Assembly: GCA_022453515.1 (NCBI GenBank)
Contig: JAJNNY010000013.1
Coordinates: 1-64,000 of the forward strand
Origin: Astrocystis sublimbata
Lineage: Eukaryota; Ascomycota; Sordariomycetes; Xylariales; Xylariaceae
Direction: 5' to 3'
DNA: 64,000 bases
Shown: positions 1 through 64,000 of the stretch, piece after piece
How positions within the stretch are numbered: position 1 is the stretch's first letter
Layout: each line of letters starts with the position of its first letter
Notes under the pieces: model-generated
What the model saw: only the letters and a program-made list of their open reading frames with translations
Told to the model about the DNA's origin: nothing
Databases searched by the model: none
Position numbers and translations under genes: made by a program

Positions 1-1468
1 GCTCGACTGGCGACTGGCACGATCAAGCACGCTGCTTGCACCGCTAGGTGTCGTTGGGGAGATGGACAATTTGCGAATGCCCAGTCAGTCTCCAGTCGCG
101 CAGAAATCAGTGTTCAACTGTCAACACGTACATAGGTACCTAAGGTAGGTAGGTACGAGTACTACTGCACCGCAGAGCAGGCAGCATCCAAAGGCTGGAA
201 GGCCAGTTGGCCGATACTGCCGCAAACTGCACTTTCTTCTTATTGCTCGGTCTGTCCAGGGCACTCACTCACTGGGCGAGCTGGGCGAGCTGGGCAGGCT
301 GGGCAGGCTTCCAAGTTCGAACCAAGGCCCTTCCGATGCCCGCTCCTACTAGAAGGTCGCTCCACGGTCTGACGGTCACACGGCCCAAGATAAAAACGGA
401 TGGCGAGATTTGAGATGTACGAGTACTCGTAAGTAAGCGTCGTTTGTACTGTTGTGAGACTCTCTGTATGGGGCGAGGGTGGTGCCCTGTCGAGCCCTGT
501 CGAGCCCTGTCGAGCCCTGTCTTCCCTTTACCTTGCAGAGCAGAAGTGGAAGAATCCATCGTCGCCACTCAGCGACCTTGCCTCGATCGTCTGACGGCGG
601 CTTCATGTTCGCGTACATAGTACATATGCAAATACTTACTAGTAGATACTACTATTTGTCTAAGCACGAATATTTGCGGATCCTTTTCGTATGTAAGTAC
701 ATACCCATACTTATGCGGATGTGTCTTCAGTCCTCACACGTCTTCGTACACTTATACTCATGCCCAGTGGCCTGGCGAGCCTAGCAAGCGAGGGAACGGC
801 ACAGCGACAATGACGGTGTCAGATGCACTGTGCCAGCCTTGGTGCGCGCTCTACTGAGTGCCTCTTTAGGTGCCTACCTAGGTACCTAGGTAGTACTCGT
901 ACGCCCGACTACCTAGGCGAGAACTACCTGCCCTCCCTCGCCCTCCATAGCATAAACACGCCATCCATAACAGGTTAGATGCATCCGCTACTGGAGCGTC
1001 ATAAATTGGCCAAGCACAGCAATCACATCACTTGGCTCGACTGGAAGCGAATTAATTGAGAATACTAGGTAGTACTTAGGCCCTTCGCCCCCACACCCGG
1101 CGAGATCTTCAATTGCAAGTTGCATCATCTTGTCTTGGGGGCCGCTTGTTATCCATGTGCACACAACCCGCCTGCGCCTACGAGCCTCATACGATACACG
1201 CCCTCGCACGCCTACTGCTCGACTGTTACTGACTAGGTAGGTAGCAGGCAGCCCTACAGGGCTCACTCGAGAACGCCCTCCCTGTCGACTGATACGCACG
1301 ATATGTACCGAGTGTGTTGTCCGATTCTGATACTGGATACTGGCGAGACTGGGGCACGCGAGGCACGCGCATGGGGACCAAACAGAGATCTTCACGCCAC
1401 CTAAGCACCAGGTACTACCTACCTACTGTCCAGTGAACCGGCGAACCAGCGAGCCAGCCGAGCCAGCC
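1..1468. other. Intergenic, outer left arm
   Basis: No gene is supported here. The stretch holds runs of GGTACCTA/CCTAGGTA words (about 130-160 and 865-905). At 481-521 a 10-bp tandem repeat with unit CGAGCCCTGT is present in three full copies plus a partial one. At 270-310 there are short GAGCTGGGC/AGGCTGGGC repeats. The end of this stretch would be the promoter and leader of the ALKBH6-like gene. Confidence 0.6.
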
Positions 1469-2253
1469 ATGGTGGCCGAGGCTGAGGCGACGAGAATGGA
1501 CGCACTGCCTGGGCTCTCGCTGCCCCCGTCCCTCGAAGGCGCACGTGTGCACCATTTGCCCTCCGCCGCTTTCTACATCTCCGAATTCATCACCGAAGCC
1601 GAAGAGAAACTCATCCTCGACAAGATAGTCTCCGCCCAAAGCCGCGGTGGAAGCAGCTGAGCCGCCGTCGACTGCAGGCTTGGCCCTCGGACCTCATCAA
1701 TAACAAGTTGGTGGATGCGCCCCTGCCACCATGGCTCGAAGCCCCCATCGTTACCCGCTTGCAGTCGCTTCCTCTCGATCAAGGCCGCCCGCACATATTC
1801 GCCGACAGCCCCCATACACGCCCAAACCACGTGCTCATCAACGAATATCCGCCCGGTGTTGGTATAATGCCTCACAAGGACGGCGCCGCCTATCATCCCA
1901 TCGTCTGCACAGTCAGCTTGGCTGCTTCTATATGCTTGAACATACATGAGATGAGGGGCGACGGCACGCTCAACAAGGACCCGTCTTGGAGGATCTTGCA
2001 AGAACCTAGAAGCCTTCTAATCACAACCGCGGATCTTTACACAGACTTTCTCCATGGCATCGATGACATTACGGAAGACACGCAGCTTTCGGAAGAGACA
2101 GTAGCGAATTGGTCCTTACTGCGACCGAGTTCACTATTCCACAGCGGCCGAAACATGCGCCAGACGCGAACTAGTCTTACCTACCGCGACGTACTAAATG
2201 TTTCAAAGCTGGATAAAAAGCTCGGTCTTCTGCTTGGCCAGCGGAAATGGTAG
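1469..2253 (+). pseudogene. ALKBH6-like dioxygenase, left copy, frameshifted
   Basis: This is the left-arm copy of the intact gene at 17911-18696. A CCC run at 1635-1637 replaces CCCC in the right arm, which shifts the frame after about residue 56 and stops at 1658-1660, leaving 63 residues. Downstream the original frame continues uninterrupted to the stop at 2251-2253, including the HxD iron motif and the C-terminal Arg-rich 2-oxoglutarate motif. The lesion is a lone homopolymer change in an otherwise identical copy, so a consensus error is at least as likely as true inactivation. Confidence 0.85.
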
Positions 2254-2274
2254 ACTCGCCTACGAAGGCCAAAG

Positions 2275-3317
2275 CTAAAACAACAGCGGTATCATCTTCC
2301 ATTTCCCTCGCACGCCGTCGCCGAACTTCTCGCTATACCACAGCTTGGTCCCGTTCGCAGTGACGCCTAGATTGACCGAGATAAACAAGCATGCGAGTAT
2401 CAGAGTCCGGTTGTACAACAGGCCTTCGGGAGCCGCCAATACCGCCATCGACAAGTAGATCAGGCATTCACAAGTATAGTGTGGGGAAACCAAGTACCGA
2501 AACATGCCCTCGTCTGGAAGCGAGTACTTCTTCAACCCAGCAAGATACCGATGGCATCGATATTGCATAACCACGCTGCGAGAAACACGGAGCTGGCAAT
2601 GATCGATTTTGGAGGCGGAAACTCGAGACCTAGACAGCTTGGGCCTGAACATTGTATCGCCCCTGCGTCCAGGTCAATACACGGTGAGGAATCTCGTAGG
2701 GGGCACAGCAACTCACTGGATCCCTCGATCCATACAGCTACACTTGTGCATAAGTAGAAGCCGTTTCCAAGTAGCCAATGGATAATCCACATGCTAGAGG
2801 ACGATGGTCGTAGGATAGCCAGGCACTCATACAGCCGCCTCGCTCCCTGCAGGCCCATCAGAAGCCAAGCCAGAAAAACCTGGCTCATAGTCATGGATGG
2901 CAATGCGCCTTTGGCAAGCTGATGCTGAACAATGAGCTGCAATACTGCTCCATTGGTGGCGAGCTGGGTCGCCCAGAATATCGTGCAACCCAAGGAGAGA
3001 ATGTAGAAGTGAATGAACCAAGAATGTGGAATCTGGCCCACCGACGTGAACCCACGTATGAGACGATAGAAAACCCCCGCGTTGGCATCGTCCTCAGGCT
3101 CCCGGTCGCTAACAACGCGGTCTTTCGAGCTCTTTGGAGATGCGGTAGCAGTATCGCGACAACTACGAGCACCATATTGTGTCAGTAGTCGCTGGGTCGT
3201 CTCTGGCACTGCGGCGACCGCTAGCACGGCGGCTGCGCTCAGCACGTAGAACAGCTGGCAGATTTCTGTCGGGCTAAGGGCCATCGCTTTGTCGAAGACT
3301 GAGGCAGCCACCTCCAT
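2275..3317 (-). pseudogene. DFG10-like polyprenol reductase, left copy, frameshifted
   Basis: This is the left-arm copy of the intact gene at 16846-17889. Two A residues at 2569-2570 pair with three T residues at 17593-17595 in the right arm. The missing base shifts the frame after Trp249 and gives a 261-residue product ending at 2532, followed by the remaining ~98 codons in another frame down to 2275. The lost part contains the SPHYTCE motif and the C-terminal membrane region conserved in steroid 5-alpha-reductase-type enzymes, so the truncated product should be inactive. As with the neighbouring gene, a consensus error is a serious alternative. Confidence 0.85.
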
Positions 3318-6300
3318 GTTGTTTGTATTCGGCGACTCGGCGAATTGGTGAATCACTGACGACTGAGGGGCATGTTGGTGGGTTGACTCGCCTCAGTTTT
3401 GACCTTTTTACATGGTGGAAGCCATGGGGAACTGCCACGAGCAATCTACTTTACCTAACCCAACTCAAGTAGCTTAAATGCATGTATGCATTTAAAACGT
3501 GTATTGACTGGCCGCCCAAGGTACCTAATCTAACCATGTCAACAACCTTTCTTTTTTTCATCTCTGGGGAGATTTCTTCTCCAACCTGCAAGCTACCTTT
3601 GTCATTGTATTTTCAAGGGCAATTCTATATAATGATCTAATTCATCACGTTGTAACTGTGAGGTTCGCAACGAAGCGTAAGGGGTAGGAGACAGGAAACA
3701 CTGTTGGTGTATTAGTTTATAGGATGGCTTGCGACTGACGCTGCCCTTAGGTTGAACGTGACCTCGACGGCTTTGTAATGACACCTCGGAGGCATATATA
3801 GATATATATATACGTACTTGTTGCCGTTGCCGTTGCTGTTCCCGTTCCTCATATCAAGTCATATGTCCGCTATGATTTGGCGTTTGAAACACCCAGTCCA
3901 ATCACGCATTCCCATCAATAGCAGCCTAACTCCGCTCTCTCTGTCTCTGGCGAGTAACTCCTTGTTTCGCAATGACTTTTGGCACACCTCTCGGGTGAAG
4001 AACCACAGATGGAGTCATCACCATCCTTGATTACGTGTAGCCAAGATAAAGCGTGCCGATATGAGCGGTATTCCAGTAACGTCCGACTTACTTAGGACAA
4101 ATGTTCTCTTCCTAAGCTTACTATGTTTTGCTCGTCGTTTAATCGTGCTACTTGTTCGAGCAGCATTCCTTGTATTATATCATGCGCAGGAGTACCTAAT
4201 AGCTATTACCCTGATATACTAGCTTCATGAGTTGCGAGGGTTGGCATATTCATCTCTGATATGAAATGAATCAATACTTCTGGTCCCAAAAGCCATTTCT
4301 ATTTACTGAGCGCGTAGTTCGATGTATCTCACCGCTGTTAACTTTAAGCAGTTCCTCAAGGGAGAACGGACGAGAGAGCGGGAGGAGACTAGCTCGCCAC
4401 TCTTACCTATAATATACACTCAGATGTTCTACAACAAGGTTTGGGCAAGAAAAACTTGTTGCTAGGTAGATGAAATGTTCCTGTTCATTCGCTGCCCACT
4501 AGAAGTTACAACAAAAAATACAGTTCAGCAGACAGGGTTGGACAGGAAGTCACCAGCGTTGAGATTTTACCAAGCCCACACACATCCTGGTGTTTTCATT
4601 TTGATCACTAACATGTAGGAAGAGTTGATTACTAGGGAAAGCTTTACTTATACTAGTCAGGTTTTTTTTGATTGATTATAACAATTACACATTACTAAGT
4701 ATTAGTTGGTGTCCCATTCATGGTTGCAGTTATGTGACGGCACAGAAGGCTGCCAACTTGAAGATTCAATCATCAGTGGCCACGAGTAATCATCAGGAAG
4801 CTGTGACATTGTAGATTCTTGTACGTTTGTGGCCTATATGCCTTAGCAACAAATCAACCAAATTCAATATAATGAACGGATAAGGTGTTCTACTTGAGTC
4901 TCTATGTAATATGTGTACCATGACCTCCCATCACACATTCGTAGTGTTTACCTAAGCCTTTGGGCATATCACATTCAACAACAACAAAAACAATAATAAT
5001 ATGACTTTACATTTTGTTGCGGGTTGGTGCGTTCTTACAAGACTCCGTGTGCGTCTCGAGGCACTGCTGCGTAAAGGTCCATGGGCAAGCTCTGTCACGA
5101 TTCACTCGCGTGATCGCATGTAGAAGTGATGCAAACCATCAAGCTACCAGACTGGATACCACCCTGCTGTTAGTATCATTGTGGCCTGGTATTGAATCCT
5201 AGTTTCCGACAGGCGCGCGTCAAGAAGTCCTCGATGTCAAGGTCATACCAGTGGCATGGTAAGAATATAATCCCAACACGCACTTGAGGACAACTGACTG
5301 TACTGATGTCCACGACATTCTGATTATAACCTTTATTGGAGTAATTGAATGGCTTCCGAGTCCCATGAATCGCCCAAAAAATGCCTTTATCGAGAGTAAA
5401 TAAGAACAACCCTCCCAACCCTGCAGGTTAACCTGTAGCTCTGTTTTTTAACATCGATCACGACTTCCTATAAAAACTATATTGAGAGTGGAAGTAGCGT
5501 GAGCTCGTATGCTCTGAGAAATTCGTTTAAAACACGAAGCTAACAATAGGTGGCGGCGAGCTGCCTAAAGATGGATGAAAGCTAAACATAGGTCAGATCC
5601 CAGTTTTCCATGACATATTGAATTTATATTGACGGCTGGACATCAAGCAACCGATAATTTATGCTTTTTCCAACATGGAACTTACTGAGTACTGGTCGAG
5701 TGCATTCACCATGCATGGCATGCTGATGGATACGCTGAACCTGCTCAATATACTACGACACATTGCCCACGACCACGATCTTGTAGTATCAATTCCCATG
5801 ACTGTATACTTCCTAGCTGGTGTGGTTCATTTAAATCATTTGAATGAAATGAAATGACTACGTATGCCTAGAAAGTTCCCGTTGAGGTATTCGAGATACA
5901 TACCATCATTCATGCTAATAGCAACCTTTTCTTTATATCATTGGTCCAAACCCGTTATGCAGATACTGGTCTGTAATGATCCTTTAAAGAAGCTGTATGA
6001 GAGAGCGTACGATAGCTACCATATAGTATGGACATATACCCATTGGTGTATCTTCGAATTTTCTCGATGAACAGTGTTGTTCATGAGCAATGGCCTTCCA
6101 CCAAGGTGACGGACGACCTCGCAGTTCAGGGAGTTAGAGTGCTGTAGCCAGACACGTCTGAGGCCTGCCCAGGTGACATAGGTGGAACCCGCAGTGCCGG
6201 ATAATCATCGGCTAATTGCGGGGTTTGACATCATGTCTGATTTTCCTGGAGTGCCCCACATGCCGCTCTTGAGTCTTGAGTCCAAGGGACGGACCTACCT

Positions 6301-6413
6301 AGGTGAACACTGCTATTGCTATCAATCACCCCAACCTCGAATCAACACCAGATCGACATCAAGCCAACATCACACTTTCATAGGAGCACATCGTGTTGCA
6401 GTATCTGGCAATC
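3318..6413. other. Intergenic, left arm between DFG10 and RBG1
   Basis: About 3.1 kb with no supported gene; the short frames present have no recognisable similarity. A near-perfect hairpin (10-bp stem, 2-base loop) sits at 3474-3495, about 160 bp upstream of the DFG10-like start. An AT dinucleotide tract lies at 3796-3812. A T8 run at 4662-4669 is T7 in the mirror copy. This divergent region must carry both promoters. Confidence 0.6.
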
Positions 6414-7886
6414 ATGTCGACAACTGTGGAGAAGGCAAGTATAAGACGAGGGTCGGATCGTTGTTGCTGGTATCGCTAACTGGTAAACAGATCAAGGAGA
6501 TCGAGTCCGAGGTATGTGTTCTCGGGTGCATTTTGAGTTGGCGAATGTGTGCTGATCGGCTGCATGATCACAGATGGCTCGGACTCAAAAAAACAAAGCT
6601 ACTTCGTTCCATCTTGGCCAGTTGAAAGCAAAATTAGCGAAGCTGAAGCGGGAGTTGCTCACGCCGTCTACCGGTGGTGGCAGCGGCGGCGGAGCGGGTT
6701 TCGATGTCGCCAGAACAGGTGTTGCTAGTGTTGGATTCATCGGATTTCCATCCGTCGGGAAAAGTACACTCATGAGTAGACTCACAGGCCAGCATTCCGA
6801 GGCGGCAGCGTATGAGTTCACGACCCTGACATCTGTGCCTGGCCAGGTCATGTACAACGGTACGCCTCGCCAATGGGATTATCATTACTCTTTTGCTGAT
6901 TTTAAATATTTGGATAGGTGCTCCACTGCAAATGATCGACCTTCCTGGTATCATTGAAGGAGCTAAAGACGGCCGAGGTCGTGGTCGCCAGGTCATTGCC
7001 GTTGCCAAGACATGCCATCTGATCTTCATAGTGTTGGATGTGAACAAGCCCTTAACAGACAAGCGAGTGATCGAGTCAGAATTAGAAGGGTTTGGAATCC
7101 GTATCAACAAAGAGCCACCGAACATCACTTTCAAGAAGAAGGACAAGGGTGGTCTCAATATCACGAGCACCCAGCCTTTAACCCACATCGACCACGACGA
7201 AATCAAGGCCGTGATGAATGAGTACCGAATCAATTCGGCTGATATTGCTATTCGATGCGATGCAACCATCGACGACCTAATTGATGTGTTGGAAGCGAGA
7301 GGTCGCAGCTACATACCCGTTATCTACGTCCTGAACAAAATCGATGCTATAAGTATCGAGGAACTAGATCTTCTGTACCGGATTCCGAACGCTGTACCGA
7401 TCAGCTCGGAACATGGGTGGAATGTCGATGAGCTGATGGAAGTCATGTGCGTATTGGATGCGGTGTCATGAAGAAATTGGTGTATGCGCTGACCTCTTTT
7501 CTTCCAGGTGGCAAAAGTTGAAACTAGTACGGGTCTACACAAAACCAAAGGGGAAACTGCCGGACTATTCGCAACCCGTCGTACTACGTTCTACGAAGTG
7601 TACCGTGGAAGACTTCGTGAGTTGACGTTTCCAAAACCTGCGCCGTGAATGAGCATTGTGGTTAACCGAAGATTTCCAAGTGTAATGCAATCCATCGAAC
7701 CATCACCGAGCAGTTCAAAAACGCAATCGTTTACGGCAAATCAGTAAAACACCAACCGCAACGTGTGGGGTTGTCGCACGAGCTGGCAGATGAGGACATT
7801 GGTAAATACACACTGCATCCACCCGGCGACTGATTGCTTGAGCATAAACTAATGTGTATGCCATAGTCACGATTGTGAAGAAATGA
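6414..7886 (+). CDS. RBG1: Developmentally regulated GTP-binding protein, RBG1/DRG1, left copy
   Basis: Seven exons: 6414-6434, 6491-6511, 6574-6859, 6918-7446, 7508-7616, 7681-7801 and 7867-7886, encoding 368 residues against about 367 in the family. DRG1/Rbg1 is a cytosolic Obg-related GTPase that works with a DFRP partner (Tma46) on ribosomes. Visible parts are a basic N-terminal helix region, P-loop GFPSVGKS (71-78), DLPG (117-120), NKID (249-252) and a C-terminal TGS domain ending in IVKK. The ATG at 6414 matches the family start. Intron 1 is a GC-AG intron (AAG|GCAAGT) and exon 2 is a 21-nt microexon. Two run-length differences from the right copy (7678, 7838) fall in introns 5 and 6 and do not affect the protein. 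Confidence 0.95.
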
Positions 7887-9678
7887 TTTGTCCTTGTTCG
7901 GGACAACTGCCTATTGCGCCTCGGATTGCGTGCTAAGGGGGTGTTTGGCCAATGCCGACATTGGTCAGTCACGCAGGTTTACGTGGTACAATATGATCAA
8001 CTCGCGTAGTACACAGCGCGTCTATGTGACACCAGTATAGTTGGAATGTACTCTGCGGATGTTGTGCGTCTGCACAAGGCTGGTGGACGGCTTGCATGAC
8101 CAATACACCATGACCATGGCTGCTTGCTTGTTCGGCGGTTCCAGGGACGAGGTGGCAGCCGATGCGGCAGGCCACAGCAGATTGTCAGTGTCAATTGCTC
8201 CATCTGGCAAAGAACTGAGATATTGCAGGGCGGGCATCATCACGTGAAAGTCAGTCATATGCGACAGCATCTGGGATAGAGGATGGCTCATAGAGAGAAT
8301 GGGATGGTGTCTCACATCGTGTTCCTATCACAGCCCGAACGGGAATGGGTGAGCACTGTCGACATAGTGCCGACCCAATACAATGCTACTCAATATGGTA
8401 TTGGAGGTGCACCTCCGTTGCATGGGAAGCCTGGAGAATTGTGCTCGAAAATGGCAATTGGGCACGAAAGGTTACATTATAATACGAGAGGTCTGGTCTA
8501 TCCGCATGAATAAATCACAATCCTGCGCGCGGCGAACATCCGGTCTCGGTTTTCTCACTTGAGCTCTCTAATCGTACCTTCTCAAACCTGCTTCCACCTC
8601 TGCCTGGTATTTGAATCATACACAAAACGCTTGGTGACTGCACTGACTGGGAGCTACAACATGCATCGCGGCATCGTCATATTTGAAGTAAGTATTGTGG
8701 GGCGGTGCAGCACCCCAAATTGTGCCGCATCTTACAATGATGAAATGATCAGTGCACCCAGGCGAGCCCAGGTAGACGAGGACCTGCAGCAACCGGGCCA
8801 CGTCTGCTGCGGCCGACTTTCCCGACAAGCGTGTGGGATGCAGGGCCAGCTCTTAGTGTGCTGTATAAGAGCCGTTGAGACACGCTCCACAACACCACCT
8901 GGCTGGCATACGGTGTGCTAGTACGTGGAGAAGAGCGCGCGACGAAATCAGCAGAGTGAAGTGAGACATGAATATTGCCGGTCGTGGGCTTGGGCTCATC
9001 CTATCGTTGCACGTAAACGATCGGAGCCTCTGGATGACCACCTGGGCGTCCAGACCAGTCAACGTCCAGAGTGTCCCTCCAACAAAAGGCCGAGGGTAGA
9101 CTGCCCCCTGCTCCAGCCTTTCAGAGCTCTGCTGTAGCCGCCGGCCAATGTCCACAATATCCTGCTACCTGACCTACTATGTACAATCGTGGAGAACGTT
9201 CCATACGATTTTGGGGAAGGATGGGGCGCTCTCGTTCAATCCTATCCAACAGCTGATATTTCTTGGCTCAACGATCTCGGTAGTCTTGACTAAAGCATTT
9301 GTCGCGCCTCGTCCGTTGCTCGGCTAGTCGGCGATTAGACTCGAACAAGTTTTTCTCGCTGAAAGTAGAAGCTGGTTGTGCAATTTAGGTTTTTATCTTG
9401 TGTCTCGATAGCGTGACTTCGGTAATAAAACGCGAAGTCGCAATATCCCGATGAGCCATTTCTACCGGATCTCATGTGTCCACACTGCGTACCTTACGAG
9501 CACTACACTGAACGCTCTGAGTTGTGGTGTTTGGCGATACTCCATACAGTGCTGCCGCATGGGAAAGCGCCTGCCAATTGGTAAGCTGTGGACGAGCCTG
9601 GGGACCTCCAGGATTCCCTGCTTACTCGGTTTTCCGATTTACTTACTTCTAAGTACCTAGTCACTTATGGTAGTGTAC
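7887..9678. other. Intergenic, left arm, RBG1 to central element
   Basis: No gene is recognised. On the minus strand an open frame from 9155 to 8616 is interrupted by a single TAA (8853-8855), mirrored at 11008-11547 in the other arm. A further 97-codon frame lies at 8022-8315 minus. These could be a decayed or multi-exon gene, but I recognise no domain, and codon content alone does not establish coding. Confidence 0.45.
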
Positions 9679-10484
9679 CAGGGTTGGCAAATTAGTACGT
9701 ACTAATGTTATACTACACTTTAGTATTTTAGTGACTACAGTGTAGTACGTGTCACGGCGAGCGTACTGAGAAGCTGGGACAAAGCCGGCAGCAGCAGCTA
9801 ATACTCTATTGACGAGAATATCAAGACTAAGGAGAGAAAGAGAAGAGAGAACTAGATACAGCGAGACAGTGTCTCTCTATATACGTATTGCCCTATGCGA
9901 ATCCTTTCCTCATCTAGTAGCAGCTTAGTCATGTGATAGGTCTACTGGCCGTGACAGTACGAGTACATACTATAATTAGTACTGATCTTAGGTACTACAA
10001 TTAATAAAGCAAAAATAAAAAGTTTGGATTTTTTTTTATAATATATTAGTATTAATGTAATATATTTATTAAAAGAAACTCGAAAATTATTATTTTGCTT
10101 TAATTAATTTTTCTAAATTTTTTTGTCAAAAATATAATACTATAATATACATTATCCTATTAACTACTATGTTATACATACAAAGTGAGACCTAGATCAT
10201 ATATTTAGAGTCTCGTATGCACGCCATAGACTACCATGCTAGCGCTACTAGATGAGGAAAGGATTCGCATAAGGCAATACGTATATAGAGAGACACTGTC
10301 TCGCTGTATCTAGTTCTCCTCTTCTCTTTCTCTCCTTAGTCTTGATATTCTCGTCAATAGAGTATTAGCTGCTGCTGCCGGCTTTGTCCCAGCTTCTCAG
10401 TACGCTCGCCGTGACACGTACTACACTGTAGTCAAAAATACTAAAGTTAGTATAACATTAGTACGTACTAATTTGCCAACCCTG
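9679..10484. mobile_element. Foldback (hAT-like) element at palindrome centre
   Basis: The segment begins CAGGGTTGGCAA at 9679 and ends with its reverse complement at 10484. Terminal inverted repeats run about 241-243 bp (9679-9921 and 10244-10484). A CAGGG-type terminus followed by TTGGC resembles hAT-superfamily ends, which is inference from the ends alone because there is no transposase. A 16-bp perfect palindrome lies near each end (9691-9706 and 10457-10472). The two terminal repeats differ by a substitution (CCCTA/CCTTA), a 2-bp indel near 9733 and other small indels, so they are more diverged than the flanking arms. A target-site duplication cannot be assessed because both flanks are themselves inverted copies; only GTAC abuts each end. 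Confidence 0.6.
9922..10243. other. AT-rich non-palindromic core between the arms
   Basis: These 322 bp are strongly AT-rich with long A and T runs (for example around 10008-10040 and 10080-10140) and no usable reading frame. The sequence is not self-complementary, so it is a genuine spacer rather than a hairpin tip. Composition differs sharply from the neighbouring arms. It could be the decayed interior of the element, possibly AT-biased by repeat-induced point mutation; that mechanism is inferred. Confidence 0.85.
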
Positions 10485-12276
10485 GTACACTACCATAAGT
10501 GACTAGGTACTTAGAAGTAAGTAAATCGGAAAACCGAGTAAGCAGGGAATCCTGGAGGTCCCCAGGCTCGTCCACAGCTTACCAATTGGCAGGCGCTTTC
10601 CCATGCGGCAGCACTGTATGGAGTATCGCCAAACACCACAACTCAGAGCGTTCAGTGTAGTGCTCGTAAGGTACGCAGTGTGGACACATGAGATCCGGTA
10701 GAAATGGCTCATCGGGATATTGCGACTTCGCGTTTTATTACCGAAGTCACGCTATCGAGACACAAGATAAAAACCTAAATTGCACAACCAGCTTCTACTT
10801 TCAGCGAGAAAAACTTGTTCGAGTCTAATCGCCGACTAGCCGAGCAACGGACGAGGCGCGACAAATGCTTTAGTCAAGACTACCGAGATCGTTGAGCCAA
10901 GAAATATCAGCTGTTGGATAGGATTGAACGAGAGCGCCCCATCCTTCCCCAAAATCGTATGGAACGTTCTCCACGATTGTACATAGTAGGTCAGGTAGCA
11001 GGATATTGTGGACATTGGCCGGCGGCTACAGCAGAGCTCTGAAAGGCTGGAGCAGGGGGCAGTCTACCCTCGGCCTTTTGTTGGAGGGACACTCTGGACG
11101 TTGACTGGTCTGGACGCCCAGGTGGTCATCCAGAGGCTCCGATCGTTTACGTGCAACGATAGGATGAGCCCAAGCCCACGACCGGCAATATTCATGTCTC
11201 ACTTCACTCTGCTGATTTCGTCGCGCGCTCTTCTCCACGTACTAGCACACCGTATGCCAGCCAGGTGGTGTTGTGGAGCGTGTCTCAACGGCTCTTATAC
11301 AGCACACTAAGAGCTGGCCCTGCATCCCACACGCTTGTCGGGAAAGTCGGCCGCAGCAGACGTGGCCCGGTTGCTGCAGGTCCTCGTCTACCTGGGCTCG
11401 CCTGGGTGCACTGATCATTTCATCATTGTAAGATGCGGCACAATTTGGGGTGCTGCACCGCCCCACAATACTTACTTCAAATATGACGATGCCGCGATGC
11501 ATGTTGTAGCTCCCAGTCAGTGCAGTCACCAAGCGTTTTGTGTATGATTCAAATACCAGGCAGAGGTGGAAGCAGGTTTGAGAAGGTACGATTAGAGAGC
11601 TCAAGTGAGAAAACCGAGACCGGATGTTCGCCGCGCGCAGGATTGTGATTTATTCATGCGGATAGACCAGACCTCTCGTATTATAATGTAACCTTTCGTG
11701 CCCAATTGCCATTTTCGAGCACAATTCTCCAGGCTTCCCATGCAACGGAGGTGCACCTCCAATACCATATTGAGTAGCATTGTATTGGGTCGGCACTATG
11801 TCGACAGTGCTCACCCATTCCCGTTCGGGCTGTGATAGGAACACGATGTGAGACACCATCCCATTCTCTCTATGAGCCATCCTCTATCCCAGATGCTGTC
11901 GCATATGACTGACTTTCACGTGATGATGCCCGCCCTGCAATATCTCAGTTCTTTGCCAGATGGAGCAATTGACACTGACAATCTGCTGTGGCCTGCCGCA
12001 TCGGCTGCCACCTCGTCCCTGGAACCGCCGAACAAGCAAGCAGCCATGGTCATGGTGTATTGGTCATGCAAGCCGTCCACCAGCCTTGTGCAGACGCACA
12101 ACATCCGCAGAGTACATTCCAACTATACTGGTGTCACATAGACGCGCTGTGTACTACGCGAGTTGATCATATTGTACCACGTAAACCTGCGTGACTGACC
12201 AATGTCGGCATTGGCCAAACACCCCCTTAGCACGCAATCCGAGGCGCAATAGGCAGTTGTCCCGAACAAGGACAAA
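10485..12276. other. Intergenic, right arm, central element to RBG1
   Basis: This is the mirror of 7887-9678. The plus-strand frame 11008-11547 (TAA at 11308-11310) and the frame 11848-12141 lie in the same register, 840 bases apart. No domain is recognised and no splice chain joins them convincingly. Confidence 0.45.
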
Positions 12277-13749
12277 TCATTTCTTCACAATCGTGACTAT
12301 GGCATACACATTAGTTTATGCTCAGCAATCAGTCGCCGGGTGGATGCAGTGTGTATTTACCAATGTCCTCATCTGCCAGCTCGTGCGACAACCCCACACG
12401 TTGCGGTTGGTGTTTTACTGATTTGCCGTAAACGATTGCGTTTTTGAACTGCTCGGTGATGGTTCGATGGATTGCATTACACTTTGGAAATCTTCGGTTA
12501 ACCACAATGCTCATTCACGGCGCAGGTTTTGGAAACGTCAACTCACGAAGTCTTCCACGGTACACTTCGTAGAACGTAGTACGACGGGTTGCGAATAGTC
12601 CGGCAGTTTCCCCTTTGGTTTTGTGTAGACCCGTACTAGTTTCAACTTTTGCCACCTGGAAGAAAAGAGGTCAGCGCATACACCAATTTCTTCATGACAC
12701 CGCATCCAATACGCACATGACTTCCATCAGCTCATCGACATTCCACCCATGTTCCGAGCTGATCGGTACAGCGTTCGGAATCCGGTACAGAAGATCTAGT
12801 TCCTCGATACTTATAGCATCGATTTTGTTCAGGACGTAGATAACGGGTATGTAGCTGCGACCTCTCGCTTCCAACACATCAATTAGGTCGTCGATGGTTG
12901 CATCGCATCGAATAGCAATATCAGCCGAATTGATTCGGTACTCATTCATCACGGCCTTGATTTCGTCGTGGTCGATGTGGGTTAAAGGCTGGGTGCTCGT
13001 GATATTGAGACCACCCTTGTCCTTCTTCTTGAAAGTGATGTTCGGTGGCTCTTTGTTGATACGGATTCCAAACCCTTCTAATTCTGACTCGATCACTCGC
13101 TTGTCTGTTAAGGGCTTGTTCACATCCAACACTATGAAGATCAGATGGCATGTCTTGGCAACGGCAATGACCTGGCGACCACGACCTCGGCCGTCTTTAG
13201 CTCCTTCAATGATACCAGGAAGGTCGATCATTTGCAGTGGAGCACCTATCCAAATATTTAAAATCAGCAAAAGAGTAATGATAATCCCATTGGCGAGGCG
13301 TACCGTTGTACATGACCTGGCCAGGCACAGATGTCAGGGTCGTGAACTCATACGCTGCCGCCTCGGAATGCTGGCCTGTGAGTCTACTCATGAGTGTACT
13401 TTTCCCGACGGATGGAAATCCGATGAATCCAACACTAGCAACACCTGTTCTGGCGACATCGAAACCCGCTCCGCCGCCGCTGCCACCACCGGTAGACGGC
13501 GTGAGCAACTCCCGCTTCAGCTTCGCTAATTTTGCTTTCAACTGGCCAAGATGGAACGAAGTAGCTTTGTTTTTTTGAGTCCGAGCCATCTGTGATCATG
13601 CAGCCGATCAGCACACATTCGCCAACTCAAAATGCACCCGAGAACACATACCTCGGACTCGATCTCCTTGATCTGTTTACCAGTTAGCGATACCAGCAAC
13701 AACGATCCGACCCTCGTCTTATACTTGCCTTCTCCACAGTTGTCGACAT
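12277..13749 (-). CDS. RBG1: Developmentally regulated GTP-binding protein, RBG1/DRG1, right copy
   Basis: Inverted duplicate of the gene at 6414-7886. Exons in transcript order are 13729-13749, 13652-13672, 13304-13589, 12717-13245, 12547-12655, 12361-12481 and 12277-12296. The predicted 368-residue protein matches the left copy in every exon I compared, including the G1, G3 and G4 motifs and the TGS tail. Intron 5 is one base longer and intron 6 one base shorter than in the left copy, and splice sites are preserved. Having two intact copies of a normally single-copy ribosome-associated GTPase is unusual and follows from the palindrome. Confidence 0.95.
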
Positions 13750-16700
13750 GATTGCCAGATACTGCAACACGATGTGCTCCTATGAAAGTGTGATGTTGGC
13801 TTGATGTCGATCTGGTGTTGATTCGAGGTTGGGGTGATTGATAGCAATAGCAGTGTTCACCTAGGTAGGTCCGTCCCTTGGACTCAAGACTCAAGAGCGG
13901 CATGTGGGGCACTCCAGGAAAATCAGACATGATGTCAAACCCCGCAATTAGCCGATGATTATCCGGCACTGCGGGTTCCACCTATGTCACCTGGGCAGGC
14001 CTCAGACGTGTCTGGCTACAGCACTCTAACTCCCTGAACTGCGAGGTCGTCCGTCACCTTGGTGGAAGGCCATTGCTCATGAACAACACTGTTCATCGAG
14101 AAAATTCGAAGATACACCAATGGGTATATGTCCATACTATATGGTAGCTATCGTACGCTCTCTCATACAGCTTCTTTAAAGGATCATTACAGACCAGTAT
14201 CTGCATAACGGGTTTGGACCAATGATATAAAGAAAAGGTTGCTATTAGCATGAATGATGGTATGTATCTCGAATACCTCAACGGGAACTTTCTAGGCATA
14301 CGTAGTCATTTCATTTCATTCAAATGATTTAAATGAACCACACCAGCTAGGAAGTATACAGTCATGGGAATTGATACTACAAGATCGTGGTCGTGGGCAA
14401 TGTGTCGTAGTATATTGAGCAGGTTCAGCGTATCCATCAGCATGCCATGCATGGTGAATGCACTCGACCAGTACTCAGTAAGTTCCATGTTGGAAAAAGC
14501 ATAAATTATCGGTTGCTTGATGTCCAGCCGTCAATATAAATTCAATATGTCATGGAAAACTGGGATCTGACCTATGTTTAGCTTTCATCCATCTTTAGGC
14601 AGCTCGCCGCCACCTATTGTTAGCTTCGTGTTTTAAACGAATTTCTCAGAGCATACGAGCTCACGCTACTTCCACTCTCAATATAGTTTTTATAGGAAGT
14701 CGTGATCGATGTTAAAAAACAGAGCTACAGGTTAACCTGCAGGGTTGGGAGGGTTGTTCTTATTTACTCTCGATAAAGGCATTTTTTGGGCGATTCATGG
14801 GACTCGGAAGCCATTCAATTACTCCAATAAAGGTTATAATCAGAATGTCGTGGACATCAGTACAGTCAGTTGTCCTCAAGTGCGTGTTGGGATTATATTC
14901 TTACCATGCCACTGGTATGACCTTGACATCGAGGACTTCTTGACGCGCGCCTGTCGGAAACTAGGATTCAATACCAGGCCACAATGATACTAACAGCAGG
15001 GTGGTATCCAGTCTGGTAGCTTGATGGTTTGCATCACTTCTACATGCGATCACGCGAGTGAATCGTGACAGAGCTTGCCCATGGACCTTTACGCAGCAGT
15101 GCCTCGAGACGCACACGGAGTCTTGTAAGAACGCACCAACCCGCAACAAAATGTAAAGTCATATTATTATTGTTTTTGTTGTTGTTGAATGTGATATGCC
15201 CAAAGGCTTAGGTAAACACTACGAATGTGTGATGGGAGGTCATGGTACACATATTACATAGAGACTCAAGTAGAACACCTTATCCGTTCATTATATTGAA
15301 TTTGGTTGATTTGTTGCTAAGGCATATAGGCCACAAACGTACAAGAATCTACAATGTCACAGCTTCCTGATGATTACTCGTGGCCACTGATGATTGAATC
15401 TTCAAGTTGGCAGCCTTCTGTGCCGTCACATAACTGCAACCATGAATGGGACACCAACTAATACTTAGTAATGTGTAATTGTTATAATCAATCAAAAAAA
15501 CCTGACTAGTATAAGTAAAGCTTTCCCTAGTAATCAACTCTTCCTACATGTTAGTGATCAAAATGAAAACACCAGGATGTGTGTGGGCTTGGTAAAATCT
15601 CAACGCTGGTGACTTCCTGTCCAACCCTGTCTGCTGAACTGTATTTTTTGTTGTAACTTCTAGTGGGCAGCGAATGAACAGGAACATTTCATCTACCTAG
15701 CAACAAGTTTTTCTTGCCCAAACCTTGTTGTAGAACATCTGAGTGTATATTATAGGTAAGAGTGGCGAGCTAGTCTCCTCCCGCTCTCTCGTCCGTTCTC
15801 CCTTGAGGAACTGCTTAAAGTTAACAGCGGTGAGATACATCGAACTACGCGCTCAGTAAATAGAAATGGCTTTTGGGACCAGAAGTATTGATTCATTTCA
15901 TATCAGAGATGAATATGCCAACCCTCGCAACTCATGAAGCTAGTATATCAGGGTAATAGCTATTAGGTACTCCTGCGCATGATATAATACAAGGAATGCT
16001 GCTCGAACAAGTAGCACGATTAAACGACGAGCAAAACATAGTAAGCTTAGGAAGAGAACATTTGTCCTAAGTAAGTCGGACGTTACTGGAATACCGCTCA
16101 TATCGGCACGCTTTATCTTGGCTACACGTAATCAAGGATGGTGATGACTCCATCTGTGGTTCTTCACCCGAGAGGTGTGCCAAAAGTCATTGCGAAACAA
16201 GGAGTTACTCGCCAGAGACAGAGAGAGCGGAGTTAGGCTGCTATTGATGGGAATGCGTGATTGGACTGGGTGTTTCAAACGCCAAATCATAGCGGACATA
16301 TGACTTGATATGAGGAACGGGAACAGCAACGGCAACGGCAACAAGTACGTATATATATATCTATATATGCCTCCGAGGTGTCATTACAAAGCCGTCGAGG
16401 TCACGTTCAACCTAAGGGCAGCGTCAGTCGCAAGCCATCCTATAAACTAATACACCAACAGTGTTTCCTGTCTCCTACCCCTTACGCTTCGTTGCGAACC
16501 TCACAGTTACAACGTGATGAATTAGATCATTATATAGAATTGCCCCTTGAAAATACAATGACAAAGGTAGCTTGCAGGTTGGAGAAGAAATCTCCCCAGA
16601 GATGAAAAAAAGAAAGGTTGTTGACATGGTTAGATTAGGTACCTTGGGCGGCCAGTCAATACACGTTTTAAATGCATACATGCATTTAAGCTACTTGAGT

Positions 16701-16845
16701 TGGGTTAGGTAAAGTAGATTGCTCGTGGCAGTTCCCCATGGCTTCCACCATGTAAAAAGGTCAAAACTGAGGCGAGTCAACCCACCAACATGCCCCTCAG
16801 TCGTCAGTGATTCACCAATTCGCCGAGTCGCCGAATACAAACAAC
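13750..16845. other. Intergenic, right arm between RBG1 and DFG10
   Basis: This is the mirror of 3318-6413, with no supported gene. It contains the T7 (A7 at 15494-15500) and C4 (16543-16546) alleles of two run-length differences, the AT tract near 16350 and the promoter hairpin near 16668-16689. Confidence 0.6.
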
Positions 16846-17889
16846 ATGGAGGTGGCTGCCTCAGTCTTCGACAAAGCGATGGCCCTTAGCCCGACAGAAA
16901 TCTGCCAGCTGTTCTACGTGCTGAGCGCAGCCGCCGTGCTAGCGGTCGCCGCAGTGCCAGAGACGACCCAGCGACTACTGACACAATATGGTGCTCGTAG
17001 TTGTCGCGATACTGCTACCGCATCTCCAAAGAGCTCGAAAGACCGCGTTGTTAGCGACCGGGAGCCTGAGGACGATGCCAACGCGGGGGTTTTCTATCGT
17101 CTCATACGTGGGTTCACGTCGGTGGGCCAGATTCCACATTCTTGGTTCATTCACTTCTACATTCTCTCCTTGGGTTGCACGATATTCTGGGCGACCCAGC
17201 TCGCCACCAATGGAGCAGTATTGCAGCTCATTGTTCAGCATCAGCTTGCCAAAGGCGCATTGCCATCCATGACTATGAGCCAGGTTTTTCTGGCTTGGCT
17301 TCTGATGGGCCTGCAGGGAGCGAGGCGGCTGTATGAGTGCCTGGCTATCCTACGACCATCGTCCTCTAGCATGTGGATTATCCATTGGCTACTTGGAAAC
17401 GGCTTCTACTTATGCACAAGTGTAGCTGTATGGATCGAGGGATCCAGTGAGTTGCTGTGCCCCCTACGAGATTCCTCACCGTGTATTGACCTGGACGCAG
17501 GGGCGATACAATGTTCAGGCCCAAGCTGTCTAGGTCTCGAGTTTCCGCCTCCAAAATCGATCATTGCCAGCTCCGTGTTTCTCGCAGCGTGGTTTATGCA
17601 ATATCGATGCCATCGGTATCTTGCTGGGTTGAAGAAGTACTCGCTTCCAGACGAGGGCATGTTTCGGTACTTGGTTTCCCCACACTATACTTGTGAATGC
17701 CTGATCTACTTGTCGATGGCGGTATTGGCGGCTCCCGAAGGCCTGTTGTACAACCGGACTCTGATACTCGCATGCTTGTTTATCTCGGTCAATCTAGGCG
17801 TCACTGCGAACGGGACCAAGCTGTGGTATAGCGAGAAGTTCGGCGACGGCGTGCGAGGGAAATGGAAGATGATACCGCTGTTGTTTTAG
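16846..17889 (+). CDS. DFG10: Polyprenol reductase, DFG10/SRD5A3 family
   Basis: A single exon of 347 residues. The family reduces the alpha-isoprene unit of polyprenol to make dolichol in the ER membrane, feeding N-glycosylation. Several hydrophobic segments are visible (about 18-36, 98-120, 145-157, 175-195, 239-250 and 285-320). Family landmarks include RRLYECL (160-166), SPHYTCE (278-284) and the C-terminal WKMIP (340-344). The ATG at 16846 was chosen because the 13 codons before it have no ATG. The gene lies tail to tail with the ALKBH6-like gene, with only 21 bp between stop codons, so the transcripts almost certainly overlap at their 3' ends. The left-arm copy is frameshifted after residue 249. 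Confidence 0.88.
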   Translation: MEVAASVFDKAMALSPTEICQLFYVLSAAAVLAVAAVPETTQRLLTQYGARSCRDTATASPKSSKDRVVSDREPEDDANAGVFYRLIRGFTSVGQIPHSWFIHFYILSLGCTIFWATQLATNGAVLQLIVQHQLAKGALPSMTMSQVFLAWLLMGLQGARRLYECLAILRPSSSSMWIIHWLLGNGFYLCTSVAVWIEGSSELLCPLRDSSPCIDLDAGAIQCSGPSCLGLEFPPPKSIIASSVFLAAWFMQYRCHRYLAGLKKYSLPDEGMFRYLVSPHYTCECLIYLSMAVLAAPEGLLYNRTLILACLFISVNLGVTANGTKLWYSEKFGDGVRGKWKMIPLLF

Positions 17890-17910
17890 CTTTGGCCTTC
17901 GTAGGCGAGT

Positions 17911-18696
17911 CTACCATTTCCGCTGGCCAAGCAGAAGACCGAGCTTTTTATCCAGCTTTGAAACATTTAGTACGTCGCGGTAGGTAAGACTAGTTCGCGT
18001 CTGGCGCATGTTTCGGCCGCTGTGGAATAGTGAACTCGGTCGCAGTAAGGACCAATTCGCTACTGTCTCTTCCGAAAGCTGCGTGTCTTCCGTAATGTCA
18101 TCGATGCCATGGAGAAAGTCTGTGTAAAGATCCGCGGTTGTGATTAGAAGGCTTCTAGGTTCTTGCAAGATCCTCCAAGACGGGTCCTTGTTGAGCGTGC
18201 CGTCGCCCCTCATCTCATGTATGTTCAAGCATATAGAAGCAGCCAAGCTGACTGTGCAGACGATGGGATGATAGGCGGCGCCGTCCTTGTGAGGCATTAT
18301 ACCAACACCGGGCGGATATTCGTTGATGAGCACGTGGTTTGGGCGTGTATGGGGGCTGTCGGCGAATATGTGCGGGCGGCCTTGATCGAGAGGAAGCGAC
18401 TGCAAGCGGGTAACGATGGGGGCTTCGAGCCATGGTGGCAGGGGCGCATCCACCAACTTGTTATTGATGAGGTCCGAGGGCCAAGCCTGCAGTCGACGGC
18501 GGCTCAGCTGCTTCCACCGCGGCTTTGGGGCGGAGACTATCTTGTCGAGGATGAGTTTCTCTTCGGCTTCGGTGATGAATTCGGAGATGTAGAAAGCGGC
18601 GGAGGGCAAATGGTGCACACGTGCGCCTTCGAGGGACGGGGGCAGCGAGAGCCCAGGCAGTGCGTCCATTCTCGTCGCCTCAGCCTCGGCCACCAT
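17911..18696 (-). CDS. AlkB-family 2-oxoglutarate dioxygenase, ALKBH6-like
   Basis: A single exon of 261 residues. The family are Fe(II)/2-oxoglutarate oxygenases; ALKBH6 is proposed to act on alkylated nucleic acid, but its physiological substrate is not settled. The sequence shows the PRWKQLSRRRLQ segment (59-70), VLINEYPPGVGIMPHKDG with H136xD138 as iron ligands, H196 as probable third ligand, and R234/R240 in the RTSLTYRDV motif that contacts 2-oxoglutarate. The start is taken at the ATG at 18696; an in-frame ATG nine codons later is an alternative. The left-arm copy is frameshifted. Confidence 0.88.
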   Translation of the reverse strand: MVAEAEATRMDALPGLSLPPSLEGARVHHLPSAAFYISEFITEAEEKLILDKIVSAPKPRWKQLSRRRLQAWPSDLINNKLVDAPLPPWLEAPIVTRLQSLPLDQGRPHIFADSPHTRPNHVLINEYPPGVGIMPHKDGAAYHPIVCTVSLAASICLNIHEMRGDGTLNKDPSWRILQEPRSLLITTADLYTDFLHGIDDITEDTQLSEETVANWSLLRPSSLFHSGRNMRQTRTSLTYRDVLNVSKLDKKLGLLLGQRKW

Positions 18697-20164
18697 GGCT
18701 GGCTCGGCTGGCTCGCTGGTTCGCCGGTTCACTGGACAGTAGGTAGGTAGTACCTGGTGCTTAGGTGGCGTGAAGATCTCTGTTTGGTCCCCATGCGCGT
18801 GCCTCGCGTGCCCCAGTCTCGCCAGTATCCAGTATCAGAATCGGACAACACACTCGGTACATATCGTGCGTATCAGTCGACAGGGAGGGCGTTCTCGAGT
18901 GAGCCCTGTAGGGCTGCCTGCTACCTACCTAGTCAGTAACAGTCGAGCAGTAGGCGTGCGAGGGCGTGTATCGTATGAGGCTCGTAGGCGCAGGCGGGTT
19001 GTGTGCACATGGATAACAAGCGGCCCCCAAGACAAGATGATGCAACTTGCAATTGAAGATCTCGCCGGGTGTGGGGGCGAAGGGCCTAAGTACTACCTAG
19101 TATTTCTCAATTAATTCGCTTCCAGTCGAGCCAGTGATGTGATTGCTGTGCTTGGCCAATTTATGACGCTCCAGTAGCGGATGCATCTAACCTGTTATGG
19201 ATGGCGTGTTTATGCTATGGAGGGCGAGGGAGGGCAGGTAGTTCTCGCCTAGGTAGTCGGGCGTACGAGTACTACCTAGGTACCTAGGTAGGCACCTAAA
19301 GAGGCACTCAGTAGAGCGCGCACCAAGGCTGGCACAGTGCATCTGACACCGTCATTGTCGCTGTGCCGTTCCCTCGCTTGCTAGGCTCGCCAGGCCACTG
19401 GGCATGAGTATAAGTGTACGAAGACGTGTGAGGACTGAAGACACATCCGCATAAGTATGGGTATGTACTTACATACGAAAAGGATCCGCAAATATTCGTG
19501 CTTAGACAAATAGTAGTATCTACTAGTAAGTATTTGCATATGTACTATGTACGCGAACATGAAGCCGCCGTCAGACGATCGAGGCAAGGTCGCTGAGTGG
19601 CGACGATGGATTCTTCCACTTCTGCTCTGCAAGGTAAAGGGAAGACAGGGCTCGACAGGGCTCGACAGGGCTCGACAGGGCACCACCCTCGCCCCATACA
19701 GAGAGTCTCACAACAGTACAAACGACGCTTACTTACGAGTACTCGTACATCTCAAATCTCGCCATCCGTTTTTATCTTGGGCCGTGTGACCGTCAGACCG
19801 TGGAGCGACCTTCTAGTAGGAGCGGGCATCGGAAGGGCCTTGGTTCGAACTTGGAAGCCTGCCCAGCCTGCCCAGCTCGCCCAGCTCGCCCAGTGAGTGA
19901 GTGCCCTGGACAGACCGAGCAATAAGAAGAAAGTGCAGTTTGCGGCAGTATCGGCCAACTGGCCTTCCAGCCTTTGGATGCTGCCTGCTCTGCGGTGCAG
20001 TAGTACTCGTACCTACCTACCTTAGGTACCTATGTACGTGTTGACAGTTGAACACTGATTTCTGCGCGACTGGAGACTGACTGGGCATTCGCAAATTGTC
20101 CATCTCCCCAACGACACCTAGCGGTGCAAGCAGCGTGCTTGATCGTGCCAGTCGCCAGTCGAGC
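18697..20164. other. Intergenic, outer right arm
   Basis: This is the mirror of 1-1468. It holds the same CCTAGGTA-type words (near 19265-19295 and 20010-20035) and the 10-bp tandem repeat (19645-19684). Two run-length differences against the left arm lie at 19103-19105 and 19133. No gene is supported. Confidence 0.6.
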
Positions 20165-21601
20165 CAGTTTTCTGACCCAGTCCCGCCAGTCCTGTTTAGC
20201 AACCTCCAGGGGGGGCTTGGGTCCTGCCCTTGGCAAGTATGACCAAGATACTCCCGAGTAGAGAGCAACATGCAGCAATGCAGAGCGCCGCCGAGCTGCT
20301 TAGATCAGGACTTGGACCAGGACTTGGCTCGCGGCCCCTCGGCCCCTGTAGGGTCGCAGCGGGCTAGTCCGCGTACGGTCTAGCACAGCCTAGCGCACAC
20401 TGCTAGACTCGACGCTACGCTGTAAAAGGGATGGCTGCGCTTCTCTCGACGGAGCTATGTGGAGCGGCCTCCAAAGTGGCGCTCAGAAGTGGTGCTTGTC
20501 GAGGTGGTGCCGGAGGCGTGTCTGATACTGTACGGTCTACGAGTACCGTTGGATCGTCGACTTGTGCAACGTGCGGGAAATGTTGCGTCTGTCTGCCAAC
20601 ACCTGCTTACGTCCTACCTGAGAGCACACGCATCGCATGTACACGTACACGTTGTACTTACTCGACCTCAGGCAGTGGGCGAGACAAGACAACCTTGGAG
20701 ACCTCGAATAGGTATATGCGGCAGGCCTTGCAGCAGGCGAGCAGGCTGCCATCGCCCTCCATCTCCATGGCCCCCCGAGCCCCCCCCCATGCTCGACTTC
20801 CCGTCCGGGCCCCGTCCTACTGCCTTAGCTTAGACCTGGTTCCAAACGTCCCTGCAATCTGCCCACGGTGCCGGCTGTAGGTAGGTATGCGTAGGTAAGA
20901 TATAGGTACATCGGTAGGCGTACTCGCACCTAACCCGGTGCTGGGAAGGTACATATGTACCTACCTAGGTACCTTAGGTAGACCGTGGGAGTGCTATCGC
21001 AGCTGGCTGGGCTGGGCTGGGCTGGGTACTGGCTGCTGGCTGCTGGCTGCTCTCTGTTTCTGCTAACAAGTTCCGCCTGCAAATCGCTGGGGCCAGCCAA
21101 TACACCTCCCGCTCTGCTCTGCTCTTCTCTCCTCGTGCTGGTGGTCTTGTGCATCCATCCTGCTCTTCTCCCCGAGCACTCCTCCATCCTTCTCTCACCT
21201 ACCACAGACTCGCAGACTACCATTCTCCAATCCGCTCTCGTTACTGATCAGAAGATACCCTACCCAACTCCCACCCGCCCGCACGTTTCAATAACAATAA
21301 TAGTACGCCCTCCCCCAGTGCATCTCGACCGTAGTCTGAACATAGCTCCCCTTTCGCCCGGCACCCGCTACCCACCCTCTCGTCCTGCTGTCTTCGACTG
21401 CTACACTATTCGACTCGCAACCGGCCGCGCCGACCTACAGTGACTCGAGATCGACTACACGAGAAGTCTGCCACGGCACAAATCCACAGGCTACATACAA
21501 CTCCGGGCCCTAACCGCCGCCGCCATCATCTCTAGCCTACCACGCCGACGAGTGGCCATCATGGTGTACTGTATGAGAGCCTGGTATATGAAATAAATGC
21601 T
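20165..21601. other. Upstream region of Hos4-like gene
   Basis: GC-rich sequence with GGTACCTA-type words at 20878-20985, GGCTG repeats at 21003-21050 and a pyrimidine-rich stretch at 21100-21480 typical of a fungal promoter and 5' leader. Open frames here are composition-driven and have no recognisable similarity. Confidence 0.55.
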
Positions 21602-24600
21602 ATGGATGCGCAGAATGCTGCCGAGTCCTCAAGTACGAAGCAGCTCGCTTCCCCCAAGCAAGGACACACGGGCACCGACGCCACCAAGCCGAAGCCGACC
21701 TCTGCTTCTGCTACGAACTCCCTCAAATCACCCCAGAGCACCAAATTCCCGTCTGCGGCTAAGGATGCCCGCACCATCACAGCCGCATCGAATACGCTAG
21801 ATGACGATGCTGCGCTTGACCAGAACTCGGACGCCGAGACGATCGTTTTGCCTGGCAAGGATGGCATCTCCCCGTCGAAGCCCCGCAAGGTTATCAAGCA
21901 TGAGGATAGGAGTGATGACGAGATGAACAGTGTTCCACGACCGAGGAAGCCCTTGAAGGCTGCTAGAGATGTGGACCGCAACGGTGGTCATTCTGACGAT
22001 GCCCGGTCCGTCTCTCATGGGTCGAAGAAGAAAAGACACGCCGAGAAAGAGATCCAACGAACCAATCATGATCCTAGCGTGCCTGGTTCTGCTCCTGTCT
22101 CCCCGCCAGTCCACAACCGTATCAACAATGTCACGTCGCACATGCGTCGCAGATCTGGCGACGCCCGCTCCGAATCTGGGTCTGAATCGTCAAAGTCACG
22201 CTCGCATCAGGTCTTAAACAGCGATAAGGTCAGGTCCGCAGATAAGCTTCTCTCCAGCAAGCGAAGGGCGATCAAAACAGAATCCGATGATGACGGGGAG
22301 CTGCGCAAGGCTCGGCGCTCGCGCATGTCCGATGCTGGTATTATCGATGCGCCCACTGGCCCGCGGGAGAGGGATCATAGAACAATGGTCGCCAGACCAG
22401 CAGACAAGCAATCTGCAGCGAGAAATCGATCCGCCTCACCACCATCTCGTATGCACCGCCGCAGCATCTCCACGCAACTGCCCTCCCAGTACTCGAATGG
22501 CTTGAGCAACAAGAAGCGACGGATCCCCGCTCCCCTTCAGTCTACCGAGTACCAATCCGATGACTCCTCCGCAAGTGGTAGTCCACACCCTCGCAGCTCT
22601 AAACTGAAGAGTGTCGCTACACCCATCACAGGCGAATCAACCATGTCGCCCGCCCGAATGCCGGCTCATAAGAAGCACGTTGACAACCATGGCCAGACGC
22701 TTTTTGCAAAGGCTTGTGCAAAGGGCGAATATGAAGTCGCCAAAAAACGTCTTGGGGAAAGGCCAGAGGACCTGAACTTTGCGGATTATGCAGGAAACAC
22801 CCCTCTGCAGGTCGCATCTCTAAACGGCCACGAGGATATCGTGCAACTGCTGATTGAGGCAGGCTGCAACTTGGACTGCCGCAATAGTGATAAGGAGACC
22901 CCTCTTCTGGATGCGGTCGAAAATGGCCATTTGGCTGTAGTCAAGCTTTTGCTCAAGGCCGGTGTCAACCCCCGAAAGGCAGATGCCGAAGGGCACGAAC
23001 CTCTGGAGAAAGTTCCGGATGACCTAGATAATGCCGAGGAGATTCGAGCTGCTCTAAGAGAAGCGAAGGAACGTGTTGGGGAGCTTCACCGTGCCTCTGA
23101 AGATCACCAACTTCAAGATGCTCATGATGCTCTCTCGTCCCATGGACCTGACAGCCCGCGCGACTCATCGGCTGCTCCCATTGGAAGTCTCCTCGCAGAG
23201 AAGCGTCGCGGAGGAACTGTCCGTTCGACCAAGACTAGCAACCATTTGCTCTACATGAACCTCGATGACAAAACTCTTCGGCAGGCCGCGGCTCGCGGTG
23301 ACAATGAAACCGTTACGCGCGTGTTACAGGTCAAGGAGCGATGCGATGACCCGGAGGCTTTGGTAAATGCGGCACGAGGAGGGCATAATCTGGTCGTGGA
23401 GCTTCTTCTTGCTCTAGGTGGCGCGAACCCTGACCCTCGACCAGTGTCAGGTCTCCCAACAGAACACTCTACCCCAATGCTTGCGGCTATTGGACAGGAA
23501 AATATCGAGGTTGTGAAGCTTCTTCTTAATGCTACCAAATTTAATCCAACACGGCTTTATAAGGGACAGACATATTACGAAATCGCTCGTCGGAGAGAGG
23601 GACAGAATTGGAAGGAGGAGGAACACTTATTGAAAGATGCATTTGACCATTACAATCGGGGTTCTAAGGGCTCCTCGAAGACGAAACCTTCTCCCAGCCG
23701 GCGGGATCGAGAACGAGAAAGGATGGTCGATGCAGAATTGAAGCGTGTAAACCGCGACGAACACACGCCTGACATATCTCGCCCACAGAAACGACGGACT
23801 TCGGTCAGCCCAAATCGTGATTCTGAAATCAGGAAGAAACTTGTCTCCGCCAAGACTGCAAGAAGCCCCCGTGAGAAGCGCTCACTCTCTCTTAGTATAC
23901 AGGATGAGCACATGTCTAAACGGGGACCAGGCCGTCCCAAACGAGATGAGCGGGACTCCAATACCGCATCATCGGACCGCGAAGTTTCACCTGCACGCTC
24001 AAAAAACCCTGCCATGCCAAAATTGGTTGAACCTGAGGTAGCAGGATCATCGGATGGCGAATCCATAAAACCGAGACGCAAGCTGATCTCAGGCAAAGAT
24101 TTGAAAGGCCAGCGAGAAAAACAGCGCCGTGAAAGTCTGGTCTCGAACATCTCGGGAGTGGACCGTCAAGAGTCGAAGAACGAGGAGCCTGAAAAGTCTC
24201 GACCAGATCGAGAAAAGCATATCAATCGAACAAAGGCACTAAGGCGCGAAGAATCAATTGACCGGCAGCCCAATTCTGACGTGCCGTCAGTCAAGAGACA
24301 TCGTTCCAGCTTAAGCCCTTCCAGGCGTGGAGTTGGAGAGAATGAAGATAGTGCTGCCCCTCTGAAGCGACGAAAGCTCGACCTGGAAATGAAAGACAGG
24401 CGGCGTTTGGAGCCTCCGTCACCTGAGCGCCGCCATACAAAACGGGAGCTCTCACGCGACTCTACCCAACAACGTAAACGCAAATCTGAGCAGCATCGTG
24501 AAGAAGCTTCATCCAAACCTATAGCTGCAAGCCGTGACAGTAGAGAGTTGGAGAAACCAAATAATGTCGAAAAGAGTATCACTGTTGCTTCAGAGGAACA

Positions 24601-26364
24601 TGATGTAGAGATGCGGGACACAGCTCAAATGTCCGAGGAAGAGGGTGAGATACACGCCGATTCTGAGAAGGAGGACACGAAGAAGCACCGGAAAAAGACC
24701 CTATCTGATTCTTCTCCATATGAAGAAGCCCGGAGGAAGGACGCTGAGCGTGAGCTACAAGAACGAGAAAGAAGGAAGAAAGAGGAAGATTTGAGACGGA
24801 AGGAGCTGGAAGCCGAGGAGCGCGCTCGCCTTGAACGTGAAGAGGCGAAACGTAAACAATTGGCGGAAAAGGCTCGGTTGGAAGAGGAACAAAGATTGAA
24901 GGAAGAGGAAGCACGCAAGCAGCGTGAAGCAGAACGGAAGCAACGGGAAGAGGAACGGAAGAAGCGAGAGGAGGAAGAACGTAAGAAGCGAGAAGAAGAC
25001 GAGCGGAAGAGGCTTGAGGAAGAGGAACGCAAGCAGCGAGAAGCTGAAGAACGCAGACAGAAGGAAGCCGAGGAACGAATGCAGAAGGAGGAACAAGAAC
25101 GTAGAGATCGAGAGGAAGCTGAAAGGGTTCGGCGAGAGAAAGAGGCAGCAGAAGAGGCTCGTCGCATCCAAGAAGAACAAGAACGCCAGGAAAGGGAGCG
25201 CAAGCAAGCTGCGCGCGAACTCGAGCTAGAACGAGCTCGGCAAGCCGAGCAAGAACGAATTCGTGTCTCGAAACTCCCACCACTTTTGCGTTGGCTCGAT
25301 GGCTGTCCAAATCCCAGACAAAAAGAGACTGCGGAACTCTTCGCCAAAGCGCAAGGGGTTCGATACGACACTATTGATCCATCAGCGACTGGCAAGCCAG
25401 GCGGACGCGCTCAATGGCTTCTGAATACCCAAGTGGCTCTTCTTCTTGGGGAGAAGGACCTTTCGTTGGCACAGTGTAAGTGATGTGCTGCAATTCATTC
25501 CAATACGACTGGCTGACTGAATCAATTATAGATGCTTCTTGGGAGCGGATTCCTGTATCTAACATCGCGAAACGGGTCATTTGGCGCTTAGAGCAAGATC
25601 GATATGCCCTGACTGAAGGCAAACTTTACCACCTAGGAGAGCAACTTCCGGATTTGTACGGTGGAGATCCACGCACTGTCGGCTACAGAAAGTTAGAACA
25701 AATCCGTGGCGAGGCGGCCAATCGCTTCCTGGAGACAGACATGTTCTTCGTCAAAGTAGGTCTTGTTGCTGACTCACGTAATTATTATTCACTTACTAAC
25801 CAACCATGTCAGGAATCCGACTTCCTAAGGCTCGTCCCAACGATTCCCCACCTCTCTGATGTCAGAATTGCCATTTGTTATCGCGAGTTACCAGAGAAAG
25901 AATCCGATCTCTTCACTTTCACTGGACCGAGTAAATGGAAACAAGACCCAGACGCGATCAGCCGTGGACCATTTGCACCGAGGAACAAGTACTATGTTAA
26001 TGGCCAGCTTACTGGCGAAGAGAAACCAGGGAAATATCGGCTGAGCCGAGAGCCTTTCCCCGACCACAGAGTTCCCAGGAGGCATGGATTAATTGCGGTT
26101 GCCCCTCACGAGCCTGACTACGCACGTCTTTGCATCGAGCAAGATCTAGCCTACCTTCTAACGGAGCAACAAAAACAGTCCGTCATGAATGGGTCCCATT
26201 TGACGCCAAAAAGCAATGCCTCGAATGAGCCTACAGATTATGCCGGCGAAACCCACTCGCCATCCAGCGTATCCCCGCGTACTACACTTGTAAATGGATT
26301 GAGCAGACACTTGGGCTCGCCAGGCGCTTTGACTAATGGGATCACGGGCGAGAACGACCACTAA
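21602..26364 (+). CDS. Hos4-like ankyrin-repeat protein (Set3 complex type)
   Basis: Three exons (21602-25475, 25532-25755, 25813-26364) encode 1,549 residues. The first third is a low-complexity, Ser/Lys/Arg-rich region with several basic clusters. Ankyrin repeats follow at about 363-470 and again around 550-655. A highly charged Arg/Glu-rich coiled coil runs from about 1040 to 1222, and then a globular C-terminal domain starts at PPLLRWLDGCPNP. This layout matches fungal Hos4-type proteins, in yeast a subunit of the nuclear Set3 histone deacetylase complex; assignment is by architecture and C-terminal resemblance. Intron 2 is 57 bp, stop-free and in frame, with a good branch site (ACTAAC), so retaining it would only add 19 residues. 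The coiled coil creates long antisense shadow frames. Confidence 0.8.
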
Positions 26365-28030
26365 GTAACCCACGCATCTAATTGCGGACGTTCAATGATA
26401 CCAACCTTCTCAACCTCTCAACCACCTCATTAAACATCTTCAAAACGTATGATAGCCCGAATTAAGCCTCACTAACGACTACACGCTCCTCCACAATGAG
26501 TCATTGCTCTTGAAATAATGGGATTTTCCTATGTCGTCACGGATCTACGAGTGCAACCAAATCATGACCCACGTATAGGCTTCATCTGGCTTCTCGGATG
26601 GAGTACTTGGCTTTGAATTGGCTGCCTACTTACGGCTCTCAGCCTTGGATTGGGGATTGAAACGCTTGTGCTGCTCATGCCAGCGTATATGTCAATGTAA
26701 TGTCAACATGTCTAGATATGGCCTGGAGTAGGGTGAACTGCGGACCACAGTACATTAGAAACCTTGCAAGTACATACTTGTCCCACCCAACTGACTAGAA
26801 GACTCGAAGACGACTAGATGACTTTTTAAGTCATTCTTCGAATAATTAATACCACGCCTATTAACAATGCCGAAATATGTGTCGCAGCGGCGTAGTGCCA
26901 TAGCGGAGCTGTCTTCACACAATTCAGCAAGAATGTCGAAGCGCGAATCACCTCATGACAGGTGTTGTGATACGTCCGACAAAATACCTAGATCAACAGG
27001 CCCGCGCAATGACAGTACCTAGTGGACAGGTATCACTTATTTGGCTGGCCGTTCTAACTGGGACTGAGTTGGGGGAAATACAAGGAAAAAGAGAGAAGTA
27101 GCACTTTTGAGAGTCTGTATGTTTCTGGTCTTGATTGGGCCTGGCACCTGGTAGCCGGAGGTAGCCCTGGGGGCTGGGCAGAAGCTTTGACTTGGGTGCA
27201 TGGACAGCATGCATTCAATACCGATGATCGTAATGGGCCCGAAGAGGCACAGTCGAATCACATAACCAGGCTCTCGCTCTGGGCAATATCTACTGCTACA
27301 CTGTCCAGGAACCCAGCTCGCCCAGGTCCACCACGTTCAATATATGGAGAAAATTGCCGTATTGCGAACGGGCCCCTGCATCATGATTGGGCTGCATGGG
27401 GTTGTTATCGTTCATAAAGTTTTGCACTACGGCATTGTGCAAGCCTTACCTACTCGCCTACAGAGTACGAATATATCGCAGTCCGGTGTGTCATAGGCTG
27501 GCGAGCTGGCTGGTTGGCCCTTTCTTTTTCAGCGAAGACAAAAAGCGGCTGGCCTGGTCGCGGCTCGCTGCTTGCCGCAGCTGAGACACGCGGTAAGACA
27601 CTTGCATGGTATGAAAGGTGATCAACCAATCCTATGTCTTCAAATTACGGGAACCCGAACCCGACGATCTGTTGGCTGCGAGATGGTGGAGTTAATACGA
27701 ATTGACAAGGTATGATCGTTTCCTGTTATGTACAGGGTATGAGACTGCCCCCCGACCCGAGAAAGCGACACAAGATCTGCTAGGCTTGTAGAAAGAAGAA
27801 CTCGGAAGGACAGTAGTACGTTGCGAGGTATCGATGTTCTGACTATCAGTCTCTCTCATACGATTCCAGGTGCCAGACTTCAATACACCAAATCAGCCAA
27901 CCCAGCTCGGCATGATATGAATCATCTCATGAACTATCTCGGCCATACCGTTGACTGCATTCCCTGAGAAACGCCACCCCTATACCGACCGTAGGCGAGA
28001 TCTAGACCAACGGTGAATCCTGCGAACGAA
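26365..28030. other. Intergenic
   Basis: No gene, RNA or repeat is supported in these 1.7 kb. It should hold the 3' end of the Hos4-like transcript and the promoter of the next gene. Confidence 0.5.
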
Positions 28031-28987
28031 ATGAAGACGTGCCGTCTTCCCACGCCTCTCCTTGTTGCCCTTCTCCTGCAAACAGGTTTATCGCTGGCTA
28101 AGATAGACAACGACTTCTCGCCCTACCCCCAGGGCTCGCAGGATTGTTTGTATGATGCGGCCGACACAGCTGGCTGCGTCGAAGCCGATACCGCGACCGA
28201 GCTCAATCAATGTCTCTGCAAGAATCAACACAATTTCGTATATAACACGGCAAAATGTGTCGCGTTGAAAAGCCCCTCCGATGTAGATGCCGTCTATGAG
28301 ACATTGTCGTCCAACTGCGCGGGCACCGGTGTGACCCTCTCCGTGCCGAAGCAGGCTTTCATCGCAGCAGCCGAGGCTGCCAGCCAAAGTACTTCGACTT
28401 CGACTTCGAGCTCGTCTCCTTCGGCGACAAATACCGACCCGACCACAGACCACGACTCGTCAGGCAACGATCTAAGCACCGGGACGAAGATTGGCATAGG
28501 CGTGGGGGTAGGGTTCGGCGTCGTTGTTGCCGCGCTCGCAGCGTGGTTCATATGGACGTACCAACGGAGACGCCGCTTCACTCAGCGAATCCACAGCAGC
28601 GACATGTCCAACGGAGGGGCCGGGATCGCATACGGCGGCGGTGGTAGCGGCAGCGCCGACAGAATGCCACAGTTCGCGCAGAACAACACGCAGCAAGCAC
28701 CTGCCGAGCTCGATCCCTCTGGATATGCGGCGACGGGTTATACGGGCGCCGAGGACAAGAGAGACGGGACTGGCATGCCGCTGTTGGCGGAGCTTGGGAA
28801 TTCAAGACTTGCGCCTGTCGAGCTCCCGACTCAGGCAGATTACCTAGAGGCTTCCGACAACAAAAGTCCTCAACATACTTACTACCCAGGCCAAGGCCAT
28901 CCGCCCGTCTCCCCCTCAACGAGCAGGAGTGACCTGCCGCCCCCGTTTACCCCTTCACAAGCGTCTGAGTCCGGGACATATAAATGA
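28031..28987 (+). CDS. Cysteine-rich single-pass surface protein
   Basis: A single exon of 318 residues. A signal peptide covers about residues 1-23. Six cysteines follow (QDC, AGC, QC-LC, AKC, SNC), a pattern like a reduced CFEM domain, which normally has eight. A Ser/Thr stretch (about 118-140) leads into a transmembrane segment beginning GTKIGIGVGVGFG (about 150-172), then an RRRR stop-transfer and a Pro/Gly/Gln-rich cytoplasmic tail. The architecture closely parallels the CFEM protein at 46920-47988. Such proteins sit in the plasma membrane facing the wall; a sensing or haem/iron role is plausible but not shown. The start at 28031 is the first ATG and precedes the hydrophobic leader. Confidence 0.8.
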   Translation: MKTCRLPTPLLVALLLQTGLSLAKIDNDFSPYPQGSQDCLYDAADTAGCVEADTATELNQCLCKNQHNFVYNTAKCVALKSPSDVDAVYETLSSNCAGTGVTLSVPKQAFIAAAEAASQSTSTSTSSSSPSATNTDPTTDHDSSGNDLSTGTKIGIGVGVGFGVVVAALAAWFIWTYQRRRRFTQRIHSSDMSNGGAGIAYGGGGSGSADRMPQFAQNNTQQAPAELDPSGYAATGYTGAEDKRDGTGMPLLAELGNSRLAPVELPTQADYLEASDNKSPQHTYYPGQGHPPVSPSTSRSDLPPPFTPSQASESGTYK

Positions 28988-29552
28988 TTGTGTATTTCGA
29001 AAGCGATGTTTCTTGTATTACATAAAGAGAGGGTTGGCGACCTTATGAGGAAATGTAGTCAGTATTACCATGGCTGGTTATCTTCATCTATGCAATAATG
29101 CTTATAATTATAAATAACGAATGCGCATTCTCATCGATATAAGTAAATGTGCTTTGAAATTTGGCGTCGTAGTAGCAATCTTTGGTAAAGGTGGCAGCAT
29201 CTCATATTTATGTCATGGGATTGGCCGACATAAGCATTTGGGGCTTCATGCTATAATTAGGGCTAATCATTGTGTAGGATTCCGCCTCACACCAGCCAAA
29301 CAATCCGACCTTCCACATCTGGACTTGTCAGCGTAAAAGTCATCCTATGGAGTGTTTGCGACCTTGGGTAGCATTGATCCGGCCAGATAAAGCATGTCAC
29401 CAATATGGAGTTGCTATTTGTTTTCCTCTCTCATCATTGATTGGATCGTCAGAAAATTATAGCTATCATGTTCCGAAAGATCGTACCAACTTGCTTCAAG
29501 CTCCCAAGTCCAGGCACAGCTTATAAAAACAGGAGACTGTAGGGTTGCAAGA
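28988..29552. other. Intergenic, convergent 3' regions
   Basis: AT-rich sequence between two convergent genes. No gene or RNA is seen. Confidence 0.5.
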
Positions 29553-30520
29553 TTACAAAGTAGACGACGTAGATTTCGATGTCATCGAGGACGCATCGCT
29601 ATCCGAATCATTCCCATGGCGCCGTCTCCAAAATGCGAGTTTTCCAAAGACCCGGGCGATCCGCGCCTTCACACCCGTCCTGCGATGCTTCTTCGGCCTC
29701 ACGTTCACAATTTTGCGCGCTGGCCTTGGCATCGACATCCTCGCGGGACCTTGGCAATGGCAGTTGCAGGAAATGCTGCCTACGGTTGGCCTGGCACCGC
29801 GGTAGAAGAAGGCAGGGTTCACATCCGCTTGAAGGGACAGGTTGAGCGCGATGCTGCAATTGTCTCGGAGCTCGAATGAGCCCGTGATTTTGTACCTCTG
29901 CTTCCCGGCGAGGTTGCTGAGGAACTGTGCTGCGGCCTGGAGGAAGGCGTCGTCGTCTAAGACTTGGTCTTTCTCTCCAATGAACACTACGTGACGCCGG
30001 TGTCAGTAGATCGCCATGTCCGATTTCCCTTTACCTCATCATCATTGTTTAAGGGTGGGATGAGCAAGATATCGGCGCTGGGGACTCTTTGCTTACCAGC
30101 CCATGACTGTCGTCCCGTGCCCCCTATCGCAGCGACAGTGCTCCGCAGCAACTCGATGCTCGGCTCGAGTGGTGCAGCATTCACGCGAGAAGTATACGCC
30201 TTGTCCGTGATCCACGCCGGCTGCAGGTGGGGTTGCAGGTGAAGCCGTGTCACACGCCATACGAGAGAGTCCCACGACGGCACGTCCATGGGCGGAGGCG
30301 GGCTGATGCAGCTAGCATTCTCAAGAGCGCGAATGCGTGCGTCGAGCTGGGCAAGTGTCGCTCTGCATCTCTCATAGCTCGGGAGCGCCCAGTCCTTAAA
30401 ACCCTCCAAGTTGGCGACGACCGTCGCACAGTACGCTTGAGACTCTGTGGTGACGGATGACTTCGACGGTTCTACGTCAATCGCAGAGTCCAACATGCCG
30501 GGCTTTAGTGGCTGTTCCAT
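29553..30520 (-). CDS. Two-exon protein of unknown function
   Basis: Exons 30097-30520 and 29553-29986 are joined across a 110-bp intron (G|GTAAGC...ACGTAG|TG), giving 285 residues. The splice is supported because it bridges an in-frame stop into a long frame that reads on as VFIGEKDQVLDDD. The middle of the protein looks helical (SYERCRATLAQLDARIRALEN). The C-terminus is basic, then acidic and serine-rich. No domain is recognised. The frame stays open for 48 codons upstream of the chosen ATG, so an extra 5' exon is possible. Confidence 0.6.
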
Positions 30521-33283
30521 GATTGGATAGAGTGAGAATTCTGAGAACGATTTGCTATCTTGGTTCAGGGGCAGATTTCTTTCGTTCTGAAAGGCTACCG
30601 GCTCTGGAAACGAGTTTTGCGGTGGCTCTTGGAAGGGAGGCCCTCGAGTGAGATTAATAGTCAAACTGCCTCCTTATCAATTCTGAGCAAAGCCGAGGGT
30701 AAATAAAGCACGAAGCAGACCCTCGGCCGGGAAAGATGCGTCGTATCGTAAGCCATCCACCGCATTAACTAGCGTACGGTCTTGCAGCGACGGGCCAACA
30801 ACAATTCACTCTCGCAGTCGCATTCCCGACTTTGAACGACCTTTGGTAGTCCAATTCTCTGCGGGGTACGTGCCACGAAACTGACGAGAGCCAATGTATC
30901 GGCTGCATCGAGACGGATTGGATCGCGACGCATCGTCGGGCATACGATAAGTGAGGCAAATGCAACCAGTAAAGATGCTGTCCTTCGCCGATGTGGCATG
31001 CTAATTGCAGGCATACAGTCTTGTTTTTCTACACCTGCCGCGCATTTGGGGGCTGCTGTGACTCCCTTGCATAAGCAAGCGACGCAGGTGAGCATATAGA
31101 AGGGATAGAAGACGCAGGTAATGTTTCCCTGCATCAAGTAGCCCAGGTAGCCTTGTTGCCTTGTTGCCTCGGTGGGGTTTGAGGTAGGTATCTCCAATCT
31201 CCAACCTGACGATGCTATTGCACTGTTGCGCGTACTGCCGGCGTTGCCTCGATTCGATTGGGGGGCTAGGGGGGCCATTATGCGGTGAGACGGCAATAAT
31301 GAAGTTTTGTTTTGAATAATTAGTTTCTTGATTCGCGAACCCCGTCAATACCATGAGAATAATGATCAGCTCTATTTTTCATTCGTGGTTGTATGCATTA
31401 CCCCGAGCCTAAACTCACCCGGTTTACTTGCCTCGTCCTCACTATGCATGTCTATAATCCTTTTTGATCAACTTCAGCTTATCGTCATCAAGGTTCTAGA
31501 GGTACAGCTTTATTTGTGTTGCAATCATGCATACCTGTCCTTGTACTCTCACCTTATATCTGCATTTAATGATTTTATCACAGGCAACATCGGCATAATA
31601 TTTAATGATCTAGCTAGAAGTGAATTGTGAGCGAGCGAATAAAAGAGATGATTGACATGCCGGGGTTTGGCCTTTTGGACTGCAAATGATGTTGGGCAAG
31701 CCCCAAGGCCTCTTTTCGCAGACATGCGTTAATAATTGCAACGCTTCCAATAATAGGAACAGAATAGGGTGCTCTGACACGTGCTACGTAGGGCCTTATG
31801 TTGAAGCCATTGATGGTGATTTTCTACAAGAATCTCGCCGTGCAAGTGTTTTTCAAAACCCATTCCCTTACGAAGTGGGAAAGTTTCTCTCTAAAGCCAT
31901 GTGACACCAACACAGGGGTCAGATCACATTTTCAACTCTCGTGTTTCATGTTATGCGGTGTCCTTTTGCTCACAATATCAAGACTGCATCGGGCGAGTAT
32001 CTAAATTTGAACTGACAGAGGCATCCACTGTAGAAACACTACCGATATCCCAAGGTTGAGAGTCAACTGTGTAACGGGCCTTGTGTGCGTTCCTGTTTCC
32101 TGAAATGGCCTCTCAGGAACAAAGACAACTGCAAAGTTCAATCAAGTGTTCAAATGGCTCGAGAGGCGTTGGGACTGGAATATGAACAGAGGCCTGCGGC
32201 TCACAGCCAGCTGGCCTTGAAAGCCTATCCTAGATATTTTATGAACCGGCAGTAATCGTTTAGTAACATGCACAGCTATGCACTTTCTAGATACCACTTT
32301 ACATGTTGCCGCAACATACGGCGGTGCAGCTTGTCTGTTCTCCTGGAGCAACAACTATTTGTCTGCGACCCATATTCTGTCCGTATCACTTCAATTCGAT
32401 CTTACACCATCTGACGATATCTGAGGGCGGTAGTTCAATCTAAATGATGCCACTATCTATCTGTACGAACATAGTTCCGGTCCGTCATTTTGCAGAGGGG
32501 CTTTATACGTTTTTCTACTGCACATATTTGTAGCCTAGATGTTGGTTATATTAAATATTCACACCTCAATATTTATTGAGATAGATAGCTGCTCGACTTT
32601 CCTTTGATATACTGAAAGGTATCGGTACTCGCCCTACAGCTCGAATGAAGTATGAGATTGACTTGACTAGATATCATACTGCCGCTATCAATAGCGTTCA
32701 ACTTTCGAATACAAGTCGAAGTTGAAAGTGATTATGTGCGAGCATTCGAGTGTCCATCATGAGGCTCACCAGCATATACTGAAAAAGACGGCGACGTGTA
32801 TGCCTTGTTCGCTCGTGCGGGGAGCGTAGGGCAGAAACACTCGACTTCTAAGTTCGAGAATTTGACTTTGAATCTTCAACTTGAGCTCATGGTGCTGTCT
32901 CTGTACTTTTGTTTGCCTAGAAAAATCCTGAAGCCGTAGATACAACGTCGGGTAGCGGCTCACGGGGTGGTGGGGTATAAGACCCAAGTGGGTTGCCTCA
33001 GACATCAATCACAGGTCATCATTTAGACTAGACATCAACTATAAATGTACGCATGTTTGGCGGGGTATTAAGCTCAACATTCCTACTTGACTACCTGACA
33101 TTGCTCTTCAGGTCTTGGGCACAAAGCAAGAACGAGAAGTGTAAATCAAACAGATACAAAACTACTTCCTTACGACCTGTCTAAATCGACTCAATCAAGC
33201 TACTCGCGCTCAAAAGACGAGTAGAGCTTATAAGATTCAACTGATCTCGGAACACTCGGCCGGATCTCGGCACCAAGCTCAGA
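30521..33283. other. Intergenic
   Basis: About 2.8 kb with no supported gene. From 31310 on it is AT-rich with scattered stops in every frame. I saw no tRNA, tandem array or transposon ends. Confidence 0.5.
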
Positions 33284-35005
33284 ATGACGGAGATCTCAGA
33301 AGCGAACAGCACAATCTTCGGCGAACATGTTTACGTGTTTGATGCCAGTATGCCGATGGAAGCCATACAAGACAAGGTAACGGCCATCTTCCAAGAGATG
33401 GAGGCCAACGAGTTTGGCCCAGAGCGTTACGCATTACTATTCAAGCCGGGGACCTACGATATCCTCTTCGATGTTGGCTTTTATACCCAGGTGGCGGGCT
33501 TGGGGCGCAACCCTGACGATGTGCTCATCGAAGGAGGTGTAAATGTCCCGGCGTACTGGATGCCCAATCGTAATGCGACATGCAACTTCTGGCGTACTCT
33601 GGAGAATTTCGCCGTCAATGCCTCCTCTGCCACCAACGATACAACAACGATAGCCGTGTCCCAGGCAGCTCCTATCCGGCGCGTGCATGTTAAAAGTTCC
33701 GGTGGTCTTTGGCTGTTCCAAGTCGACCCAGACACTGGGGCTGGTGGCTGGGCCTCGGGCGGTTTCTTGGCCGATTCGATCGTTGATCATACCATTCTTC
33801 CGGGCTCGCAGCAACAGTGGTTATCCCGGAACAACCAGTATGGCAGCTGGGCGAACGGTGTCTGGAATATGGTATTTGTTGGCGATGCAGATGGACCATC
33901 CCAAGATGATTTTCCCACAACGCCTTACACCACCATAGCTCAGACACCAGTCATTCGAGAAAAGCCGTTTCTCTACGTCAATGGTGATGATCAGTACGAG
34001 ATATTCGTTCCCGACCTACAACACGACACGCAAGGGCCGAGTTGGGCTGGTGGAAATGACACGCCCGGTCGGTCCATCTCGCTCGACGACTTTTACGTAG
34101 CACAACCAGCAGAAGCGACCGCAGCTAGAATCAATGAGGCTTTGGGAGAGGGAAAGAATGTGCTTTTCACCCCTGGTATTTACAAGCTCGACGACACCTT
34201 GCAAGTAGAAAGTGCAGACACCGTTGTCCTCGGGCTAGGCCAACCATCGCTTGTCCCCACTCATGGCGGCTCAGCGATCTGTGTAGCCGACGTGGATGGT
34301 GTCACAATAGCAGGCCTGATTATCGATGCTGGGGAAGTAACGTCTCCGAGTCTAATTGAGATCGGGCCTCAAGATAGTTCCGAAGGCCATGAAGCTAGCC
34401 CCACGGTTCTATATGACCTGACTGTCCGTACAGCCGGCCACTGCAGCAACGATTGTGGCATTACGATAAACAGCCACAATGTCATTGGAGACCAGCTATG
34501 GCTCTGGCGCGCCGACCATGGAGATGGCGCTGCGTGGGACTCGAACCCGACGAAGAACGGGGTGGTTGTCAATGGAACTGATGTGATTATTTATGGGCTC
34601 TTCAACGAACACCACAAAGAGTACCAGACTCTCTGGAACGGAAACGGGGGCAAGCTTTACTTCTATCAGTCTGAGATCCCCTACGATCCGCCAGACCAAG
34701 AGTCTTGGATGTGCGGCTCGACCAACGGATTCGCTTCTTATAAAGTAGCAGACACGGTAACAGATCATGAGGCATGGGGACTTGGTGTCTATTCGTACTT
34801 CCGTGACTCGCCCACAAAACTCGAGAATGCGATTGAAGTGCCCGAGGCTCCCGGTGTCAAATTACATCACCTGACTACTGTGTGGTTGACGGGGACGGAG
34901 GGCTCTGAGATAAGCCATATAATCAATGGGTCGGGAGGCTGCGTCCACGCAAATTCTCCCGAGGAAGCTATGCGACAGACTATGAACGAGTTTCCTGCTG
35001 CTTAG
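33284..35005 (+). CDS. Beta-helix protein of the bacterial 'coagulation factor 5/8-type' / 'adenylyl cyclase'-labelled family
   Basis: A single intronless exon of 573 residues. The sequence resembles a family common in actinobacteria and scattered fungi: an N-terminal FGEHVYVFDASMP block, YALLFKPGTYD, GLGRNPDDV, a middle REKPFLYV block, and two pectate-lyase-like right-handed beta-helix segments (NFWRTLENFAVN; TVVLGLGQPSLVP, DGVTIAGLIIDAG, WLWRADHGDGAAW). The database labels are misleading: I see neither a cyclase nor a discoidin domain, and the biochemical role is unknown. Bacterial members are usually secreted, but no signal peptide is visible here and no upstream exon was found. The lack of introns and patchy distribution suggest acquisition from bacteria, which is inference. 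Confidence 0.8.
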   Translation: MTEISEANSTIFGEHVYVFDASMPMEAIQDKVTAIFQEMEANEFGPERYALLFKPGTYDILFDVGFYTQVAGLGRNPDDVLIEGGVNVPAYWMPNRNATCNFWRTLENFAVNASSATNDTTTIAVSQAAPIRRVHVKSSGGLWLFQVDPDTGAGGWASGGFLADSIVDHTILPGSQQQWLSRNNQYGSWANGVWNMVFVGDADGPSQDDFPTTPYTTIAQTPVIREKPFLYVNGDDQYEIFVPDLQHDTQGPSWAGGNDTPGRSISLDDFYVAQPAEATAARINEALGEGKNVLFTPGIYKLDDTLQVESADTVVLGLGQPSLVPTHGGSAICVADVDGVTIAGLIIDAGEVTSPSLIEIGPQDSSEGHEASPTVLYDLTVRTAGHCSNDCGITINSHNVIGDQLWLWRADHGDGAAWDSNPTKNGVVVNGTDVIIYGLFNEHHKEYQTLWNGNGGKLYFYQSEIPYDPPDQESWMCGSTNGFASYKVADTVTDHEAWGLGVYSYFRDSPTKLENAIEVPEAPGVKLHHLTTVWLTGTEGSEISHIINGSGGCVHANSPEEAMRQTMNEFPAA

Positions 35006-35660
35006 GTAGTTATTCATATCAAAAGGCTCCTTAGATCAAGGGGGTACTTATCAGAAACGGTGTCCACCCGCAAACAACGGTACGAAGCTCTGAAAGTTAG
35101 TCTTGTCTGAGCCGAATCCCGTCCACGATTACCAAATCCTTAGTTTCTACTATGTATGAAGAAAAATAGTGCTCCCACTGCGACATAGACATAATTCGAT
35201 ACGTTAGATTCGCCCAGGGACCCCTGACCCGACATGGGATCAGCCACCAGAAACGCATCAATGATGTCAAGCCCCGCAACAGCCACAGTCCTTCGGGGCG
35301 ATCGACGTCAACCCTCCACAATCTCGATGACCTGCCTCGAGAGGTGGTAGAGTGTGGTGGAAATCAGGTTTATGAACCCAGTTACGCGGTATTCAGTGAC
35401 GTGCATTAGTATGCAAGTCAGAAGTTACCCTGTTTCCCAGGCGTAGAGCGCCGGTGCCTATGCCTATGATATAAGGATTACCAAGAGTACTTACCTAGCT
35501 GCACTCTCACTATATTAGTGTCCGCTCTCCATCTGGCGCGAGAATATCCCAGATTTGTTTCTAGCTTCAAACCATCTGCTGTTTGCTTTTTGACTCTTGT
35601 GGCCAATTAAATCCATCAATCGAATTATTTTATACTCTTAGACCGTCAAAACCGGCCACG
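35006..35660. other. Intergenic
   Basis: No gene is supported. This contains the 3' end of the beta-helix gene and the promoter of the small polyQ protein gene; a pyrimidine-rich stretch precedes its start. Confidence 0.5.
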
Positions 35661-35869
35661 ATGTCTGATACCGAAACCAAGCCAGCGCCCTACGCTGAGA
35701 GCGCCTCCGAAAGCTCCGTGTCGCCTTCTCCTTCTCGCTCCCCTGCCCGTCGTCGCCGTGCTCGCAAGGGAAAGTCCCAGCAGAGTTCACTGCAGCAGAT
35801 GCAAAATTCCGACGAAGTTTGGCAGCAGCAGCAACAACAACAGATGCAGATGATGCAACAGCAGCAGAT

Positions 35870-35907
<38 letters not shown>

Positions 35908-36101
35908 ACGGCGGCGGCGACTCGGGCGACACACTTAAGCTACGACTTGACCTCAATATTGAAGTCGAAGTTACATTGAAAGCCAGAATACATGGCGACT
36001 TGACTTTGTCTCTTCTGTAAGTGCTAATTGGGCCCTGAAGGCTCTACAGTAGTTGCGGTTTGCAGTATGGCGTACTAATCTTTTGCTTCAGGGACACATA
36101 A
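35661..36101 (+). CDS. Small polyglutamine protein with conserved hydrophobic C-terminus
   Basis: Exon 1 35661-36016 and exon 2 36092-36101 encode 121 residues. After a Ser/Pro and Arg-rich N-terminus (SPARRRRARKGK) comes a Gln/Met-rich tract encoded by CAG/CAA repeats (about 35822-35905). The last part is an alternating-hydrophobic segment, LKLRLDLNIEVEVTLKARIHGDL, which resembles the tail of small fungal proteins of unknown function. The intron 36017-36091 has GTAAGT, a TACTAAT branch site and TTCAG. The unspliced message stops inside the donor itself (CTG TAA), so the spliced product gains only two residues (Asp-Thr). The polyQ length is likely variable. Confidence 0.7.
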
Positions 36102-36938
36102 ACACGATGCTGGAAAGTAATCACTCTGGGTCGGCCGGTTTCAGCTCGAATAGGTCAGATTTGAGAGATTTGTTTATCTTTTCGTTTCGCTACTTCTGCT
36201 GGTCACCAGAATAATTCGATATCCCATGAAACATCAGGCGTTTTTGTAATACCTATGGCTGAACTATATTTACGACTTACCTAAATGATGGAGGCTTGGA
36301 ATAGTTCAATCTGTATAATATAATTGAAAGAGATCCAACAATATACCCAATGTCGATTTCCAATTGAGAAGTTAAATAAACTCCGTCGAATACCATCTTC
36401 GTTTCATTCCTTATGTGATACGCGCTCTGGAACTGGGTGTCTAACTGGCCATGTAATAGAATAGTAGGTACTTGAGGATCTAAAAACGTCATATGCAATT
36501 GAGCTAAACCCCTCACACTGCAGGCACGTTTCTAAGTGAAGCAACGCGATCTTTTTGGTCCGGGAGTTATTATCATCGCACACGCACTACTCTCTACCAA
36601 CAAGTGCTTCCGCATTGCGCTATGGTTTTCTTACTTTATAACAAATGTTGCTAGGATCATCGTGACAACAATTTACAGTTGCATTAAGAAGGACTATTTA
36701 TTACCGTGCCCATGAGTTTTGATTTAGCTACTCCATGATGTCCGTCTCCTCCGTAATAAATCCTAGACTACCTAGGTAGGTACCGACAGAACTGCCTTTG
36801 GGCAGAATTACTCTTGGGGGCTAGCAAACATTGCATCCCACAGCACCATGGTCAAAAAACCACGTCTACTGTTCATATAGTTAGAACAACAATCGCATCT
36901 GCGTTTCCAATCTCACCAAACCAGCCAGATTTTCCATT
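36102..36938. other. Intergenic, convergent 3' regions
   Basis: AT-rich sequence with one CCTAGGTAGGTACC word at 36769-36783. No gene is supported. Confidence 0.5.
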
Positions 36939-38489
36939 TCAATCGCCAAAACTTTCGTACCCCGCTTGTTGCATGCCTTTCCCCTCATCGACAAGCCACG
37001 TAAGCACCACACAGAACAGTAAGAGCGCCGAACTTATCGCCGCAGGCAACCGGAGGTTATTCGTCGCATCGACGATTGGTCCGTTCACAATCTGAGGTAT
37101 CCATACCGTGCCGAGCGAGAGGACGAGCTGGAATCCAAAGAACTTGATCTCGTTTCCTTGCGGAAAGAGCCGAGCGAAAAGGACCTTGAAGGCGACATTG
37201 GCGATGCTTGCGGCAATCGACTGCAGAGCCTGGAAGAAGTAGAACTCCCAGCGCTGCTTGAACCCAATGCTGACCGAGGGCGAAATGCCTATGGCGCACC
37301 ACAGTGCGCAGAAGCAGGTGAGTCCATACGAGAGAATGGTCCAGTGGCGCAGTGTCAGTCCGACGCGGTTCTTCAGGGTCGGTCGGATGTAGAGGAATAT
37401 CGTGGCGGTGATGATTGAAGACACTGGCTGGACGAGCGAGTAGTAGGTGAACTCACGCAGACTTGGTCGAATGTTGAGGTTGAAAAGTTGACCGGTGACC
37501 GAACTGAAGGCGAAGACGGTGTCGTTGTAAATCGTGAAAGCCAAGAGGTATTTGAAAGACTCTGGGTATTGCCAGATCTGCCGGAACAAGAGTGAAAATG
37601 TCGTCAAGGGAAGCATCAACCAGTTCGTAGTCTTCTCCCCTCGCGTTTCCTTGGCCGCAGGAGCAGGCAATAACCTCCAGGAAATGAGAGAGACTATGAT
37701 GCAGAGGGCCCCGGCCGCTGTGGTGGTGTAAAGTCCCGCGTACAACGACGAGACGAATGTCAGGCCGAGGGATACGACGAATAGAACGATTTGGCCGGCG
37801 CTCAAGCCGTTGGATCCCCAAACTCCCATCTTCATACCATCTTGAATGGCTTTCGTTGCAAGATATTTGCTGTCATCCGAGGGCTGATGAGAAGATGTGG
37901 ATTCCGTTGCTTGCGACCTTTGCATCACAAACGGGACGAAGATGTTCATCCAGGCGCCGGCTATGAACCCAATGATGTTGAACACCACATATAGCCCCGA
38001 TAGAACATTGAACGTTGACAGATCTGTGCCCATAAGACCAGCGATGGGGAGGCACAGGATGCCGTAGATGATCAACTGGACAACATATTGTTCTCGCTGG
38101 TAGTTGAGGTAGTCTCCAATGCCGGATATAACCAGTGTCAAGCCTCCGCTCACAGCGTAAATAATGGCATTCAGATACAGTATATAAGAAGTCAGATTGA
38201 CATCTCCCGATCCAGCAAACGGTACCCGGCAAGATACCGCCGTTGGCAGACACCCTGATTGTGCTGCTTCCCCGGGTGCATGCCCGATGACATAGCCGAT
38301 ATTTTGAATCTGGAAACCAACGTATGTCACAAACGCGGCAAACGGGGCGCCCAGTGCAAAGGTTGATAGGAAGTATCCTGTTTCGTAGCGTCGTAAATGT
38401 TTGGAGGTAGGCGTCGAGACTAGATGTTCGACCATATCATCCGAAGGGTCACGGACGTTGACCCCGACGTCTCTTCGCTTGGTATCCAT
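36939..38489 (-). CDS. Atg22-like major facilitator transporter
   Basis: A single exon of 516 residues with about 11-12 hydrophobic segments spread along its length. A conserved N-terminal part (RRYETGYFLSTFALGAPFAAFVTY), a central cytosolic loop and C-terminal blocks (PQGNEIKFFGFQLVLSLG, WIPQIVNGPIVDAT) resemble the Atg22 family. Yeast Atg22 exports amino acids from the vacuole after autophagy; filamentous fungi carry several paralogues, some probably at the plasma membrane, so the substrate is not fixed by the sequence. The ATG at 38489 was chosen because the nine codons upstream contain no ATG. Confidence 0.85.
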   Translation of the reverse strand: MDTKRRDVGVNVRDPSDDMVEHLVSTPTSKHLRRYETGYFLSTFALGAPFAAFVTYVGFQIQNIGYVIGHAPGEAAQSGCLPTAVSCRVPFAGSGDVNLTSYILYLNAIIYAVSGGLTLVISGIGDYLNYQREQYVVQLIIYGILCLPIAGLMGTDLSTFNVLSGLYVVFNIIGFIAGAWMNIFVPFVMQRSQATESTSSHQPSDDSKYLATKAIQDGMKMGVWGSNGLSAGQIVLFVVSLGLTFVSSLYAGLYTTTAAGALCIIVSLISWRLLPAPAAKETRGEKTTNWLMLPLTTFSLLFRQIWQYPESFKYLLAFTIYNDTVFAFSSVTGQLFNLNIRPSLREFTYYSLVQPVSSIITATIFLYIRPTLKNRVGLTLRHWTILSYGLTCFCALWCAIGISPSVSIGFKQRWEFYFFQALQSIAASIANVAFKVLFARLFPQGNEIKFFGFQLVLSLGTVWIPQIVNGPIVDATNNLRLPAAISSALLLFCVVLTWLVDEGKGMQQAGYESFGD

Positions 38490-39364
38490 TATTGTCGATT
38501 TGAAATATATATGCAAGCACTATCCAAAAAGCTAACGAGAGTGCATATTCCATTGTTACGACTAAAGTGAACGACTACACGTTGAAGATAAATAGGAAGT
38601 AGCCCCCACCATTAGCTGACGCTATATCAAATTTGCTCAAATCTGCTTAAACATGCGCACACTTCTTGCCTATTTGAGGTTGTCTATTGCAGCTGTCAAA
38701 ATGAATCCTTCCGAGTCCAGACTTCATGCTCATGGCCTAGACTTCTTCTATTGAAAATGGAGGTCGCGTGGCTTCATAGGCCGGCTCCTTTGCGTCCGAA
38801 TGTGACTAGAATCGATATCAGTGGACCAAAGAGGAAACAGTGACAACCATATCTTCGATTGCGATGCCTTAATTGGGATGTGCAAGAAAGGGTTACCGTG
38901 AGTCGTTCCACTGTGAGATATTACCTCCGCATGCCTACGGAGTTAGGTAGGTAGGGGGACCGTGAACGTTGAGCAATTAGGGGAGATCAGACACATGAGC
39001 TGCAGCAGATATCACCGACGACACGCAAGGACTAAACGATTATTGCAACACGGATGCTACATGTGGTTCAACGTTTGAATATTCTAGAAATAAATGAAAT
39101 GAGTTTATATGTTGGTTTAATCCTTATCAAGTCGTCTGGCGCGAAACAAGACGCTTGCCCTTTCCTTGCACACAGTTATATATACACATTAGAAGCAGTA
39201 ACAAATGATATGAGTTTAACATGTATTATTTATTTATTATGGCTCATATATTAAGCGGCGTGTGGTTCTAAAGTGTTAAGGAAAAGAACGTGATCTCGGA
39301 TCCATCTATCTACCCATCCATTATGATTAAGTATTCAATATCACCATGCTCCTCGGAGACCCGT
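38490..39364. other. Intergenic
   Basis: This is the promoter side of the Atg22-like gene and the 3' side of the WSC gene. It contains one copy of a dispersed repeat (39117-39190) and no supported gene. Confidence 0.5.
39117..39190 (+). repeat. Dispersed repeat, copy 1
   Basis: Matches 45823-45900 in the same orientation. The cores are CCTTATCAAG-CGTCTGGCGCG (one mismatch) and a 25-bp identical block at 39153-39177, followed by a similar AT-rich tail ending TATACACA. The two copies flank the WSC gene and a gene-poor stretch. Origin unknown; a remnant of a mobile element is plausible. Confidence 0.8.
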
Positions 39365-41268
39365 TCAGTAGCCAGTCGAGGCGCAACCGTCGTACCACGT
39401 GTTGCATCCAGTGTCCTTCACCCACTTGTTCACGCCCAAGCAATCCTTGTACTGGGCCTTGCAAGCCTTGTCGGCGTCGTTCCAGTGGCGGTTGAACCTG
39501 CCGGCCTTGCAGCCCTCGGTGTAGACCGACTCGCACTGCTGGAACTGGGCCTTGCAGGCGTCAGAACAAGCGTTGGAGCACTTGGGTCGGGTGTAAGATC
39601 GGCACTTGTGGCTGTCCTTCTCGGTGTACAGCTTGAAAACATTGCCAGCGTAGTAGTCGTTCTTGATGTTGTTGCATGTCACAGCAGGCAGCTCAATTCC
39701 ACCGACGGGGTTGCCGGGGCCGTATCCGTACCACCTGTTGGAGGGCTGTTGGCAGATTCCGGTAGGGTAAGCCACGGGGCAGCTGGCTGTCGGCGCAGGG
39801 GTGGTTGTCGTAGCCTTGGTCGTGGTCTTTGTTGTGACGGTGGTCGGGCATGGGTAGGTGGTGGTCTGGGTGGTGGGATAATCACCGCCCTTGGGAGGAG
39901 ACTGGTGGTGCCAGTCAGACTTGTTGCACGAGCCACCGGAATAGCAGTACTTGTTCTGCTTGATGCACCACTCCTTGTACTCGAAGCATCGCAGCGCCTC
40001 AGGGAAGCCGGCCTTCAGGAAGCAGCTGGCGCTCTGGATGGCACATGAAGCATAAGCGGCGAGGCAGCCCTTCTTGTCAGTCCAGTCGGGAAGAGGGTTC
40101 GAGCACCATCTGCCGACCTTGTACTCGCAAGTGCTGGGAATCACACTGGTCGAGGTGCAAACTGGGGCGGTCGTGGTGGTCGTGGTCGTGGTTACCGGTC
40201 GAGTAGTGGTAGTAGTAATCGCCGGCGTAGTTGTTGTTGTTGTCGCAGGGTAAGTGACGACGGGAGTGGTGGTCACAGCAGTTGTGGTTGTGGTTGTGGC
40301 AACAGAGCTGGAGCTGGAGCTGGAGCTCGACGAATCCGGGGGAGAGTCATCACCGCAGGGCTCGAGGGACTGCAAGTCCGTAGCAACGTAAAGACTGAGT
40401 CTGCCTGGGCCACCGCATGTCTCGCCTTTGTTGCCATTGCAAGGCACATTGCAGGTTGACGGGTCGGTAGCTAGGCTTGTGCCGTTACCAATAACGACAC
40501 CACAGTAGCATTCACCACCTAGTTGGAGCAATCAGTTTCACGAATCTTTCAAAGTGAAGTGGAGAATGCATACCGTATTCAGTTCCGGCAAAGGGGAAAC
40601 CGCCCTTGAGGCAGGACTTCAAGCACTTCTCAGTCGTGAGTGTCTTGGAGTCGAGGTTGTCCTGGCGGTAGAATAGGGCCTTGCCCTGGCTGGACTCATC
40701 GGTCCAGCATCCAACAGGGCTATACTCGCTGATGTCGTTCTGCTCTTCCAGGCACTTGAATGTCGGGTCCATGTAGATGTTGATTCTGTGACACTCTTGG
40801 TCAGCTACTCCTATCTGTCTGTAACTAGATGGGAGAGGCGAAACTTACTCGGTATCGCCACCACACGTCTCCGAGCTGTCACCTGAACAAGGGAAGGAGC
40901 ACTGTTCTTCGGGAAGTAAGGCTGTCGAGACCGTTTGGCCACAGTAGCAGACACCATAGTACGACAGACCAGCGAGCCGGTAGTTGTTGCCTGGCAGGAA
41001 CGTTAGCCTTGCTCTCAATACCAATACCAATGAGGAGCTACTTACCCTTGCAGTGAGCAACACAAGTCTCGACGGTCATGTTGTTCTGGTCGAGATCGGA
41101 ACGGAGAGATAGGGCTTCCTTCTGGCCGGGCTGGCCATTATCGTAGCATCCTGAGTAAACGAAGGGCTCGAAGGGAGCAAGGCACGAAGGCAGGTCGTTG
41201 TACCATGCCTGGGCCGTGTTGACAAACGAGAGTGCCGCAATGGCAGAAAGGGACTTGAACGCAACCAT
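39365..41268 (-). CDS. Secreted two-WSC-domain wall protein
   Basis: Four exons (41046-41268, 40849-40990, 40574-40785, 39365-40518) encode 576 residues. A signal peptide covers 1-21. Two WSC domains follow (about 33-125 and 143-240), each with the typical cysteines and a GxYCG/CYCG plus CSGD-ETCGG or CNGNKGETCGG motif. WSC domains bind wall carbohydrate. Next are a long Ser/Thr tract likely to be O-glycosylated, and a cysteine-rich C-terminal half I do not recognise, split by a second Thr-rich linker. There is no C-terminal membrane anchor or GPI signal, so this is a secreted wall protein rather than a Wsc1-type sensor. Introns are 55, 63 and 55 bp. Confidence 0.88.
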
Positions 41269-44200
41269 TTTGCGAGTCGAGTACTTCTACAAACGAGTGA
41301 GAAGAATGTACTCTTGAAAAGAGAGTGGGAGTCGAGAAGATGCTGAATCCTGCTGATCACAACATAATGTTCCAGTCTGGCAACGACGGGAACTAGAAGG
41401 TTTAAATATTCATTGCACCGGTCTCCTCAGACTCCCAGAGCTTTCTTTGATCAATCTACTTCTGGGTCCATTGCAGGGGGTTTGGCTGGAAAGAGACCGA
41501 ACGTTGAACACACATGGAATATAGTAGCTTCTTGCTTTAGCGGTAGGGGTCGAAGTAAGTCCTCAATGCTAGGTCGGGGTTGAATAGTACGACGGTGTAT
41601 GGCCGGCCCAGGCTTACTTGCAGCTCAGCTACCTGTCGAGATACCCTGGAATAGTCCACTCGAAAGACCCTGCTTCCGCTTCGCTAGTGCTCGCAGTCCA
41701 CATGATTATACTCCGTGTAAGCAAGCCTCCGGGCGTTGCCCCAGTGGGCCAGGTCTACCGTAGATGTCCGCATCTTCTACCAACGCACGTGTAGGTAGAG
41801 GGAAAACACCCTTTTGGACGTATTGGACTAGGCATGAAGTCGAAAGTGGTCAAGTACCTACACCGTCGCCTGCTTAGCGTAGTTGGCGATGCTGGTGGGG
41901 ATGATCTGGATTGGTCGGCAAGGTGAGCGGAAGCGCAAGGGTACCTGCATCATTAGATCAATGTCTTCGTTATATTGACCAAAAGGGACCGCGCTCAGCT
42001 ACATTGGCGCCCAATCTAGTCCTTTTGGGTCCAACTCTGTGAAGCGAGCACTGTCGCATTCGTGTGCTCAATACTTGCTGCAATATAGCTGTTGTGATAT
42101 AGCTGTCGCTTATTCGAATCCCTCAAAAAAGTACAATTACTAGGCTTTATTTACACTTGTTAAGCCTGGTGGGAAAAGAAAACAGTGGCCTACAAAACTA
42201 GGTAGACAGTGCTCAATGCTAGAGCTGATGATTCTCACGGTCTGTTCGGGTGAGCTCAAAGGTTTGCGTTAGACTCTCATACTGTCCGTCGTCCGAAGTA
42301 CGAGTACAAGTAAAGCTGGTCTTATTATTAGACGAGTCAGTATGTCGGTATGCTCATATTGGTGTCACTCTGGCTGTATGTAAGGAATCTCGTATTTAGA
42401 GTCGGTTTCCTATGTCTCAGCCTCGCCTGAACGACGCTAGAAGCACTAATTGGCGTGGCTAGCTACACCTAGAATAGCTCGCTAGATCTTTGTCCCGCTC
42501 AGATTAGGTTATTATGTACAAGTTATATCCAAGCAGAATGTGAGTTGTTCGGAATCCTCCCTCTCTAGCTAGATGCTTGCCTCGCTCGCCCCGTTCAGGA
42601 AAATCTACAACTACGGACACTAGATAATGATCTCGACCCGCCGATGGAATGCATCATGATAATACTATGTATTGTTACCAGGTACATCGGAAGAGTCCGA
42701 GAAACTGGGATGCACAAAGCATTGGTATGTATGAATAGGGGAGGTGTTGCCACGCCACGAAGCGAGGTCAACGGCTGCATATGCATGGCGGCATGATGCG
42801 TGAACTGCATTTTGACAATAATAGGCACTTACATAAGTCGAGCTTGAGGCGCCCCCGGATTTTCAGGCAGATGTACTTTTCTGAAACCAACAAGCGAGGG
42901 TCTGGGGTCGGTAGAACGGTAGATCGACAAGAGCAGCAAGGTTGATCATATCTCGATCACATAATAGCCATGACTCGAACTCGCTCGAAGCTATTTCGGT
43001 CTCTTCCGACTTGTGCTAGCAGTGGATGTCTGGGACTTCCGCGAGCAAGACAGTCTTTGGCCTCTGGCGGCGGGCGGCGCGGACGTTTCATGCAAAAAGA
43101 AGCCAACATTTCACTCACCGTTGGTCGATGTAACGCTGCTCGGCCGGAGTGGAGATTGAACGGTAAATCTAGTCGGCAGAACGCCAAGGGTCCAGTTCGG
43201 CCCCTGATTTCCCAAATCAAAAGGGGAAATGACTGGCTCAGATCTCTCAAGTCTAGAATCTACGTGGGTGATTGGCGAAGATAAGTCCTCGGTACAAGCC
43301 GAGCAGTCTAACCTGAGGACACTAGTCTTTGGTATTCATCAATGACATCAAATTTTCTTGACTCTCGCTAGACAGGTGATGCGGTGCGCTTGAGCTAGAA
43401 TAGCATGGCGCCCCAGTAGCTCGAGTCTAAACCACCACTATCTAGTTTAGTTGGCTTAGTCTTCATATCCAGCTCCGGCCTGAACTCTTCACTGAGATTC
43501 AAAGTCATGAGCAACACAGCAAACGGCACTGCACACCTCATGGATACCCACAAGAGGTCCGTTGGCGCCATCTTAACTATCAGACTACCCAGCAGCACTC
43601 CTGTCTTTTAGCTCTGCATCATCCTGTGCTGGCAGAAAACTTATGTGTGCACTAGTCCATTATCGTGTTGTGGCCGATGCTACCTCGCCATCATCTCGTA
43701 TCTCGTGCCCCGAGTCTTCCGGTTTGATGGGAATTCATCGTCGCCCTCCCTCCAACGCACGCATCGGTATAAGCGAATCCAGCATGTTCGACAGTAGCAC
43801 TTTCATGATATGCAATGCCCCATCTGTCTAGGAAATTTCTCCCAACTTTTGTGTAGCGTTCATACAGATGAGGTCGCCTTCGTCTACCGTATGTCCTTAA
43901 TCTCAAGAATAAGCTCACTCATCACAGTAGTAACTTGAAGTGTTCATTTCAATATAGAGTCAAAGTTGATGTAGCAGCAAACTTGCTAATGGGTATCCCA
44001 TGTGCCAATCGTTTTTACTACTCCGAGCTTGACTTCCTACCCCACAAATGCCAATCAGCAGCAACGTGGCTATCGGCCGGCAACTCAACATCTTTGTTAA
44101 CATCACATCACTGATCAGAGACCCCACAATCCGGGTGCAATAACAGTGGTCTTGTTGTATTGAGCAACAACCCCTCCAGTCTCAACCCAACACATTTTGT

Positions 44201-44717
44201 CAACAGGTGAAGTAGCTCTTGTTGATGTTGATCGGAGACCTCTAAAAACTTCTAAGCTGTAAATGTAAATATGTTGTCTGAATTGACCACCGGAGCTATG
44301 GAAGTTTTGTGTGTGAATATTCATTTCTGGATTTATAGCGTGCATGCAACACTACTGTGGCTTGGAGTTCGTGAATTTCTCTAATCGATTGCACCAATGT
44401 TAAGATGAAACAGCCGCCTTTTGACGTTCTTCTCACCTGATCGTCAATGTACCGAACCATTCTAGAAGATGTGACACTCAGCCCCGGAAAGTTCCATCAC
44501 TCAAGCCCGAGTTTACCGAGGTGAGTACATATTGACGCCATACGCCACAAGCATGGCAACGGACCGGAGGAGTCAGGTAGACATAGGCTGTATGCAAATC
44601 GGACAGCGCAGCAGCAGGTGAGCTAGCGTGGCATGTCCCATGTGATTAATCATTGCGTTAAATACATCCCTTGTGTTCCCACGAAGCTTGGATGCTTGGA
44701 TCGTGGCCCTGTGGTAA
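41269..44717. other. Gene-poor stretch upstream of the WSC gene
   Basis: About 3.4 kb with no supported gene. Frames of 60-104 codons occur (for example 42970-43284 plus) but lack recognisable domains or convincing splice partners. Base composition is mixed, with AT-rich patches. Confidence 0.45.
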
Positions 44718-45080
44718 CTATCTATGGCCTCTCAAGCCCAACTCCAATAATTTCAGCAATATTGTCTTTTTGTGACATGACAAAATAAGCAAATATGGTA
44801 TACAGTTCAATTCAATGCCGGGTGAGATGCACTCACCTTTACTGTCAAGCAACAGAATGCTTGAGCCTTGCGATGTGACGAAAATGGCAACATATGCAGC
44901 GGCTGAGACCCGCCCATATGGCCGCTGGGTCGTTTTGGTACCCCGTTTAGAAAAACTTGTTTGAAAAACTTCAAAAAGTGGATTGTGTTTGTCTGCAACC
45001 CATCGATAGTAAGGAGTGATTTGGAAGAATTTCACCGGCAGAGGTGCCGAGTTGTATTTGTTTGACCTTACATCAGCCAT
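44718..45080 (-). CDS. Possible small protein or first exon, unknown
   Basis: A 120-codon frame starts at an ATG at 45080 with a varied, non-repetitive composition (PVKFFQITPYYRWVADKH). A G|GTGAGT donor occurs at about codon 82, so the true product may be spliced there into an exon I could not identify. No domain is recognised. It is reported because it is the most protein-like frame in a 5.6-kb gene-poor region; it may be a decayed gene. Confidence 0.3.
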   Translation of the reverse strand: MADVRSNKYNSAPLPVKFFQITPYYRWVADKHNPLFEVFQTSFSKRGTKTTQRPYGRVSAAAYVAIFVTSQGSSILLLDSKGECISPGIELNCIPYLLILSCHKKTILLKLLELGLRGHR

Positions 45081-46919
45081 CGTGTAGCTGAGATGGCTTG
45101 AGATTCGGGACTGAAAGTCTCACCGACAACCGTCTATGTTTCTGTGCCCAAAGTGCACTTCGGCGAAGTATCGGAGGTTCCTGTTTGTCTAACCGAGAAG
45201 TCAAGTTCCACATCGTGTCCGACCAGGTCATTGAGATGTTAGATTATTCAACTTGCCCGAACTAAAGTGACCTCGGACTAAAGGTAAGCAGCGGAGCGTA
45301 TATATGGTGATCCCCGTTATATTTTTTTTATTCGACATCGGCTTGCTGACTTGGGGATGGAATGAGAAGCTCTCTCCGTGTTATTCAATTTCTCAATGGA
45401 AGCCAAAACCTTGACCATGTGCAAGAAAGCCTGGGTGATCATGAAGCTCTTTCTTTCCTCCCTTTCGATACACACCTCAAGATACGTGTCGTTGGGACCG
45501 GAGCCTTCACTGGCTTCATAGAAACCACCTTCGTATGGCATGATTGTAGTTATAACTGAACCTCATGGTACAACGCTATTGCGCTGAAGGGTAATACCTG
45601 ATGGGAAATTGATGGCAAGTAAAAAGTGGAGGAGTATCTGTCTTGAGCATCTGAATGATTGGCCGAGAGAAGTGTGATTGATATTAAGCAAGCTGTTGTT
45701 GCATCTTTGTCTAACATGATGTCTTTAATACATACAAATCTCGACTTCACGTCCAGTATCAGTAGGAGGCAGTCGAGGTCGGAAGGAATTTATATCTATC
45801 CGCTTGAGTTCAAGTATAGTGTTTCAATCCTTATCAAGACGTCTGGCGCGCGCGCGATGCTTGCCCTTTCCTTGCACACAGTTTTATTATACACACTAAA
45901 ATCGGTGATGTATACACAGTTGTTAGTTTGAGTTCAAGTATACATCGCCGATTGATATATGAAGGCCAAATCCGCGACTTCCATGGCATCAACAACTTGG
46001 ACGAAGAAACTTTCATGAGGCTCCTACTCAACAGCTCAACCCCAATGAGTATATATCTTTATGTCAATTACATTATATAGACACGAGGACAGCATCATAG
46101 TCAATGATCACGGTAAGCGGCATACGAAGCTATCAACTTTCCGATTTGGTACAGCTCTCATCATTCGGGGCCTACGTACCGATAAGATCATTGGAAGTTA
46201 CAGATGACTGGTTTACTGAGGAGTGTATTGTCGATCAGCAAGACTGAAGGCATACCGTTTGTTACTCTAACGTCGACAGTCATACCTGTAATACATATAC
46301 AAGTTGTCTGCCTTCCTAGTCTGTAGGGTGTGACCACGATTCGTGAATTAAACCGTTCACCACAAGCTGATGTACCAGCGTAGGTAACACCAGTTATTTC
46401 TGAAGTGAGCTCGATGTGCATACATATTAGTCGGGAGGCTCTCAAAGCCCAAATAGATTGAATACCCACGTCAAGGTACTGTCATGAGGGCCGAAATGAC
46501 GTGGAGTCTTTATTTGGAAAGCTGCTGCGTCACAAGCTCCTGTATCAACGTCTAGCTACATGCTACTTGCCGTATATTGTCAAGGTAATATAATATTCAA
46601 ATATAAGCTGACCCAACGAAGACTTGGTCCCCAGCACACAGGCCCGTGATTGGCATAGTCATTGTCTCACAAGGTCTCGGACTTCCCCAAGCCACGTCCG
46701 ATCTTTCGGACCCTAGTCCTCTTCGACCAATCTTGAACTATACACTTGTAATACCCATCTCTCACTTTCATCAAACAAAGTCCTTGTCTGCGAACGTGGC
46801 AACAGCCGTAGCTGCTCGAACAACCCGCCGGCGGTACCGGTTCACGGTAACTTGAACAGAGGCAATGCCCAACAATGATCAAACATAATCTTATTATTAT
46901 CATTACTACATCATGTGTC
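45081..46919. other. Gene-poor stretch with repeats
   Basis: No supported gene. It contains the second dispersed repeat copy (45823-45900). Two TTGAGTTCAAGTATA direct repeats lie near 45804 and 45931. An inverted pair, about GGTGATGTATAC with GTATACATCGCC, lies between 45905 and 45951 and could form a hairpin. Confidence 0.5.
45823..45900 (+). repeat. Dispersed repeat, copy 2
   Basis: Same-orientation match to 39117-39190. The middle differs by a CGCGCGCG expansion where copy 1 reads GCGAAACAAGAC; the 25-bp block at 45859-45883 is identical. It lies beside the short direct and inverted repeats at 45804-45951. Confidence 0.8.
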
Positions 46920-47988
46920 TCATAATCGCGCCGCCCGATCCCGCGGCACTTCCGCGTCGGCGCTGAGCTCAGGCGGCATGACGCCAGGCAATTCCACCGG
47001 CCGCTCATGCACCGGCAACTCGCCCACAACGACCGCCGGCAGTTCCGTGTGTGGCGAAGCCAGCTCGACGGGAGCCGTGTCTTGAGACTGTACTTTATAT
47101 GCCATATCCTCGCCTCCCCCGTCCTCGGTGCCTGCCGTCCCAGTGGCGGTGGTGCCCACCGCCGTGCTCGCCGTACCAGGCGCCTCCTTCGCGACGCCTC
47201 CGTCGTCGAATACCGGCCTGTTGCTCGCGTCGTTGCCGCCTTCTTTCGTCTTGTGTTGTCCGAGTCGGAACCCTAGGAATACCAAGCCGCCGATCACCGC
47301 CAGAGACCCGACCCCTACGCCCACACCGATACCAGCTTTTGCACCCGTGGTTAATTGTGAGGACTCGGCGGATGTATCGCTACCGTTGGATGCTGCGGAT
47401 GATGTCGGCGAGGATGTCGCTGAGGTCATCGTGACCATTGAAGACGTGGGCGGGCCTCCAAAACCTCCGCCTCCGGGACCCCATGGACCAAAGCCGCCGC
47501 TATCGGACAAGTCCACCGGCGTTCCGGACGCATTGCACCAATCCTGATACCCGGATATTATATCCGCTAAGAGTCTGTGTTAGTCCCTTTTTCGCTCAAT
47601 TCCCCTTCGTGAGGGGGGAAGGGGGAGTGCGACAGGCTTGATAGGAGAGTCGCTGGCAGATCGAGGCGAAGGGGACCCCATCTGCCAATCAATGTCCTTG
47701 GATATCTAATGAGGCAGAGAAATAAGGAGAGAGCGTCTCGCACATACTCCTTAATTGTTCCGGGTTGCTGTAATTGCATGCCATCACGAAGCAATCCTTC
47801 GAGCGGAATGCGACTTGCGGGACGTGCGAGCACAGGCATTCATTGTCGTCGATGCTGGGGCAGACCTTCGTGGTGTTCAGCGTCTGCTCGATGCAGGGAG
47901 GCGCGCATTCGGGCACGTAGGATGAGAGCTTCAGCGCTCCGACGAGGGTGGTGAGGGTGAGCGCCGCGAGTAGCGGAAAAGGACGCAT
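46920..47988 (-). CDS. CFEM-domain membrane protein
   Basis: Two exons (47748-47988 and 46920-47566) encode 295 residues across a 181-bp intron (A|GTATGT...CTTAG|CG). A signal peptide covers about 1-18. Eight cysteines of a CFEM domain follow (PEC, PPC, KVC, EC-LC, KDC, MAC, DWC); the last is supplied by exon 2, which supports the splice. A Gly-rich and Ser/Thr linker leads to a transmembrane segment after TTGAKAGIGVGVGVG and an acidic, Pro-rich cytosolic tail. CFEM proteins bind haem or act in adhesion and virulence signalling in various fungi; the role here is not specified. Architecture matches the six-cysteine protein at 28031-28987. Confidence 0.87.
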
Positions 47989-49847
47989 GGCGCGAGGGAT
48001 CGAATTCCCCGATCCACGACGGTCGGCTTTTTCCCAATGACGAATATTTCTTTTTCCTCTTCTCTTTTCCCACTCCTATCCACCTGTTTCTGGAGAAGTT
48101 GGCACGCTCGCAAGTGTTGTCTCGCTTGTGGCTTTCAGATTCAAAGCGCATCTACCAAAGCTGATCTACAGTTCAGTGTCATTTGCCCACATTGAGAGAG
48201 AGAGACTCAAGTCAAGCCAGAACCCCAGAGTCGAGAGTCAATGAGAGAGGGGGGGAGTAAGCAAAAACGCCACATAGCGCACCCGCGACAAGTGTGCGCA
48301 TCGACTTCAACGGACTATTGGATGCAGGCATGGCAGGGCCATCTTGGAAATATGTAATGACTGGTGGATTCGGCACCGATAATATGGAGCACTGTTGCAA
48401 TCACCTACCCGAAGGAATCAAGCGGAGAAGGGACCGCGTGTGTCGAATCTACTCGTAGTGAGCCTAGTTGAACTGCCGTGAGGGACCGTGCCGCAGAGAT
48501 ACAGATCGTCCTAAGACTGTGGTCACATTTTCTTGCTTACGGAGTACCGTCTTTACTGTCAGAGACCACACAGACCAGGCAGTTCCATCTTGATGAGGGC
48601 CAAGCCTTGAACACTCGAGTCGGCTTGAGTGAAGGATGGGATTTCTGTCACAATGAAGGCTGGTTGATACGCTGCTGGCGTCTTGGGTTTGCAGCTCTAC
48701 GTTGTATGTGAAGCATGCCGGTGCTTATCCGTAACGACGAAGTTATATGACTTGCCGTTTGGGGAGCGCTAATACCAACTACCATCAAATCCGCGCAGGG
48801 GTCACGATGCCTTTGAGCCCTGAGAAGCATAGGTAGAGGACTAGCACGGAACCGTTGCCTAGGTTAGTGCTTATTTGATTCAAAGACGTGAAAGCTGAAG
48901 AAGCTGAGGAGGCAGTAGGTAGGTACTCGGGCGAGCTAGGTATTCTAGAATAACGTTGGCTTCAATGCGGGAGGGAAAGTTTGGATCATCATATGGGTAC
49001 GGTGCGCAGTAGTAAGCCTCCCCCACCCCCTTGACGACTTTCAAGATCTTTGGATACAGGCCCATAGGAAGAAGCTGGAGTCACAGATGAAGTAAATAAT
49101 ATCTACTCTTGTTGGCTTTTCGAGCTACCAATCAAGTATATGCCCAAATTTCTGCGAGAGCAGGAAAGACTCTACCTACATGCAATGTTATTGCTTAAGT
49201 TGGTGATTTTGTAATGCCTTCGTCCCCTGGCCCCCTGGGTGTATTTGAGCCAAGACACCTGAATCTGAATTTACCGATCGTAGCAAGTGCGGAGAAACTA
49301 ATAGCTTACCGAGATGCGCTGGTAATATATGCTCCGGTGGAGGTAGAACAAGCTCATTTGTGAACTAGGGTGCCTTACAACTTACGTATTCTTGTTAATA
49401 CACTTCGAGACTATTCGTCTCATTGCTTGCCTCTTCATATGCTGTTTCAATATCAGCTTTCTCCATACACCCGACTCATTCATACAATCCCTCCAAGCAG
49501 AGATAGCCCTGCTCGATACAAGTGGTTCGCACTTCATGGGGAGAACTGACAGTATAACCCTGCTTTATAGCCTGAGTAATCTTTGGGTCACAATTTGAAA
49601 CGGAATGAAAAGCAGACGTGCGTCTCGCAGTCTACGTGAATTTCTCTATTCCAGGACCGAAGTATCAAAGTACTAAGTAATTTTGCAGAACAAATATCAC
49701 AAAGGCCGGCTAGTCGAAATCAAGAGTCGTCATTTTATATCGTCAACCAGACTTTTTAGTCTCGGAAGCAACATTGCTTCTTTTCACGAGCCTAAACTAC
49801 AAATTTCGTTGATAAACCTAAACCCCTAACGCCCGTCCTTGCAATGC
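47989..49847. other. Intergenic
   Basis: About 1.9 kb between the CFEM promoter and the 3' end of eIF3a. No gene, RNA or repeat is supported. Confidence 0.5.
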
Positions 49848-52800
49848 TTAAGAACCTTGCTTCTCACGTGCATGCCTGGGTACCCATTTACCAGCGCCCC
49901 CCGAGGGCTTCAAGGCCTCCCCAGAGCTTGGGGGAGCCTCGCCACGTGCGGGTTCCGCAGGCGCACTAGCGCCGCCACTCGCTTTTGCGGCTTCACGCTC
50001 GCGCCATGACGGCTTACCACCTTGCAGATTGAGACGTGGAGGACCTCCACCCGATCGGCTGTCAGGCTCGCTCCGTTCAGGTGCAGGGGGGGCGGCGGCG
50101 CGTGATGGTGGTGGTGGTCCACTTGAGTCGCTCGATGGAGCCGTATTTCGGGCGTTCTCACGGTCACGCCATGACGTCTTGCCAGTAGCGCTCGCGAGTT
50201 GGAGACGAGGTGCACCGGACGGCCGGTCGCCGCCAGACTCGGTACGTTCCAAGGCTACTGGCTCGCGGCGTGGGGGTAATCGGGCAGTCTCCTTCTCCGC
50301 TTGACGCCTGGCCATGGCTTCTTCTGCTCTCCGTTCTTGCAAAGCAGCCTTTTCCAAGGTCTCTTGGCGCTCCTTTTCTCGCTGCTCCTTGAGCCTGGCC
50401 ATATCTGCACGCTTCTGTTCTTGGCGCTTCTCCTGCTCTTCCTTCTCCCTCGCAGCGCGCTCCTCGGCCTCCCTGAGAGCCTTCTCCTTCTCCTCTCTCT
50501 CTCGCTTCTCCCGGAGCTTGCGCTCTCTGTACTCCTTCTTCCTCGCGTTGATTTGCTTCTCTAGCTCATGCTGAGCATCACGTCGGCGCTTCTCGAACTC
50601 GTCACGACGACGCTCATGCATCGAATTCCGGAAGGGCTCATAGTACGGCATCAGGCGCTCGAGACGATGCTTGAGTGCGACGCTTTCTTTATGTTTCGCC
50701 TCAGCCTCCCGTAGAGTATCTTCCTTATCTTTCTCATAAACAGCCAAATCACGCTCTCTTTGTTTGGCGTAGTCGTCCTGGAGCTTGGTTGCCTCCTCTT
50801 TTCTGAAGGCACGTTCGAGGTGATCGATACGTTTGCCTGTGACACGGAGGCGCTCTTTGATGTCATTTTTCTCGCGTTCAAGTTGAGCAAGTTTCATAGC
50901 TCGGATATCGATATCATTCAGGTTCTCAACATCGATTTCTACAGCGTTGTTGCCGAGCTTCAGATCGGCAATTTGCTTCTTCAGCTCCTCCTTACGAACG
51001 CGGTCTCGTTCATCTTTCAGACGCTTTTCTTCCCGCTCCTTCTGCTCTTGAGTTAGACGGCGTTCTTCGGCCTCAGCGAGAGCTTGCTCTTGAAGACGCT
51101 TTTGTCTGGCCTTCTCCTTGTCTCTCTTGGCTTGCAATTCGGAAGCTTCTTCTTTTCGCTTCTGGATGATCTCTTTACGAGCAAGAGTATCGTGATGTTC
51201 CTTTTCAGCACCCGCCTTGGTACGTGCGAGGGCTGCGTTACGAGCTTCAACTTGGCCCTGTCGGAAGGTGGGGTCGGTGTAGAAGCAGGTGGTGTAGAGA
51301 GCATTGGAAAGACGGGACAACTGGGTGCGCACAATCTCCGAAGGCGTGCTTTGAAGCCTTTGGACAGTGCCTGTCTGGCTTTCTGCAGAGCCGGAAGCGG
51401 AGCCAGCATGGACAGCTTTCGAAGAAGCAAACACGTCCTTGTCGAAGTTGAGAACTCCTGTGGCATGGTCCATACGAATAGAAAGGTCACCCTTCTTGTT
51501 TCCGTTCATGATGAACTTCTCAATTGTACCGCGAGAGATTCTGAAGGGTTCAGGGAAGTCGGCGAGGCTCTCAACAAAGGCGAGATCGACGCTTTCATAG
51601 ACCTGAGATAGTTGCTGGAAGAGGCGCGTAAGAATGACTTGTTGGAGCGGTAGGATATACTTCTCCATCTCGGAATCTGTACCGATCTGGGTGAGAATAG
51701 GAGATATTTTCTTGCAGATGGAGAGCGGGTGGAAGTCAACCTCGAGAATGTTGTACAGGTCGCGAATTTCAGGGGTGGCACGCTTCAAGAGTGACTTAGA
51801 TAGAGCATCGCGGAACAAGACAGCACGAGTGGGGGCAGCCGACATGCCCAATAGGTGAGTGAGACGAGAGTTCTTGTTTTTCCGCGCCTCATCGAAGTCT
51901 ACCATAGCACCCCGCGATCTCGTAGTACTGATGACAGGAATTGACAGGGCAGATAGAAGGACAAACGATGCAGCCTTCTGCAGATCAGCGTCTGTCGCGG
52001 AGGGATTGTCAGACTTCTTGCCGTGGCCAGAAGCAACGATGGCAGCCGACTGCCGCAGGAGGTTGTAGTACCTAGACCAAGCAGCAGCATGGAAGAGGTA
52101 GTTCTCGCCAACGAGGAAGATGCGGGTCAGCTTCTCGTAGTAGTTGGCCATCATGATGTTTTTCGGGGGGCGCTTGCTGAGGTTGAGGAGGGTGTGAATG
52201 TCCTCGACGCTGCGGAAAGCTTCCTGCCACAGCTCCAACTCGACAGCAACGTTCAGCTGCTGGAAGCGAGTCTCCAGATGGCGTTGAAGGGTGTCCGGGT
52301 CGTTCAGGTTGATGGCATGCATCTGGCTGGAGTACTTGGCGGCGGTCTGGACATGGTTGCGCAGCAGCTCGCAGAGGCGGCGGAACTCGGTCTTGCGCTG
52401 GTACTTCAGGCAGAAATCGAAGGCTTGCAGAGCGGTGCTCTGATAAAGCAACTCGAGCCTCGCATTGTTGCGGAGGATGTCGAGGACGGTGCGGTAGGCC
52501 TCCCAGAGGAACTTGAGCCAAGGGGTGACGACGGCGCGCTCGGTGCGGTCGCGGGACTGCTCGCCGGAGACTGTGGCGAGTAGGATGGACTCGGGGGTCT
52601 CGGTAGCCTCGAGATCCTCGACGTTGGTGGTGGCGGTGGCGTCGAGGCTCTCCTGGACCTCGTCGGCCTTCTTCTGGGCAGCCGTGACCTTCTCGGCGGC
52701 CAGCAAGATGAACTTCTTCAGGACCAGCTCGATGGTGGCGATGTTGGTGTTCTGGGCGATGTTCTTGTAGGAGTACAGGGCGTCCTTGGCCAGCTTGCCC

Positions 52801-52994
52801 TTCTTCTGCTCGACGGACAGCTCGACGAGCAGGAGCATGACGGGCTCGAGCGAGGCGATGGGGACATTTCGGGAGCGTTTGGAGGTGATGTGGTCGTGGA
52901 GGAGGGTCAGGGCGGCGGGGACCTGATTGACGCCGATGAGCTCGTGCGCACGCTTGAGCACGTTCTCCGGCTTCTGGTGCGGAGGCGGCGGCAT
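49848..52994 (-). CDS. TIF32: Translation initiation factor eIF3 subunit a (TIF32)
   Basis: A single exon of 1,048 residues. eIF3a is the scaffold of eIF3, binding the 40S subunit in cytosolic initiation. The start [20 protein letters not shown] is the usual fungal N-terminus. A helical-repeat region leads to the PCI domain (around 480-525: [19 protein letters not shown]). A long charged coiled coil of the spectrin-like region spans about 580-900. The tail has two SWR-RE repeats ([16 protein letters not shown]) and ends [13 protein letters not shown]. The frame stays open 62 codons upstream of the chosen start, but that extension is not family-like. Codon use is strongly GC-biased towards the 5' end, which creates a 366-codon shadow frame. 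Confidence 0.95.
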
Positions 52995-55579
52995 CTTGGG
53001 CAACCTGTGTGATCTCTGTGACGGGCAGAGAATCAACGGCGATGGGATGCGGGCCTGGCGGAGTGACGTCTGGGTGGGAGGGGAGAGAGAGGCACGGGGA
53101 AAATACCTGCGATAGGGTTTTCGCTGTGTGCTGGCTGTGTGCGCATCGCACAGGGCGCGAGGGGCGGGGCACGGGGGCACGTTACAGTGGGCTGCTCGTC
53201 TCGGCCGGCGGGATCACGTGACCCTCGCCTCTTCGCTGGCTGTGAATACAAAGTACCTAAGTACCTGTCTAGGGCCAGCCTACCTCGGCCCGCTAGGTAG
53301 GGCACCTCAGGGCATCTTCCTCGCCTCCAGGGCTTACATTAGGTAGACAGGCGGGACAGGCTCAGGTAGGTACCTACAGTAGCTGCAATAGGTATTTACA
53401 AGTCCCTGCAATGTGGGACACTGGGGGCATCCATCTCATTCAAATTTTCGCATTGTCTGCGCTCTGACTGCAATAACAACACACAACACATACGAGTAGG
53501 CTTTTGCAACTAAGGGGTTGTCGGAGGGTTTTGTGTTGTCCTTAGCAGCCACCTGCTTGCCCTGTTGTTCCTGGACATGGTATCGGACGGATTAAATTGC
53601 GACGAACTAGCAAATCTACACATACAGTACCTCTGTACAGTTCAGATCCTACAAGAGCCAAGCTCTACAATCTTGGTATATTTATTACGCTGTTGGGATA
53701 TGGATAGCATGAGCAACGACCGTACCTGCTACATGTAGGTAAGGGGGCGAGGGGGCTAGGTACCTGGAGCCTCCTAGGACAATATCCTGTGGGTGCAAAG
53801 AAGGAGGCACCTATTTCAAATCACCATGGCTCTCCAGACTCTCCAGAGAGTTTTGTTTGTTGTTTTGTTTTATTTCCGGCTTCCGCCTCGGCGTTTCGAC
53901 ATCGGCGCGCTAGGTAAGCACAGGACTTCTCCTTGGATATCCCGGAACACCCCGGCATGGGGGCATTGAGGGGATAAGGACAATGATATTGACAAGTATG
54001 GCATTGTTATTCTCAAGAGAAAGTAATTTTGAAGGGATTGCCAATGCCAACCCGTGGACTTTCCTTAAAAACACCGACTATTGCAATTTGTAATGCCTAC
54101 GCCTACGGCCCCCCTACTATGTACCTCTCAGTTATTGACTTGAGGCAGGCATATACACTTACTAAGTACTGGTAGGAGCAACATAGGAGGAAGACGGTAG
54201 GTTGCCTAAAATGCACACGAAAGCTGTTTATCGATGGTTATTTCCGTACCTACTTCACTCTAGTGAGTCTTCGTACCTTATAGAGAGAATTCCAAATTTT
54301 CCCGTCTTTCAATAGACTCTTCGATAGACCCCGTTGTCTTGTTTCCAGTCGAGTAAGAAACTGAGTCTAGGGAAGTGCCTCCGTAGCTCAGAAGAGATTG
54401 TGCCTCAAGTACCTAGTAGGTAGATAAAAGAACGGATAAGGTTGCTTATTACTGTACAGTGTACGACATGGCTACAGTACATACAGGGGGAAGAAACTGA
54501 TGCACAAGCCACCAGAAACTGCTCAAGTCAAGAAGGACTCTGGCATTTCTGGCTCGTCTGGATCGCCAATTTCCCAGCCTGCACGACATGCCCCGCCCCC
54601 CTTTGAGCATGGCCAATCACGAGGTTCAGAGTACCCAAGCAATAGTCCCAACTCTCCTTAGTGCCCCAGAGGTGCGCTATCCTGCCGCAAGACAGCGCTA
54701 GGCCGGTCTATCTGAGATAGGTACTTACCTACAACAGGCAGAATACCCGTTGCTCTCCCCGTGGCTGGGCTGGCGATAGAAGTACCTCCTCGGCAAGGTT
54801 AGGTTAGGTAGGTGACGCGAGATACACCTCCACCTCCACCTCCACCCCTCTGGGTACCCTAGCCAGCCCGCCCCTAACACCCCCCCGAGCCCCGAAAAGT
54901 ACCTGCTCTGTGCTCTGCCCCGGTATGCCCAGGTGCTCTCTGTGCCCTCTGCGCTCTGTGCGCTGTTGCTCTGGCTGGCTGTCTGCCTACAACCTACCTC
55001 TAGGTACGTGACCTTGCCTTGCCTTACCTTACCTACTGCTCGTGTCTTGCTTGCCCGTGTTCATTCATTCGCTTTCCTCCCTTTCACGTCGCCGTCGCCC
55101 ACTCCACGCCAGCCAACCCACGCCCACCTCCGCTACGGTGCCGCCTCGTCGCTGCTCTTGGAGCTTTGAGAACGTCTGCCAGTGCCCGATCGCATGGCCA
55201 CTCTCTCTGCTTAGCTAGCTGTGAGTGATCCGGATCTGCACCCTCGATTGAAGCCATCCAAACCCCGATCGCCAACGGCCCACCCTCCTGTGCTCGCTCC
55301 TTTTGTTGTTGTGAAGACGGACAAAGGGGTACGGCTCCCATCTCATCATCACCCTTCGCACCAGCATCTGCGCCCGCCTAAGGCACGGAACTCCAGTGGA
55401 ATAGTCGACTAACAAGTTTCGCACCGGCTCTTCAGGAACGCGCGATTCCACCGTATCAGTTCCATCCGAAGACGTCGGGCTAGGCCATCAACCCCTGCTG
55501 CCACCACCCATCACCCTCCCCGACCGCCGATTTTTTCAATCATCAGACTACCGCGTCATCCTCCATCAACACCGCCATC
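52995..55579. other. Divergent promoter region, eIF3a and G-gamma
   Basis: About 2.6 kb without a supported gene. It holds many GGTACCTA/CCTAGGTA-type words (53252-53380, 53738-53765, 54412-54424, 54716-54815) and a CCACCT repeat near 54828-54845. A long pyrimidine-rich leader runs from about 55000 to the G-gamma start. A 5' UTR intron is possible. Confidence 0.5.
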
Positions 55580-55940
55580 ATGCCTACATACACCTCTAGA
55601 GAAGTCGGCGACCCGTCGCAAATCAAGAAGAACAAGCAATCCATGGCGGACCTCAAACTGCGACGTTTGACCGAGCTCAACAGCAGACTACGGGAGGATC
55701 TGGAGCGGGAGAGAATCCCAGTATCACAAGCTGCCAAGAGGTGAGATCAGTCCGTTGGGGGTCGCGTTTCTGGGTGCATCGTGGGCTATGCTCGTATACT
55801 AAACCGCGCGTGTCCACAGCATAATCGCGTACTGCAATAGCACGAGAGACTACATGGTGCCCTCAGTATGGGGCCAAGTACCGAAACAAGAAGATCCCTA
55901 CGCACCTCAGCAAAGCGGCGGATGCTGCATGGTCATGTAG
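55580..55940 (+). CDS. Heterotrimeric G-protein gamma subunit
   Basis: Two exons (55580-55740, 55820-55940) encode 93 residues, the normal size for fungal G-gamma. The start MPTYTSREVGDPSQIKKNKQ and the helical coiled coil (LKLRRLTELNSRLREDLERE, about 24-43) that pairs with G-beta are clear. RDYMVPSVWG and PYAPQQSGG precede the C-terminal CCMVM: the last four residues form a CAAX prenylation box and the preceding Cys is a likely palmitoylation site. The subunit acts at the plasma membrane in receptor signalling, development and, in pathogens, virulence. The intron is 79 bp (AG|GTGAGA...CACAG). Confidence 0.95.
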
Positions 55941-57867
55941 GCAGGTGCATGTTGTGCCGCACCCATTCAACGAGCTGGGCGTTCCAGGGGCGAGTAACCT
56001 CATGGGATGTACCTTGTAATGACGATATTCACGGGCGAGCGGGTTGGCAGTTTGATCTTTGCGAGTGTGCGACCACGATTGCATGGCTCCGTCCCTCACA
56101 CGCCGAAGCCTTGTTCGAGTACACACTGGAGTCACACAACGAGGCCACCGACGGAACGCAGGAGGAGATCGTGAGAACACCAAAACCAAAAGGCACGACG
56201 CCGAGGAGCTAGGGGGGCGGAGGGAATGTCGGGCGTCATCTTACGATTAATCAACGGCATACTTTCATGTTTTATGCTCATGGTGGCAGCCAGACCAGGC
56301 CGCCACAGGGTCGAGACGCGGTGCTGGAGAGAGCTCTTCAGCATGTAATACTTATTTGCTTACGACTTGTACTTTGTCCTAACTTTTTTTTTGTCGGATA
56401 CCAGACTCGATGAATTGTGCATAGTTTTCAAAATCGAGCATTTTATTTATTTTTCATCCATGTCCCCGCCCGACTGCCACTGACCTTCGCTGCCGCTGTT
56501 TAGTCTCACGTACGAGACAAGCGGTATCAAATTGAATCATCCCTTTCGTACAACAATGGACGCGAACCACGAGAGGCGACCACGGATTCCATGACCGAGT
56601 AGAGCCTGCGAAACAAAGACATGGCGTTCCTCACTGACTCGACTCGAGATCACGGGACTGCTATTGCGCACCTCTCACACATGCATATCCAGGCATACCT
56701 CGCCGCCCCTCCTTTCATCGATGACTACCGATGCCAAGTGGCGGTCTGGGAAAGTTAGCCTGCTGCCATGACTGCGGATGCTGCACGCCTGACTGCACGC
56801 CTAGTAGTGGCAACACCTTATGGCTGGCGGCACCGTTTGTTGGCTGCAAGGCTGCTGGCTGCGCTCGGCAGTCTAGGTCCCCGTTCCTATTCCACACCAA
56901 GGGCTTGGAAGCCGGGCGGCAGATGACGGGCTGTGTCTGCATCTCTACACTTGCCAATGAAAGACGTCGTAGGACGACCTATCTACATGGTGGTGATCTG
57001 AGACGTTTCCCAATAGGCAGGATGCCTCATGTCGGCTGACCAATGGCCAGTGGCAGACGAGGCGAGGGGAACATTACTCCATGGATCCGTGCAGGTGGAT
57101 AGGTATCCTGTCTGATGGGACCTTTCATTGTTTGTTCAACATGAAGCAGATTGATTAATTCTGTGAGCAGTTTTTGTTACCTTACTGGTTGGTCCCTGGG
57201 TACTTCGCCCTGGTGCAGGTAACGCTGATCATTTGGGGTATTGCCCTTTGACGTTCTCCATTGTCATTGGTTTCGTGACGATGTCGTTATCCGTCACTCA
57301 CTTGTCTACTTATGAGATACATCTATGAATAGGACTGGTTGCTTCTTCGCGCTGATCACACTGGGCAAGACCCCAATCAGCCCGTGCAATATGTGAAACT
57401 CGGCAGTATTAAGTGCTGGTGCTGCTGCTGTCCTCGACCAAGCTCTCCATAGCTCCCCCTTGGCTGCCTCCCTTTGGAGTCTTGGGGGAGGGGAGAGAGT
57501 TACGTAGAACGGGATACCGATACGACAGGATACCTACGATAGGTGGTACCTACAGGTAGGTAGCACATGCAGCTCAGCTCAGCTCACTCAGATCCCCTCA
57601 CGACCAAATCTTGGAATGAACGAACGCAGTGGAGGCCGAGGCCCGCGCCGGTCTCCACCGTTACCTCGGACTGGGTCCCCAAGGACAGTCAGTACTGTAC
57701 CTACATGTACCTAATTATTCTGACTTGCGCATCACCACCTCCGAAGGGCCGTGATACATTGACATAGTGTTCGACCTGAACAAAACAAAACAAAATAACA
57801 AACCCATCTGTTACCACACACAGCAGCAAACAACGTCCTTTCATTTACCTGTTGTTCCCTTCCCATA
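55941..57867. other. Intergenic
   Basis: About 1.9 kb with no supported gene. Short CCTACGATAGGTGG/GGTAGGTAG words lie at 57531-57562. A T-rich stretch at about 56383-56400 may mark the G-gamma 3' end. Confidence 0.5.
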
Positions 57868-58638
57868 ATGGCCGAGACCGGTCCCTCGGTCACAGACCAG
57901 CCACCTGCCTCCTCTATATCTCGGGAAGCGAACGGGTCATCACCTTCGCCCCTGCCCCGCGTCACGATTCGCTTCTGCACGCAATGCAAGTGGATGTTGA
58001 GGGCCGCCTATGTATGTAAGACCAACAAAATATCCAGACAGACTTACTACTCATAGTCTTTGTGGTCTTCTCGCAATGTCTTCCAACCCAACACGCTGCC
58101 ATATATATCCATTTCATCTATCCATCGATCCCTTCTTATACCTAACCCATCCACATATATCTCGTACCACTGCCACCCCTTTCTTGCAATTTACCAAGAC
58201 GGCGGCTTTTCCTATGCACCTATGTAGGCCAACACGTACTCATGTCCTGAACCGCAGTTTGCCCAAGAGCTATTATCTACGTTCTCGACATCGCTAGGCG
58301 AGGTAGCCCTGCAACCCGCCACGGGCGGAGTCTTCGTCGTCAAGATCTATCATGCCGGCCTCACATCCACAGCCACATCAACAGACGACCCACCAGCACC
58401 AGCAGTCCAACACCGCATCCTCTGGGACCGCAAGGTAGACGGAGGCTTCCCCGAGACCAAGGAGCTCAAGCGGCGCGTGCGCGACGTCATCGAGCCGGAG
58501 CGGAACCTGGGCCACATCGACCGGGACTACTATCCGAAGGCGAAGCCTCCCCCTCCCCCTCCTCCTCCCCCTGAAACACAGGCAGCTGCTCAAACACAGC
58601 AGCAGACAAGCAGAGACCATTGTGAGGACTGCCAGTAG
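57868..58638 (+). CDS. SelW/Rdx-type thioredoxin-fold protein
   Basis: Two exons (57868-58011, 58258-58638) encode 174 residues. The Rdx/SelW fold is shown by RVTIRFCTQCKWMLRAAY|FAQELLSTF, with the redox CxxC (CTQC) in place of the selenocysteine form, then GEVALQPATGGVFVV, WDRKVDGGFPE and KELKRRVRD. The 246-bp intron is long for this window but joins exactly at the conserved AAY|FAQE junction. Unusual additions are a Thr/Pro-rich insert before the WDRK motif, a run of about nine prolines, a Gln/Thr-rich tail and a second CxxC (CEDC) one residue from the end. The substrate is unknown; the family is thought to act in thiol redox. Confidence 0.88.
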
Positions 58639-58910
58639 TAATTCTTAGGTAGAATAGCTTGGTAAAAGTAAAGTGAAAGCAAAGAAAAGTAAAGCCACCT
58701 CTTGTATCGCATCCTGCATATCAAATCAGAACATCCTTCGAGGATTATGTGGGGTCATGATTTGTAGTGTTCTGTTTATTATATCTGCTGTCAGCTAGCC
58801 CATGCCCCGTGCAGGCTTCGTACAGTCTCTCTCTCTCTCCCCGAGACGGAACAACAGTGTTTAAGTGAGTAGGTAGGCAGGCACCTGCTCACCATCATTG
58901 ATATGTGCGT

Positions 58911-58941
<31 letters not shown>

Positions 58942-60957
58942 CACCAATGCCCAGCCAACCAACCAACCAACCAGAGTATGTCATCAATATCTACAAATTC
59001 CCACCGGTGTATTTCCGTCCGAACTATCGAAATCTTAGACGGATGCTAAACTGCGGCTACCCACGCATGAAACGGTCAATAGGCAAAGTCACGACTCGTG
59101 GCGATTTCGGAGAAAAATTTGTCCGTGTTGTGTCTTGTATGAGACGTTGGACTATTGCACTCCGCAAGCCTAAACGCAGACTTGTCGTTCATTTTAATAG
59201 GCAAGCTACCTAGGTAGGTAGTTTTTGACAATCATGGTTTCAGTTGGCGTTTAGGAGTTAGGCAGGGCAGGGGAAGAGAAGAGAAGAGGTAGTAATACGG
59301 TGGAGCAACTGAACCCAACAACACAAAAAGCAAGTCTTATATGCGTGCAGCCAGTGTTGAATTCGAGTAAAGAGAAGTTAGCAGCAGGTACCTAGGTAGT
59401 GACTGCCAATTCAGCGAACATCGGTAGAATTGGTTTCAATGCAGTGGGGGATCGATATAATTGTATCATTTATTCTTTTTGACATCAACTTGGTTTCGAT
59501 GCCTTTTGGAGTGCGAGATACTAGACTTCTGATCACTTTGCTAGTAATATGACGAGAGGGTGTGATGCCTTTCGACACAGGGCTGATATTTGCTTCTCTT
59601 CAGCGATGTAATGCACGTTGGGTTGTGATTATGGCAACATCCTTTCAGCAGTTGGGGCTGTCCCCAATCAAACAGTTTTAGTTAAAACAGGAATGTATAC
59701 TAGCGTGGTATTATTATCTATTGCCATCAAATTACCTGTGCCTGATGCATACAGTAGATAAAGCGCTATGCTAACACTCACGCTTGTCCAAGGTCGAATT
59801 CTAAATAGATTACGGATCTATAATAAAACTTCTTCACACAGACAGGTCCAACAACTGATCTCCTCCTCCGTATCGACTCGTAAACTCCCTTTCAAAGTCA
59901 AAATCGAGGTTGATACCCCAAGAGCTAACCACAACTATGCATATCCATACTTGAAAAAGACGAACCACATATCAATCCATGTACAAATAAACATGACCCT
60001 TGTCCATAGTCTTTTAAGGCAACCCCTCCCCCTCCCCCGCCCCTTTATTCTGTGACAGAAACGCAAGGGTACAGCTTACAAACGAGAATTTGCTTACATC
60101 TGGGTAAGTGATGTTCGCTAATCTATCCATCCAACCGAGCTCGATAGCCGAAGCTTGAAAACAGAGGGATGGGGGCGTCGAGGAAAGGTTCTGTGTAGCA
60201 AAGAAGAGAGGACCGCACAGCATCTGCGCAACCAGGAAACGGGCCAACAGATATTTGCCAGCTCGACATGTGTGTAAAGAGGCCATGCTGTCCATTTTCT
60301 CAAGGGGCGCCCAAAAAGCACATTTGTATCGCATATCACACGGTCACCATAGTCCAACGAATGCCAGTTCTACAAGAGGCAGGTGCGTTCTAGTTAAGGG
60401 GAACCAGATGCCACCGTAGGCGCCAACAGGAACGAGGTAAACTCGTGATACGGAGCGAGCAATAAAACTGACCTTGTACAATTGACTCCCAAATGTTCAG
60501 GGGCATAAATGTTTGTAGACCTTAAAATGCAAGTCATTTGTGTAGGATTTCGTGAAATCCGCATGTACGGAAACAATTAACCTTCTAGACATCTCCACGT
60601 TCCACCACCAATACGGGCGCCTCAGGAAAACCCACGCACAAGGGCTGCCCTTGACCTTCCAGCTGAGGAAAACCTAATCTTCTTTTCGGATAATAAACAA
60701 CATTCACCACCAATACAGCCTTCTACACGAAGCGTCGGGATTGTGTCGACGAAGCGGGGGGTCGCAGGAATCGGGGCGCGTCGTAGCCTGGATGTGGACC
60801 ACTGGCGACTCGATCGCCCATCGTCGAGGAAGAACCGGATAGTTCCAACGGGTGGTAGCGAGATTGATGTGGGGGGGCTTGGAGCTAAGGACGAGCTCAT
60901 CGATTTCGGCCGAACCTAGAAGACGAGGATATCGTATGAATATGGGTAACTCTGTTT
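58639..60957. other. Intergenic
   Basis: About 2.3 kb between two convergent genes with no supported gene. It contains a GT microsatellite (58905-58941), short CT and CCAA repeats beside it, and a CCTAGGTAGGTAG word at 59210-59222. Confidence 0.5.
58905..58941. repeat. GT/GCGT microsatellite
   Basis: An imperfect GTGCGT block passes into a pure (GT)n tract, followed by short CCAA repeats near 58955-58972. It is expected to vary in length between strains. Confidence 0.9.
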
Positions 60958-62133
60958 TTAGGGTTTGGATTGCTTCCTTGGGGTTGCGAAACCGCTGCCG
61001 CCGAGGCCGCCACGAACGTACTTTTGTTTCTTCTCAGCTGGTTTGAGAATCTGTAGAGTGTTAGTCAGTACGGCTCTAGATAACGATGGGCCCGAAGGGC
61101 TAGACTTACTTGGAATGAGCAGAGCAGACTCTCGTCTACACTCATCATGGCTCCGGCATTGTCAAATTCTCCACAGTAGTTGGGCGCGCTGAAAAGTGTG
61201 ACCAGTTGACGCTTAGAGAAGAACTCGTAACCATCCTCAACAACTTGATGAGCACGACAGATAAGATCCATGTCGTGTTTTTGTAAGAAACGAGAGACAA
61301 CGTCGGGTCCAAACGTGAATGAAACACCACGGTCGTTTTCGCTCCAGCCCGTGATGTCCTTATCAGGGTCAGACCACAATAGATCGCACAGTAGGCCGCA
61401 GTCAGGAATCTGGAAATAGCGAGTCAGCAACGAGCCACAATTGGCGACCATGGCGAGCGGGCCAGGTAGCGGCGGGGTCTTACGTCTGTTGGCCGCATGA
61501 CTCTGCGGATCTGTTCCATTGAGTTGAGATCGGGACTCAAGCCACCATGCATGGTGAAGATCTTCTCATCGATAATGGCGGCAATGGGTAAGCAGTTGAA
61601 GCAGTCTGTGAAAGTCTTCCATAGCTTGATGTTATACCGACGCTTGCATTCGTCGTAGAACCCATAGATACGGTTGATAGAAGCACATTCATGGTTACCT
61701 CTCAGAATGAAGAAGTTCTCAGGGTACTTGATCTTGTAGGCAAGGAGAAGGCAGATGGTCTCGAGAGACTGCTTGCCTCGATCAACGTAGTCACCGAGAA
61801 AAAGGTAATTGGCTTCCGGGGGGAAACCACCGTATTCGAACAGACGCAGCAGATCATAGTACTGGCCGTGGATGTCGCCGCATATCTATATACATAGCTC
61901 GGGTTAGGGCCTCATCGTCAAACAGGAACAGGAAACCAGGATTGGATTACCTTGATCGGAGCCTCCAGTTCAAGCAAGATTGGCTGGCTGATGAAGATCT
62001 CTCGTGCCTTGGTGCAAAGGTATCTAATTTCGGTTTCCAAGAGTTGCACCTGCTTGCCAGGTCGGCTGCCACGCACCTCGAGGAGGCGGTCAATGATCGA
62101 GTCGAGATCGACGTCGTGTTGGTCCGACATCAT
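60958..62133 (-). CDS. Serine/threonine protein phosphatase PP1 catalytic subunit
   Basis: Four exons (61951-62133, 61484-61885, 61110-61409, 60958-61050) encode 325 residues, or 324 from the second of two adjacent ATGs (62130). The Glc7/BimG-type catalytic core is complete: GDIHGQ, GDYVDRG, RGNHE, the MHGG histidine and the [16 protein letters not shown] loop, which provide metal ligands and catalytic residues. PP1 works in nucleus and cytosol with many regulatory subunits in mitosis, glycogen metabolism and septation. Introns are 65, 74 and 59 bp. The tail ([17 protein letters not shown]) is Gly-rich and differs from the usual YGAM-type tail, while the TPRKQ box is kept. Confidence 0.96.
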
Positions 62134-64000
62134 GAAGTGGTGTCCTACCAGGCAGTACGCCCGCGGGAAAGTCGAGTATTAAGAGATTAAGGCGACGAGG
62201 TCGGGGGAGAGAGAGGGGGCTCGATCGAGATCGAGCGAGAACGGTGGTGGAGCCCAATTCCAGAATTCGACACACTTCTTGGGCTGCAACGAAGACGGGT
62301 GTTAGCATGCATGCAAGCAACGAACTGGTCGACGGGAACATCGGGTCATTCCGAGTGTATGTGCGGTGCAGCCGCATATTCATGCAGATAATGGGTTGCT
62401 CGAAAGGGGGCGAGGTAGTAGCAGGCGACCGATGGTCTGGGTGGGGAAGAGGGGCGAGCGGAACAAGACCCAAAGGTGATAGATGAGCCATGGACATGGA
62501 CATGGAATGTGCGATAGATGGAATGGCAATGAAAAGTTGGAAATAAAATGAAGATAAAAAAAAAACTCACACTGAAGCGATCTCAACCACGACCAGAGCT
62601 TTCGTGGAGAAAGCCGGTGCCTCAATTACGCCACCTACCCAGGGAGTCGGGACGGCTGCTTAGCGATCAAGCGAGTGTGCCGGGCTGTGTACTAGTAATG
62701 ATGTGCACAATAAGTCGTCGCCTGGTAATATGATGCCGGTTCGGCCGTCGGAAACCTCGTGATGCGGTCGAGGCGGGCGTAGCAGGTCGTAGGGCGGTGT
62801 TTTACAATCCACCGTGACGCAGCACTGCGATAGCGAGCGGCCTGTAGCATGTGTTAAGACAGTGGTTCGTGTTCATAGCCCTACTCAAGAAGATGGCAGC
62901 GACGGCTGACGTTGAAGTCGCGAGGGCGGAGGCGGCGGAGCAGGGATGATAAGAAGCGGTGGTGCACGGACAACAGATGGCAAAAGGGCAGGCAGGGGAA
63001 ATGCAAGGACGCATGACGACGATGATGATGACGAAGTTGATTTGGATGGTGGTGCAGAGGCAGAAAAGGAAGCTCGTGCGCTCGGTACGTACGTTGGCTA
63101 ATTACAGAGCTGTAAGGCTGTAATGATCGGCTGGATGGAGGTGGGCAAACGGATCAGAGTCGTCGCCGTCGCCGTCGTCGTCTTGGTCGCGCAGGCGCGG
63201 GTCGTGTTGATGTTTCGTCGGAAGGGCACAGGAAGCGTGCTGTGGCGCGCTGGCTAATCTGAGGCGATGAGCACGAGAATGCTGAGGGTGTTGGAACTGG
63301 GGGGACGCGCGGATGCAAAGTAGGAGCGAGTGCGCTCGGGCGGTTCAAAACACAATGGGCGAAAACTTCTTTCTTTTGGGGGGCAATGCGTCCACGGTGT
63401 ATGCGTGGGCGTATGGGTGTTCCACGGGTGCAAGCTCGACAGGTGGGCGGCAGTGATAGCAGTGATAAGTAGCAGTACGTACAGAGACACAGTTGCAGGC
63501 GGAGTTGCAGAGTCGCAGAGACGCAGACGCAGACGCGGACTCGGATGCAGATGCAGATGCTGATGAAGGCGAGGAGGACGGGCAGGGCGTGCCAGATGGG
63601 GAAGATAATGCCGACAGAAGCCAGATGCTTTTTGCTTATTCGCAGTAAAAATGGAGATGCGCAGAGCAGAACGAGACAGACTAGATCTGGACTGGACTGG
63701 CGAGAACTGGATCTGGACGGAACGGGGCTGGAGGCGACAACAACAACAATAGTAGTAGCAGCGGCGGCGGCGGCAGCAGGGAGAGGGAGAGGGAGTTGGA
63801 TGGAACCTGTTACGAATTCGTCGGAGGCTTTTCGCGGGGTGGCAGTAGTCGAGGAGGAGGAGGAAAAAGACTGGCAGGCTCGGCGGGCTAGCAGCAGCAG
63901 TAGTACCTACCTAGGTAGAAGCAGCAGGCCAAAACAACCTTGAAGCGGGTAACGGGGGCAGAACTGTGGACTGCTGCCCAGGTGTAGCCTAGTGGGTGAG
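62134..64000. other. PP1 upstream region
   Basis: Leader and promoter side of PP1. A pyrimidine-rich tract (on the gene strand) lies near 62190-62230. Trinucleotide-rich repeats occur at 63150-63190 and 63510-63580, and GGCGGCGGC/GTAGTAG runs near 63750-63780. Many open frames here come from repeat composition; none is supported as a gene. A CCTACCTAGGTAG word is at 63905-63917. Confidence 0.5.

Follow-up and report, generated by a model that had tools for sequence, protein, structure and literature searches.

The window is the whole stretch of DNA that was analysed, 64,000 nucleotides, and corresponds to bases 1-64000 of contig C35 (810,606 bases) in the Astrocystis sublimbata assembly (42.6 Mb, 189 contigs). 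A BLASTN search of the window against itself gave one long inverted match, 1-20164 against 20164-1, with 99.287% identity, 52 mismatches and 85 gap openings. The near-perfect inverted repeat over 1-20164 that the sequence-only reading had proposed is therefore borne out. The three genes per arm in the same proposal (RBG1, DFG10-like and ALKBH6-like) were recovered as open frames and domain matches. The RBG1 and DFG10 domains were searched in the inner arm, whereas the 2OG-FeII_Oxy_2 domain of ALKBH6 matched in both arms. The features of the locus are listed below; the core element is a putative hAT-like MITE, and C29 is a second contig that carries the same locus.

1..9676, minus strand: outer arm, inverted copy of 10487-20164, containing all eight arm-to-arm indels; judged spurious
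1708-2253, plus strand: ALKBH6-like, outer copy, 181-aa frame, 2OG-FeII_Oxy_2
2532-3356, minus strand: DFG10-like, outer copy, 274-aa frame
6893-7471, plus strand: RBG1-like GTPase, outer copy, open frame
9679..10484, no strand: core, mirrored right-hand part of the putative hAT-like MITE
9679-9705 (minus) and 10458-10484 (plus): right-hand terminal repeat of the MITE, at both core edges
9750..9956, minus strand: nested repeat in the MITE (about 207 bases), outer copy
9999..10243, no strand: fold zone, centre near 10082, poor sequence
10244..10416, plus strand: nested repeat in the MITE, inner copy
10487..20164, plus strand: inner arm, agrees with the C29 inner arm; judged real and single-copy
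12692..13270, minus strand: RBG1-like GTPase piece, inner arm, open frame, MMR_HSR1_Xtn
16807..17889, plus strand: DFG10-like polyprenal reductase, inner copy, 360-aa frame, Steroid_dh
17911..18732, minus strand: ALKBH6-like, inner copy, 273-aa frame, 2OG-FeII_Oxy_2

The first base of the palindrome is base 1 of the contig, so that 20164 is a mere mirror of the contig end and neither position is a biological boundary. The proposed extent of 1-20164 is thus correct for the letters, but its outer limit is only the end of C35. Most of the differences between the two halves lie in the core, which from 9716 inwards holds 64 of the 72 differing columns listed up to the palindrome centre. Beyond the MITE, in 1-9676 against 10487-20164, only eight indels of one base each separate the arms, and substitutions are absent. 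A four-arm alignment (outer and inner arms of C35 and C29) assigned all eight indels to the C35 outer arm. Each alters the length of a single-base run; six are in runs of at least 3, and two are a doubled T. The inner arms of C35 and C29 were identical apart from two columns at a slice end, and the C29 outer arm showed two mismatches only. Judged from this alignment, the indels of the C35 outer arm look like consensus errors rather than divergence between two gene copies. Poor quality is not common to every outer arm, as the two differences in C29 show. The two inverted gene copies claimed earlier are present in the sequence, but they are not equivalent; the outer ALKBH6 and DFG10 frames are shorter, and the shortening fits the outer-arm indels.

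The AT-rich core matches dispersed copies in C176, C88, C146, C84, C85 and C148. Three of these copies (C176, C88 and C146) are intact, with the terminal inverted repeats CAGGGTTGGCAAATTAGT and its reverse, and are flanked by the exact 8-base target-site duplications CTACATAG (C176), GGGCTAGG (C88) and CACCTGGC (C146). The assignment to a hAT-like MITE is a call from these terminal repeats and duplications, which we take to be features of the hAT family. The element resembles hAT-type MITEs in its terminal inverted repeats starting with CAGGG, its 8-base duplications (in the three intact copies) and its capacity to form hairpins; it differs in that no mobilising transposase is linked to the element here, though three PF05699 matches exist. 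As single strands, two of the intact copies fold far better than shuffled sequences (z -8.4 with 100 shuffles, z -9.6 with 20 shuffles), and window positions 9900-10300 also give a stable fold (z -10.3 against shuffles). In C35 and C29 alike, the right-hand end of the MITE flanks the core on either side, and the left-hand end is not present. Copies of the nested repeat (about 207 bases) in C127 and C124 share 98-99.5% identity with it, and further matches lie in C113 and C186. A further left end of the MITE was noticed at C13:114-139, less than 140 bases from the contig start; the family may break the assembly at this place too.

The same locus is carried by C29 (37,434 bases) with a fold-back of its own. 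The unique side of C29 is 100% identical to C35 beyond 20165 over the 4.8 kb searched. A longer alignment revealed small indels within window positions 27549-31305, where C29 is without about two dozen single or few bases present in C35; these are likely consensus errors in C29. In C29 the outer arm reaches only to window position 817, the mirror of 19348, and ends elsewhere than in C35. C29 folds at native MITE base 635, where the native sequence offers a 9-base stem (ATACTACAA / TTGTAGTAT), whereas the fold in C35 is at native bases 423-432 of the same MITE copy, about 200 bases apart. In the fold-point scan for C35, base 635 scored 426.8 against 663.8 at the best position. The C35 fold point is approximate because the core sequence is poor, with 20 bases missing in 10187-10243 relative to the mirrored side. 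Two folds about 200 bases apart in one MITE copy are not expected from one inherited rearrangement.

Three origins had been put forward for the palindrome, namely a recent inverted duplication, a step in gene amplification and an assembly artefact. The first two would amount to a real duplication in the sequenced strain, inverted and about 10 kb long, with the assembly stopping in the second arm. Such an event might have arisen when the MITE hairpin underwent fold-back repair, through a breakage-fusion-bridge step or by palindromic amplification. The arms nearly identical over 9.7 kb, the hairpin-forming element at the centre and the folding of the same locus in two contigs would all agree with such an event. 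However, C29 and C35 do not share a junction, and different unique sequence on the two sides of the palindrome was not found in C35 or C29; both contigs end inside the outer arm, and no new unique sequence lies beyond it. The RIP indices also showed a RIP-like signature in the AT-rich repeats of the genome but not in the arms, which supports the artefact without being decisive. The same pattern recurs at the ends of other contigs, in one case alongside a contig that reads through, and the expected neighbour gene is located on C85/C109 (both described below). A real duplication is thus very unlikely, and neither the duplication nor the amplification option is supported.

A control locus with a through-going contig was found in C176, which reads through a MITE at 104245-105059 with CTACATAG on both sides, a perfect 8-base duplication. 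The right flank of this MITE occurs twice, in inverted orientation, in C84 (16,272 bases) and in C148 (206,916 bases). The inner side of C84 is 99.5% identical to C176 over 5.3 kb. The C84 outer arm showed 98.5% identity (4 mismatches and 16 gaps in 1,333 columns), and the inner arm 99.7% (1 mismatch and 3 gaps in 1,329 columns). The best-fit fold points in the C176 copy are native base 364 for C84 and native base 144 for C148. One through-going contig with a matched duplication, together with two differing folds, points to chimeric reads and not to one real rearrangement.

The excision of hAT elements leaves hairpins on the broken donor ends. Sequencing of such hairpins could be considered, since the central element is hAT-like; however, they are expected where the flank meets the terminal repeat, whereas the folds are found 144 to 635 bases further into the element. 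This origin has hardly any probability.

The fold-back contigs were found via the MITE and the telomere motif. The outer arm reaches the last contig base in C35, C29, C84 and C132, and the C148 outer arm was followed to 204157 of 206916. Fold-back contig ends are not confined to the MITE. For example, C132 ends in a larger inverted repeat of 37 kb, from 259224 to the last base 296260, whose centre (near 277747) consists of AT-rich, RIP-like DNA with short TTAGGG tracts. With both arms included in the count, 308 of 9,516 columns were mismatched. In the left half, 198 of the 205 differences lie in two patches, 155 in 275000-277000 and 43 in 266500-268000. A genuine diverged palindrome was considered for C132 and rejected, because the differences are clustered and the repeat extends to the very last base of the contig. 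C29, C84 and C85 are short contigs that repeat parts of C35, of C176/C148 and of C109 with fold-backs, and are candidates for removal.

The other side of the C35 MITE was sought in C109 (505,521 bases), which breaks off 62 bases into a MITE, counted from its left end. Over the 2.2 kb compared, C85 (15,999 bases) is identical to the C109 end; it reads on across the MITE before folding back, with a palindrome at 1-627. The MITE copies of C85 and C29 share 94-96% identity, with 1 to 6 mismatches per piece and gaps for the remainder. A seven-row alignment gave 14-23 differences between C85 and C29 in 306-319 columns, and 38-55 between either of them and C176, C88 or C146. Only 21 differences in 348 columns separate C88 and C146 although they are two different loci, and therefore the C85/C29 count alone is no proof of one locus. 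The flanks of the MITE, GTACAACTA in C109 and C85 and GTACACTA in C35 and C29, resemble a target-site duplication with one base different; an equally good fit was found at 2 of 43,827 window positions, by a criterion chosen after seeing the data. The true other side of the C35 MITE is likely C109, linked via C85, and a join of C109 to C35 is suggested (about 1.3 Mb).

Gene order in relatives was compared by means of a CENPB-type gene (P0121), whose frames lie at C85 5097-6867, about 4.4 kb beyond the MITE. The counts were made from the best 120 matches of each protein search, matched by organism, with contigs of equal size taken as the same. On this basis, ALKBH6 and CENPB were on one contig in 21 of the 23 organisms common to both searches; the exceptions were Xylaria intraflava and Apiospora arundinis, the matches of the latter standing for several contigs. 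Likewise, DFG10 and CENPB were on one contig in 19 of 21 common organisms, except Xylaria intraflava and Apiospora kogelbergensis. The locus numbers lie close together in five relatives, as follows.

Xylaria polymorpha: g11413 CENPB, g11415 DFG10, g11416 ALKBH6
Parahypoxylon ruwenzoriense: 003049 CENPB, 003051 DFG10, 003052 ALKBH6
Neoarthrinium moseri: 009571 CENPB, 009575 DFG10, 009574 ALKBH6
Phialemonium thermophilum: 2996 CENPB, 3000 DFG10, 2999 ALKBH6
Anthostomella pinea: 057770 CENPB, 057730 DFG10, 057720 ALKBH6

One locus number is free between CENPB and DFG10 in Xylaria polymorpha and Parahypoxylon ruwenzoriense, which is expected to be the slot of RBG1. Given the conserved order in the relatives, the gene beyond the core should be the CENPB of C85/C109, and not a second RBG1. 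This also bears on the idea that a covalently closed hairpin terminates the chromosome at this point, with the reads turning round, which would yield a symmetric form with random outer-arm ends. Beyond the fold, however, C109 and C85 supply the missing end of the MITE together with the gene expected to follow; the folds are at several points inside the MITE; and the genome has TTAGGG tracts, one of them within two bases of the C15 end. A closed hairpin end is extremely improbable.

The palindrome is very probably an assembly artefact of fold-back (inverted chimeric) long reads, real as letters and false as biology. This option, the third of the sequence-only reading, is strongly supported by the through-going control locus, the different fold points in two contigs and the conserved gene order. 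Two further grounds were shown: the mirror reaches the contig end, and C109 ends in a MITE whose C85 copy matches that of C29. From the fold onwards, the second arm of the C35 palindrome repeats the first on the opposite strand. The through-going alternative is direct at the C176 locus, and at C35 it is reached only via C109/C85 and gene order. Four points stand against the artefact: the target-site duplication at the C109/C35 MITE is inexact by one base, two organisms break the ALKBH6/CENPB linkage and two the DFG10/CENPB linkage among the matches listed, the C29 outer arm holds just two differences, and the C35 fold point comes from poor sequence. Chimeric reads appear the better source; an erroneous path through the assembly graph is a lesser variant of the same artefact verdict.

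The formation of such reads might be as follows. A strand would end or stall inside the AT-rich hairpin-forming MITE and snap back on a short internal stem, the idea of self-priming being drawn from the C29 fold. Copying or reading would then go back along the strand's own complement and yield molecules of the form 'arm - part of MITE - reverse arm'. The assembler would extend the contig end with these molecules, and the reverse arm would stop where they stop. The true chromosome would be C109 - whole MITE - C35, with ALKBH6, DFG10 and RBG1 once each. The fold-backs could also be formed in living cells, where the MITE hairpins would extrude, break and be copied back, and some nuclei or DNA molecules would carry terminal palindromes at several MITE copies with their own fold points. 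Nothing in the data calls for such breakage, and the chance of it appears slim.

Comparable artefacts have been described. Fold-back long reads were reported to be near-symmetric and to recur at the same places, with library preparation suspected, with a share of about 0.55-0.6% in nanopore data from genomic DNA and almost nothing in the PacBio HiFi data described there (PMC12870357). The present case resembles them in that the second segment has the same place and opposite strand, and in near-symmetry, recurrence and coexistence with through-reads; the account there concerns single reads, whereas the present fold-back has become part of assembled contigs, with one MITE family at its centre. 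The Pacasus report describes artificial palindromes that arise when a whole genome is amplified, and false inverted duplications in one assembly (PMC6218980). Chimeric inverted repeats producing such duplications are common to both cases; the DNA described there was whole-genome amplified. Nanopore base-calling was reported to fail after inverted duplications, with missed bases after inverted-duplicate junctions (PMC7229812). The bases lost just after the fold at window 10187-10243 are similar, whereas the inverted duplications in that report were real.

The practical consequence of the false palindrome is spurious gene records. The DFG10-like gene has two records on the 810,606-base contig of Astrocystis sublimbata, P0241 (329 aa, two contigs) and P0242 (301 aa). 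P0242 is placed on this contig only, and its gene model omits a stretch around the outer-arm frameshift. We infer that P0242 is the outer-arm copy; the two records are probably one gene counted twice. ALKBH6, DFG10 and RBG1 are each almost certainly present once in the genome. A false segmental duplication is thereby removed from a public fungal genome, and its entry into protein databases is indicated. A palindrome that extends to the end of a contig, with a hairpin-forming element at its centre, is a warning sign and should be left out of counts of duplications.

Two minor observations were made elsewhere in C35. At the right end of the contig, the last 4 kb are AT-rich repeat DNA with RIP-like indices of 1.36 and 0.71, and a telomere repeat is absent from the last 300 bases. 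Within the window, a 75-base direct repeat with 87% identity is present at 39115-39188 and 45821-45895.
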